Origin: Cucumis sativus
Lineage: Eukaryota; Streptophyta; Magnoliopsida; Cucurbitales; Cucurbitaceae
Length of the DNA: 64,000 bases
Reading direction: 5' to 3'
NCBI RefSeq assembly: GCF_000004075.3
Contig: NC_026658.2
Span: 23,362,075 to 23,426,074 of the forward strand
Below, one piece after another: positions 1 through 64,000 of the stretch. Both the position numbers and the translations under genes were made by a program. The notes below the pieces were generated by a model. The model searched no databases and had not been told where the DNA came from. It was given only the letters and a program-made list of their open reading frames with translations. Numbering within the stretch: position 1 is the first letter of the stretch; each line of letters opens with the position of its first letter.

Positions 1-230
1 GGAGAAATTATCATTAGCATCCAAGGCTTTAAATTCAGTTTCAAATTTTGTTTCATGCATTTTGCAAATGAAGCTACACCTCATCAATTGGTCGTTAGTG
101 AAGTTAGACATTAGACTATGGCATGAGTTTTTGTTTGTTGTTCATATTCATGTTCACCAGATGATTGTGCTCTGTAGTGTTCATATAAGAGCTGAAACCA
201 TTAAAAAGAATCTTATTTTGTGGGCATTAG

Positions 231-804
231 AGATCTGGGATGCACTTCGAGCTGCTGCAGAAGCTGATTTGACGCTAGCACAAGCAATTGTGGATAGTGC
301 AGGGATCATTGTACAAAGTGCTGATTTAACCATTTGTTATGATGAAAGAGGTATTTATAATCAACCCCACTACTTTTATTAATCCAAAAAGCACCCCACC
401 ACTCTTTAGAATATCTTCACTCTACCTTGCATACTTCATTCTTGGATCTAGGATCTAATGCTTGGTTTCTGTGGCATTGGGAAAATTGTAATATTGTTAA
501 TATCTTATTCTGATTGGAAAACGCGAAATATTACTATAATTTATTTATTCAGTTAGAATGAAAGTCATGAATATAGATAAGATAAGATATAAGATAGTTC
601 CATTGTCCAAGGAAAAACGAAGTTGTGAGTATTGAGTGTGGCATTAGATGGTTCGATCCAACACTCTTTTTGCATATATTATCAATTGTGATTTAAATTT
701 CCTAATGTTTTTTTTTTTTTTTTATCCTTTCTCACAAATCAATTGCAGGTGCGAAATACGAATTGCCTAAGTATGTTTTGAGCGAGCCAACAAACTTGGT
801 TTGA
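231..804 (+). CDS. Ubiquitin-domain-containing protein (UBTD/DC-UbP type), 3' end only
   Basis: These are the last two exons of a gene that enters from the left edge: exon 231-350 and final exon 749-804. The upstream 1-230 looks like intron ending in an AG. The exons encode EIWDALRAAAEADLTLAQAI, then a stretch ending ADLTICYDERG, then AKYELPKYVLSEPTNLV and a stop. This is the conserved N-terminal domain of UBTD1/UBTD2-like proteins, which in plants forms most of a short protein of about 110-120 residues. The exon join is phase 1 (AGA G|GT GCG) with GT-AG borders. Family members are small cytosolic ubiquitin-system adaptors; plant members have no well-defined role. The start and first exon lie outside the window, so this is partial. 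Family assignment is from recalled sequence similarity. Confidence 0.82.
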
Positions 805-1716
805 AGTAAAATATGAGAGAGATGAGGAAGAGGCTGTGTATCTTTTGTGTTGGAAATTGATTGTAAATCATGTATATTACAATATTACTTCCTTTTCTAA
901 TGTTTCTTTTCAGTCTGTACTTTGAAAGATTTCCCATATTGATCAATTGGGGACTTGCGCTAACTTGCTGTAAGTTCGTTTTGATCCAATGAAAGGAATG
1001 AAATGTCTATTTGGAGTTGTCTCGGTCTTGTCCTATTGAGTTACAGATATTTATTATCGTAAACATTTAATTCCTACACATATATGCAATTTGGTTAAAC
1101 CCAAAGAGAGTTCATCATCCTAATATCAATTAGGTTCTCCATATTATGTTATTCCTCGTTTCACATGTATATTGGTTAAATTTCATAATCTATTGTCATA
1201 TATAAATGGACAAAATTGACTTTGGATTTATTTTTTATAGGTTTTTCAATAGATGTGCCACAGTTATTAAAGAAACTGGCATTGATTAAAACACCATTTT
1301 ACTTGCATAATTTTAAACAAAAGAATGAAAGTATGTTAATGCAAGGATTAAAACACCATTCTAAAACTCAATGATTTGATCTCCCAATTGTTGGATTATA
1401 TAAAAAAAGTATCCTCATCATGTAGATAGTCAATTCAAATGTATGATTCAAATCACGATCAGAACGAAGTATGAAATTCAAGCTGACCAAATTGACTTTA
1501 AGGTTGGCTTACTATTGCAGACAATTTCCTCGTGAGAGACCAACATCAATTCCTAGCTTTGCATTTATCAACCTGTTCTTCCCATTCCAACCGTTTCAAC
1601 AACATATAAAAAAGAATTAAAGAAAGAAAGAAGAAAAAAAGGCGTCAAAAAGTCAAAAGTAGGATATTATAAAGATTACAAAGCTTTTTATTTACAAAGT
1701 TTGCTCCATCGGTTCT
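805..1716. other. Intergenic: 3' UTRs of two convergent genes
   Basis: This AT-rich spacer lies between the UBTD-like gene (+) and POLD3 (-), which converge here. It should hold both 3' UTRs. No ORF of note, repeat array or RNA gene was seen. Confidence 0.6.
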
Positions 1717-4700
1717 TCAAACCCTCTTGAAAAAAGAAAGAATGTTTCCCTGTTTGGGGCCAGCTGCATTTCCAGGTTTTTTGGCACCTGCTTTCACTGC
1801 TGGATTTGCACCACCATTGCCCAATGCCGGTGACTTCTTAGCCGCAGGAGGCCTGGATTTCCATACACAAAAACTTAAATCTTATTGAATGATGAGTTAA
1901 GAAAAGCTAATACAGAATACTTTAGGGACTAGAACAGATCACAGTAATCACGTTTTTGTGTGTGTGTTTGTTATTTAACTAAGAGTTTTAATCATGATAT
2001 GGTTGGTGGCAGTTACAAGGCCTAGGAAATACAAGGCTTCTCAATTTGCACATCGGTTCTGTTTTATAAGTATGAAGGCTGTGTATATCAAATCCGCAAA
2101 ACGGGATATGGTGGATAGTATAATGAATGGAAGAAAAGCAGTTGATAACTTATATCGAAAGATATAATATTAGAAGTAACCTGTTCGTAGTAGTCTCTAC
2201 TGCTTTTTGATCAGATATCTTTGCTGAAGAGACATCATCCTTCTTTTGTTTCTGCTCTTCACCCTCCCAAACCACCTCATTTACTAGTAAAATTAAAAAT
2301 GGAATTGGTTAACTCACAACGCAAACATATTAAAGAGATGGATTAATTTTACTACAGTATCATGGATGAACCAAAAGAAACCTCTTTTAAAGTTATCAAG
2401 TTCTGTTGGCTAAAATTTCTAATTGCACGCGCAAATAGTAGGTAAAAACCAAAACCTAAATGCATAAAAAAAACATTTCTTATTCCCAACATGCAAATAA
2501 TACTTTCTATTGCTTCTTCAAATGCAACATTTCAGCATGTAAAAATGGAAACTATCTACCCTTCCAAAAAAATAGAAAAAACAAACAAACAAACATCAAA
2601 CCGTTAGCTGGCCATGTATAACTAAAAAATTATATCTCCATTTTCCAGGTGAACGAAGCAAGTTCGAAAATAGCCAGTAGAATCAATTAGGTTAAAATAA
2701 TATTTAGGTACACCCAACATATCTTTAAAATATTTGAAGTTTCGACTCACGAAATAATAATTTTCAGTAGAAAAGGTGTCGTACGAATAATGTTTGGCAA
2801 ATTTTTAGGTAAAAGGCTTAGGGGACTAAATATTCTTAGCAAAATTTAAACATAGATAAACTTTGGGGACTAATTTTGAGGTGGACAGAAAGTTCAAGGG
2901 TCAAATTTGGACATTTAGAAATAGAGGAGACGCAAAATGATATTTTAGCCAAATAGATTTCATCAAACCAAGAAATGTAAAGAAGACAGCTTAATGTGAA
3001 ACAGGTTGTGAAGGTATACCTTCTCTCCCACGATCATCAATTCTTGTCCTCAATACTTTTCTCCTCTTGGGTGAAGCCGGAGTAGCATCGACCGGATTTT
3101 CTACCTTAATAGAGTCATTTTCATGGGCACAAACTTCATTTTTCTCAGTGGAGCAATTATGTTGTTTTTCTTCTACTAAAGATTGCTCTAGTTCACTTGT
3201 CTTTTCCTCCTTGATTTTCAGCTTTCCATTTAGTTGTTCGTCATTGTTCAAATGAGCTTTCCCTTTAGGCAGTTCTGTGTGTTGCTTCAGATCTAGACAT
3301 GATTGATCCTTTGGGTTTTCAGGTGATGCCAAACTGACTGCATCTTCAAATTCTTCATCATCTGAGAAATCAAAAACAACCCTCCTTTTTCTTCCGCTTT
3401 CATTCGAACTTCTTTTGATATTTACATCTTGCTCATCGTCATCACTGTTTTCAATCTGGAGTGCTTCATGAGCGCAAATTTGTGCCTCTGCACTAGATAC
3501 TGCAACAGAAACCCAAGGTTAGAAAGGAAAGGTCAGTACTGTATACAGAGCTTACTTCCAGTTCCAATCTTTTCTGTCAATGCATTAAGAATGTCATTCT
3601 AAATTAACATATTTCATAATCAGTCCTCAAGAAATTTGAATGAAATCAACCAGGAGGCATAACCAACCAGTAGGATTTGCTGCAGTAGCACGATTTGCAT
3701 CTGCATGATCGTCACCAAGCTTAGACTTGGTAGGGACACGTCCCCATAAATTTGCTAATGAGCTTCCAGTACTGGAACAGGTTTTATCACCTTGACCTTT
3801 CTTCTTATTAGTAGGTAAGGAAGCAACTTTTTCTTTTACTGCAATAGGCTTGGAGGCTTGATGGTCTGTACGGTTGCCTTCACTTTTGACTTCTTTGACA
3901 ACAGTGGAACTTTGTAGGCCAACATTAGGACTAACTTTTGGCATTTCACTTTTTTGAGGTTGTAGAACAGTAGTATTTTGATAACTTGTCATCTTTTTGC
4001 TCGATTCTAAATCTACTGCACTTTTTGGCTGAGAAGCTGCAACGCTTGCAGGTATCTCATCAACATTGCGCTTGACGTAGGAATTGGAAATCCCACAGAA
4101 CCTAAAATAGAACCACAGGAAAAGAAGCAAATGAGTTCCCAATGCTATTGCACTGGAGAAAATAAAAAGCCAAACAAGAATCTGGCAAATGAACTAGTAT
4201 TAATTGAATAGTAGCACAAATCATAGCTGCAAAGAGAGAAAGAAAAAAACATTAGTATTACGTCATGAGAAAGTGTATTGCTACATCTTGTACTAAGTTC
4301 AATACTATGGATTTCGTCAGGAGGTTTATGTGAGCTGCTGTGTAGTCTCTACTCTATAAGGATCCAGATCATTCAATCTCTACTGAGAAAAATAAATTCT
4401 GCCCTTGCAAACTCATACCCATCACGAAGAAATGCTTACAATAAAAACACAAAACAAAATGATAATAAACCATCCAAGTGCAAAATTTAACTGGCCAAAT
4501 GCACAAAACCTGTTATCTCGCAAACAGTTGTCAGCAGTGAAGGGCTGCTTGAAGAGCTCTTCTGCCTGAACAAATTCAGCATTCCAAAGTGCAGCTGGAT
4601 CCTTTGGAATGGAAGCTTGAACACTATAAACTTGAATAGAGCAGGTGCCATCAAAATCTTGCTTTGCTTCTGGTCAAAAGTTAAAAGAAAAAATAGAAGC

Positions 4701-5949
4701 CGCTAAGTCTCTTGAGTACAGTTATTATTCATTGAATAACAAGATGGAGATATGAGTTCTCAAGAATGGTATGATAAACACTACACCGAGTATTATCCAA
4801 ATTCTTTTATCAATAAAACAGAGAAACATCATGGCATGTGGAAAAACAAGAATCAAATTAGAAGCTAACCAGGAAGTTTTGAGCCAGAAACCAGCCTAAT
4901 ATGGTAACTTGGAGGATCCTTCTTCAACCATCCGGATAAGGCATAGACCACTTGTAATCCACTTTCATGTTTTTCAACAAATTCTTGAAGCAACCTACAT
5001 AACAACTTTACATTAAAAACATTGAACGGCGACCAACTAGTCATGAGCAATTTTTCTATGTCAACTTGCCATGTTCCTAACCTCTTGGCAGTATCTGAAG
5101 ATATCAAATAACTTCGACTCAGCCACTTGTAGGAAACCTGAAAAATGTTGAACAAAATTAGCAGGTGTTGGATTGCTAAAATTTAAATCTATTACTGATT
5201 CTAAATTACAATTTTTGAAAATGGAAGCCAAAGAAAAGTACATAAAAACAAGGGAAATGAACAATGATCAAATAAAACTGATGCAAAACTCCTTAGTTAG
5301 CTTTGGCCTAGTCATTCCTTGGAAGCAAAACCTGAATAGATCATTTGACCCTGAATAACTTGGCATCTTTAAATATTTACGTTATAGATGGTTGTGAGAA
5401 GGACGAACGAGGCAGCCACTCATGCAGACTGATTGAAACCATAAAATAAATAAATAAATAAAACCCAAAAAAATCTTCCTTTTCCCCAAGTACGATCGTC
5501 AGTACCCAAAAACATACAATACAGAAAATTCAGCTAAGATAACTAACAACATTTTCGGTGATAAGCCTCCACCTACAAACAATAACAAAGGGCAACATCT
5601 GACAATGAGAGAACAAATTACAGTTTTCTTAAAAACACTACACGAGAGACATAAACTAATTTTCCAGAGAAACATAAGTCGTTCAAAACTATAAACAACT
5701 CGGCAGCAAAACTAGGGCTAAAGCGCCACTAACCCATTCCCGATAAGTACCTCAATCGACTTTAACTAAACATTTCTAAGAAAGTAATTCACAAAATTAG
5801 AGTAATAGAGGGGCTCTAGATTGAAACATGATACAAAATAGTGACGAATGAGGAAAACAGAAATGGAAGGAGGTGGTTACCACTTGAAGCTTATCGGCGA
5901 CGAGGGATTCAATGTCTTGGAGAATACCTAGGGTTTCGATTTCAGCCAT
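1717..5949 (-). CDS. POLD3: DNA polymerase delta subunit 3 (p66/POLD3-like)
   Basis: Eight exons on the minus strand: 5949-5881, 5137-5082, 4994-4870, 4669-4510, 4101-3668, 3499-3020, 2283-2181 and 1852-1717. All borders are GT-AG and the lengths sum to 1563 nt, giving 520 residues. The start MAEIETLGILQDIESLVADK matches the usual N-terminus of plant POLD3. The first ~130 residues (with SYKWLSRSYLISSDTAKRLL and the LQVVYALSGW strand) form the winged-helix region that binds the POLD2 subunit. The middle is low-complexity, charged and Lys/Ser-rich, with a basic KRRK segment. The C-terminus ends QGNILSFFKRV, a canonical PIP box (Q510, I513, F516, F517) for binding PCNA. The protein acts in the nucleus as the third subunit of the replicative polymerase delta. 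Human POLD3 is 466 residues, so the length fits. Nothing looks broken. Confidence 0.93.
2690..2951. mobile_element. MITE-like insertion in a POLD3 intron
   Basis: About 260 bp lie between imperfect inverted ends: GGTTAAAATAATATTTAGG on the left and the complement of AAATGATATTTTAGCC on the right. The inside repeats the phrase 'ggggactaa' and resembles the common plant repeat starting GGCTAAAATATCATTTTG. No coding capacity. No clear target duplication was found, so the borders are approximate. Confidence 0.5.
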
Positions 5950-6929
5950 TTGTGTTGAGATCGGAAGACGACGGAGAACAAAGGGGGAAGATGAAGCGCG
6001 AGATAGAGCGAGGAATATCAACGATTTTCCCTCCTCGGCTGCTCACTCTTTCCCGCCATTTCCAATACATTTATATGAAAGAATAAAACAAATTCCTCAA
6101 CTCTTTTTCTCCCAATTTCAATTTTCTTTTCCTTAGAAAGTTAGATAAGTTCTCTTGGATCACAAAATCAAACTTCTAATTCTAATTCATATATTTATTG
6201 ACTAAAAAAACTATAGTTTTCTCGTTCAATTCAACTCATTAACCAATCTCCTTCGACAGTAGTATCTACTTTTCTTTAGATTTCAAAACGTCTAATGTCA
6301 ATTTGGTCCTTAAATTACTATAAGTTACGATTTCATTCGTAATTAACTAATGGTCTTTCTTTTCTGTTAATTTAAAAAAAAGATTATAAGATAGCTTATT
6401 AAAAATGTTTTACCAATAAAAAGTAACTAGTAGAAAATCAAATACTAAAGACTAGCAAAAATAAAACTTTGAATCCTATGGTTATCTAAAGATTAAACTC
6501 AAATCACACCGACAAAATGTAACAGTTTGAAACAAGTATACCAAATAAAAACCAAATTCAAAATTTAAAGTACCTCGATACCAACAAAACTAAAAAACCA
6601 ACACAATTTATTTATTTATTTTTATTAATTGCTTTAATTTTCCTTTTAATTTTAGAAAATAAGCTAACTATTAAACTATTTTCAAATTGACATAAAAGAA
6701 GCTTAAATAAAAGACGACTAGCACATTTGTATTATTAATGCTATTTGAGCCAGTCTCAACAATTATTCAAAGAGTAGAAACTAAGATGGTGGGATACATT
6801 CTAGAAGTTACATATGGTCAATTTTCTAATTTTCTCTCCATCGAAAATAATGACTTATTAGTGTAATAGTACAACAATTCAATTCCACGAGATGGCAGTT
6901 GTGTATTGGATCATGTAACCAAAGATTTT
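5950..6929. other. Intergenic: POLD3 upstream region and GGH1 3' flank
   Basis: AT-rich DNA between two minus-strand genes. The part just above 5949 is purine-rich on the minus strand and is the likely POLD3 5' UTR and promoter. The part next to 6930 holds the GGH1 3' UTR. No repeat family or RNA gene was recognised. Confidence 0.5.
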
Positions 6930-9900
6930 CTATGCGAATATGTAAACTTCATCAAATCCCTTCCTACATTTTGCACATTAAGACGAAAAAAAGAGAAAGT
7001 TAGTAATCAAGTGATTAAAGGAAATAATAACATTAAGGTAAGATCTTATGAATAATTTGGAGTTACCCAGCCTTGCCGCCAAAAGTTGGGCTATAGTTGT
7101 AGATGAGATTTTCAATGACCTTTTGTGCAGGTGGTTTGTTCAATGATTTCCTGGCCTCACTATAGACACAAACATTGAAGCACTTAAAAGCAAGCTCAAG
7201 AAGCAATAACCCGCAATCCCGATTAAATTAGTAGATAAAACACCGATTATAATTACAGAGATTGATGGTCTGACTTCCTATACCACAATTGTTGAACTAA
7301 AAATCTCCACACGTAACAATCTACACTATGATTCTAATTACATGCTCATGCAAAATGGCAAAAAGACAAAAGTTTCAATCGATAGGAGAAACAAAAATTA
7401 ATCTCGAAGATGAAGACAAAATACAGCCTAAAGGTCAGGGACCAAATACTCCACAAAAATGGAACATAAAATATTTAGGTCCAATTTGGTAACGGTTTTG
7501 TTTTTTAAAATTAGGCCTATTTTCTCTCCATATCTTACAATAATTTTGTATCATTTTTAAATACAATGGTTGAATTCTTAGTTAAATTTTAAAAACAAAA
7601 CAAAATTTTGAAAGCTACACTTTTTTGTTATCAAATTTTGACATTGTTTTTTAAACTATTTCGTAGAGAAAAGATAGGGTTTATAGATTTAATTTCCAAA
7701 AACAAAAATGGTTACAGCAAACAAAATTTAGATATATGCTCTAACCTGACTAAGTAGTTGGCAACATGTTGTGTCACTTCAACCGCATGCTCTGTGTGCG
7801 GAATCACGGAGTAGCCCCACTCAAATGCGTTTTTCTGCAATGCAAGTATGTAATTTCAGGCGCTTGATTGATTTATACATCAACAAAGATCAAATGACAA
7901 GGTTATCAAACGCCAATGCATGTAGATTTCGCTATGGAAAGGCAGGGGATCCTACAAGTTTTTGTTATCACCTGTGCACAAGGTGGAGATTTTTTAATTT
8001 AATGTATCGATGAAAAGGCTAAATTACTTCTTTTGTTGAGGGGGAGAGTATTCCATTCATGTGGCAACTGGATGTTTAGCAATGATCCCTGTCTAGTCCA
8101 CCTTGCCACACACCTCATGATTAATCACTTGCGCAACTACTTATAATATCTTTAAAGAGTTTTCTTCCATGGTTCCAGAGCCCTCAGTGTTGAATTTGAT
8201 TACAATACAATCAAGTATATAATATACAAAATAAGCTACAGAAAGTTCCAATACTAGATGAAAGGAATAAAGTGAATAATAACCTCTGGATGCCATTGAA
8301 ATGCAGTCACAGGATAATGCCAAGCTTGTACAGAGGAGACATAGACCTGTAATAACCATAAACATAGCTGTAGGTTCAACTAAAATGTAGAGGTAGAGGA
8401 GCAATTGAGAGAAACTTTACAGAACGTCAATACCTTATTGTCTTTGTCACTACTAGTTGTCAATATCTGAAAAAATTTGGTCAATTCTTCATTTTGTGCA
8501 AATGTCTCTGGCGAGATACCAAACTGTAAGGAAAACAAGACCAATATTGGTACACTGATCTACAATCTGAGTAACAAAGGCCAAATCTGAAGTCCTTAAA
8601 CCCTACATTGCAATATGGTTCGTGAATACAAATTGCAGTTGAGCATGTATGCTTACAGAAACATAAAACTTGCCTTGGATATCAGAGTGAAATCTTAGAA
8701 AGTTGAGATGAACAAGACAAAGAAAACATTTTTCGGATGAAGAATTAAGCTGGATTCAAATTATTAATTCTTCTAAGGGACCGTGTTATTTAAATTTGAA
8801 TCTAAACATTCACGATACGCAAAATTATTAACAATAGCAATAGGATTAACCTAAACCCTTGCAAGATTAACCAATTCGAAAATCTGAAATCTCAACTAGC
8901 GTCAAAAGAAGCCAAATTCCATGCAGAAGCAAATTGATTTAGATATTGACAATTCATGTTGATTCAAATGGAAAATTAAACCAGAAATCCCCTAAAACAT
9001 GAATACACATTTCCCAGTACATCTATAAATTGAAGAAAATAAATAGTTCTTTTCAAATTTAAAATCATGAACAATTGAGTGATGTGTAAAAAGAAAGACC
9101 CAACATGAAAATAGCTTAGAGAATGAGACATTTGTACTACTCGCAGGAAGTGTAGGCCCAAACCCCTCCCACAATGTAATAATCTAAAAGATAAATAATG
9201 TTAAAGTTCCATGGCATGCATAAATTTATGCAGAGAAACTATTCATCTACCATCAATCAAACCAAAAAGAACTTACATAATGGTTTTGGAAAACAATACA
9301 ATCTGTACTCAATTTCTCCAGTAAATAATGTGGAAATCTACAGATAAGATCACAAATTGTAAGCCTCAGGATAAGCAACCAGTAAATAATGTGGAAATCT
9401 ACAGATAATATCAGAAATTGTAAGCCTCAGGATAAGCAACTAAACAGCCTTATAATAAATAGTAGTACTGATTATACAACTTCCTAAAAGAAAAATATTT
9501 ACTGTCTAACAAAAACCTGATTTAAATTGATGGGTCTCAGAAAAGTTGGCAGTTGAGACAAACATTTAATAAACCCATAAATACATTTACAAAACATTGG
9601 ATGCTGTTGGCAAATATGCAGGCATGATAAATGAATATTTAGGATAAAACCTTAACATTTAGCAATAATCAGTATTCTAAATGGTTATGGAAAACATTTT
9701 AGAGAAGGTATAAACAATCTGTTAATTTCTGAACTCCCAAGTGCGTGTTACAGAACCCTCCTTCCCAAGGATAAAATATTTCATAACAATAACACAACCT
9801 GCAAAGAATATTGCATACTGGTAAAGTAACATTGGCTGAGTAGGTGAGCATCGCTACCATGCCTTGTCTACATTATAGATTTAAACTACGACTCACCGAC

Positions 9901-12291
9901 TCCAACTTTGAGATACATTTGGCGATGTAAGTATGAAAGATGTGCAACTCTAAGCAGGCAAGCAAACCTTGAAGAAAATAATACATGACCAACAAACTGA
10001 ACAGTTCAAATGCTATCTAGTTTCCAGATGGTAGCTGCCTTACAACTGTACAATTGGTGAGGGAATGTACCTTGTATCTTGTCAGACTCAAAAGATTTGA
10101 AAATTTCTCTAATTGGAAGAAACAACCACGAATGGTGATACATACCTTTGGAAGACTGTTCCTTGAATATTTACATTGTCCACAAATTGAAGTGTGGATG
10201 CCATATACGATGCATTAAATGGTTCAAGAATGTTCCTATTCTGTAAATTAACAAGATACGAACTTTAGGTGCAAAATATTTACTCAATTTTAATGGTAAC
10301 TAAAAGCAATTTTGGTTGAAAATGATTTTATTCTCCACCAAACAACTAAGGGATCCAAAAGAAGGATTGCAGAATCCTTCAGTCATTGACAGGAAATGCA
10401 AAGAGGGGAAACACTATTCTGTCCCTATGTCCCATCCATCATTTAGTTCTCGAGATCATTTGTATTTTCTTTTTTAATTAGAGTTGCATCCATGAAACAC
10501 TCCTCTTGCAGGAAGTCGAGCTAATCGAAACTGTGCATGACATAGGAACTACTGTACTAAATATGGTAGAATTTAAAAATAATCAATTTTTACCAATAAA
10601 GCAGTGGATGCATATAACAAATGGTCAAAGAAATATTGTAATTGCTTAAATACATGAGGATAGTTTTTGCCCCGTCAGTGATCACTACCACAAAATTTGA
10701 AGAGATGAATGGATAACCTTGCTGATGATCATGCTTAAGATTTCAAAACCCAAGCAAACGCCATATAAAGGGAAACGATCTCCAGCATCATTCCTCTCCA
10801 AAATTTTCTACAAAAACAGAACAATAAGTTATCAAAACAATTTTCAACTTCGGCTCAAAGCAGTGCATCATTAGTAGTATAGTTGTCCTAGGAGTAAATC
10901 ACTTCCGAAACACTAGATTCCCAGATTAAAGATGTCTGCACCAGAGCTTGAATTTTTTACTTTGGACTTTGCATAATTAATTATCATTAGGAAAAAAGGG
11001 CTTCAATAATTAAAAGGTTAAATTATAAGAAGTACCACAAACTTTTTCCTTTGTTTCAAAAAAGATCCATATACTTCCTAAGGTTGCAATATTACTCTTG
11101 ACCTTCCACCATAAACATTAAAACTACCTTTGATATATAAATCTTTTAGAACTATGAATGGAAATTGTGATCTAAAATTGTGTTATCGTGACTTACATCG
11201 AAAATTTGGATGGTCACGCATTTTCAGGTTGCCACCATCCCGTTCCAAACCCCATTTTATGTCTAAGATTCTAAATGATTTTACTCCATCTTAGTTTATA
11301 AAGTTAATGGAAGTTCAACAGTAATATTGACTTTCAAAAGTATAGGTGTACCTTTGGAACAAGGGTATTTTGCATAATTTAGCCTAATCAAAATTAAAAG
11401 TCTAACATAAGCGCACTCACTCGGATAGCGAACAGGGCATATAGTTGATTCATGCCTAGTTTCCATGGGCTGATTATTAGTCATAAAACTCAGAGCAATT
11501 AAGATATAAGTAATTATACTTTTAGATAGAAGGCTTGAATCAATACTCCTACTATTATCCTGCTATCTTAAAAAGGAAACTTATGTTCATCCGAGATACT
11601 GATTATGTTGTGATATGCAAGAGCTTTTAATGGAAAAACGCTATTAACAGTATAATTATCTTTGAGGACGGGAAAACCTCAAAAATCTTCTGAGCAACGG
11701 AATAGTATAGACCCTCTTTAGCCCATCCTCCTGTGAAGAGCACTCCATTCACCAAACTAAGCTTCTGCAACAATTCCATAAGTACTTTAATTAAGCTCGA
11801 TCATCCATCCCCTATAAAAAATCGAAAAAACAAAAGTTACAAAGTTCTTAACCCTTTTTCAATACCTCGAAAATAACCTCAAGCGGCTCGGTATATATAA
11901 GCGGAATAACTCTTGCTCCAGCCGATTCGACAAACTTGACATACGAAGCAGCTATATAAGACGCATTCGTCGCGTTGCTTAATCTGCCGGAAGCACCATC
12001 GCCAGGGTGGCTAAGGATTCCGATCACCGGCCGGTAATTCAACCTCGGATCCATTGCTGTACAAGAAGGCGACGAGTCAAGGACAGATTGAGACGGGAGG
12101 AGGATGTTGGGGTAGGGATGAACTGCGCGAACGAGGCTAAATTCGAGTGATATTATGAATAGGAAGAAAAGCCATGTGTATTTGAAGAGGGAAACAGAAG
12201 ACGGAGAAAAAGGGGAAGGAGAAGAGAAGTGGAAGCGGCGGTTGGGGTGTTCAGAAATGGTGGGCTTGAAGCCAACCACTTTTTTGAACAT
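6930..12291 (-). CDS. GGH1: Gamma-glutamyl hydrolase, copy 1 (catalytic residues present)
   Basis: Ten exons on the minus strand: 12291-11866, 11764-11678, 10807-10718, 10240-10146, 9337-9277, 8523-8434, 8346-8284, 7834-7746, 7159-7067 and 6963-6930. All are GT-AG and total 1128 nt, giving 375 residues. A hydrophobic segment near residues 37-55 looks like a signal anchor or signal peptide after an unusually long N-terminus. Then come NYRPVIGILSHPGDGASGR, YVKFVESAGARVIPLIY, LYGVCLGFE with nucleophile Cys189, QNHYFGISPETF, and FQWHPE with His302. The enzyme (class I glutamine-amidotransferase fold) trims glutamate tails from folyl- and antifolyl-polyglutamates in the plant vacuole. It is the first of three tandem minus-strand copies and the only one with both catalytic residues. 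A 61-bp tandem duplication covers one acceptor (see 9319-9440). The next Met in the frame is too far downstream to serve, so the first ATG was used. Confidence 0.92.
7485..7725. mobile_element. MITE-like insertion in a GGH1 intron
   Basis: About 240 bp with inverted ends: TTTGGTAACGGTTTTGTTTT on the left, and on the right the complement of a stretch containing AAAAACAAAAATGGTTACAG. It is the same broad TTTGGTAAC family as the element in the GGH2 intron (19803-20067). Non-coding; borders are approximate. Confidence 0.5.
9319..9440. repeat. 61-bp tandem duplication across the GGH1 exon 5 acceptor
   Basis: Two almost identical 61-bp copies (9319-9379 and 9380-9440) start CAGTAAATAATGTGGAAATC and end GGATAAGCAAC; I see only a few differences. 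Each copy contains the first bases of exon 5 plus its AG acceptor, so the transcript has two equivalent acceptors (exon start 9337 or 9398). Only the one at 9337 keeps the GGH reading frame. Confidence 0.9.
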
Positions 12292-14010
12292 TATGAAGGG
12301 AGTTGTTCAAGTAAAGTGTGAGAGCGAGGAAGTGGGAGTAAAGGACAGAGAGAAGGAGAGGATGAAGAATGCCATTGATGAATTCATGAAAGCTTATTAT
12401 ATTGGTGAAGTGTTGAAGATGATGACTCTGATCAGTGAAAGCGAAAAACGTTCTCTCTCTCTCATTGGTTCGTAATATTTAATGGATTTTTTGTTTTTAA
12501 AAATGTAATTTTGTTCATTTTCGTGCACGTTTTTATTTATTAAAATACAAACTTCACTCTCTAAATTATCAAATTTGTAACATTTTGTCTAAGGGTTCAA
12601 AATTTGATAATTAAATTGTTACACATCAAACTTTATAAACGAAATCGTTACAAGATATAAAATTAAAAAGCTTATTTGGTTACCCATCAAAATTCAAAAA
12701 ACTAAATTATTATTTTTATAAAAGTTAAAGAATTAATCAAAATTCAAAAAACTAAATTATTATTTTTATAAAAGTTAAGTTTTTAACTTTTTCTTTTATC
12801 TTTTATAATTTTGATAACATCCTATAAAGTAAAAAAAAATCTATATTATTGAACTTTATCTTTAAAGTTAATTAATTTTTAATATTTATAGGTAGCTTAC
12901 TAATTACTCTATTTCTAAATCTTATTTAGACCCGTGGAGGAATGATTATCTTATAAATTATTAATTTTTAAAACTTGTGACTTATAAATTATTTTGATTT
13001 AACTATAAATTTTTTTATCAATACAAATTTTCTAGATCCACCGCTAATCTATATTTGTACGAACTATTTAGATAGTTATATATATATATACACAAAAATG
13101 ATGTTTCAAGTAAATTATAATTCTCTACTACTCATATACAATTTTTGAAGTTTTAACTCATTTTAAATATAAATTCATTTTAGCTGAATATTTTGATCTT
13201 ACCACAAACTTTTATATAGAAAAAGAAAAGGTGACAACATTTTTTAACTTTTTAGTAGATATTTTGTTTATTCTTTCTTTTTTTATTCAATTAACCAATT
13301 ATCATGTTAGGAATTTCAAAATAAAATTAAAGTTAAAAATGAAATGGTAGAATCTCACTTTCCATTGGGACCGATGCTATCCGTTCGAAACTTGAGAAAA
13401 TATATAAGAAAAACAAAATACCAAAATAACTAACTTTAAATAACAAATTTTTTAAATATTTATAAATATAATAAAATATCATCAATTTTTTTTAACATGA
13501 ACTAAACGAGTATATTTTGTTTATTGAAGTTTGAATACTAAATGGTTACGTTTTATAAGATGGATGGAAATTGAACCTCTCATCTCAATGTTGTATCAAT
13601 TACTATCAAGCTAGGTTAATTTTTCAAGTCTAAAAATGATGTTATTTTCATTGTATTGATTGTCTTGGATTCGATGGAGTATTTGTTGTGGTCCTTTACC
13701 GTCTTGTCTACCATGCCTAATTATTTTTGTAGCCTCACAATTAGAAGACGTGCTTTAGTTTTTTTGCAAACTAAAAACATGCTTTAATACTAACTACTGT
13801 AAACCATTCTTATATTTATGTAGCAAACAAATAATAAAATGAACAATTTTAGTATAAACTCGAGCCTACTAAACTAAAGTCATATATTAGCAAAATTATT
13901 GTATTATCCAAACTAAAATGAAATTAAGTAAATATAGTTATACGACACCTTGCTTTAAAATCATATTAAAATTTAAGAGAAAACATATATATATATATAT
14001 ATATATATAT
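12292..14010. other. GGH1 upstream region (part of the triplicated unit)
   Basis: AT-rich DNA upstream of GGH1. From about 13620 it matches the upstream DNA of GGH2 (from about 22820) and GGH3 (from about 34430); the shared stretch includes a GATTGTCTTGGATT-like core. A short direct repeat sits at about 12690-12780. An (AT)n microsatellite ends at 14010 where a solo LTR is inserted. No gene was seen. Confidence 0.6.
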
Positions 14011-15933
14011 TGATAGAAACTAATTCATGCACAGCGGAAAAAGAATCGAATTTCTACCCTATATTGCCACAATTAACCTCTAAACCATAAACTAATCAAA
14101 TTAGGGTTTTAAGAAGTATTACCTTTGAAGCTTTCAAAAGGTTTGATGTCTTCTTACCAATTCTACCCGAGACCACCACTAGTACTCAACTGCTATCCTC
14201 TAGACAAAGAACCGGGTTGTGGGACCCAATTTTGGTGTAGAAAGTAATGGAGATAAAATGAGATTGGAAGCTTTCTTTTTTCTTTTGTTGAGATTATGAA
14301 AATGATAAAAGAGGCAAAAGTCCTTCAACATTTGAAAACATCTCTATTTATAGCCTAATTACATGCAAAAATGCATGCAATTCAATTGCCAAATCTCAAC
14401 ACCTAATATTCCACTAACAATTAGTGGAACTTAGTGGGCTAGGTGTCTATATCTCATATAGCCACATATCCCACTAAGAGTTAGTGGGATTATCCAACAA
14501 AATGTTGGATTTTCCCACTAACTTAGTCCAAGGGTAAAATGGTCATTAGATTTTTCTAGTCAAAAGTCAAACTTTGACTTTTCTAAGTCAAAAGTCAATA
14601 TTTTGACTTTTTACCATTTTGTCCGTCTTGACTAATTCCAACCTCCCGAGCATGAATCCGCATTCATTTTTCCAAAATTCAAATCACATTTGAATATAAG
14701 GCCGGTCAAAGTTTGACTTTTCAAAGTCAAAAGTCAACATTTTGACTTTTTACTATTTTTGACCAATTCCGAGCTTCTTAGTATGAATCCGCATTCATAC
14801 TTATAGTATGTAAAACATAAAGCTCTATTTCTAATTAGAAGACCGACGACTATATCACTATATTTGTCGGTTTCCCTTTCTTCTCCCAATTCGAACAATT
14901 CGACTTATTTCATCACACTGTTCTAAGTTTAATCCATATGAGCTAGCAGAGGAACCTAATGGACCTATAGATCATGGGCTCCAACGATTCAAGATTAACT
15001 AGCTAAACTCTTTTAAACCGAGTTAATCAACATTCGTTAACTAACGGGTCATTCCACTAAAGTCCCGTAGTTGCACTCCCCTCACTATAGATATATTTGT
15101 GTCCATTTGATAAAACCATAATCAGTAAGTTAATCCTTCACAGGTTGCTCGTAACCTTGGCTGGGTCAAAATACCGTTTTACCCCCAAGATTACATCTTG
15201 CTCCTTAAGTCCCACTAATCCACTATTGAACAATTGGTTTAAGGTTCAACCTATAAACTTAATCCCTCTCGGGCCAATGAGAGGGTGGGGCCCCTTGTTC
15301 AAGACTTGGATTCAGTGCTTAAGAGAGCAACCTATCTACTAACCCTAAAGCGGGTAGGAGTGAATTCCATCTTGTACCCTATGTTCCCAGCTATCCACCC
15401 GATCTTACCCCTGAAATGGGAGGCTTATTGGGCCAACGCTGATGAGCTGCCCTCACCTATGCAGATCTAAGGATAATCTCGTATGAACAGGAGTTCATAG
15501 TTAACTCAGGATTAAGACTAAGTTACCTAGGTCATCAATAATTGAGATAGTCAGTTTTAAACAGTAAACGGTGTTATAACGTAAAAATGACTAATTCATG
15601 GTTCAGTCTTATGTAAACATTTTACATAGGATGCCCCCACTTTCATGTCTCTACATGAACGATTAGGATCACCTCGTTTGTACTACAAAGTGGGCCGCAT
15701 CCATAGTTTCTCTAAATAAGGCGCCCAACCTTTATTTCATATACTATAGACTATTTAGGCTATATACTCGAACTTGATCCACGTTTATGTTTACACATAA
15801 AGTTCAAGTTTATTCAAAAAATAGCCTTGGAACTTGATTTATTGGATTTAAGATTATAATATTTAATTTCTCAATAACAACTTTATTGAACAGAATATGA
15901 TTTACAAACTACGAGTTTTAGGACAAAAAATTC

Positions 15934-15938
<5 letters not shown>
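14011..15938 (-). mobile_element. Solo LTR-like fossil, about 1.9 kb
   Basis: This 1928-bp block starts TGATAG and ends CCAACA on the plus strand, so it has TG...CA ends, and it is flanked by TATAT on both sides, a 5-bp target duplication inside an AT microsatellite. Read on the minus strand it starts TGTTGGAATT. No internal retroviral genes are present, which suggests a solo LTR left by recombination between two LTRs. It contains short runs built from GTCAAAAGTCAA and its complement (14560-14760). The matching place in the GGH2 unit (about 23130-23190) lacks it and serves as an empty site. Family not determined. Confidence 0.72.
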
Positions 15939-15972
<34 letters not shown>

Positions 15973-16428
15973 TATTACGTTTATTGTCTTAAACTTTGGA
16001 TTTAATTTGTATATTGTTTAGGAAAATTTTAGTTGCAATTAATATTTTAAAAATTGGTCTAAGTACTGTTATTGACTAAATGAAGTATATTTAGATTGGT
16101 AAATATGGAGTAAGTATCAATCACGAGGGATGGAAGAATAAAATTTTAATTTTTTTTGTTGTAATAACTAGTACAATCTAAATATGAAAATGGAGAAAAT
16201 ATAAAATTAAAATAAGAAAATAAGAAGAATCTCAAATTTGTATGCTTGCTTCAATTTTTTGAAATTTTGATTTCTTATGTGTTTCTTACAACTCCATCAA
16301 CTGCCACTATTTATAGGTAGTTTGGTAAACATGGGATGGGTTACAATATAACCACTAATATTGAGTATTTTATAAATACACGACATGAGTGTTGATGATT
16401 AATGGAATGACTCATGATGGATACTGAG
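15939..16428. other. AT microsatellite and GGH1-unit flank
   Basis: An (AT)n tract at 15939-15968 is followed by sequence that aligns with 23190-23330 upstream of GGH2 (shared TATTGACTAAATGAAG and GGAGTAAGTATCAAT). No gene. Confidence 0.6.
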
Positions 16429-17204
16429 AGTCGGTTTGGTAATGTTCTCGTTTCCCGTTTTCTGTTTCTGTTTTCATGTTTTAAGAAACGGGGGTGTTTG
16501 GTAACTTTTTTTTGTTTCTTGAATTCAAAAAAAGTAGAAACGTTTCTCATTTTATAATGAATTATTAAAAACAAAAAAAAAGTAGTTTCTTCCGTTCCTG
16601 TTTCTCAATTATTTCTATTGTTTATTTTTTATTTTTTCTCAATTTTTTCTATTGGTTTCTTTTTCCTTTTACTCAAATCCTTTTTATTGATTTCCTTTTC
16701 TTTTATCTCAATTATTTTTGTTGGTTTCATTTTCCTTTTTATCAATTCTTTTTTTATTTCATTTTCATTTTCCATTTTTCTCTGGTGATTTTCTTTTTCT
16801 CCCTCTTATTTTCATCTTCTTTCCCAAATAACCACCCATCACGTGGTTTCCTTTTTCTTCCTCTTATCGTCTTCCTCTACACAACACCTTTCTCTTCGTT
16901 GGATATGAGTTTTCATTTTTCTCTTTGCATGAATTGTGTTTTCGCTGAATTTGTGGGTTTTTGCCGTGAATTTTTGTCTTCCTCTTTGTCGTGGGTTTCA
17001 GTCCTCTTCGTCGTGAGTTTTTGTCTTCCTCTCGCCAGCTGTGTTCTTCAGATCCCAATCTTCATCTTGTTCTTCATAAGATTACAAGAAAACTTTCCAA
17101 TCTAGGTTCGATAATTTTAATTTTTTTGATCTAAAAAAAGAAGGAACAGAAAACCAGAAACATAGAATAAGAAACAGGGAACATGAACGTTACCAAAAGG
17201 ACCC
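16429..17204. mobile_element. TIR element (MITE-like, about 0.78 kb)
   Basis: The ends form an imperfect inverted repeat: left GGTTTGGTAATGTTCTCG, and right the complement of ACGTTACCAAAAGGACCC. The inside is a pyrimidine-rich run with no conserved protein; ORFs within it are low-complexity. The ends resemble the widespread plant repeat beginning GGTCCGTTTGGTAACG. Probably a non-autonomous hAT-type element. Target duplication not resolved. Confidence 0.6.
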
Positions 17205-18722
17205 TAAGCTTATAAGTATCAGGACATATGGTTTGTTAGGTAATATTTATAATAATTTTGAAATTTTGGAAGTTTTGAAGGATATAAAAGAGGGATTAAT
17301 TACTAAAATATTATTATTTCTAAAACTATTTATCAAAATACTGTGGTTTCAAAACTATTTACCAAAATGTTGTTACTTTTTTCTCTCTCCTCGGGAGTCC
17401 AATTCCTTCTTGTCAACCTCTTCTTGGGAGAGTTTTGCTTTTCTTTCTTTTCATATAAATTTCATTGTTTCTCTTTTTTTTTTCTTCAATCATTAGTATA
17501 CATTTTTATCCCCATTCATTTTTCTTCTTTTTTTTCTTAAATATATTTTTCATATAATTTTTTTAAATCTTTTTCTTAAAGTTTTCATATGATTTTTAAG
17601 TTATTTTTTTCTATATTTAAATAATTGGTAAAATAAATTAACAAAGACAAGAAAATGTTAATATTTTTTTTTAATTTTCATTAAAATCTATTAGGATGCT
17701 CTAAACAAAATTAAAATTTCTTTTTAAAAAAATATCAAATTTCAAGAATGTATTTTTTGTATAATTTAAAAAACACAAATAATAATGTTAATAAATATTT
17801 TTTCTTAAAATTCAAAATTTTAAGAGTAGAAGAGTAGAATAATGGTATAGCTCGAAAAAATAAATACCTCATAAACGAATACAACAAATAATAATGTTAA
17901 TAATTCTTATAGAATTTCGTTAAAATCGTTTGGTATTCTAAACCGTAACATATTGAAAATCTCCCCTTCTAAGTTTTTAAATTTTAATTACTAAACAAAA
18001 TTTTAGTAATTAATCCATAAAAATAAAAGAGTATGCAAACAAAAAATGTGACATGATCCGTACATTGTTTTTATTTATCTTCATTGGGTTGCGTTATTGC
18101 TCTGTCGTTATTGTTCCTTTCTTTCTACAATCATTCCCCTTCCTCCATCCCTCTTTTATCTTTTTCTTTGCCTTCACAACATAAAATAAATATATTTTCA
18201 AATACATATACTAAACATTAACAATATCTTTATCTTTTATATCTTTGATATATTAAAAGGGACCATCTAACTTTTTACATTACTCATAACTTATATATCA
18301 CCATCTTTTCATTAGCAAAAGTTATTTTAGAAGGTAGATTATAATTATGTAGGAGAGATTATATTTGGTTAAGAGGATTGAGTTGGTAAGTGTTATAAAA
18401 GAGAAATTGTGAGGGTTGACGTGAAATAATGAGATATAACATATTTATGTAAAAAAAATTTATTCACCCAACCCAACCTAATTCGGAGGCGAGATATCTC
18501 TCAAGACAAAAAACGATAGAAACATATGATAAGATTAGAAGGTAGGTGAGTGAGGTAGAAGTTAGAATAAAGAAAACAGTTTTGGAATTTCGCGTTTCTC
18601 ATTTTATTTATAATTTAGATAGTGAAGTTAATTATTACAACATTACTCCTCATGAAGAAGACATAGATGGAAATTCCAAATGGTAAGAAAGAGAGGATGC
18701 AGTAAGGCAAGGCATTGCACAT
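17205..18722. other. AT-rich spacer between GGH1 and GGH2 units
   Basis: Highly AT-rich, no convincing ORF. About 18040-18150 aligns with 23380-23500 and 37695-37840, the far edges of the other two GGH units. From about 18350 the sequence aligns with the GGH3 3' flank starting near 29800, marking the start of the GGH2 unit. The last 200 bp should hold the GGH2 3' UTR. Confidence 0.55.
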
Positions 18723-21700
18723 CTACTGAAAAAGATAAACTTGATCATATCCCTTCCTGCAGTCACAATAATTCACATACACATATTAACTTAAATTAAC
18801 AAAAGCAACAAAATAATTTTAAGGAAAGAAAAGGCCGAGGGAAGGTTAATAAAGAAATGGTATTTACCCAGCCTTGCCATTGTAAATAGGGGTGTAATTG
18901 TAGATTAGTTTCTCAAGAACCTTTTCTTTTGGTGGTTGGTTTGTCGATCTCCTTGCCTCACTGCATTATTAGTTCAACCAACATACACCTGAGTACACTA
19001 ATTATATATATAACCCTTCTTTTCTTTTCTTATCTTTATTATTATTAATATCAGTGATATATATATATATATATATGGCCTATTTTCAAATATATATATC
19101 AAAATAAATCTAACCTGACCAAGTGATGAGCTATATGGTGTGTCAATTCAATGGCATATTCTGTGTGTGGGATTGAAGAAATACCCCATTCATATGAGTT
19201 TTTCTGCAACATTATATTCATATATTTTGTTAAGTGTAAATATTAATAAACATATTTGTTAGAGTTGTTGTATCAATGGAGAAAAATTAGTATTATTTAA
19301 AAGACAAATTACCTCAGGATTCCATTGGAAGATAGTTATTGGATAGTTTCGAGCATTTGCAGTAGAAACATAGACCTAATTACAATGATACGACCACAAA
19401 TAAATCAGTTTGAGTGTGTTCCAACTATATGAAGATTAGTTTTAATAGAGTTAATTTGTACTAAACATAAGTTTGATTGTTTCTAAAATCAATTAATTGT
19501 ACCTAAATCTTTGTTTTTAGAATCACTACAAAAAAAACACTCTAAAACAGTTTAAATAAGTATGATTCAAGTGGCATGAAATTTATGAAATGATGTATGT
19601 TAAATTACCTTATTGTCTTTGTCAACACTAGTTGTCAAGATCTGAAAAAAGTCCGATAACCTTTCATCTTGTTCAAATGTTTCAGGTGAAATGCCATACT
19701 ATATTCAACAAAATAATTAATAATTACCAAAATGTTATAGAAGTCATGATACAATATAATTAAAACGATGACTAAAAATAAAATAAAATGTAAAAGTACA
19801 GATCTCGTTGGTAACTATTTTGTTTTTGAATTAAAATTTAAGTTTACAAACACATTCCCACTTCCAAACAATTTTGGTGGGAGCTAAATTTTGAAAACAA
19901 AAAAATTTATGTTTTGGAAAGTTGTTTTTATTTTTAGAATTTGACCGAGAATTCAACCATTGTACTTAATAAATATGCAAATCATTGTAAGAGTATATGA
20001 AAAAAAAAAATAGACTAAAATTTTGAAGCAAAAAAATACAAACGAAATAGTTACCAAATAGGATCATACAAATATGAAAATTGGAAGACAAAAAAGAAAG
20101 CTCACAAAAGCAAAGAAAAAAGGGTTTGAAACTCACTCCATGGTCTTCCCATGTAATGCAATCTTCAGTGGCCCTTATTCGTAAGGAGAGTGGAACTCTA
20201 CCAAAGAAATAACATATAGATCAAACTCCACATTGTTATTCATTAATCAGTACTGTAGGAAATATTGTATTTAATTGTGAATCTAAAATTTAAATATGTA
20301 CAATATCAAATAATATCAATATCAAATATTAAGTGGGTAAGCATTGCTCAACTTATAACTTTAAATATGTACAATATCAATATCGAGATGATGAGACTAT
20401 ATATATGTTATTAAAAAATTCAATGGTAAATGTACCTTTCGAAGACAGTTCCTCTAATATTTGCGAAGTCGTTAAATTTCAAAGCAGATGGAAAGCGTGA
20501 GGCATTAAATGGTACTATAATGCCATATCTCTATAAAGAAAACAAAAATACATTATATATATGAAAAATACTAAGCATATTTCACAAATTTTGACTAAGT
20601 ATACAGTTCATAGATCATAGAGAAATCTTGTCCTAAAACGAATAGGTACAGCTCAATTTGCATTAAGATGGGTAGGCACACTTTCGATTTTGAACTCAAA
20701 ACTACCAAGTCATAATTAAAAGCAGTACATTACCTGGCTAACCATTGCGCTAATGATCTGAAAACCTAAGGAAATGCCATACAAAGGGACATGATCCCCA
20801 TCCTCATTCCTACTCAATATTTGCTGCACCCAAAATTAAATAAAATTATCATTTAAAGGAAAATTTCAGATTCTATAAACAATAAAATATATATATTATA
20901 TGAAGGATTTACCTTGAAAATTTTCTCAGCCACTGAATAATATAACCCATCTCTAACTCTCCCTCCTGTGAAGATCACTCCATTCACCAAACCCATTTTC
21001 TGCCAACCAAAAGAAATTTTGTTCTTAAAAGATCATATTATTAATTCATAATTAATCAAGTTTTAAATTTCTTCAACAGTATTGATTTCTTTTAAAAAAA
21101 AGTTGGAATAATTAAGGTAATATCTCCAACCTCTCTTCCACTTAATTATGCTTGGATTAGCTAATAATCATCGTTAAATTAGTTTAATTTTTTTCGATCT
21201 GCACGTTGTTGTCAATTCTTTGAAGGTTACTTGAAAGGTCTCGTATCCTATCAATGACGATGAATTGTCTTATTCATATATATATGGTACGTATGGTTTG
21301 TGTCCCAACAAAATTAGTCAAGATTTTGATGGATTTTAGTTCAACGAGGGATCTCTTATAGATAAATTTCCTTACAATGGTCAATGGTTTGATTTCATTT
21401 GGGTGAGATGACAGTGTAGTGGATATAATTCGTGTCAGCACAAAATCATTACTTTATTACCTCTTCGAGAACCTCAGGTGGGTCGTTATAGATAAGAGGA
21501 ATAACTCTAGCACCGGCGGATTCGATGAACTTGACGTACGAGGCCGGAATGTAGGACGCATTGCTGGCATTAGTGTGCCTACCGGAGGCGCCATCACCAG
21601 GATGAGAAAGGATTCCGATCACCGGTCGGTAGTGGAGCAAGGGATTGACTTTGGTACAAGTACGCAATTGGAGGTTATCTGATCTCTCATTGTTCTGGAG

Positions 21701-21826
21701 TTCAGAAGGTAAGAAAATGTTGTTAGAGAGAGGATTGTGAGTGATGGCTTTAACGAGACCGATCTGGAAGAAGGAGAAGATTAAGAGGGAAATACAGAGG
21801 AGATGGGAGAGAGCTGAATTGAACAT
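18723..21826 (-). CDS. GGH2: Gamma-glutamyl hydrolase-like, copy 2 (predicted pseudoenzyme)
   Basis: Ten exons: 21826-21461, 20999-20913, 20823-20734, 20530-20436, 20197-20137, 19698-19609, 19375-19313, 19203-19115, 18960-18868 and 18756-18723. Internal exon sizes equal those of GGH1 (87, 90, 95, 61, 90, 63, 89, 93). All are GT-AG; total 1068 nt, 355 residues, no internal stop. The start MFNSALSHLLCISLLIFSFF gives a good signal peptide; a slightly upstream in-frame ATG is not shared with GGH3. The family core PVIGILSHPGDGASGR is kept. However, the nucleophile motif reads LYGISLGFQ (Ser169 for Cys) and the catalytic His motif reads FQWNPE (Asn282 for His). The middle His (EDHGYGIS) remains. 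In this fold these losses normally abolish hydrolysis, so it is probably a binding, regulatory or dimer-partner protein, or has another activity. Which of these is not shown by the sequence. Confidence 0.9.
19803..20067. mobile_element. MITE in GGH2 intron 5
   Basis: About 265 bp with inverted ends: left CTCGTTGGTAACTATTTTG, right the complement of CGAAATAGTTACCAAATAG. It lies between exons 5 and 6. The same intron of GGH3 holds only the right-hand part (about 31215-31305), so the element was probably present before GGH2 and GGH3 separated and was then partly deleted from GGH3. Confidence 0.65.
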
Positions 21827-21900
21827 TGTGAAAAGAAACAATGAAGAGAATTAAAATAGATCAAGAAGAAGAAGATGATGAAATAAAGAAAGATATTGGT

Positions 21901-21910
21901 TGAATTTATA
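21901..21910 (-). promoter_or_regulatory. Probable TATA box of GGH2
   Basis: TATAAATTCA on the minus strand, 75-84 bp upstream of the GGH2 ATG. The same ten bases lie at 33171-33180, 72-81 bp upstream of the GGH3 ATG. Conservation and spacing support a core promoter; no transcript data. Confidence 0.5.
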
Positions 21911-23778
21911 GACAGTTTTTCTTTTCGTTTTTGTAGATTTGTTTGATATTATTAGATTTATTTATCATCATTTTTCTTGGGCCTATGTCTTTTTTGAGAG
22001 AAACTTTCTATATATCAGAAACAAAATGCTTTGTGGATAGAACTCCGTTGCATGCAGTGTTGTTTTGAAAGCTAATTAAACACAAAATCCTAATTATGAA
22101 TATTCTAAGTCAGGAGGGTTATTAGGATGGGTGCTGCTTTGGGAGCACCAAGGTCGAGTTCGGGTTGCTGCCTGCTCAAAGTTCATGAGATTAAGGTTCT
22201 TCAACCAATAGCTAATACTGTTGGTCTTGAAATGGAAAGGATTTTAACAATGGATAGGTGATGTAAATGTGTATCAGTTGATAAAAAATATGAAATAAGA
22301 CTGAAATAGTTGATGAACTGTTGTCAATGAACTCACATAGAGTTTGAATTTATTTTCAAAAAGATTCAAACACATATTAAGAGGAAGTCGGATTTTATTC
22401 AAGTTTTTATTATAACTTAAAAGAGTTGTTTTAGTGATAAGTTGCTCACTTTCTAAACTTTAATAATATTTCTTATATGAGTTAAGAAGCTATCCGATCC
22501 TCCGGATGTAGATGATATTTACCAAACTGGGTTAACAAAGCTGTTATTTTGCTCTTCCTTAGTTATTCTTTTAGTTAGCTACTTTCCACATAGCTAAAAG
22601 ATATAATTGATCGTCTCATTTATTTCAAAATACATTGAAAAAAAAAAAACTCATTTGTTTTTGTTTTCTAAAACAATTTTCGAATCATGAATCAAACAAT
22701 AATATTTTGTTTATTTCGCGAGGTTTTTAATACAAGAATTGTGGAGATGAAGATAAAATCTCTCACTCCATATGTCATATCAATTATTACCGAACAACTA
22801 AGCTCATTTTCATCCTCAGAAACACAGATATTTTCATTGCTTTGATTGTCTTGGATTATTTGTTCGTCGTGGACCATTTTTTTGTTTCCTTACTGTATGA
22901 TAAAAAACGTGCTTTAATACTAACGTACCTTCAGACCATTTTTATATTTATGTTGCAAACAAACAAACAAAATAATTTCTTTTAGTATAAACTTCATCGT
23001 ACTAAACTAAAGTCATATGTTAGCAAAATCATTGTGTTAATTGAAAACTAAATATAGTTCTACGAATTTAACTTTATGTTTGCTTTAAAATCATGATGGA
23101 TCTCAAATTAAAATTTAGGATCTAGAAACATATATAATATTATATTTCAACACATTACACTCGCTTATCCTAAAATTTGGATCCTAATTTATATATTGTC
23201 TCTAAACTTGAAACACACATCATATAATTACTATTGGTAAAGTACCACTATTGACTAAATGAAGTTATACTTAGATTGGTAAACATGGAGTAAGTATCAA
23301 TTATGAGGGGATGAAGAATAATAAAATTTTAGTTTAGAAAAATTGAAAGTTTGTAAGGCTATAAGAACAATGTAACAAATTAAAATGTGACAGAATCCGT
23401 ACCTTACTTTTATTTCTCCTTTTACTGTTTCTCTTCATTGCCTTCCATTATTGCTCTCTATCCTTCTTACGTTCCTCTCTTTCTTCAATCATTACCCTTA
23501 CTAATTAAATTGAAGTTATTACTTAATAAAAACAACTTTACAACATACCAAAATCTACTTATTTAATAAAAACAAAATAAAGCAATTAAAGAAAAGACAA
23601 TTAAGAGTTTTGCAAACTATCATATATATATATATATGTAGCATTATTTTTTTTTATAAAAAATGCAAATATAGCAAAATTTGTCAAAATCTATTAGTAA
23701 ATGATAAAACTAATTGATCACAAGAGTCTATTAACAATACATTTTGTTATATTTATAATTTATTAAAAATGTTGATTA
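21911..23778. other. GGH2 upstream region (triplicated unit)
   Basis: AT-rich DNA with no convincing gene. About 22690-23500 aligns with the upstream DNA of GGH1 and GGH3, without the solo LTR found in the GGH1 unit or the MULE-like element found in the GGH3 unit. It ends where the copia 5' LTR starts. Confidence 0.55.
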
Positions 23779-24432
23779 TGTGGAAAACATTTTACTAAAA
23801 CAGTTTATGGTTGTAAAAGAAATATAGCTAAATTTGTTAGTTTTAGCTTATTTGTTAACTAGAGTTTTAACTAAAGTCTTTGGAAAGACTATAAATACAT
23901 ATATCCTTTTGAAATTCATTAGAGAACTGAAATAACATCTTGCTCCTAAGCATAGTGGACGTAGCCACTTGCTAAATCACTTTAAAATCATGTGCTCATC
24001 TTCTCCTTCTTCCTCTCATCATCTGCTCTCATATCACCATCTTCTAAGATCAAAGGCCATTAGTAAAAACTCGAAAAACCAGAAAAAAAGAAAGAAAGAA
24101 GAAGAAAACTTGGAGAGCTTTTCTTAATCTTATGTAATACAAATTTACACACAAAAGGAAAAGAAAGGGGAAGGAAAAAGGAAAAGACAGTGGAGAAAGA
24201 GCCCACTGCGTTACATGCAAAGAGTTGTCTTCTTTGTGTCCATACACATGGCTGCCCCTACAAATTGGTATCAGGGTATGAGAAAGATTCAAGAAAGCTT
24301 CAAGAATCACATTCTTGATTCAAGAAACTCAATGATGGCAGTAGCAAGGTATGATATTGAAAAGTTTGATGGTAAGAGAGATTTTACCTTATGAAAAGCT
24401 AAGATCAAAGCTATAGTCGACCAACAAAAGGT

Positions 24433-24434
<2 letters not shown>

Positions 24435-24464
<30 letters not shown>
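24435..24464 (+). repeat. Poly-G tract, 30 G
   Basis: An uninterrupted run of 30 G followed by G-rich segments up to about 24815. It can form G-quadruplexes, but the run length is also a place where assemblies often go wrong. It lies at or near the left limit of the DNA-transposon fragment inside the copia element. Confidence 0.9.
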
Positions 24465-24465
<1 letters not shown>

Positions 24466-25848
24466 GGCTGAAGCTAATGTCAGGTTTTTTATGGTAATGT
24501 TTAGACCAAATTTGTCTCTTTTATATCAAGTTGTAGGTAACTATTATGTGCTCCATTGTCACTGCTTTTTGTTTGTATTGGGAGGAGGCTGGAATGAAGG
24601 GTTGAGGGGAGGGGGAGGGGGTGAAGACTAATACCAGATTTTTTATGGTACTGTTTATATTTTTGGTATAATGTATTTGGATTGTGTTTGTGTATTTGGT
24701 ACATTATGTTATGGTATTGACTGAAGACATATGTTCTGTATATGCCATTTTCACTGCTTTTTTATTGTGTTGAGAGGGGGCTGGAACGAAGGGTTGGGAG
24801 GGGGGCTGAAAATTTTATCACAGAAGTTTGGACACTCTAGTTATTCTTCTATAATCTCAATATTGTTTTTTTTCAATCTTACATCAATGATAATGTTCCT
24901 TAATTGCCTTTAAATAGCTTCAAGTAGAACCTCCTCATAGGTAATGTTCTTTAATCATACTCTAAATAAGATTTTGTTTTCTTACTAGGTTTGGAAGAAT
25001 CCATTTGGAGCATTGAAGCCAATATGGAGCAATTCGTTGACATAACATCTTTTGTATGGTTGGTAGCAAATTCTTGCTTCCAATGTATTGATTTTAGGTT
25101 TCTTGCTTCCAATGTCAATGTATATATTTTTTTCCTATGAAAAGTACATTTGAACTAAACAAATGGTTATTAGTCAATGGGTGTACGAATACTACAAAGT
25201 GTATCATTATGTATATATATATATTAAAGTGTTGACTTATTGTTTTCATATGGGTGTGATATATTATTGTTATTGTTATTGAAGTTGTTAGTGTAATAGT
25301 TCAGCGGCAAGAAAAACAGGAATTGAGGAATACACAATAGGGAAAAAATATCATAATATACAAATTTGTAACATTTTTTTTTCTGTCGTCAATACCGAAA
25401 CAATGACAATTAAAATTTTATAAAAACTGTCACTATTGGTCTATCCATGACATGAAAAAAATGTCGTACTATATTAATTCGTGACATTTTCATAACTGTC
25501 GTCAATATCGAATCAATGACAATTATATTTTACAAAAAAATGTCACGATTGACATATTCTTGATAGTAAAACATGTCATAATATAAGAATTCGTGACATT
25601 TTTGTAACTGTCGTAAATGTGTAAATGGTGACAATTATTTGTTGTCATAAAAAATGACAGTTATTTGTTGTCATAAAATACTAATTAATTACATTTATTT
25701 TTTGTCATGAAAACACATATTGTGACAGTTTTTTGGAACTGTCATAGATGGATTTTTCACGACATGCGATATTATGACGGTAAATAACTGTCACGAATTT
25801 TTTCGCAACAGAAAATAACTGTCATCGTAGATCATTTTTCTTGTAGTG
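24465..25848. mobile_element. CACTA-like transposon fragment inside the copia element
   Basis: The right end is clear: TTTTTCTTGTAGTG at 25848, the complement of the CACTACAAGAAAAA terminus. About 500 bp of subterminal repeats precede it, built from TGTCA/TGACA cores (GTGACATTTTTGTAACTGTC and variants, both orientations). The left part has three G-rich repeats around GGAGGCTGAAG and GGAGGCTGGAATGAAGGG. No matching left CACTA end was found, so the left border is a guess. No transposase was seen. Confidence 0.6.
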
Positions 25849-28767
25849 TATTTTCTAACATTTACTGATGATTACTCTAAAAAAAGTTGAGTTTATTTCT
25901 TAAAGTCTAAATACCAAACTCTAGGAAAATTTAAAGAATGGAAAACCATGGTAGAAAAACGAACTTCTAAACAAGTTAAATGTTTAAGAACTGATAATGG
26001 TTTAGAATTTTATAGTGAGGAATTTAATAACTTTTGTAAAGAACATGGAATAATGAGCCATAGGACTGTTAGATATACCCCTCAACAAAATGATGTTGCT
26101 GAATGGTTAAATAGAACCATAATGGATAGGGTTAGATGTCAAATGTCTAGTGGTTTAATTCTAGAAAATTTTTGGGTAGAATGTGTTTCCTATACTGTTT
26201 ACACCCTTAATAGGTGCCCTCATCACTCCATAAACTTTCATACATCTGAACAAAAATGGTATAAACATCCTTCTAATTTACAAAACCTTAGAATATTTGG
26301 TTGTATAGGATTTTCCCATCAAAGTCAGAGAAAATTAAAACCTAAGAGCTATAAAATGTATGTTCCTAGGTTTTATAGAGGGAGTTAAGGTATAGAGGGA
26401 GTTAAGGGGTTTAAAATGTGACATCCTATAGAAAAAAGGTGTATAACTAGTAGAGATGTGGTTTTTAAGGAAAATACTATGTTTATGCTTGATAAACGTA
26501 TTGAAACACTTGATTCAAGTTATAAGTCAAATGAGATTGAGGTGGAGCAACCACCAAACAATGAATCAAATAAACTTCCTAGTATCATTGAGGAAGAAAA
26601 AACAGAATCAATGATCACTTTGCCACTTACTCTAGAAGTTACTCAAGAAGAAGAAGGTTTATCAACCTATTCTTTGGCTAGAGATAGACAAAGAAGGACT
26701 ACTATTGTTCCTCCTTCTAGATATAGTGAAGCAAATTTTGTAAATTTTGTCATAAATGATATGAATCATCTAAATGATAATGAACCAAAAACATTTGATG
26801 AGGCAGTGAGCTGCCCTAATGCTAGACATTGGATAAATGCCATGAATGATGAAATGGAATCTCTCACTATCATACATGGACTTTGGTGATGCTACCTAAA
26901 AATTGTACGACCATATCTTGCAAATGGATTTATAAACTTAAAGAAGGAGTTCCCGATCTTCAACATCCTAGATATAAAGCTAGGCTTGTAGCCAAAGGCT
27001 TTACACAAAGGGAGGGAATTGAATACAATAAAGTATTCTCACTGGTTGTTAAACAAACCTCCATAAGAATGGTTTTTTCATTAGTAGTTCAAGAAGAGAT
27101 TTAGAACTTGAACAACTTGATGTTAAAACATTATTCCTACATGGTGATTTGAATGAAGACATATACATGAACCAACCACAAGGATACACTGAAAAAGGTA
27201 AAGAAGATCAGATATGTTATCTTAAAATGTTCATCTATGGTTTAAAATAATCACCAAGGTGTTGGTACAAAAGGTTTGATGATTTCATCTCTAAACTTGG
27301 TTTTAACAAGAGTTCTTATGACAATTGTGCATTTATAAATTCAAATTCTTACTCTTCTAAGGTTTACTTACTCTTGTATGTAGATGATATGCTACTTGCA
27401 AGTAAATCTAAAATTGACATTAAAAAGGTAAAGAGACCTTGAAGGAAGAATTTGATATAAAGGAACTTGAAGAATCTAAGAGAATTCTAGGCATTGACAT
27501 TACAAGAGAAAGAACAAAGAGGATTATGACAATAGACCAAAGTAACTACTGCTATAAGGTACTTAAAAGATTTAATATGTTAGACGCTAAGCAAGTTGTA
27601 ATTCCTATTGCACAACACTTCAAACTATTAGTTGCTAACTGTCCAAACCTAGAAGATGACAACCATGTTAAGTACATGGGGAACATTCCCTACTCACAAG
27701 TAATAGTGAGTATAATGTACCTAATGATTTCTACTAGGCCTGATCTATCTTATTCTTCTAGTTTAATTAGGAGGTACATAGCTAACCCAGGCAAAAGGCA
27801 TGGGAAGCAGCCAAATGGGTTCCTAGGTACCTAAAGGGATCTATGAATGCTTGATTAATCTATAAAATATGTTATAAAGAACTGTTTGAACTCTATGTGG
27901 TTTTGTAGATTCTAACTATGCTAGGGATTTGGATAAGAGATCACAAACAAGATATTGTTTCCTAATTGAAGGCAACCTACTAAGCTGGAAAGCTTCACTA
28001 CAACCTGTGGTGGTCTTATCATCTACTGAAGCTGAATATATAGCTCTTTCAGAAGTTATTAAGGAAGCTATTTGGCTAAAGGGACTACTGAAGGACTTTG
28101 GCTTATCACAAAAATCAGTAAAAATCTACTGTGATAACCAAAGCACCATTCATTTGTCTAAGAACCAACAATATCACAGTAGAACTAAGCACATAGATAT
28201 TAAATTCCACTTCATCAGAGAACAAATCGAAAAACAGGAAGTGGAAGTGCTCAAAGTTCATACCAGTGAAAACACAACTGATATATTGACGAAGGTAGTC
28301 ACTCGAACGAAGTTCCTCAAATGTCTTCAAACAATCGGGTTCATGGAATTCGAAGAGTGACTGCATCAAAGCTTTGGGAGTCAAGATATAAACAAAATTT
28401 TCACACTACATCTTTTAAGGTGGAGATTTGTGGAAAACACTTTACTAAAACAATTTATCTTTTGTTGTAAAAGAAATATAGCTAAATTTGTTAGTTTTAG
28501 CTTCTTCATTAACTAGAGTTTTAACTAAAGTCTTAGAGAAGCCTATAAATACCTATATCCTTTGAAATTCATTAGAGAATTGAAATAACATCTTGCTCCC
28601 AAACACATTGGACGTAGGCACTTGCTGAACTACTTTAAAATCGTGCGTGTTCCTTCTCCTTCTTCCTCTCATCATCTTCTCTCATATCAGCATATTCTAA
28701 GATCAAAGGTCATCAATAAAAATAAAAATAAAAAAACAGAGAAAATTAGGAAAGAAATAAGAAGAAA

Positions 28768-29800
28768 CACTACCTACAAATTTGGTCTTTCTTGACGCAC
28801 ACAAATTTTGATTTCTTGATGGTCATGGCAAAAGACCATTAAGAAAAAATTTTCTTGATACAATATTTATTTTGACGGTCATGTACGCTAAGAAAAGTCC
28901 CCTTATTTTGTTGAAGAAATACGAAAAAAAACATAAGAAAATGTGAATTTTTATTTTCTCGATGGGCAAAGTTCCCTTACTTTTGTTGATGGTCCACAAA
29001 CGTCAAGAAAACTATTTCTCGATGAACAATAAACATCAAAGATAATATATTAGTTGAGTGACAATGCCTATCAAGTTAGATACGTTTTCTTGATGAGCGA
29101 GACCCATCAAGGAATGAGTTTTCTTGATTTGCAATGGTCATCATCGAAAAAAATTAATATATTTGTTTTGGATTTCTTGATGTGTTTAGAATTTTCTTGA
29201 TGGGTCAGGTCTATTGATGGACAAAGAAAAAAAAGAAAAAAATCATGAACAAGATCTATCAAGAAAAATGATATTTTGATGAACATTGCCCATCAAGAAT
29301 TTTTTTTATAATTATGGATTTAGCATAAGATCATGGACAAGACCTATAAAGGAAATGATATCTTGATGGACATTGCTCATCAGGAAAAAACTATTTTTCA
29401 CGAAGAGTGAAATTCGGACCCTCGTTAACGGACTCAAAAAACAAGATATTCATCAATAATGTTCTTAAAAGCTTTACTATTTTTTTTCCAATTATTATTG
29501 TCTATACATCAATAATACAATATCATTTTTTTAAAAGCTAACTGTTGTAATTATAATTAGATTAAAATAAGTGGCTTTATCAAAATTAAATTAATCATTT
29601 TGTTCCACATTGATGAGTTGAATTGAAAGTTTGTAATTTAGAGTTTTTAAAATTTGTAGAAGCTAGTTATAGAACACGAACTTAGCTCAACTGACACATG
29701 TATATATTTATGAACACGAGGTCCTGGGTTCAAATTCGCACTTCTCATTGAGAGGATGAAATGAAGATCGAAACCAGTTGTAATTCTTAGAAAAAATGTG
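28768..29800 (+). mobile_element. Left CACTA-like arm beside GGH3
   Basis: Starts CACTACCTACAAATTTGG and carries dense subterminal repeats of the kind TTCTTGATGG..CATTGCCCATCAAGAA in both orientations. It runs colinear, inverted, with the right arm (39161-41962) for about 0.9 kb. It begins exactly where the copia 3' LTR stops. Near its inner end lies a tRNA-like stretch with an A-box TAGCTCAACTG and a B-box GGTTCAAATTC (about 29680-29740). From about 29800 the sequence is GGH3 3' flank. No transposase. Confidence 0.75.
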
Positions 29801-30213
29801 GATTATAATTATTCAAGGGACATTTAATTAAAAGGATTGAGTTGGTAAATGTTATAGAAAGATAAATTCATAGAGTTGACGTGAATAACGAGCTATTGGT
29901 GAAGCAACTCGTGTGCGATTTTTTTTTACCCATCAACTCAACCCAACCTGGAAGCGAGACACACCCCTCAACACTCCTAATAAAAAAAAAGAAGATCGAA
30001 ACATATGGTAAAATTAGAACGTAGGTGACATAGAAGTTAGAAGTATACTGTTTCTGATAGATGAAAGAAAAAGTACTAGTTTGGAATTTCCCATTTCTCT
30101 TTTTATTTCAAATTTATATAATAAAGTTATTCCAACATTACTACTCCTGAAGAAGACATCGATGGAAATTCTAAATGGTAACAAAGAGAGGATGCAGGCA
30201 GTAACCCATGCAT

Positions 30214-33099
30214 CTACTCGAAAAGATAAACTTGATCATATCCCTTCCTGCATTCACAATAATTCACACACACACATTAAGAAAAACAACCAAATTTTAA
30301 GAAAAGAAAAGGGAAAGGTTTAAAAAAGTATAAAAAGAATGGTATTACCCAGCCTTGCCATTATAAATTGGGCTGTAGTTGTAGATAAGTTTCTCAAGAA
30401 CCTTTTCTGCTGGGGGTTGGTTTATTGATCTCCTTGCCTCACTACATGCATTAAACCAACACACAAAATATAACCCTTTTTTTCTTATTTTTATTATCCT
30501 TTTAAATATAACGATGTCGACGTAAATATGATTTAAATGAACGAACTATTTTCAAACATACTAAAATAAATCTAACCTGACCAAGTGATGGGCTACGTGG
30601 TGTGTCAATTCAATGGCATATTCTGTGTGTGGGATTGTAGAAATACCCCATTCATATGAGTTTTTCTGCAACATTATATTAGTTGGAATTTATACCTGAA
30701 GCTTTAGAGTTGTTGTATCAATAGAGAAAAATTAGTATTATTTAAAAGACAATTACCTCAGGATTCCATTGGAAGATAGTTATCGGATAGTTTCGAGCAT
30801 TTGCAGTAGAAACATAGACCTAATTACAATGATACAACCATAAAAAAAAATCAATTTGTCATTTGTTCCAAATATATGAAAATTAGTTTTAATAGAGTTT
30901 TGTATCAAACATAAGTTTTGATTGTCCCAAAATCAATTCTACTTGAATCTTTGTTTCTTAAATCACACAACCAAACACACCTCTAAACAGTTTAAATGAA
31001 CACCATGGAATTTTAATATTATTGACACAAATATATATGGAGAGTAATGAGAGGATGATGTGTATATTAAATTACCTTATTGTTCTTGTCAACACTGGTT
31101 GTCAAGATTTGAAAAAAGTCGGATAATCTTTCATCTTGTTCAAATGTTTCAGGTGAAATGCCATACTATATTCAACAAAATTAACAACAATACAATTAAT
31201 AACCAAAACGTTACCCCACTGTAAGAGTACATGTAAAGAAAATAGGCTAAAATTTTAAAGTAAGAAGCAAAAAAAATGAAAGAGTTACCCATGTATGGAA
31301 TCGTTCTAATTTTAATATGAAAATTAGAGAACTAAAGAGGAAGCTCAAAAGCAAAGAAAAAAGGGTTTGAAACTCACTTTATGGTTTTCCCATGTAATGC
31401 AATCTTTAGTGGTCCTTATTCGTAAGGAGAGTGGAACTCGACCAAAGAAATAACATATAGATCAAATTCCACATTGTTATTCATTAATCGAAATTGTAAG
31501 AAATAACAAATAGAAACTCCATATGTTAGTCATGAAATATTGTATTTGTGAATCTAAAATTTAAGGAAGCTTCAACTTACTTGAAATATATATTTGTATA
31601 TGTATGGAGATGAGACTACATATATGTTATTAAAAAGTACAATGATAAACGTACCTTTGGATGACAGTTCCTCTAATATTTGCAAAGTCGTTAAACTTCA
31701 AGGCAGATGGAAAACGTGTGGCATTGAATGTCTCAATAATGTCATTTCTCTATAAAGAAAACAAAATTATATTATATAATAGAAAATAAATTATCTCAAT
31801 TCTTACCTTATAAGCATATTTTTACTATATTATTGTTGTTATCTTTTTAATTAATATTGATTTTCATTGAGTTTGAACCGAGTAAGTTTTTTTTTTTTTA
31901 ATAAAAAAAAGAAGGTAAAAACAGTACATTACCTGGCTAACCATTGCGCTAATGATCTGAAAACCTAAGGAAATGCCATACAAAGGGACATAATCCCCAG
32001 CCTCATTCCTACTCAATATTTGCTGCATCCAATAATAAATAAATTTTTCATTCCCATTCAAAATGAAAAATATGATATGAATCAAAACTATTTAAAATAT
32101 AACTTACAAAAATAAACAAAAAAAAATCATAAATAAATATATGAAGCATTTACCTGGAAGATTTTCTCAGCCACTGAATAATATAACCCATCTCTAACCC
32201 TCCCTCCTGTGAAGATCACTCCATTCACCAAACCCATTTTCTGCCAACCAAAAGAAATTTCGTTCTTAAAAGATCACATTCAATTCATAATGAATCAAGT
32301 TTTAAATTTCTTCAACAGTGTATTGATTTCTATTTTTTTTTTAAAGTTAGAATACTAAAGGTAATATCTCCAATATCTCTAGCTTCCACTTAATTATGTT
32401 TGAATTAATTTGTTTCAATCCACGTGTTATGGTCAATTCTTTGAAAGTCTCGTATCAATGATGAGATGATGTTATTGTTTCATTCGTATGGTACGTGTAT
32501 GGTTTATGTCCCAACAAAAGTAGTCAAGATGTCCCAACAAAAGTAGTCAAGATTTTCAACGGCGGACGATCTCTTATATATACGTAAATTTCCTTTTCAA
32601 AGGTGGTCAATGGTTTGATTTCATTGGGGTGAGATGACAGTGTAATTGATAATTCGTCAGCACAGAATCATTAGTTTATTACCTCTTCCAGAACCTCAGG
32701 TGGGTCGTTATAGATAAGAGGAATAACTCTAGCGCCCGCGGATTCGACGAACTTCACGTACGATGCCGGAATGTAGGACGCGGTGGTGGCATTAGAGTAC
32801 CTACCGGAGGCGCCATCGCCAGGATGAGAAAGGATTCCGATCACCGGACGGTAGTAGAGGGAGGGATTGACTTTGGTACAAGTACGCAGTTGGAGGTTAT
32901 CGTCTGATCTCTCATTGTTCTGGAGTTGAGAAGGTAAGAAAATGTTGTTATAGAGAGGATTGTGAGCACTGATGGGTTTAACGAGACCGATTTGGAAGAA
33001 GGAGAAGATTAAGAGGGAAATAGAGAGGAGATTGAGGAGGGAAATGGTGGATCGGCGGCGGCCATTGAAGAGATGAGAGAGATCAGCCGAATTGAACAT
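30214..33099 (-). CDS. GGH3: Gamma-glutamyl hydrolase-like, copy 3 (catalytic residues lost; splice site lost)
   Basis: Ten exons homologous to GGH2: 33099-32683, 32240-32154, 32022-31933, 31749-31655, 31438-31378, 31165-31076, 30819-30757, 30665-30577, 30441-30349 and 30247-30214. Sizes are identical to GGH2 apart from exon 1 (417 nt). The start MFNSADLSHLFNGRRRST precedes a signal-peptide-like hydrophobic run. As in GGH2 the nucleophile motif is LYGISLGFQ (Ser186) and the late motif is FQWNPE. The acceptor before exon 5 reads TTTGGTCG|AGTT where GGH2 has TTTGGTAG|AGTT, so the AG is gone. The next AG, 2 nt on, shifts the frame and meets TAA within about 10 codons; skipping the 61-nt exon also shifts the frame. 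The rest is open, so either the gene is recently broken or a truncated N-terminal product is made. CACTA-like arms flank it. Confidence 0.8.
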
Positions 33100-33170
33100 T
33101 GTGATCAGAAGAAATTAAACAATGGAGAGAGTTAAGATAGAGATGATGAAAGGAAGGAAGAGATATGGAT

Positions 33171-33180
33171 TGAATTTATA
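33171..33180 (-). promoter_or_regulatory. Probable TATA box of GGH3
   Basis: TATAAATTCA on the minus strand, 72-81 bp upstream of the GGH3 ATG and identical to that of GGH2, so the duplication carried the core promoter with it. Confidence 0.5.
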
Positions 33181-34611
33181 GATAAATTTTGTTATGCAGA
33201 TTTGTTTGATATTAATTATTGGAATTCATTATTATAATAATTTAGGGGCTTTGTCTTTATTGAGAAACTTTCAATCATAAACTAACTATTTTTTTGAAAT
33301 CCCTACGTGTTCTAAGTTTCAACCATTTATGTATATATATATAAAAATGAAAAATACTTTTGTGGATGGGAATCAGTTGCAGTGTTTTTTCAAAATCTGA
33401 ACAGTAAACCCTAATGATGATTGTAGTTAGGTCGACGAGTTGGGGTTGCTGCCTCAAAGTTCATATACTTAACGTACGTGTAGTAAGATTAATTAATTTC
33501 ATTGTTGAAGCAATAGCTATTAATATTAACTCGGGTGATTTGGAAAAAGTGGTAGTTTAAAAAAATTGAAAAAAATGGTAATAGGTAATAAAAGATGGGA
33601 GCATAAATCAATAATAAACTAATTGTGTTTATATATATATATATATAAAAGATGAATTTTGTTATTTTAAAGTTTTGATATTGTAAGCTTAGAACAAAGG
33701 TTAGAACGTTCTACCCTCCTACAAGTTCAAAATTTTATTAAAAAAATATAAAAAACAAATTTATAAACATGTGTATATATAATAATAAATAATAATTTAA
33801 ATGGAGTGGGTTCACTGACATTTTTCTTTTTCCTTCTTTAATTTGCACTACTCAGAGACAGAAAATTAAAAAAGAAAATAGTGTGGAAGAGATGCATTCC
33901 AATGATGTCAAATTAATTTTGAAAACATCCATTTTTTTCAAATAATTGTGTTGAAATAATGGAAAGGATTTGAACCCAATCAAGAGATATGAAATCTGGA
34001 GGTTGAATCCGAATGCTTTGGTATACAATTCATGTGTATTTTATGTTTTCAAAAGCAACGATAGGATAGGAACGTGTTTGATATACTTATTTTTAAAAAC
34101 AGTTTAATTTTTAAAGGGCAACCCTTGAAATAACCCATTTTCAAAAGCTATACATTGTTATTTTCTTTGTTTTTAAATCTTGTTTATAGAAATTATAAAC
34201 ATACATGGTAATATACTATTCCATTTTCAAATTCACAGACAAATTTTGAATTCAAATTTCAGATTTTTGAATGGATGGTTTAAAGTTCAAATACAAAATT
34301 GCTATAAATTTGAAAGTGTAAGAACTAAATTTATTACAACAATTTGGGATAAATATGGAACCTCTCATCTCAAATGTCATGTCGATTATCTACCGAATTA
34401 ATCTCATTTTCATATATAAAAATATTGATATTTTCATTGCATTGATTGTTTTGGATTCTACAAATTATTTGCTGCGGTCCCCTAACATCTTGATCTTGTC
34501 TGTCAATTGACAAACTTTTGTAGCGTAGATATGATAACTTGCTTTAATAGTATGCACCTTCGACCATATCTATATTTATAGTGCAAACAAACAAACGGTA
34601 AATTTTTAGTA
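33181..34611. other. GGH3 upstream region
   Basis: AT-rich, no convincing gene. About 34370-34611 aligns with the upstream DNA of GGH1 and GGH2 up to the TTTAGTA where the MULE-like element is inserted. Confidence 0.55.
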
Positions 34612-36312
34612 GGGCTGACTGGGAATATAACAAATAACTATAAATTAATTAATGATATAACAAATCTTTAAAAAAAATTGCAAGTATGACAAATTTTAAT
34701 TTAATTCCAAAGTAGAAAACAAAAATGACCCTAAATGCACTTTATGTATTCCTTCCATCTTCCACTTTCTTCTCTTTTCTTCGTATTCCGATTTTCTTTT
34801 GCGATTATGGTGCTTTCGGTATTTGGCTTCGCTTCACATTCTCCACTTCATCATCTTCCATTTTCTTCGCTTCAAGTTTTCGGCTTCGCTTCAGGATTTC
34901 CCCTTCAGTTCACGTTCTTCCGATATTTTTGTTTTCTGTTTGGTCGTAATATTAATATATTTGAAATAGATTTTCTTCTTTTTCTATTTGTTTAAAATCG
35001 AATGATTGATATATTTGGTTAGTAGAAGTTCAGTGATATGTTAAGTTAGTAGAAGATCTAAGTTAAACTGCATTTTTTGTATGATGTTGTTTAAAGTCTA
35101 TCAGTGATATGTTTCATGAGGATGTTGTACTTGTTTGTGTTGGGATATTGAACTAGTTTTTTTGGGATGTTAATCTGTTTATTTGCGGTAAAGTGTATTG
35201 GTGGATGTTTTAGTTTAAGTGTTGTTTCTTAATCTATCAATGATACATTCTATCATTGATAGACTTGAAATATGTTTAGTAAACACTTTAGTTTAATGTG
35301 AAAACATATTTTGTGTGTTATTGTTTAGGGTCTATTAGTAATATGTTTCTGTCACTAATAGACTTGGAAGATGGTTAGATTGTTTTCATTTTAATATATA
35401 TTTATAAACTTTAATTCAACATTATCATTTTAGGCTGTTCAAAAAAAAAAAGAAGATGAAAATGATGGAAATAGCAAATTATGTTAAAAATGTTATGCCG
35501 AAGAGACAACTTAATTACCGATCAAATAAAATGTTGGAGAATGCAAAAGACTAGAATATTGCAAGAAACCGATTGATTTGTCTCTAGTTTTGATTTGCAA
35601 CTCTCTCATTGAGTAAATGAATATTGTATTATTAGTTTTGCGGATATTTCATGATAGAAAAGATCAAATATAGACTTCATATTTTATTTGATTTTGTTCA
35701 ATTGATATAGAAAAGTGTTGGACCACACGTTGAATATCGCAAATTGACTGATCTTCAATAGATGTTGAAGTTTATTAATGATAGATCATAATGATGAAAA
35801 AGACTTCACAGTGACATTACCTCTTCATATTTAGTTTATTTTTATCATATCATAGGTTGAATAATCATTGCAAGTTATATGCTTTTGTGTTCCCATTAAG
35901 AAATTAGTATTATACATGTTAAATAATTGCAAATTAATATTAATTGGTGCATTTTATTGAGAAAAAGTTTTGTTAATATACATGTTGAAGTCTATCATTG
36001 ATAGAAGCTATCAATGATAAACTTCATAGTAAAGTTTATAAGCGATAGAAACTATCAATAACTATAAATTAAACTCCATTATGACATTACTTCATATTAC
36101 TACTTTACAATAAAGTAACTACTGCTAACAAAAAAAAAAATGTTCTCTATCTTCAAGCAGAATGATTCTTATCAACAACTAATGTTACACCATTTTGTGA
36201 CCAACGGGACGACAATTACTACGTTTTGATTATTTTTCTTCTCATTAATCATTTTTTTTGTTTTCGTGGTCCTTATGCTTGACGCTTGCATCGATTATTT
36301 TTTGAATCATTG

Positions 36313-36350
<38 letters not shown>

Positions 36351-37468
36351 TATCATCCTAGTGTTACATTCATTGCATTATATTAGTGATGGCCTAGGAT
36401 ACGAGTCTATTATTGATAGACTACTATCAGTGATGGACTAGGATACAAATCTATCATTGATATACTACTATCAATGATAACTTAGGATATTAGTGATAGT
36501 TTAGGATAGGGTTTAATATCAATGATGACCTAGAATACGAGTCTATCATTGATAGACTAATATCACTGAAGGACTAGGATTTTCTATCATTGATAAACTA
36601 ATATCACTGATGGACTATGATACCGAGTCTATCATTGATAGACTATTATTAGTGATGGACTAGGATACGAGTCTATCATTGATAGACTGCTATCAGTTAT
36701 AACTTACTATAAGTGATAACTTAGGATATTAGTAATACACTAGGATACAGGCCGTCTATCAGTGATAGACTAACATCACTATGCTCATATTAACTAATCC
36801 AATTAATAGTCTATTAGTGATAATTTATATTCATCGATATTTTTAGAAAAAAAAATCAATTTCTTTTAATCTAAAAATGTAGAAGTGATAGAAAAGTTCT
36901 TAATATGCTCAATTTCTACGAATCCTCAAACTGATGAAGTCCAATACAAGTGAAATTAAACACATTTTTTAATATAAAAATACTAGTAAAATCAATTGAA
37001 TTGAACAAAATCAACCTAGAGTGATAAAATTAAATCAAATTGTAAAAATTGGATGAAGTAAAATTTTAGGGAAGAATCACATCTTTAAAAAAAATATCAA
37101 ACTGAGATGGAAGAAAATCGCGAAGAGAAGAAATGATCTTAAAGTAGGAGAAAATCATAGAGAAGATGGATAATGGAGAAACAATGGTGAAGATGGAGAA
37201 TGGGAAACGACGGTGAAGATGGAGAACGGAGAAAAAGACGATGAATATGAAGAATGGAGAAAACGAAGATATAAAAAATGGAGAAAATCGTGGAGAATAT
37301 GGAGAAGGAGAAAATTGTGGAGATTTCTTTTAAAACAAGGACAATTTTGAAATATTTTTAAAAAGAATACAAAATTTGTTATATTTACAAATTGTTTAGG
37401 AAATTGTTATATACTTAATACTTTATATTTTATGCCAAAAAAAAACTGCTATTAATTATAAAATCTGT
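34612..37468. mobile_element. MULE-like or unclassified DNA transposon insertion, 2.86 kb
   Basis: The element is flanked by a TTTAGTA direct repeat (34605-34611 and 37469-37475). GGH1 (about 13847) and GGH2 (about 22980) keep the uninterrupted site TTTAGTATAAACT, so this is a genuine insertion into the GGH3 unit only. Both ends are rich in ATATAACAAAT-type words, and pyrimidine-rich DNA near the left end faces GGAGAA-rich DNA near the right end (37130-37320), suggesting long degenerate inverted ends. The 7-9 bp target repeat suits a Mutator-like element, but the extreme termini do not match well. No transposase ORF. Confidence 0.65.
36375..36790. repeat. Palindromic minisatellite (TATCATTGATAGA type)
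   Basis: Six to seven degenerate copies of a roughly 60-bp unit. Each carries the near-palindrome TCTATCATTGATAGAC plus TATCAGTGATGGACTAGG. Single copies of the palindrome also occur at 35228-35270 and 35985-36060 in the same element. Each unit can fold into hairpins. The motif is one I associate with cucurbit intergenic DNA. Confidence 0.8.
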
Positions 37469-37475
37469 CTTTAGT

Positions 37476-39160
37476 ATAAACTTGTTCAAGTATAGTTGTA
37501 CGAATTAATTTAACTAATTTAACTTATGCTTTACAATCGTAGATTTAATATTGTATTTGAACACGTTACACTCTTTCTTCAGAAAAAAATGAATTATATT
37601 TGGATGGGAGTAAGTATGAATGAAGAGGGGATGAAGCATAAAAGTCAAAATTTGAAAATTTGATGATGCTATGACTATGAGAATTATTAAACAGAAAAAA
37701 AGTGTCATATCTTTATCCCTTTGCTTTTAACTATTTCTGTCTCATGGCTTGGCTTGGCTTTGCATCATTATTGCTCAATTGTTTGAGTACCTCTCTTTCT
37801 TCTATCATATGCATAATCATTCATCCATCTTTTTCCTTGGGTATAACATATAATACACGTGTGAGAAGACTAAATACAAATTAAAATTTTCAATAACTAA
37901 TTTAAAAGAGATTATTTTTTATAAATATAATCAAAATATTTGGTCACCTAACCAAAAGAAAAAAAAAAAACTTATTAAGTTAACTATTTTTCTAAATATT
38001 ATCTTCTTTTTCACCATCTTTCTCCTTACCTTACTGCCACATTTTTTCAATTTTTTTTAAAAATATTCAAACGTTATTTGTTTCAAATTACCAAATGCAA
38101 AATATTTTTTTTAAAAAAATGAAAGTAGTTTGATTATTTAGATCAGGTGACAAATATAAAAGATCGAAAAAAATCGTAGATATAGTCAAATTTAAATTTG
38201 TAGTATACAAACAAAAATAGTCAAATTTAAAGTATCAAGTAGCCTTTAAAATTATATTTAGATTTGATACGTTAGATGAAATGGTCTAAACATGTTTGAT
38301 ATATTTTTTAAAAGATTGGTAAAGTTTTGTAGACTAATTTTTTGTGTGGATATTTTAAAAAAATAATAAAAGAAAAACCAAAATGTCAGAAAACCATAAT
38401 TAAAATTGAGTAAAAACGTAGATATAACATTGATTCAAAGGAAACCCAAAGCAGCTTCATAGATATGTAATGACCTAGAATTTCATTCAACTTATCTTCA
38501 ATCTCAATAAGCTTTGCAGATCGAACCCATCATAAACAAACGATTCTCCACAGTAAACATGATGATCATCTCACCATTACTATCATAGACATTTGGATTA
38601 AATGGTACGAATTTGTGGATTGTTTCATGAATAAACGTGTCTTTTTTTAAAATAATCAATTTGAAACAGAAACGTGATTATTGATCAAATAACCACAAAT
38701 AGTCTATAACTATGCCTCTTTTTCACAATGCTTTTGTGAACTTTTCTTTTGTAATGATTCTCTCATAGACATTATATTTCTCCCTTGTGTAAACATTGTT
38801 CAAGTTCGATTTATTTCTATAAAGTATATTTCGTTGGATTTTGTGGACGCGATATATATGTTGCTTCCATGACAAATACTCATATAACATTAACTATATA
38901 ACACGAACATAGCTCAAATACCCACTCACCGTTATAAAAACCACATTGAAATTCATCTAAAAAAATCCAAGAGGATTGCTTGACCAACAGGGAGCCTCCA
39001 AACAAAACAAAGGTAGAGCAAGCCACTGATAAAAACAATCCATCCCATCAAATATTGAATGCTTGTCTAAAAATCTATTACAAAACTAAATATTCAACCT
39101 TGAATGTATATATCAAATGAGTAAATGTGGAGTGATTCTAAATGAGATTTGTCGAATAGG
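37476..39160. other. Outer part of the GGH3 unit and AT-rich spacer
   Basis: About 37476-37860 aligns with the outer flanks of the GGH1 and GGH2 units (GGAGTAAGTAT, then CCTCTCTTTCTTC). The rest is AT-rich with no gene. A short stretch near 38895-38930 (AACACGAACATAGCTCAA) resembles the tRNA-like motif in the left CACTA-like arm. Confidence 0.5.
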
Positions 39161-41962
39161 CATTGCTACAAATTTGGTCTTATAAAAATTAGTATTGACC
39201 ATAAAGGAAAGAGATATAATCCGGGACTTCTTGTCCACAACTACATACAAGTGGCAATTGAGTTAAGCTCACGTTGGCTAGCTTTTACAACTTCTACAAA
39301 TTTTAAAAACCCTAAACCATAAACTTTCAATTCTAACTCATTTAATTTTGATAAAGTCACTTATTTTAATCTAATTATAATTGCAACAGTTAACTTTTTA
39401 AAAAGTAATATTGTGTTATTGATAAATAGAAAGTAATAATTGAAAAAAAATAGTAACGATTTAGAAATATTATTGATGAATATCGTGTTTTTTGAGTCCG
39501 TTAACGAGTGTTTGAATGTCATGCTTTGTGAAAAATAGTTTTTTCTTGATGAGCAATGCCCCATCAAGATATCATTTTTCTTGATTAGTCAGGTCCATGA
39601 TCTTATTCTAAACCCAAAATTATAAAAAAAAAAATGATGGATAATACTCAGCGAGATATCATTTTTCTTGATGGACATTGCCCATGATTTTTTTTTTTTT
39701 TTTTTTTTGTCTTTATCCATGAAGAAACCCTAGACTCATTAAGAAAATTATAAACTCATCAAGAATTCTAAAACAAATATATTAATTTTTTTTATGATGG
39801 TTATTGCAAATCAAGAAAACCTAACTAACTTGATGGGCATTGCCAGTAAACTAATATTATATCCTTGATGTTTATTGTCCATCGAAAAATAGTTTTCTTA
39901 AAGTTTGCGGACCATCAATAAAACTAAGAGAACTTTGTCCATCAAGGAAATCAAGAATTCACATTTTTTTACTTTTTTTTGTATTTCTTTAGCCAAATAA
40001 GGGGGACTTTTCTTGACGTACATGACCATCAAGATAAACATTGTATCAAGAAAAATATTTTTCTTGATGGGTCCTTTGCCATCACTACAACAAGTCATAG
40101 TTCCCTCGACGTCAGAGTGCGTCGGGGAAGGTTAAAAGACATCGGGAGATGGTCTCACAATGTTTTCCTCAACGTCGGGATGCACATCAGAACATCTGTG
40201 TCGGGAGAACTCTTCTCGACGCACCAAGTGCAACACGTCGAAATGCCCTTTCCCCAACGTTTTTTATGCCGACGCACAATTACTTAACGCCGTGCGAGCT
40301 TTCCCCGACGCATACAAAATGGCGTCAGAGAAAGACTTATTTCCCGATGCAACAGTGCGTCGAAAATAATTTGAGTTTTTTTTCTCGTTTCAGTTTCTAT
40401 TCAATTCCATATGATTTAATTCAATTAAAACTGAACAACCAAAGTTAATAATTGAATATAATGGCAAATGAAAATTTTATTATAATTAAATAAATGTTTC
40501 ATTATTGTCGTACATTCAAATTTGTTAAAATAAAATTACATGAAAAAGATTAAGATAATTTCTTCGGTTGACGCCATAATTCAACAAGTCCAAACCTACG
40601 ACGAAAAAAAAGTAAATATATATAATGCTAATATCAATAGTATTGCGAAGTAAACAACATTAAAGTTCAAAAATATGTAGCGCAAGTTCTCGACTCACGG
40701 TCCTCTCTGTGCCCAAGTCATTTCTTCAATCATCTTCATCATTTTTTTTCATTTGTTGGGCCTATAGCTCGAGCATCCTTCTCTGCTCTTCAATCATGCA
40801 CATAGCTTCTTGAAGCTCGAGCCTTTGCTGCTCAATGAGAATTACATTAGCTTATTTAAACGTCGTAAAGTGTGAAGATGTAATCGAAGAAGTGCTAACA
40901 ATTCCAATTCAATTTTCTGTTAAACTTTCTATTCAAAAGAATTCCAATTTTCTATTTCAACTTTCTATTTAGAATTACTTCATTCAAAACACCTTCCCTA
41001 ACAATTCCAATTCAATCCCCCTTCTTTAACTTTCAATTCTCACTCCCCTCTCTCCTCCCTTTAATTATTTTCAATTCAAGCCCCTTCTTTAATCTTTTTT
41101 TTCACCTCACCCCTCTTTAACTTGTGAAAACCCCATTATGTTTTCAATTCAACCCCCACAATTTCAATTGATTTAACCCCTCCCTCTTCCAAAATTTCAA
41201 TTCAATCCCCTTCAATATATATAAATTTATAAATCTAAAAATCAATTAAAATTCAAATTGAATACCAAAATCTAATTCAAAAACTAATTCAAAATCTTAT
41301 TCCTAAAACATAATTCTAATTCAAATCTAAATAAAATAAAGTACTAATATCAAACTAATACTTATCGGAATACAAAGGCGAGCAGTGGAAGACGACGATG
41401 AGCGAAGAAAACCGACGGCAAGAACTTCTCGATCTCCCTCCCTTTCTCTTTCGATTATGTACATCACATAATGCAGTGGGTTTTAAGACAAAGGACCTCC
41501 CGACACAGACCAAAAACGTCGAGAAAAGTATGACCATTGCCGACGTAGTGACTAATGGCATCGGAAATGGTCATATTGTTCCCAACGTCTCTGACATTGC
41601 GTTGGAATAAGGCGAACGATATTATTTAATCCTTCGACCTTCCCCAACGCAAGACGGTTGACGTCGGCTTATCTCTAGGAATCCCTGACGCAACACTGTA
41701 CACATCAGGTTTTCTTTTTGTTTTTCCAACGTTTATTTTAGCACGTCAGGAGTACCTGCGGCATTCCCGACGTCCACATGGGTGTGTCAACATACGTCCC
41801 CTCCTCCAACGTTATGGTTTGTGTGTTGAAGGAAAAGGCTTCTGCCAACATCCTATTTTCGACTCAATTTTGTGTGTCGAGAAAACACGGATTTCTTCTA
41901 GCGCATGACCATCAAAAAATCAAAATTTGTATGCGTCAAGAAAGACCAAATTTGTAATAGTG
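39161..41962 (-). mobile_element. Right CACTA-like arm (contains a nested element)
   Basis: Read on the minus strand it begins CACTATTACAAATTTGG at 41962 and matches the left arm, colinear for about 0.9 kb, apart from the nested insertion at 40083-41903. At its inner end (39161) the plus strand reads CATTGCTACAAATTTGGTC, itself a weak copy of the terminus, so this arm could be a whole non-autonomous element of about 1 kb. AAA lies just outside both this arm (41963-41965) and the left arm (28765-28767), but this is weak evidence in A-rich DNA. Confidence 0.72.
40083..41903 (+). mobile_element. Nested CACTA-like element, non-autonomous, 1.82 kb
   Basis: Starts CACTACAACAAGTC and ends CTTCTAGCG (complement CGCTAGAAGAAATC), flanked by CAT on both sides (40080-40082 and 41904-41906). 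The left arm at about 28829 shows the empty site with one CAT/ATG. The subterminal DNA is GC-richer than its surroundings and packed with CGACG, TCGGG and CGTCG words in both orientations (40105-40370 and 41510-41890). No transposase. ORFs inside are short and resemble nothing known. Confidence 0.85.
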
Positions 41963-43374
41963 AAAATGTTTCGATACAATCGACAACAAATGGATCGGAG
42001 GTTTCTGGTTTACAAAGGATCGCATTAAGTGTTAGGTTATCATCTATAATGTCCCAAATTTTGAGGTATTTCTCTTAGCTTATTTGATGATTTTATTAAA
42101 TTTTAAGGATTTTTGGGTGTTATGTTATTATAGTTTGCTGTTAAGGAGAATTTATTTTGGTGGGAAAGAAATGAATTTAAAAGGAAAAGGAATTGGAAAT
42201 GGAGAAGTGGAAAAGTAATGTTAAGTAAAATGTAACGATTATTATTAATTATTTTAAAACCCTTCTTGATCTACGTGCATCTCCTTCCCCAATATTTCTT
42301 CATCTTCTTCCTTCTTCACGAGTTACAACTGCTGCCACCCCTTTTTTCTTATTTTTCTTCTCCGTTCAATCTCCTCCATCAATCGTTTGAGCACGTCACA
42401 TCGTCGACGCCCAAGCCGAAGCATTTTGTCATGAAGTGTCGTCGTCGCACACCGTTTGTTTCCCTCGCATCCGACAGCCACGCATAGTGGAGTGCCGCCA
42501 CGACATCCTTTGTTCGCGCCTATCTCCGTTCGCAAAGTACAGCCGTCGACCACCACTGATGACTGAACTGTTAGCATTGAACTGATTAAATGAAGGGTTG
42601 TTTATGTTAATGTATAGATAGTGTACTCTAGAATTAATTGACTAAACTAAGGTGGGTGACGTTAATGTATAAGTACAACCGTTTGAGGAACCGTTATGCT
42701 AATGTTTGATTATGTAGTATGTGTTGAACCGAAAGAATGATATGATGGTAGATTGAATTGTAAATTGAACTGACTATTTAAAATGTTAAAATGGACGGAT
42801 GGAAATTGTTAGCTTTATCTATAGGGTTGTGTGTCTTGCAGGTGTTCTACAAGATTACGCATCCTTTAGAAGCATAGATGCATCCTTTAGGAGCACTAGA
42901 CTAATATGTGCACTCTTTGGGAGCAATACACTGATAGGTGCACCCTTCGGGAGCACTAGACTGATGGGTGTATCCTTTTGGAGTACTAGATTGATTATGT
43001 GCATCATATGGGATCACGAGACTGTTATGATGTAGGATAATATTGATTATGTGCCTCCTACAACATCAATTTAAATGTGAACTTTAAGGTTATCTTAGTT
43101 TAAAATCCAAACTAATAAATGTATCAAATTAAATCATAATGATGGTGGATTTATTTGTTTGCTTCTTCTTTAAAATTTTATAATTGGAGATTTTAAATTA
43201 GTACAACTATGAAAGTTAAAAGTTAGGATACATTTATAAAAGTTGAAAAACTAATTTGATATAATCAATTGTGGAGTTTAAATTGATATTTTCTTTTTTT
43301 ATTTGTACAACTCATCTCATTATTGCATTTCTTCAAATCCAAAAATCAACCAATACAAAAAGATAAAAAGATCT
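41963..43374. other. Spacer with LTR-like debris and PP2C 3' flank
   Basis: About 42050-42560 (starting TGTCCCAAATTTTGAGG, with a GC-rich, CGTCGTCGC-containing middle) has the look of an LTR remnant of a large plant retroelement, but neither end is defined. The tandem array at 42840-43030 follows. 43080-43374 is AT-rich and should hold the PP2C 3' UTR. No gene. Confidence 0.4.
42840..43030 (+). repeat. Tandem repeat, about 36-bp unit, five copies
   Basis: Degenerate units with the consensus TGCATCCTTTGGGAGCACTA and then GACTGATA.G. Copies start near 42857, 42885, 42918, 42951 and 42986, and decay toward the right. It encodes no known motif and probably belongs to the adjacent LTR-like debris. 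Confidence 0.8.
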
Positions 43375-44214
43375 TCACCCATGTGAAAAAGAAGAGGCAG
43401 TAACTTTTGCAACAACCACAGTAATATCATCAATTTTCCCTCCACAGTGGCTCCGCCCAGCTTTCCGAGCCTCCACCGCAAACGGCCCATCTTTAACTGA
43501 ATCCAATGAATTATACCACGCCAGCTCCGCCACCATTGTCGCCAAATCCACCGCCGTCTCCGCCACCTCCGCCGCCAACAACTCCACAATCTCTCTTTCA
43601 AACACGTTGTCCAATAACCCGTCCGTTCCCACGACGATTATATCTCCGGCCTCCATCCTAATCTTTCCACTCCACGCCACTGTCGGCTTATCGAACTGCT
43701 CCCTCGTCCCCATCTGGTACGGACAGTTAAACCCTCGCCGCTGCACCGGCGACCGGTAAACCAACTTCTCTCCTCTGAAAATCATGAACCCACTGTCGCC
43801 TAGATTCGCCGCCCGTAAAAACCACCCGTCGAAGGAGATTAGACACGCCGTTGACGATCCGGCGGCGGTGGTCCGGGAATGAGCCTCCGTCATTACGCGT
43901 TTTGGATACACGATGCCCTCGGCGCCGACTACGGAGGCAACGCAGTTTCTCATGTGGTCTCTGGCGTACTCGCCGGCGTCGATGCCCTTTAAAGCCCAGC
44001 CACCGACGCCATCGGCCACGCCGGCGGTATTTTTGTCGGAGATTACGAAGTGGGCGTCTTCTCCTAAGGGTTTTGAAGGGTTGTCTTTGGGAATATAAGA
44101 GGAGCCCATCTCAACATTGAGAATGGGAGCCGCAGCCGCCACCATTGATGGCGTTTGATGAAGAGATTCTTGGGTTCTGAAAATTGTTGGGACAAATTTT
44201 CTTTTGATTATCAT
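43375..44214 (-). CDS. Protein phosphatase 2C, PPTC7/PP2C-55-like, intronless
   Basis: A single 840-nt ORF, 279 residues. Motifs: SSYIPKDNPSKPLGEDAHFV with metal-binding Asp53, GVADGVGGW with Asp68, SSTACLISFDGWFLRAANLG followed by DSGF, GDIIVVGTDGLLDN, and near the end GKIDDITVVVAKV. These form the full PP2C catalytic core of the short chloroplast/mitochondrial-type clade (PPTC7, PBCP, PP2C-55). The N-terminal ~30 residues are basic and could be a weak organelle presequence, but this is uncertain. It hydrolyses phospho-Ser/Thr using two Mn/Mg ions. GC content is far higher than the flanks. Clade members usually have introns, so this copy may be retroposed. It sits next to an inverted PP2C fragment at 45036. 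Confidence 0.9.
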   Translation of the reverse strand: MIIKRKFVPTIFRTQESLHQTPSMVAAAAPILNVEMGSSYIPKDNPSKPLGEDAHFVISDKNTAGVADGVGGWALKGIDAGEYARDHMRNCVASVVGAEGIVYPKRVMTEAHSRTTAAGSSTACLISFDGWFLRAANLGDSGFMIFRGEKLVYRSPVQRRGFNCPYQMGTREQFDKPTVAWSGKIRMEAGDIIVVGTDGLLDNVFEREIVELLAAEVAETAVDLATMVAELAWYNSLDSVKDGPFAVEARKAGRSHCGGKIDDITVVVAKVTASSFSHG

Positions 44215-45035
44215 TATGAAAAAGGGATGAACAAATTAAACAGGGGATTGTAAAATTGGGAAAAAATCAAGATTGATTGATTTATATATATACATTTATA
44301 TAGTGGAAAAGATTAAGAAGTATTTGGATTCGGATTAGGAAAGTTCTAATTTTTAAATTTTAAGTAGATATAGAAAGTGATTAAAACGTATAAAATAATG
44401 AACTCCTAATTCGATTTTGATTTCCCTCATTTAAATAAAAAGCAGGTTTGAATTAAACTGTAGAAAATTAATTTAGAAACGTTCACTCGATTTTGGTTGG
44501 TTATCTCAGTTTGAGGCTGAAACCGGAATCAAATCGAACTGAGTTTTAAATAATCTCATACCATAAATATATGTGTCTACGACCTCTTACACGATTATTT
44601 TGTTTTCTATACGATTGTTTACTCTCTTACTATTTGATTTGACTTTAGAATCGATTTAATGTCTTAAATCCAACTAAACCGCGTAAGAAATCATTTCAAT
44701 TTAAAACAAAACCACATCAAAGATGATGCATTCAATTTGAATTTGGCTATTAACTATTTTGCATATCACCATCCCTAAATACATAATAAAATGTCTTTGT
44801 TAAGGAAAGAGAAAAAGAAAAAGAAAAAACAATCAAATTGTGCACTTAAATATTAAATGAGTCGGCTGTAGTATTCCTTTACTAAGAAGGAATATATTTT
44901 AGATAAAATGAATACCTTTTTTAAAAAATCACATTAACCAAATGGTTTTGGAATCCTTCTATATGTATGTATATATGTAAACTCAACACCTTCTATTTGA
45001 GCGATCTTCCGCCCACCCCGGCACTGAAATTAGAG
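44215..45035. other. Spacer: PP2C upstream region
   Basis: AT-rich. The minus-strand promoter of the PP2C gene should lie in 44215-44400; a TATA-rich stretch is at 44282-44302. No gene or repeat family was recognised. Confidence 0.5.
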
Positions 45036-45330
45036 ATGGATTCTTTCTACATTCCCAAAGACAACCCTTCAAAGCCCATCGGAGAAGAAGCTCAAGAGTT
45101 TAACTGTCCGTATAAGCTTGGGAAAGAACCGGGTTTGAATGAACCGATGGATGCGATGTGGCGGAATGTTACTGTAATGGCCGGAGATATTGTGGTGGTC
45201 GGAACTGACGGGTTGACGGACAACATATTCGCCGGAGAATTTGGTCGCTCAATTGGCCGTGGTATACAACGAGAAATCTGTTAGTGCAAACCAGAGGAAA
45301 AATGGAATGACGGAGATTGACTTCCTAAGT
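45036..45330 (+). pseudogene. PP2C gene fragment with internal deletion
   Basis: The plus strand encodes MDSFYIPKDNPSKPIGEEA, then directly EFNCPYKLGKEPG, then GDIVVVGTDGLTDNIF. In the intact neighbour (43375-44214) about 120 residues separate the first two blocks, so the DGVGGW and DSGF core is missing. After NIF the similarity continues in another frame (LVAQLAVVYN against MVAELAWYNS). It is inverted relative to the intact gene and diverged from it, so it is a decayed paralogue rather than a fresh copy. Confidence 0.8.
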
Positions 45331-47378
45331 GTTGTAATTAGGATGTCGAAAACAAATTGATGTGCCATTACAAACCACTTGGATGACGTGTGTGACATGT
45401 GCATGGTGACATGGTTATGCTAGCCTAGATCCACAAATCATTTTCGTGTTAAGATGACTCAACTCGAAAACACATAAAAAAATTCAACCCAACTATTACA
45501 ATTTGGTACCCTAATCTTCACTTAATACATAATTTTATTAAGTTAATACATAAATATTTTACTATTCGTTGACGACTTAAAATACTTATTGACATTTTCA
45601 AATAAAATAAAATTGAATATTCTATCGATCATAATTGATAAAACAGACAAAAGTATCTATCAATTATCTATTAAGGGCTTAGTTGAGATAAGATATTTGG
45701 AGAGTTCATATGTCTAAGGGATTAGGTGTAATTTTTTTATTTTAAATAATATGTTTCTTTTAAAAAAAATTATTCAATAATTTTTCCTATCCTTGCTTGA
45801 ATTAAATATGGATTGCATTTTTTTTTCATTTTGGTAATGAACAACAATTAACCTACTATGTTTTTTGCACCAACATGGATAAATAAAATATAAAACAAAT
45901 GAGAAATCAAAACTTATTTATTTCTCATTTTTTCCATAAATTTTATTGTTTTATTTTTATTTTTCTTCTCATGGTTGAGTTGTATTTTTCCTCTATCATG
46001 ATTTTTTTATTTGAATCTCCCCTGCCATCTTAGCCATGGATGAAATGCTATCATATTTCTACATTCAATTTCTCCAAATTTAAAGAATCATCAAATAATA
46101 TACGTTCATTTTCACTAATTCTTACTAAAAAAATATTTAAAAACAATAAATCTTATGATTATTATTTTTTTTTTGTTATTTGTTAATTTTGCTTTGTTTT
46201 TTCATCCTATTTAATGACGTATATAGTTTCCAAATACTTAACACTCATTTCATATGTGAGTTATATGTATATATATGTACACACACATACCATCAACAAC
46301 ATAAAAACCAATGAGTTTTTTAAATGCTTGGACAAATAAATCTATTAAAATGATCTAACCATCACAACTTTACAATATCAAATTACTATAAAAACGACTA
46401 TTAGCATTATAAACAAGTAATTTCAATTTTGTACTTAAAAGCACTTTTACCAACCAACTTATTTTTCTAAGATGTAAAAGCACTTGTCATTATAGTTTAT
46501 TATCAAAGGTGATTTTCCTTGAATTTTATCATAGAGAGGTAGTTGTTGGAATCCAAAGTTGAAGATGATTGTCGAAGTTGAATATCCAATGTGATTTTCG
46601 CCAAAGTTTGTAGTTGTAGATGGTTGTCAGAGAAGTTAGTTGCAGAAAGCTAATCTTGGAAATGGTCACAAGAGTTTGTTGTCGAAGCTTGAAATTCATC
46701 GCACAAAGGTGGTCATCAAAGTTGATTTTTCATCGAAGTATGTTATTGGAACCAAAACTTGGTCATCAACGTTTGTTATGCAAAGTCGGTCGTTGGAGGT
46801 GGCCACTGAAGTCTATCATCAGAGACAGTTATTGAAGCCAAAAATCAATCATCGAAGTTAGATGTGTGAAAATGGTAGTTGCCAATGGTAGTCGATAGGT
46901 GAACCTATTGGAACCATTAGGGAGATGGGAGTTAGAGTGAGTTGGTACAATATACCAACCCAACTCCACCAATATGTAAATTTGATGAGCTAAACAATGA
47001 GTTGATATATTATAACAACTAAACTCATCTCAAATGGGTGTGTCAAACCCCCTTCACATCTGTATTTTATAAATCTAAAGGATACATCATATATCAAACA
47101 GAAGCAAAAGACAAAAATACAGAATAAAGGAAAAAGAACAAATTTGGTAAAATGATTTTCTGTTGAATAGGCCTACATCTCATAATCTCATAAACAGCCA
47201 AAATGTCACAAAACGACCTTCATCAAACTTTGCTGAAGGCAGATTTTACTATTAAGGCTGTTACCTAATCAAATCACATCTATGTTCTTAACTGTCAATA
47301 ACACCTCACTTTACAAAATCCAGAGCCACCATCCTTCAAAGTAGCTTCACCATTGCGATCAACCTTCATAGAATCAGT
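45331..47378. other. Spacer: first copy of duplicated downstream DNA
   Basis: AT-rich DNA from about 45430 on that matches 50150-52340. At 46540-46860 there is a degenerate run of GTTGTCGAAGTTG / GGTCATCAAAGTTG words, also present at 51350-51630. At 46930-47050 a GAGTTGGTACAATATACCAACCCAACTC-like inverted sequence is part of an older MITE shared by both units. No gene was recognised. Confidence 0.55.
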
Positions 47379-49499
47379 TTATTTGATACCCTCCAATTCG
47401 TTAACCTTTGTCGAGTCATCTTCAACATTATCATCCATAATACTAGACTGCATTTTGCCAACAGATTTGTCCTGCAACTTTGCCAAGGCAGCAGTGTTGT
47501 TAATAGAAAAAATGAACATGAAGTTAAAAGCATAGTGAGAGATTGATTTGATGAACTAGCAGACCTTTGACACTTCTGACTTCGTTAAGGAACAACCAAG
47601 AGCTTCGCCCTTTAACACGACTGCAGGAAGCATTTCAATGTCGCACCCAAGAACCTTGCATACAACTAAAGTATATGCCCTATGAGCCAGCATTCCCGTT
47701 TTCAACATTTTAGTTTTCTGAGGCTTCTGACCCTGATTCTGTGTATTGTTCTTCCCTAGATGAGTAGAATGCTGGAGAAGGCGTCTACAGGTCTTAAAAC
47801 ACTTTGATTTCCTTCCTGCTACTTGGCAAGCTAAACAGGTAAATTCTCCATCGCCATAGTGGTTCTCATAATATCTTCTCAAGTTTTCATTCTCGGTGAA
47901 CAACTTCAGAAAGAATTTGAACTCTTCGCTCTCCTCAGCTCCATCCATTAACTCCTTTTCACTAACATCATCATCGTTCATAGATCCAAAGAAAGCTGCA
48001 TTAAATTCTTTACATGCTCTCAAAACTGTTACCTGCAACATTTCGACTTAAATGCTCATCAGCAGAAACTACATATTTTGAACAAGGCATTCGGTTAGTG
48101 CTACCAAGGAACCATTAGTTTCTTTTTCTAATTAACATAAGACAAGTAACTGCGTGCTCATAAAGAACACCTGAATGGCTGAACCGAATATAGCTTAGTT
48201 CAAAACTGCATAGATTGTTTTCTTCATTAACAAAACTTCAAGACCTTGCAAATTTGAAAAGAGCAAATGCAATAAGATCATCTTACAGGAAAATTATCCA
48301 TTTCTTCGTCGCTTTCTCCCATGCCTGAAATTGAATTATCTGCATTTCCTACTTGCAGCATGACATCATTATCCTCCCAGGCATCATCATTCTATAGTGA
48401 AAAGCAATCAAAATGGATACTTTACACAAGAAACCACAGAGATCAAATAAAAGTTAATCCCGTAATTGCATGAAAACCAACCTCTCCAGAAACCCAATCT
48501 TTGGAATTAGAAGTTGGATCTTCAGCTGTCTTTACTTCCTCCAATTTCTGTTCATCCTCATTGACATTCACCGAAACCACTTCATACTCATTATCAACAT
48601 GAATTTCCTCTAGCTGAACCTACAATTATGTCATAATATAAAGCAATGCCATTATAAAAGAATTCAACTTCGAACACACGGGAAGGCCAGTAAAGTACCT
48701 TCAAGTCTCCTGAATTGGCTAATGATCGACTAAGTGGCTCGCCCTTCAACACAATCGTTGGAAGTCGATCAACATCCCAACCAAAAACCCTGCTTACAAC
48801 CAGACCAAAAGCTCTATGAGCTCGCTTCTTCTTCGTCCTGGATATCGAAAGCGAATGTTGAACAAGCCCAAGACAGTTCTCAAACCTTTTCCCAGATTTC
48901 TTTTTCCCCATTCCACCACAAACCAAGCAACAAAACAACCCGCTTTCACAATTCTTCTCGTAATAAACCCTAAGTTCTTCATTCTCCACGAACATCTTCA
49001 AAAAGAATTTATACTCTTTACTTTCCATCATTTCCCAATCATCTTCATCCTCCTCCTCTTCTTCTTCGTCACTCTCTGAATCGGCATTTCTAGCAAAAAA
49101 TTCCCGGCAGGCATCGGAACCCTCGTCTTGCAATTGCAATGCTGCAAGATTTTGTCGGTCTTCAGACGATACAGGCTGAGCTGCGGGAGTGGGAACGGGC
49201 TGAATTGGCGGCCACCAAGATGAGGTGGAGGGCTGATTTTGAAGCGGCTGGGGACAGGGCCAGTTGGGGGCGGAGTCTTGTGGTTGTGGTGGGTCGGGGC
49301 GTGGTTTTTTCTTGTTCTTGTTCTTGTTCTTTGGCTTATCTGGACCTATGGGTCTCTTGTTGGAGGGAATGGGATTGGCGAGGGGGGTGGATGAATGGTT
49401 GTGAGTGGGTATAGGGTTCCTCGGCGGCGGGCCTCGGTGCCAGAGAGCATGAAGATGGAGGACCTCTTGGGTTAGTCTTTCCTCGGAGTAAGGATCCAT
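47379..49499 (-). CDS. Unrecognised plant protein with two Cys/His-rich domains, copy 1
   Basis: Five exons: 49499-48699, 48619-48482, 48391-48287, 48032-47565 and 47471-47379. All are GT-AG and in frame; 1605 nt, 534 residues. The start MDPYSEERLTQEVLHLHALW is shared by both tandem copies. Residues ~25-130 are Pro/Lys-rich, then an acidic run DSESDEEEEEEDEDDWE. Two related domains follow, in exon 1 (~165-267) and exon 4 (349-504). Each has KFFLKxFxEN, a YYE helix end, a CLxC pair, a later Cys and LxQHS, then AHRA and a VLKGE(P/A)L close. The CxxC..C..H spacing suggests a small zinc-binding unit. I do not recognise the family and assign no function. The mix of acidic and basic low-complexity DNA/RNA-protein-like segments suggests a nuclear protein, which is inference only. 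Confidence 0.85.
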
Positions 49500-52341
49500 T
49501 GACAACTTCCTCCTCCCGACTCTCACCAACCTTTCGTCTTTCTTCTTTCTTCTTTCTAAAATAAAGAATAATAAAGTTTTAACGATGCTAAAATTTCAAG
49601 ACTACTCTTTAAGCTTTAAAAAAAAAAAGTTTAACCAATACTTTCAATCAAAATTTTAAGTTAAAAACTATAGTTTAAAATTTATTACATAACCATCTTA
49701 GTTGTTATTGTTGTAATTAATTGTCAACAAAAAATATAGATATAGTTGATTATTATCTATATTTTCTTTTATTTCTCTGGTTATTGTTTTTTCTTTTTTT
49801 CTAAATAGTTATTGGTTTTTTAAAAAAATATTTTCTTTCTAAACTTTAATAAGTAAGTTTAATTAATAAGTTTGGTTAAACTATTATTTGGTATTTGGTT
49901 CTTATATATCGAAGTTAGTTTTTTAGTACAATAATTATGGACGGAGAAATAGGAGATTATAACTTTAATATAGTAATTTGAAGCTAAATTAGACCAAAGT
50001 ATTATATCTACCTTCTAAAATTTAAAATTTTAACAACTTTTATCACTTAAATTTTGTATTTGATATTAATTGTTATAATTATTCATACATGAAGTTTGAG
50101 CTTGAATAAAATGTGGATTATCTCATCCTAATCTCTCAAATCGTCCACAAATCATTTCCAACCATTAAGATTAGACGTGATATAAGATGACTTAATTCAA
50201 AAACACATAAAATAATTCAACCAATCCTAATTCTTACTATTTGGGTTGGACAATTCGAGTTATTTGAGCACTTTTAATCTCTACTTACATATATGTTCTA
50301 AAAATACACAATCTTATTTAATTAATACATAAATATTTTACTATTAATTGACGACTTAAAATATTTATTGACGTTTTCAAATAAAACAAAATTGAATATT
50401 CTATCCATAATAATTGATAAAAGTTGATGAAAGTGTCTATCAGTTATCTATTAAGAACTTAGTTGCATTTTTTTTTTAATTTTAATTAATATGTTTCTTA
50501 TACCTACTTTTTTTTATAAAAATTTTTATTCAATAATTTTTCCTATCTTTGCTTAATTGGATTATTCTTTTACTTTTATAAGTTTTTTTTGTTTGGTAAC
50601 GAACAACAACTAACCTATTATCTTTTGTGCACTAACATAGATAAATAAAATATAAAACAAATGAGAAATCAAAACTTTTATTTCTATTTTTATTTTTACT
50701 TTTCTTCTAATTGTTGCGTTCTATTTTTCCATGATTTCTTTTATTTGAATCTCCCCGTCATCTTAGCTGTGGATGAAATGTTATCATATTTCTTCACCAA
50801 TTTCACATTCAATTTCTCCGAATATGAAGAATCATCAAATATATCTTCATTTTTACTAATTCTAACTAGAAAATATTAAAAGAAAAGGATAATTATGAGT
50901 TTTTTTTGTTGTTAATTTTGCTTTGTTTTTTTGTTCTCTAATCTATTGCGTACATAGTTTTCCAAATTCTTTAACACTCATTTAATATGTGAGTTATATA
51001 TATACACACACGATCAATATAAAAATCAATTTCATGCATACAAAAAATATTGTTATTTAAAATAGTTAAATTGGTTAGTTCGACCAAGTAAGTACAAACA
51101 ATATGTCTTCATTGCTTGTTAGTGATACTGTTAAGAAGCAATGAGTTTTTGGAATGCTTGTGGCAAATAAATCTATAAGAATGACTTGTCCATCCACTTG
51201 TTGATCCACATACAACTTCTCAATATCAAATTACTATGAAAGACACAACTATTAACATTATAAACTAATAATTTCAATTTTGTACTTAAAAGCACTTTTA
51301 CCAACCAACTTATTTTTCTAATCAAATGTGATTTTTCTTGAAGTTTATCATAGAGAGGTAGTTGTTGGAGTCCAAAGTTGAAGATGGTTGTCGAAGTTAA
51401 TTATCCAATGTGATTTTCGCCAAAGTTTGTAGTTGTAAATTGTTGTCAAAGACAGAAGTTGGTTGCACAAAACTGATCTTGGAAATCGTCGTAAGAGTCT
51501 GTTGTCATAACTTGAAATTCATCACAAAGGTGATCATCAAAGTCGATTTTCATCAAAGTTTGTTATTGGAACCCGAAATTGGTCATCAAAGTTGGTTATG
51601 CAAAGTCAATCATCAAGGAGATGTGAAAATGGTAGTTGGTAGGTGAATCTATTGGAAACATTAGAGAGAACGGAGTAAAAAGTGAGTTGGTATAATATAC
51701 ATGTTATGATATATATATTTATATTTTATCATATGTCAATTATTGTAATTGTACATAGTGTCTAGTGTTTATTTTATTCTCTATATAAATAGGTAACGTT
51801 CCTTTGACTCAATACGAATAAGAAATATATTTATATGAATTCAACTCCATCAATATGTAAAGTTAATGGATCAAACAATGAGTTTATAAATTATAACAAC
51901 TCAACTCATCTCAAATTGGTGTGTCAAATACGTTAGCATCTATATTTTATAAATATTTTTCAGAGTAGTTTTATTGTTTAATTAGTTGTTGTGAAAGGTA
52001 ACATATTTAACCTAACTTTTTCTATATATATATAAAAGTAAAGAATAACATTATATATCAAACAGAAGCAAAAGACAAAAATACATAATAAAGGAAAAGG
52101 GACAAAATTGGTAAAATGATTTTCTTTTGAATAGGCCTACATCTCATAATCTCATAAACAGCCAAAATGTCACAAAACGACCTTCATCAAACTTTGCTGA
52201 AGGCAGATTTTACTATTAACGCTGTTACCTAATCAAATCATATCTATGTTCTTAACTCTCATTAACACCTCACATTACAAAATCCAGAGCACCATCCTTC
52301 AAAGTAACTTCACCATTGCGATCAACCTTCATAGAATCAGT
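49500..52341. other. Spacer between the tandem gene copies
   Basis: 49500-50100 is the upstream DNA of copy 1 (matching 54796-55220). 50150-52341 is the downstream DNA of copy 2 (matching 45430-47378), including the GTTGTCGAAGTTG-type degenerate repeat at 51350-51630. AT-rich, no gene. Confidence 0.55.
51701..51840 (+). mobile_element. Small LTR-like insert in unit 2
   Basis: About 140 bp present in unit 2 but absent at the matching place in unit 1 (about 46955). It starts TGTTATGATATATA and has a TATAAATAGG promoter-like box, as in short copia-type LTRs. The end is not clear. Fossil; low certainty. Confidence 0.4.
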
Positions 52342-54795
52342 TTATTTAACACCCTCCAAGACGGAGTCATCTTCAACGATATCATCCGTATTACTAGACT
52401 GCATTTTGCCAACAGATTTGTCCTGCAACTTTGCCAAAGGCAGCAGCGTTGTTAATAGAGAAAATGAGCATGAAGTTAAAAGCATAGTAAGAGATTGATT
52501 TGATGAACTAGCAGACCTTTGACACGTCTGACTTCGTTAAGGAACGACCAAGAGCTTCGCCTTCTAACACGATTGCAGGAAGCATTTCAATGTCGCACCC
52601 AAGAACCTTGCATACAACTAAAGTATATGCCCTATGAGCCAGCATTCCCGTTTTCAACACTTCAGTTTTCTGAGGCTTCTGACCCTGATTCTGTGTATTG
52701 TTCTTCCCTAGATGAGTAGAATGCTGGAGAAGGCGGCTACATGTCTTAAAACTCTTCATTTTCCTTCCTGCTAATTTGCAAGCTAAACAGGTAAATTCTC
52801 CATCGCCATAGTGGTTCTCATAATATCTTCTCAAGTTTTCATTCTCGGTGAACAACTTCAGAAAGAATTTGAACTCTTCGCTCTCCTCAGCTCCATCCAT
52901 TAACTCCTTTTCACTAGCATCATCATCGTTCATAGATCCAAAGAAAGCTCCATTAAATTCTTTACATGCTCTCAAAATCGTTACCTGCAACATTTCGACT
53001 TAAATGCTCATCAGCAGAAACTACATATTTTGAACAAGGCATTCGGTTACTGCTGCCAAGGAACCATTAGTTTTTTTTTCTAATTAACATAAGACAAGTA
53101 ACTGCGTGCTCATAAAGAACACCTGAATGGCTGAACCGAATATAGCTTAGTTCAAAACTGCATAGATTGTTTTCTCCATTAACAAAACTTCAAGACCTTG
53201 CAAATTTGAAAGGAGCAAATGCAATAAGATCATCTTACTGGCAAATTATCAATTTCTCCATTGCTTTCTCCCATGCCTGAAACTGAATTATCTATTGGAA
53301 GCGTACGATGAACACCCCAAATAGATAATTACCGAATAGAATATTTAGGAGGAAAAATACACTTTATTGGAAGACTAACTTTTTTACATATATTCTATTC
53401 ACACTTAGATGATATAGATTACAACATTTCAATCCTATTTATAGGATTATCACCGGCATAACTCATACCACAAATTAAACACAACAATTTAAAACCTACA
53501 CTTATATAATGTGAAACTCTTACTAAATTAACTCTAAACATTTTAACTCATATCTTTTTAACTTTTTTCTAACTCTCATAAATCAATTCACATATAACTT
53601 ATTAATTTAAAGCATGTTTAATTTTCAACATTATCTGCGTTTTCTACTTGCAGCTTGACATCATTATCCTTACGGGTATCATCATTCTATAGTGAAAAGC
53701 AATCAAAATGGATGCTTTTAAACAAGAAACCACAGAGATCAAATAGAAGTTAATCCAGTTATTGCACGAAAACTAACCTCTCCAGAAATCAAATCTTTGG
53801 AATTAGAAGTAGGATCTTCAGCTGTCTTTACTTCCTCCAATTTCTGTTCATCCTCATTGACATTCACCGAAACCACTTCATACTTATTATCAACATGAAT
53901 TTCCTCTGGCTGAACCAACAATAATGTTATGATAGAAAACAATCCCATTATAAAAGAATTCAACTTCGAACACATGGGCAGGCCAGTAAAGTACCTTCAA
54001 GTCTCCTGAATTGGCTAATGATCGACTAAGTGGCTCGCCCTTCAACACAATCGTTGGAAGTCGATCAACATCCCAACCAAAAACCCTGCTTACAACCAGA
54101 CCAAAAGCTCTATGGGCTCGCTTCTTCTTCGTCCCCGATATCGAAATCGAATGTTGAACAAGCCCAAGACAGTTCTTAAACCTTTTCCCAGATTTCTTTT
54201 TCCCCATTCCACCACAAACCAAGCAACAAAACAACCCGCTTTCACAATTCTTCTCGTAATAAACCCTAAGTTCTTCATTCTCCACGAACATCTTCAAAAA
54301 GAATTTATACTCTTTACTTTCCATCATTTCCCAATCATCTTCCTCCTCCTCCTCTTCTTCTTCGTCACTCTCTGAATCGGCATTTCTAGCAAAAAATTCC
54401 CGGCAGGCATCGGAACCCTCGTCTTGCAATTGCAATGCTGCAAGATTTTGTCGGTCTTCAGACGATACAGGCTGAGCTGCGGGAGTGGGAACGGGCTGAA
54501 TTGGCGGCCACCAAGATGAGGTGGAGGGCTGATTTTGAAGCGGCTGGGGACAGGGCCAGTTGGGGCGGAGTCTTGTGGTTGTGGTGGGTCGGGGCGTGGT
54601 TTTTTTCTTGTTCTTGTTCTTGTTCTTTGGCTTATCTGGACCTATGGGTCTCTTGTTGGAGGGAATGGGATTGGCGAGGGGGGTGGATGAATGGTTGTGA
54701 GTGGGTATAGGGTTCCTCGGCGGCGGGCCTCGGTGCCAGAGAGCATGAAGATGGAGGACCTCTTGGGTTAGTCTTTCCTCGGAGTAAGGATCCAT
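52342..54795 (-). pseudogene. Unrecognised two-domain protein, copy 2 (interrupted)
   Basis: Exons homologous to copy 1: 54795-53995, 53915-53778, 53686-53239, 52984-52517 and 52422-52342. Exons 1 and 4 are near-identical to copy 1, with the same domains. Three differences matter. Exon 3 is 448 nt instead of 105 because a 338-bp solo LTR plus 5-bp target copy sits in it, shifting the frame. The exon 2 acceptor TAG has become TTG; the next AG, 6 nt on, would keep the frame and drop two residues. In exon 1 a lost G and a gained T about 45 nt apart change some 15 residues and restore the frame. The last exon is 12 nt shorter. Exon 3 is a multiple of three in its original form, so skipping it would yield an in-frame protein; without skipping, the product is truncated. 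Confidence 0.7.
53293..53630 (-). mobile_element. Solo LTR (copia-like) in an exon of copy 2
   Basis: 338 bp flanked by TTATC on both sides (53288-53292 and 53631-53635); copy 1 has the uninterrupted site. On the minus strand it starts TGTTGAAAAT and ends TTCCAATA, with a promoter-like TATAAATAGG and a polyadenylation-like AATAAAG in the order expected of an LTR. No internal domain. It postdates the segmental duplication. Confidence 0.85.
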
Positions 54796-55496
54796 TGACA
54801 ACTTCCTCTCCCAACTCTCACCAACCTTTTGGATTAAAAACTAACCTTACCATTTAGATGAAAAACGATAATATCTTCAAAAATAGCCCTCAACTGAACG
54901 ATTGTATACTTTCAAAAACACTTTATTAACGAATACTTTCATTCATCCAAATTTTACACCAACCTTTTTCCAAAATCAAAATTCAAAATTTGAAATTAAA
55001 ACTATCATTAAAATTTATTTAACTATTAACGTAGAATTTTAGATTCATGAAGATAACTCATCTTAGTTGTTGTAATTGATTGTCAAATAAAAGTAAAAAT
55101 ATGTATTTGACTATTTAGCAGTTTGATAGATTTATATTTTCTTTTATTTGTCTAGTTATTTTTTTTTAAGAATATTTTCTTTTTAAACTTTGTAAAGTTT
55201 GGTGAAATTTTATGTTTTTACCGTTTAAAATATGGAGGTTGATTATTGTAATCTTAATTTTAACCATTTTTCTATTTTGATGATATTTCTGATAATTTTA
55301 TAGACAACTAATTCAAAAAAAAAAATTCTTCCAATTTCCTCCTTTTCCCCTCCTTAAGCTGATTGGAACTTCCAAGTTCCGTATGAGTCATATGACCTGC
55401 TCTAACCTCCTCCTTTCTTCCCTCCCTAAATTTCCCACCTCCCCATTCATTCACTTCTCTTCTCATTTCACCCCTTTTTTCCTTCACCACTCACCA
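54796..55496. other. Divergent spacer between copy 2 and ZDP
   Basis: Upstream DNA of copy 2 (-) and of ZDP (+). The last 120 bp are pyrimidine-rich, typical of a plant 5' UTR, with an in-frame upstream ATG at 55383. No repeat family was recognised. Confidence 0.5.
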
Positions 55497-58400
55497 ATGT
55501 CTTCTTCTTCTCTCAAAATCGTCGCCGAGTACGCCAAGTCCAATCGCTCTACGTGCAAGAACTGCTCCAAAACCATCCCTGCCAGCACACTGAGGTTGGG
55601 TTTCGTCACCAGAGATGGGCGGGGTTTCGATATGACCCGCTGGTTTCATTCTGATTGCGCTTCTTTTGGTCCACGCCCTGTTTCTTCCGCCGAGGACATT
55701 AATGGGTTCGCCCTCTTGAAGGCACGTTTGAATACAGAACTTCAGTAGTGTCTGTTTTCTTTTCTTTGAAATGGGGGAAACACTGATTGCTTCTAGTATT
55801 TCAGCGTAAAGGGGAAGTCTAATTTATGGTCAGTCAAATGAAAGCGATGGTTTTTTTTTTCTTTTTTACTGGCTCACTACGTGTTTGATGCTAAGAGTCT
55901 ATTCCTTTTATCTTGTTGGTTTTGTTTGTTTTTCTTTAAAATGGGGAAACGTTGACTTTTTCTAGTAATTTTGCGTAGGGAAGTATAATTTATGTTTAAT
56001 CCGGTGAAAAGGATGGTTGTTTTCTAATGGGTTTCCCAGGGTTTGATAAAATGCTTATGTGTTTTCATTCATTTCATCTGGTTTGTTTTGTTTGTTTTTC
56101 TTTTCAGGATAGTGATCAGGAAGCTCTAAGGAAAATGGTTTGCAGAAGCCATGAGTCTAAGGTGACTGTTTTGCTCACGTTTCTTTGTCATATTGTTTGC
56201 TTGACTATGCGGTCAGTCAGAAATTTGGTCTGGTTCTTTGGTTAAATTTTGTCTTTGGTATGTTTATTCTTCGCATTCTGGCTAGCTATTTAATGTATCT
56301 CTAATAAATAGGTCCACAAAAGGGACGAGGATGAAGAAGATGGAGTTGAAGAAGGAGATCAAAAGAAAGTCAAGGTATGCATCTGGAGACCAACACCTTT
56401 TGCAGAGCGTTCTCAGCATTTTCAAGTTGTATTGTTCAATTCTATTGTTGATATAGTATGTTCATGTCATTGATGACATTGTTGTGCTGAAAGGGACTCC
56501 TTTTTTCATTTGATTCAATTTTTTTTTGTCCTTCATGTAGCGGGCAATGTGAAATGCCACTATAGAATTGTTGTTGCAATTTTGTCTTTAATATATTCTT
56601 TTCATTTTGGCTACTAAATGCATCTCCAATAAATAGGTCCACAAAAAAGATGGGGTGGAAGAAGATGGAGTTGAAGAAAGAGATCAAAAGAACGTCAAGG
56701 TATGCATTCAGAGAATGATGCCCTTTGCTCAAGTTATATTGTTCGATTCTATTGTTGATATAGTATGTTCATGTCATCAGTGAAACTGTTGTAATGAAAT
56801 GGATTCCTTTTTTATTTGACATGCAATGTCTTTTGTTATTGACCTAATGTACAATGCGAAATGCTGCTATAGAATTCTAATTCTAGCTACTTGCTGGAAA
56901 TTCATATCCATTTGAAGTTAAGTCATACTATCTCTTCTCGAAATCTAAAACTAAAGAAATAGTTTGGTTAAGTTATTGAGTTGGAAAGTGGAATAGAATG
57001 TGTTGAATGAAGCCTCATTCTGTGCGATGATTTGTTGCCATGTAGTCTCGATCTTTAATTGGTTTTCTGAATTTGTTAACTTTGATATATTTTTATCCTA
57101 CATGATTTCCTTGCTTATGCTAGCTGTGAGACTTGCTTTCTTGTTCAATGTCTCTAGATATTTATTCTATGCTATCTATCACGTCTCCTCAACTTGTGTG
57201 CTTTTGTTGCATCTTTGGAACAACCGGAACGATAGGATTTTTGAAGAAGGGTATAGTTCTTTTGATTCCTTTTCGGCTTTGGTGCATAATATGACATCTT
57301 GGTGATGTATAAATAACACTAAATTCTTTTGTAATTATAGCCTTCTCATGCTTTTGAACAACTGGAGGTCTCATCTTGTTTGATTTAGGGGGTTCTCTCT
57401 ACCCCCACCCTTAAGCTGTTGCTTCTTTTTTTTTTTTTTGTTGATTTATACAATTATATATATATATTTATATATATACATGCTATATGTCACATCTCAT
57501 CTTCCCAATTCTGGACTTTTTCTTCTTTAATGAATCTATGCTTCTGTTGTACTACATGTTTCATAGTAAAAGAGTAAAGTTAAGAATACAGTGCCTTCTT
57601 ACTATGTTTTGTTGTCTGCAGTTGTCTACCTCTAGTTTGCAGCCAAAGTTAGACATTGTCCTTACAGCTTCCAACATAAAGACCAAGTATAAGGTAAGAC
57701 CCAGTCAATGTTACCCTTTTTCATTCTCATTGCTTGGGGCTTCTGCCCTTTTTCCTTGACTGAAATGGATTTTGATTGTTGGTTACATGAACTCACTTGA
57801 GCATTTCTAGTTTGGGCCAATAAAAATTATAGAAATATATAATCCACTGCGTCTGGGACATATTCTAGACTAACCCACCCCTGTGTTTTCTTTTTAGCTG
57901 TGGCATCAGAGATATATTTTGCTCTTATATAACCTTATTCACAATTCATACATATTCGTTGAATGATTCAGGATGCTACACTTTTACCTAAATGGAAGGC
58001 ATTCCAGACGCTCATCTTTCTTGAACAGGTAAAACATAAATGAGTAGAATGTTAATTTCTTGTGCTAAAATTCTAGGTCTCTGAGTTCAAAACTTGCTTT
58101 GGACAATGTTAATTTTTAGTGCTTTAACACGTATATAATGAATTATTGTCACAAATATTTGTCCAACTAAAACTCTTAATCGCACAATTCAAGTATTAGG
58201 TGTACACATTTCAGATTATAACTCGTACAATTTGATACTGATTTGCCCTTTATTATGTTGATGTATTTTTCTTTATTTGTTCATTTGCAGGATGATGGGC
58301 TACATCATTCAAGTAAAATAGCTGCATTTGATTTTGATGGCTGTCTAGCAAACACATCCGTTAAAAGGTATGGCCATACCCAATGTGGAAATTTGGATTT

Positions 58401-59863
58401 TGGTTGTTTCCGTGTTTCATTCTAAGATAGCTAAAAAGGTTTTGTAATAGGTATTTTATGGATTTTTTTCTATAAAAACTTTCTTTCCGTAATTACTCTT
58501 TATCTGCACGTGCTCTCACTAAATTCACTCTCCATGCAGACTTTTCTTCATGCATTTTCTTTTTATATATACATATTAACTTCTCTTCACACCTTTCTTC
58601 TATCCCTATTTCTCAATACACACACATTTCGCTTTTTATACACTTTCTTTAGCTTCTCTTTATATATCTTGAATGCCTTTCTTCACACCTTTAGTTTCTC
58701 TTCCTAATCTCTTTCCACTCATCCAATTTCTCATACTAATCTGTCCGACTGTCTCTGTTCTAATTACAATGAGTCGTCCAGTCCAGAGAAACTCTGTATT
58801 CAATGCTGGCAGTGCACTAAGAAATAAGTAAGGAAGGAAGGGTTTCTAATAATGGATGTATCATGTATATATGTGTCTTTGAATCCCCTTCTCTTCTTCT
58901 GGGGAACAATTTAGTTTTTTTTTTCTTTAAAAAAATTGAATTTTAATGATATAAAGCAGTTTTGTTCTTCTTTGTTTAGACATGGGTTGGTTTAATTTCA
59001 GAGTAGGTGCAGAGGCGTGGTCTCTGATGTATCCTTCAATACCACAAAAACTTCAGAGCTTGTACGATGATGGCTACAAGCTGGTTTGTCACTCTTCCTA
59101 CCCGAATCATACTTGACTAATTCTCTTTCCGTCCTTATGAAAATATTCCTGATAAATATTTCTACGAGCAGGTAATATTTACGAACGAATCCAACATTGA
59201 GAGATGGAAGAACAAGAGACAGGTTGCCGTGGACTCCAAACTTGGGCGTCTCAATAATTTTATTAGTCAAGTCAAGGTCCCAGTTCAGGTAAAAACCAAA
59301 CCAGAGTCACCACACATTACAACTGCATTCATTCTTCACATGGCAATACAACCATGTCGAATTGTGAGTTTATGATGTTGTGTGGAATGTGGATGCAGGT
59401 GTTTGTCGCCTGTGGAATAGGAAGCAAATCAGGTAAATCTGAAGAAGACATGTTTAGGAAACCGAAACCTGGGATGTGGCATATAATGGAGAGCCACTTC
59501 AATGGCGGCATCCCCATTGATATAGACCAGTTATTTCTCTCTCCCCCTTTTATCTTCCACTTATTATATCAACACTGTCTTTCGAACGAACATTTTGAAG
59601 AAAGTAAAGATCGTATTGTTTATGTCCTGACCTGCCTTGGTTCATGTTGATAGATGCTTTTATGTGGGAGATGCAGCTGGGAGAGCCAAGGATCATAGTG
59701 ATGCTGATATCAAGTTTGCTCAGGTACTACTAACTATGCTTATGATGTTAATTTAGTTTAGTTTTTGTGTGAATATATACATGTATCTTCAATTTGTTTT
59801 ATTGGAATTGTGCAGGCTATTGGGTTGAAGTTTTATGTTCCTGAAGAGTTTTTTGTTGAGTAA
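55497..59863 (+). CDS. ZDP: Polynucleotide 3'-phosphatase ZDP
   Basis: Twelve exons: 55497-55721, 56108-56161, 56312-56374, 56637-56699, 57622-57693, 57972-58028, 58291-58367, 59002-59083, 59172-59288, 59399-59529, 59654-59723 and 59816-59863. Total 1059 nt, 352 residues. A PARP-type zinc finger lies at the N-terminus (Cys20, Cys23, His51, Cys54). An acidic/Lys-rich linker is followed by a HAD-type phosphatase: FDFDGCLANTS with Asp192 and Asp194, IFTNESNI, KPKPGMW, and YVGDAAGRAKDHSDAD. It removes 3'-phosphates at DNA breaks in base-excision repair and active DNA demethylation in the nucleus. Intron 1 uses a GC donor (AAG|GCACGT); the nearby GT would give a stop. Exons 3 and 4 are a tandem copy of each other. 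Arabidopsis ZDP has three fingers; only one is seen here. An in-frame upstream ATG (55383) would add 38 residues that could be an organelle presequence. Confidence 0.92.
56290..56800 (+). repeat. Tandem duplication of a ZDP exon with its introns
   Basis: Two copies of a roughly 325-bp unit, around exon 3 (56312-56374) and exon 4 (56637-56699). Both exons are 63 nt and begin VHK; intron text such as ATTGTTGATATAGTATGTTC follows each. The peptides are VHKRDEDEEDGVEEGDQKK.. and VHKKDGVEEDGVEERDQKN.., so the linker between finger and phosphatase is lengthened by 21 residues without breaking the frame. Confidence 0.9.
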
Positions 59864-61112
59864 ATATTAGAAATTTTGTTTCACCAGCCTAGAACAAGAA
59901 AAAGGTTGTGATTAGCAATAGGGTTGTAAATGGTAATTAATTACTTGAGGCATTAGTATTAGTAGTTGAGACTTGAAATTAACTGACGAATGTCGAAGCT
60001 GTAGTTGAAATGTGATTCATTAACTGGAGGATTTTCAATTCAGACCCATCTTTTATAACTATTTTTTTAAAATTCTTTATTGTTTTTAAAATTTGTAAAT
60101 TTATTTTTCATAATTTTGATTTTTTTAAGAAATTTTTAAAAATAAAAGTATTGACAAATTATTTACTGTCAAAATTTTAATATGAATAACCAAAATTTTA
60201 ACTCAAGCTCGAAATATTCCTTATTTTAAAGCCATCTTGTATCAGGAGGAAATGATATTTCACCCAACAATTAGATTCCATGTTAAATTATAAGTTTGGT
60301 ATTGAAATCTTTAGCCCGTTGTCAAATTTAAAATATTAGGAATTTTGTCTCTAAAGTTTAAAATTATATTTATATTTGACAATCAAAATCTTAACCTTTT
60401 GAATTTTTTTGGAATATATTACTTGATTTTTTTATATAGGAGAATCGATAAAATAACAAAATTGAAAAAATATTGACCAATGTATAGCAAAATTTCACTC
60501 TCTATTACTATGGTTTGAAGTAAGAGATATCATTTTTTATTATCAAATTTGCATCTCAAGCTCTAAACTTTTGTAAATTGATGTCATATTAGTATGACAT
60601 AACCTTTCAATTTAGAAGTTAAAGGTTTAATAGCTCGTTTTTACAATATTATTATAATTATTATACGTTAAAAGGTTTAATAGTTTGTTCTTACAATATT
60701 ATTGTAATTATTATACTGAACAAGTTAACATTGATATCGTTTATCAATCAAACTTCTAAATTTTTCTTAGAACAAAATTTTACACTTAGTTAAGATTTTC
60801 TTTAAAAATCATTTATACATTCATCTTGTCTTGTTACATGTAAAAATTGACTTACCAATAGTTTTCAAATTCTTGTCTTTCAATACAGTAAATTGTCTAA
60901 GACTTTTTTTTTTCCTTTAGATCCCAAATAATCAAACTTAAGTTAAAAAAGTGCCATGTATTACTAAAAGTGCAATGTACTACTATTTTTTTTTTTTTAT
61001 ATGTAACAAAAATCCCCTTCACAACCAATTCACCATTTTTTCCCATAACAGTGAGAATGGTTTTAATTTATGTATTCCAATTTGAAAATAATACTATAAA
61101 GTAATGATAAGA
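59864..61112. other. Spacer between convergent ZDP and the plastid-protein gene
   Basis: AT-rich. It should hold the two 3' UTRs. A short direct repeat (TTAAAAGGTTTAATAG and TTACAATATTATT) occurs at about 60615-60715. No gene was recognised. Confidence 0.5.
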
Positions 61113-62894
61113 TCATACCCCAATTTCACCATCCAAAATAGCATGCCTTGTCAATACAATTTCCTTCACAAGATTCCTATAAGTGAAAGGCCTTACTGTA
61201 GATCTCAAGAACAACTCTGGAGGAATTTGACTCTTCTTTATCTTCTTCCTCCATGGCCCATACCCAATATACTCCCATTCTTCTGCTTTCACTTTTGGTT
61301 TCTTCCCTCTCATTTCCACCTCATCCCCGTCTTTCATGGCTGTTGCCCTTCTTCTCCCCACATTCTCCTTCTCATACAACTCATCAGCCATTTCTCCACT
61401 GCGTTTAAACAGCTTCTCAAGCTCTTCTGGACTACTTATTGCCTTCCTAAACCTCTCATCCCAGTAACCCTCATCTTCTTCTTCTTCCTGATTTCCCTCC
61501 TCTTGTTCATCATCATCCTCTTCGTCCTCGTCCTCGTCCTCATCCATGTCCTCCATTACGATATCCTCCTTGGGTTGCTCCTCGTACTCTTCTTCATTGT
61601 CAGTCTCAATCCACTCTGTGATCACATTGTCGTCCCTACGTCGATTTTCCATCTCGTCTGGGGCATCACATCCCAACTCCTCCTCCTCCAACTTAGCCTT
61701 CCACTCTTTTGTATATGGATGCAGCAATGGAACAGGGTGGTTACTCAGAAGAAACTCCAAACATTTGGATTTCTTCTCATCGCTCAACTTTTCGTAAGCA
61801 TTCACTACATCATCTATAAATGCCTTTGGATTTATCCTCACAATCTTACACAACCCACCAAAATAAGTCACCCATTCAACATTTCCTTCGTCATCCTGCA
61901 ACTCAAAGAGAAAATCTTGTTCTGTTTTGGGATCAAGAAATGGCATCATTGCTTGGAAAAACTCATCCTGTGGCTCAAATCTGCACTGATAAACAGGTTT
62001 TTTCACATATATGATATCGGGTCTCATCCAAGCTGCACATTGAGTTATGTTCTTTCTTGACTTGTTTCCAAGCCTACCCATCAAGCTCCATTTATCCAAC
62101 CTTTCTTTACCAGATTCAAGTACAACCTCTGCAATCAAAGTCCATTGCTGCCAAGGCAGCTCTGAGATTCTCCACCGTGGGTGTCTCACGAACACCCAAA
62201 AGTAACGAAATCCTTTGCTCTTGTCCATCCTCTGCAATCCCGTGCTGAAATCAGCAGCCATTTCTGATTGCTCAATCTTCTCCCACTCCTCATGATCCTT
62301 AACCTCACTGATAATCGTAACTCGTTCATCCGTGAACCGCCCACGAATCGGCTCGCCGACGACGACTCCACGCCACGAGTAGGGGCCGAACTCGCCGTAC
62401 TTGTACCAATCGTAGGGATGGCGTAGATTCGGGTCATCTTTCTCCATGAATCGAACCATACGATCGTAGCCAAGGCCAATCTGTTGAAGCTCATCCTCAC
62501 TGAAGTTATCCGCGTAATTTCTGTTCGACTTCTTGCGACGGTAGAAATGGGACTCGGCGAGCTTCTGGGTTTTACGGCGGGCATTATCCCTGAGTTTCCG
62601 TCGGAAATCGGCGTTGCCTTCAATCCGGCCGGGAGAGGGGCCTCCAGGTTTTTTCTTGCTCCGGCCGGCATGGGTACGAATGTCCGGGCGTGAGAAAAGG
62701 GAAATTTGGTAAGGATATGAGATACCGGAAATGATGGAAAGAGGTTTATAATAATGGGTGTGATGGGGTTTAAGGGTTAGGGTTTGAAGAAGGGGATTGG
62801 AGAATGGTGTGAGGGAGGTGGAGTTGAGAAATGGAGAAGAAGGGTTTAGGGTTTTAGGGGGAGGGAATGGGGAAGTAGCCATTGGAACATTCAA
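61113..62894 (-). CDS. Probable plastid-targeted acidic protein, family not recognised
   Basis: One uninterrupted ORF of 593 residues (589 if the second Met, MATSPF, is used, which fits better). The first ~60 residues are Ser/Pro/Thr-rich with few acidic residues, like a chloroplast transit peptide. A basic segment follows (THAGRSKKKPGGPSPGR, then RRKLRDNARRKTQK). The central part holds conserved-looking Trp-rich blocks (DWYKYGEFGPYSWRG, FWVFVRHPRWRISELPWQQW, CRFEPQDEFFQAMMPF). A long Asp/Glu run comes next, and the C-terminus ends EEWEYIGYGPWRKKIKKSQ followed by PPELFLRSTVRPFTYRNLV. It feels like a plastid nucleoid or gene-expression factor, but I cannot name the family, so that is inference. 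The stop follows GEIGV; GGG|GTATGA there could also be a donor, so an additional 3' exon cannot be excluded. Confidence 0.82.
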   Translation of the reverse strand: MNVPMATSPFPPPKTLNPSSPFLNSTSLTPFSNPLLQTLTLKPHHTHYYKPLSIISGISYPYQISLFSRPDIRTHAGRSKKKPGGPSPGRIEGNADFRRKLRDNARRKTQKLAESHFYRRKKSNRNYADNFSEDELQQIGLGYDRMVRFMEKDDPNLRHPYDWYKYGEFGPYSWRGVVVGEPIRGRFTDERVTIISEVKDHEEWEKIEQSEMAADFSTGLQRMDKSKGFRYFWVFVRHPRWRISELPWQQWTLIAEVVLESGKERLDKWSLMGRLGNKSRKNITQCAAWMRPDIIYVKKPVYQCRFEPQDEFFQAMMPFLDPKTEQDFLFELQDDEGNVEWVTYFGGLCKIVRINPKAFIDDVVNAYEKLSDEKKSKCLEFLLSNHPVPLLHPYTKEWKAKLEEEELGCDAPDEMENRRRDDNVITEWIETDNEEEYEEQPKEDIVMEDMDEDEDEDEEDDDEQEEGNQEEEEDEGYWDERFRKAISSPEELEKLFKRSGEMADELYEKENVGRRRATAMKDGDEVEMRGKKPKVKAEEWEYIGYGPWRKKIKKSQIPPELFLRSTVRPFTYRNLVKEIVLTRHAILDGEIGV

Positions 62895-63430
62895 TCAAGG
62901 GACTCAATGAAGAAGATAACATTAATGTGTGTCTATGTATGATACCATATTTAGGGAAGGAGCCTCGGCCTCGGCCTATACCACAATGACTTCTAAGTTA
63001 ATAGAAAATAATCATTTTTCATTTAGTTTGTGTTAAATTTTAATTTAGTGTAGTTTGAGAAAGAAGTTAATAAATACATAAATAATAGAAATTATAACAT
63101 TTACATAACAAAATAATATTAGATTGTAGGTAGAGTAAATGTTAAACGTAACAAATGAAGATTTTGAAATAATGTTGATTATAGTTAATCAGAGAATTAT
63201 AAATATATATTTATTTGGAAAAAGAAATTAGAAGTTAAATTAAAAGGATTACACATTGTGTAGTGCTTCGGAGTTTAGATTTGGGACTACGAATAAGACG
63301 CGTGTTTCTCAGGCACGTTTCTTCGTCCAAAAGTTTGTCAAATTCGATCTCTTTCCACTCAATTCTTCATGGGTTTCTTTCAATTTCATCTCCATTAAGC
63401 CATAGGGATTCAAGTTCCTTTTTTCCGGCA
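62895..63430. promoter_or_regulatory. Divergent promoter region
   Basis: 536 bp separate the start codons of the plastid-protein gene (-) and the Rab3GAP subunit gene (+), so their promoters must share or adjoin here. The centre (62990-63250) is AT-rich; both edges become GC-richer. An ATG at 63263 is in frame with the plus-strand gene. Confidence 0.5.
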
Positions 63431-63778
63431 ATGGCGAGACGAACCTTCACGACCGAGTTAGGCTGCATAGCTTGCGAGGACCTTGCCGATTTTGGCGCTG
63501 GAAAGGAAGGCTGGCTCGTCGACAGCCCCAATCTACTCTGTGCTCTTGATTCCCACTCTCTCGCGCTCGCCAATCGATCTATCATTCTTGTTCTTGGTTG
63601 GTCCGGTTCCGATGGATATCCACTGAAGATCAGGCCCTCTGATTTGTCTCCGATCGAAGCGGAGTACATTTCCGCTTTAGAATGGTTGGTGTTAGATGAA
63701 ATTAAGGTGATTTTGGTCGGGACTTCTTGTGGGTATTTTCTGATTTACTCCCTACGTGGAGATTTGATTCTCAAACAG
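63431..63778 (+). CDS. Rab3 GTPase-activating protein non-catalytic subunit (RAB3GAP2-like), first exon
   Basis: The first coding exon of a gene that runs off the right edge. It encodes MARRTFTTELGCIACEDLAD, then GKEGWLVDSPNLLCALDSHS, LANRSIILVLGW, and ends DLILKQ at a clean GTATCT donor. This is the N-terminus of the plant RAB3GAP2-like protein, which together with the catalytic subunit acts on Rab GTPases in membrane traffic. The N-terminal part begins a WD40-like propeller. I used the ATG at 63431 because MARRTF is the usual start; an in-frame ATG at 63263 would add 56 residues that look like 5' UTR. Sequence 63779-64000 is intron. Confidence 0.88.
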
Positions 63779-64000
63779 GTATCTTGTTAATCTCTTTTGT
63801 CCCTTTTCATTGTTTTGATATGTTGTTTTCATCATCAGAAAAGCTGAAAGGGGGAATTAAAATCTAATAAACTTTCACGGGATCACTGTTCTTAAATCCA
63901 TGAAAAAAATCAAAATCTGATTTCTAGGAAAGGAAGGAATTGTTTGATTAAGAAAGTACTATAATTTAGTTCACAACTGTTTTAAGAAGCGTATTCGCTT

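Follow-up and report, generated by a model that had tools for sequence, protein, structure and literature searches.

Organization of the GGH locus

The window, i.e., the whole 64,000 nt stretch of cucumber contig NC_026658.2 analyzed here, carries three γ-glutamyl hydrolase (GGH) genes in tandem, GGH1, GGH2 and GGH3, all on the minus strand (Table 1). Spliced gene models have GT-AG borders in 26 of the 27 introns. The first-pass annotation had described GGH2 as retaining ten exons and an open frame, which our model bears out, and its limits for the region were exact, in that the stop codon of GGH2 ends at position 18723 and the ATG of GGH3 begins at 33099. Chance motif matches were ruled out for all three genes, since each is backed by a full gene model with equal exon lengths from exon 2 onward. 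The N-terminus of GGH2 contains a hydrophobic stretch, LLCISLLIFSFF (residues 9-20). A putative TATA-like motif, TATAAATT, lies upstream of GGH2, and the identical eight letters recur upstream of GGH3 (33173-33180).

The state of GGH3 is worse than had been annotated, given that its intron-4 acceptor reads CG. The nearest AG, located 2 nt into exon 5, shifts the frame and leads to a stop after 239 aa, while use of an in-frame alternative acceptor 24 nt into exon 5 would remove 8 residues. The broken acceptor indicates that the GGH2/GGH3 lineage tolerates loss, and GGH3 itself probably represents a recent or ongoing one.

Table 1. Positions of the GGH genes, their exons and selected features in the window.
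Feature	Position	Strand	Remarks
GGH1, apparently catalytic γ-glutamyl hydrolase	6930..12291	-	375 aa, 10 exons, open frame, introns GT-AG 9/9
GGH1 exons 1-10	11866-12291, 11678-11764, 10718-10807, 10146-10240, 9277-9337, 8434-8523, 8284-8346, 7746-7834, 7067-7159, 6930-6963	-	
GGH1 catalytic Cys189 codon TGC	10754..10756	-	
GGH1 catalytic His302 codon CAT	8290..8292	-	
GGH2, putative dead-site paralogue	18723..21826	-	355 aa, 10 exons, open frame, introns GT-AG 9/9
GGH2 exons 1-10	21461-21826, 20913-20999, 20734-20823, 20436-20530, 20137-20197, 19609-19698, 19313-19375, 19115-19203, 18868-18960, 18723-18756	-	
GGH2 Ser169 codon TCC, replacing Cys nucleophile (G-I-S-L-G)	20770..20772	-	
GGH2 Asn282 codon AAT, replacing catalytic His	19319..19321	-	same residue in zebrafish GGH 4l8w/4l95
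Putative TATA-like motif upstream of GGH2	21903..21910	-	from sequence only
GGH3, putative dead-site paralogue	30214..33099	-	10 homologous exons; full 372-aa frame only if CG acceptor used
GGH3 exons 1-10	32683-33099, 32154-32240, 31933-32022, 31655-31749, 31378-31438, 31076-31165, 30757-30819, 30577-30665, 30349-30441, 30214-30247	-	
GGH3 Ser186 codon TCC, replacing Cys	31969..31971	-	
GGH3 Asn299 codon AAT, replacing His	30763..30765	-	
GGH3 intron-4 acceptor, CG in place of AG	31439-31440	-	spliced gene model

Family Membership and Catalytic Residues

All three proteins score above the curated PF07722 cut-off of 20.5 bits (GGH1 51.5, GGH2 40.9, GGH3 41.8) and belong to the family, with the best matched stretch covering profile positions 1-219 in GGH1 and 1-119 of 219 in GGH2 and GGH3. 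For the PF00117 GATase profile, GGH1 reaches 39.4 bits, while GGH2 (19.3) and GGH3 (21.8) fall under the 22.8-bit cut-off. Among NCBIfam models, no match above the cut-offs was found for GGH1 and no match of any kind for GGH2. GGH1 aligns to zebrafish GGH (4l7q) with 213.9 bits, and residues 65-354 of GGH2, corresponding to the mature chain, align to the zebrafish GGH entries with 166.8-169.1 bits.

Our spliced models confirm the active-site readings that had been reported, including the residue numbers for GGH1, which has LYGVCLGFE and FQWHPE (C189 and H302). Both GGH2 and GGH3 read LYGISLGFQ and FQWNPE, so that Cys is replaced by Ser and His by Asn, and each of these codons differs from that of GGH1 by a single base (TGC/TCC and CAT/AAT). 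A degenerate pattern for the FQWHPE/FQWNPE motif, with up to one mismatch allowed, occurs three times in the window, each time mismatch-free, against an expectation of 0.02. In an alignment of five sequences the second active-site His column (H245 in GGH2) is identical throughout, and the Glu after the catalytic-His position is retained in GGH2 and GGH3; both are features expected of a GGH enzyme. The nucleophile Cys is essential in the family, and the GGH enzymes of MEROPS C26 are defined by this Cys and the His of QWHPE, in place of which GGH2 has Ser169 and Asn282, and GGH3 Ser186 and Asn299. We infer that GGH2 is catalytically inactive. It combines the loss of the catalytic residues with an intact gene, as a GGH-fold pseudoenzyme should, whereas GGH3 has the CG acceptor.

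Searches of the genome with GGH1 and GGH2 as queries, in which the best 26 candidates were scored per query, found no further GGH locus: all matches reported for GGH1 (21/21) and GGH2 (24/24) were inside the array. GGH1 is thus the only partner found that carries both catalytic residues. A Pfam search of the genome missed the three genes of the window but gave two other PF07722 matches, at 141.6 bits on C2 and at 39.4 bits on C5. Judged by eye, the frames of these two do not look like GGH but like a different class-I amidotransferase (GICRG, QFHPE) and the amidotransferase portion of GMP synthase; neither was among the matches of the GGH1 and GGH2 searches.

Constraint Following Catalytic Loss

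The Ser and Asn codons are common to both copies, and hence the dead state is most simply ancestral and predates the GGH2/GGH3 split, as had been suggested. It had further been proposed that this state was maintained in GGH2 with the rest of the protein kept. The first part is favored by dN/dS, branch omega and the contrast between exons and introns, although the test for GGH2 is barely significant. The second part was overstated, since 15 of the 87 positions invariant in GGH1, zebrafish GGH and human GGH are changed in both GGH2 and GGH3.

Pairwise dN/dS between GGH2 and GGH3 is 0.253. The codon models draw on three sequences, of which the outgroup (GGH1, dS 1.1-1.2) is nearly saturated, and omit gapped codons, leaving 346 of the 386 alignment columns for the whole protein and 289 for the core. 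The calculation recommended for the GGH2 lineage yielded an omega of 0.315, a value under 1 that only narrowly reaches significance at the 5% level. Omega = 1 was disfavored with 2dlnL values of 3.97 (whole protein) and 5.56 (core), and the interpolated profile limits were roughly 0.14-0.97 and 0.12-0.75, respectively. Neutrality of both branches was rejected (2dlnL 24.5 whole, 24.7 core), while the GGH3 branch alone was indistinguishable from neutral (2.10 whole, 1.50 core). Pairwise values of GGH1 against GGH2 and GGH3 (0.24-0.26) are near saturation and were not used for dating the catalytic loss.

Exons of GGH2 and GGH3 are 93.2% identical, compared to 75.5% for introns and 69-73% for the near flanks. 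Only 1 of the 26 core amino-acid differences between the two falls on the 72 family-invariant sites kept, where 6.5 would be expected (P = 0.004), and no such site is changed in GGH2 only. Ten of these 26 differences were assigned to GGH2 and 5 to GGH3, no assignment being possible for 11. These data support the view that the GGH2/GGH3 protein stayed constrained after the shared catalytic loss; the signal of purifying selection is weak for GGH2 alone.

At the protein level, the GGH2/GGH3 lineage evolves faster than GGH1. With zebrafish as outgroup, unique changes numbered 24 in GGH2 vs. 9 in GGH1 (p = 0.014) and 26 in GGH3 vs. 10 in GGH1 (p = 0.011), while with human as outgroup they were 23 vs. 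11 (p = 0.058) and 22 vs. 12 (p = 0.12). In exon 5, GGH2 shares 6 of 20 residues with GGH1 (30%, p = 0.007), a post hoc comparison of little weight.

Possible Role of GGH2

The interpretation of GGH2 as a vacuolar or secreted pseudoenzyme, already put forward in the first-pass annotation with polyglutamyl folate binding, GGH1 modulation or something new as conceivable roles, gains from the ancestral Ser/Asn state and the later constraint and is held back by a GGH2 test that is only just significant. We tentatively favor a version in which GGH2 would be a conserved pseudoenzyme of the vacuolar/secretory route acting by pairing with GGH1, with its role, expression and dimerization all presumed. 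An old tandem duplication would have separated GGH1 from a sister lineage, in which both catalytic residues were then lost (Cys to Ser, His to Asn), and a second duplication, after this loss, would have produced GGH2 and GGH3. Purifying selection would then have retained GGH2 as a GGH-fold protein without hydrolysis, presumably expressed and directed to the secretory pathway or the vacuole. GGH is a dimer, and GGH2 and GGH1 made together may therefore form mixed dimers, and this pairing would be the main mode of action of GGH2. Such dimers would have one working site each, so that GGH1 activity would be lowered and vacuolar folate polyglutamates would be protected.

A precedent may exist in tomato, for which Akhtar and colleagues are said to have described in 2008 (Plant Physiol 148:775), under a title stating that tomato GGHs form heterodimers, an LeGGH3 that is reportedly inactive as a homodimer and halves the activity of its partner. 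LeGGH3 is likewise reported to be a plant GGH paralogue with an inactive homodimer, found beside active paralogues and forming mixed dimers of lower activity. In the window, the nucleophile Cys and the catalytic His are both replaced, a state common to two copies, and the searches of the cucumber genome turned up a single GGH gene that carries the two residues. More distant parallels are the inactive DHFR-TS homologues of Brassicaceae, which according to PMC6451014 inhibit the active ones, and the Arabidopsis pseudoenzyme PDX1.2. DHFR-TS3 is mentioned in PMC5897740, and PDX1.2 in titles of works cited there. Both are dead or regulatory paralogues in plant B-vitamin pathways, and they differ from GGH2 in fold and pathway step.

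GGH sets folate tail length and thereby folate retention in plants. In tomato, folate rose by 37% when GGH was expressed at a lower level and fell by 40% on overexpression, according to PMC5372827 (citing Akhtar 2010). With a natural dead GGH beside an apparently sole active gene, the plant would have a regulator or binder ready-made, and GGH2 would bear on how polyglutamates survive in GGH-rich vacuoles. The array, which combines an active gene with a dead but intact one, would also offer a clean genetic test. Among the matches listed in open-licence literature on cucumber, Cucumis and cucurbits, no paper on these genes was found. PMC6451014, whose species include Cucumis sativus, assigns a single C26 domain to the GGHs it analyzed and describes their motif pattern as highly conserved, and none of six terms looked up in PMC12622440 for a non-catalytic role of GGH was found.

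Alternatively, the second lineage may simply have lost its function, with GGH2 and GGH3 being eroding pseudogenes or genes without expression and GGH3 further along. The CG acceptor, a GGH3 branch indistinguishable from neutral and the faster protein change relative to GGH1 would all fit such decay. However, the rejection of neutrality for both branches, the GGH2 omega, exon conservation far above that of introns, the avoidance of family-invariant sites and ten GGH2 exons without a frame or splice-site defect argue against it, and we regard it as rather unlikely.

GGH2 may also act alone, its homodimer binding uncut folate or pABA-Glu polyglutamates and stabilizing or storing them in the vacuole, which we consider quite unlikely. 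The Asn of GGH2 is also present in the zebrafish GGH crystal entries 4l8w and 4l95 (QWNPE), and Ala replaces Cys in another pair, 4l8f and 4l8y (GTALGF). We take these entries to be engineered mutants crystallized with methotrexate polyglutamates; they belong to the same family as GGH2, but would represent single changes made in an active enzyme (4l7q), whereas GGH2 and GGH3 carry natural double changes. Retention of H245 and of the Glu following the dead His is in line with binding. Exons 3 and 7, which contain the dead residues, differ between GGH2 and GGH3 at 3/153 bases vs. 44/549 in the other exons 2-10 (p = 0.006), a post hoc contrast given little weight. Silent changes, however, are also scarce in these exons (1/51 codons vs. 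33/304 elsewhere, p = 0.04), and protein-level selection is therefore not the sole reading. Moreover, family residues near the dead ones in sequence are altered as well (E193Q, F183V), and exon 5 has diverged strongly from GGH1. PMC5372827 reports that vacuolar polyglutamates persist despite very high GGH activity and that demonstration of a plant folate-binding protein is still awaited, which is compatible with a binder. GGH2 could even be this missing folate-polyglutamate binder, a former hydrolase in a substrate-trapping state (His to Asn, Cys to Ser) that shields vacuolar polyglutamyl folates from GGH1, its neighbor in the array, a proposal slightly less probable again.

It is very unlikely that separate deaths or gene conversion explain the shared residues, in which case part of the constraint would predate the loss. 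GGH2 and GGH3 are unusually alike in exons 3 and 7, but the introns flanking them differ by 34 and 41% (exon 3) and by 24 and 18% (exon 7), compared to 18-28% for the other five, and no stretch of identity within exons 2-10 exceeds 62, compared to a mean of 62.6 for the longest run in shuffles. Finally, recruitment of GGH2 as a new hydrolase, with a serine nucleophile in a G-x-S-x-G elbow and another base, is highly improbable: the G-I-S-L-G motif and H245 are present and the same clan includes serine-nucleophile families (dipeptidase E, cyanophycinase), but clan PC serine hydrolases (S51-like) are defined by that Ser together with a catalytic His, the residue expected to activate the Ser is Asn in GGH2, and the PF00117 scores of GGH2 and GGH3 are below the cut-off.

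Gene Structure and Catalytic Residues

The minus strand of the window carries three gamma-glutamyl hydrolase (GGH) genes arranged head to tail, each with ten exons in the spliced models and with exons 2-10 of equal length across the three (87, 90, 95, 61, 90, 63, 89, 93, and 34). The products of GGH1, GGH2, and GGH3 score 51.5, 40.9, and 41.8 bits against the Peptidase_C26 profile, all above the curated cut-off, and each matches zebrafish GGH across the mature chain. GGH1 (375 aa) has both C189 and H302. The first-pass annotation had reported Ser and Asn at these positions in the other two copies, and the spliced models of GGH2 (355 aa) and GGH3 (372 aa if spliced as modelled) confirm this. 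Its description of GGH2 as an intact gene of ten exons also holds, but it missed a defect in GGH3. GT-AG borders were found in 26 of 27 introns, the exception being GGH3 intron 4, whose acceptor is CG (plus 31439-31440); GGH2 has no counterpart of this defect. The first AG past the lost acceptor lies 2 nt into exon 5 and leads to a stop after 239 aa. However, an AG 24 nt into exon 5 is in frame (minus 8 residues) and joint skipping of exons 4 and 5 also preserves the frame, so that GGH3, judged from its sequence, is probably but not certainly broken.

The claim that the rest of the protein was kept stands for the integrity of the GGH2 gene and fails for 15 of the 87 family-invariant sites (positions identical in GGH1, zebrafish GGH, and human GGH), where the two dead-site copies have both departed from the family residue (C189S, H302N, E193Q, and F183V are among these changes); none is changed in GGH2 alone and one in GGH3 alone. 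GGH2 retains the hydrophobic leader, the fold profile, the Glu after the catalytic His position and the second His column, while nucleophile and base are absent. With zebrafish as outgroup, unique changes number 24 in GGH2 vs. 9 in GGH1 (p = 0.014) and 26 in GGH3 vs. 10 in GGH1 (p = 0.011); with human, the counts are 23 vs. 11 (p = 0.058) and 22 vs. 12 (p = 0.12).

Loss of the Catalytic Residues and Subsequent Constraint

Loss of the catalytic residues before GGH2 and GGH3 split, as suggested earlier, is the best explanation of the shared dead state, because the introns flanking exons 3 and 7, which encode the dead residues, have diverged at least as much as the other introns, and identical runs between the two copies are not unusually long. 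Exon-sized gene conversion may instead have spread these residues, and is kept as an alternative since silent changes are scarce in the two exons (1/51 codons vs. 33/304 elsewhere, p = 0.04).

For GGH2, retention as a pseudoenzyme is likelier than decay. Between GGH2 and GGH3, dS is 0.174 and dN 0.044 (ratio 0.253, 355 codons). A purpose-written three-taxon codon model, run on the whole protein and on a 289-residue core, gave branch omegas of 0.315 for GGH2 and 0.231 for GGH3. The dN/dS check proposed for the GGH2 lineage thus points to constraint: fixing its omega at 1 costs 2dlnL of 3.97 (whole) or 5.56 (core), with interpolated profile limits of about 0.14-0.97 and 0.12-0.75, respectively. 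The same restriction on GGH3 was not significant (2.10 and 1.50), while restricting both gave 24.5 and 24.7. A line of evidence separate from the codon model is GGH2/GGH3 identity, which is 93.2% in exons, 75.5% in introns, and 69-73% in near flanks. Moreover, only one of the 26 amino acid differences in the core falls at the 72 family-invariant sites that GGH2, GGH3, or both retain (P = 0.004).

Possible Role of GGH2

GGH is a dimer, and GGH2 would act by pairing with GGH1, the simplest use for a leader-bearing, fold-keeping protein without nucleophile and base. We propose this mechanism as a commitment and not as a result. A precedent is the tomato paralogue LeGGH3, which is reportedly inactive and forms mixed dimers of half activity. 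Genome searches (226.6 Mb, 88 contigs), scoring the best candidates only, placed all matches listed in the array (GGH1 query, 21/21; GGH2 query, 24/24), with no GGH locus outside it among them; GGH1 is therefore the only catalytic partner found. Alternatively, GGH2 would bind folate polyglutamates. The zebrafish GGH entries 4l8w and 4l95, which we take to be substrate-complex structures, have Asn at the position matching that of GGH2. GGH is a vacuolar enzyme trimming folate polyglutamate tails (PMC5372827; PMC6451014). Polyglutamates nevertheless persist in GGH-rich vacuoles, although no folate-binding protein has yet been demonstrated in plants (PMC5372827).

GGH2 belongs to the GGH family by sequence but lacks both the Cys nucleophile and the catalytic His, and the name "GGH enzyme" is thus unsuitable. 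Judged from its sequence, it is one more inactive paralogue from the vitamin pathways of plants, a kind of protein already known; LeGGH3 is reportedly another. Further examples of this kind are the inactive DHFR-TS of Brassicaceae (PMC6451014; PMC5897740) and PDX1.2. If GGH2 does bind and protect polyglutamyl folates, its interest would exceed that of a known kind. No report on these cucumber genes was present among the open-licence literature matches listed, and reports may exist in print.

Other Features

Features of the window and further PF07722 matches in the genome
Feature	Position	Strand	Remarks
Non-coding blocks upstream of GGH1	13562-13706, 13773-13917, 15984-16152		
Non-coding blocks upstream of GGH2	22726-22857, 22903-23052, 23165-23335		
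Non-coding blocks upstream of GGH3	34330-34492, 34536-34596, 37607-37641		
Copia-like LTR retrotransposon	23774-28767		By eye; between GGH2 and GGH3; coding sequence degraded
Intronless 279-aa frame	43375-44214	-	PP2C-type phosphatase look, by eye; no Pfam match
Broken fragment	about 45036-45370	+	By eye; words similar to the 279-aa PP2C-like frame
Tandem duplication of two adjacent frames	47556-49529 and 52508-54801		161 aa, and 311/303 aa
L001	C2, same genome		PF07722 match; class-I amidotransferase-like frame, 332 aa, by eye
L002	C5, same genome		PF07722 match; amidotransferase part of apparent GMP synthase, by eye

The two further PF07722 matches were set aside as GGH candidates, as by eye they resemble other amidotransferases. 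The upstream blocks share their order in all three genes, with pairwise matches of 74-93% over 29-174 bases, and are alike despite a GGH1/GGH2 coding dS of about 1.2; they are either conserved upstream elements or the product of later exchange or duplication of spacers. Of the six genome matches of the GGH2 upstream stretch, five are within the array and one, 43 bases long, is on C3. TA-rich repeats bound the stretch between the second and third GGH1 blocks (13982-15969), by eye an insert.

The two end repeats of the retrotransposon (23774-24107 and 28425-28767) share 85% identity. Provided that rates are comparable, this points to an insertion more recent than the separation of GGH2 and GGH3. 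The element contains 30 consecutive G (24435-24464), possibly an assembly or repeat-slippage artefact. The broken fragment adjoins the PP2C-like frame in opposite orientation, with three stops in one stretch in the frame tried. No Pfam match was obtained for the two frames tested of the tandem duplication, whose copies are 96 and 98% identical in DNA.
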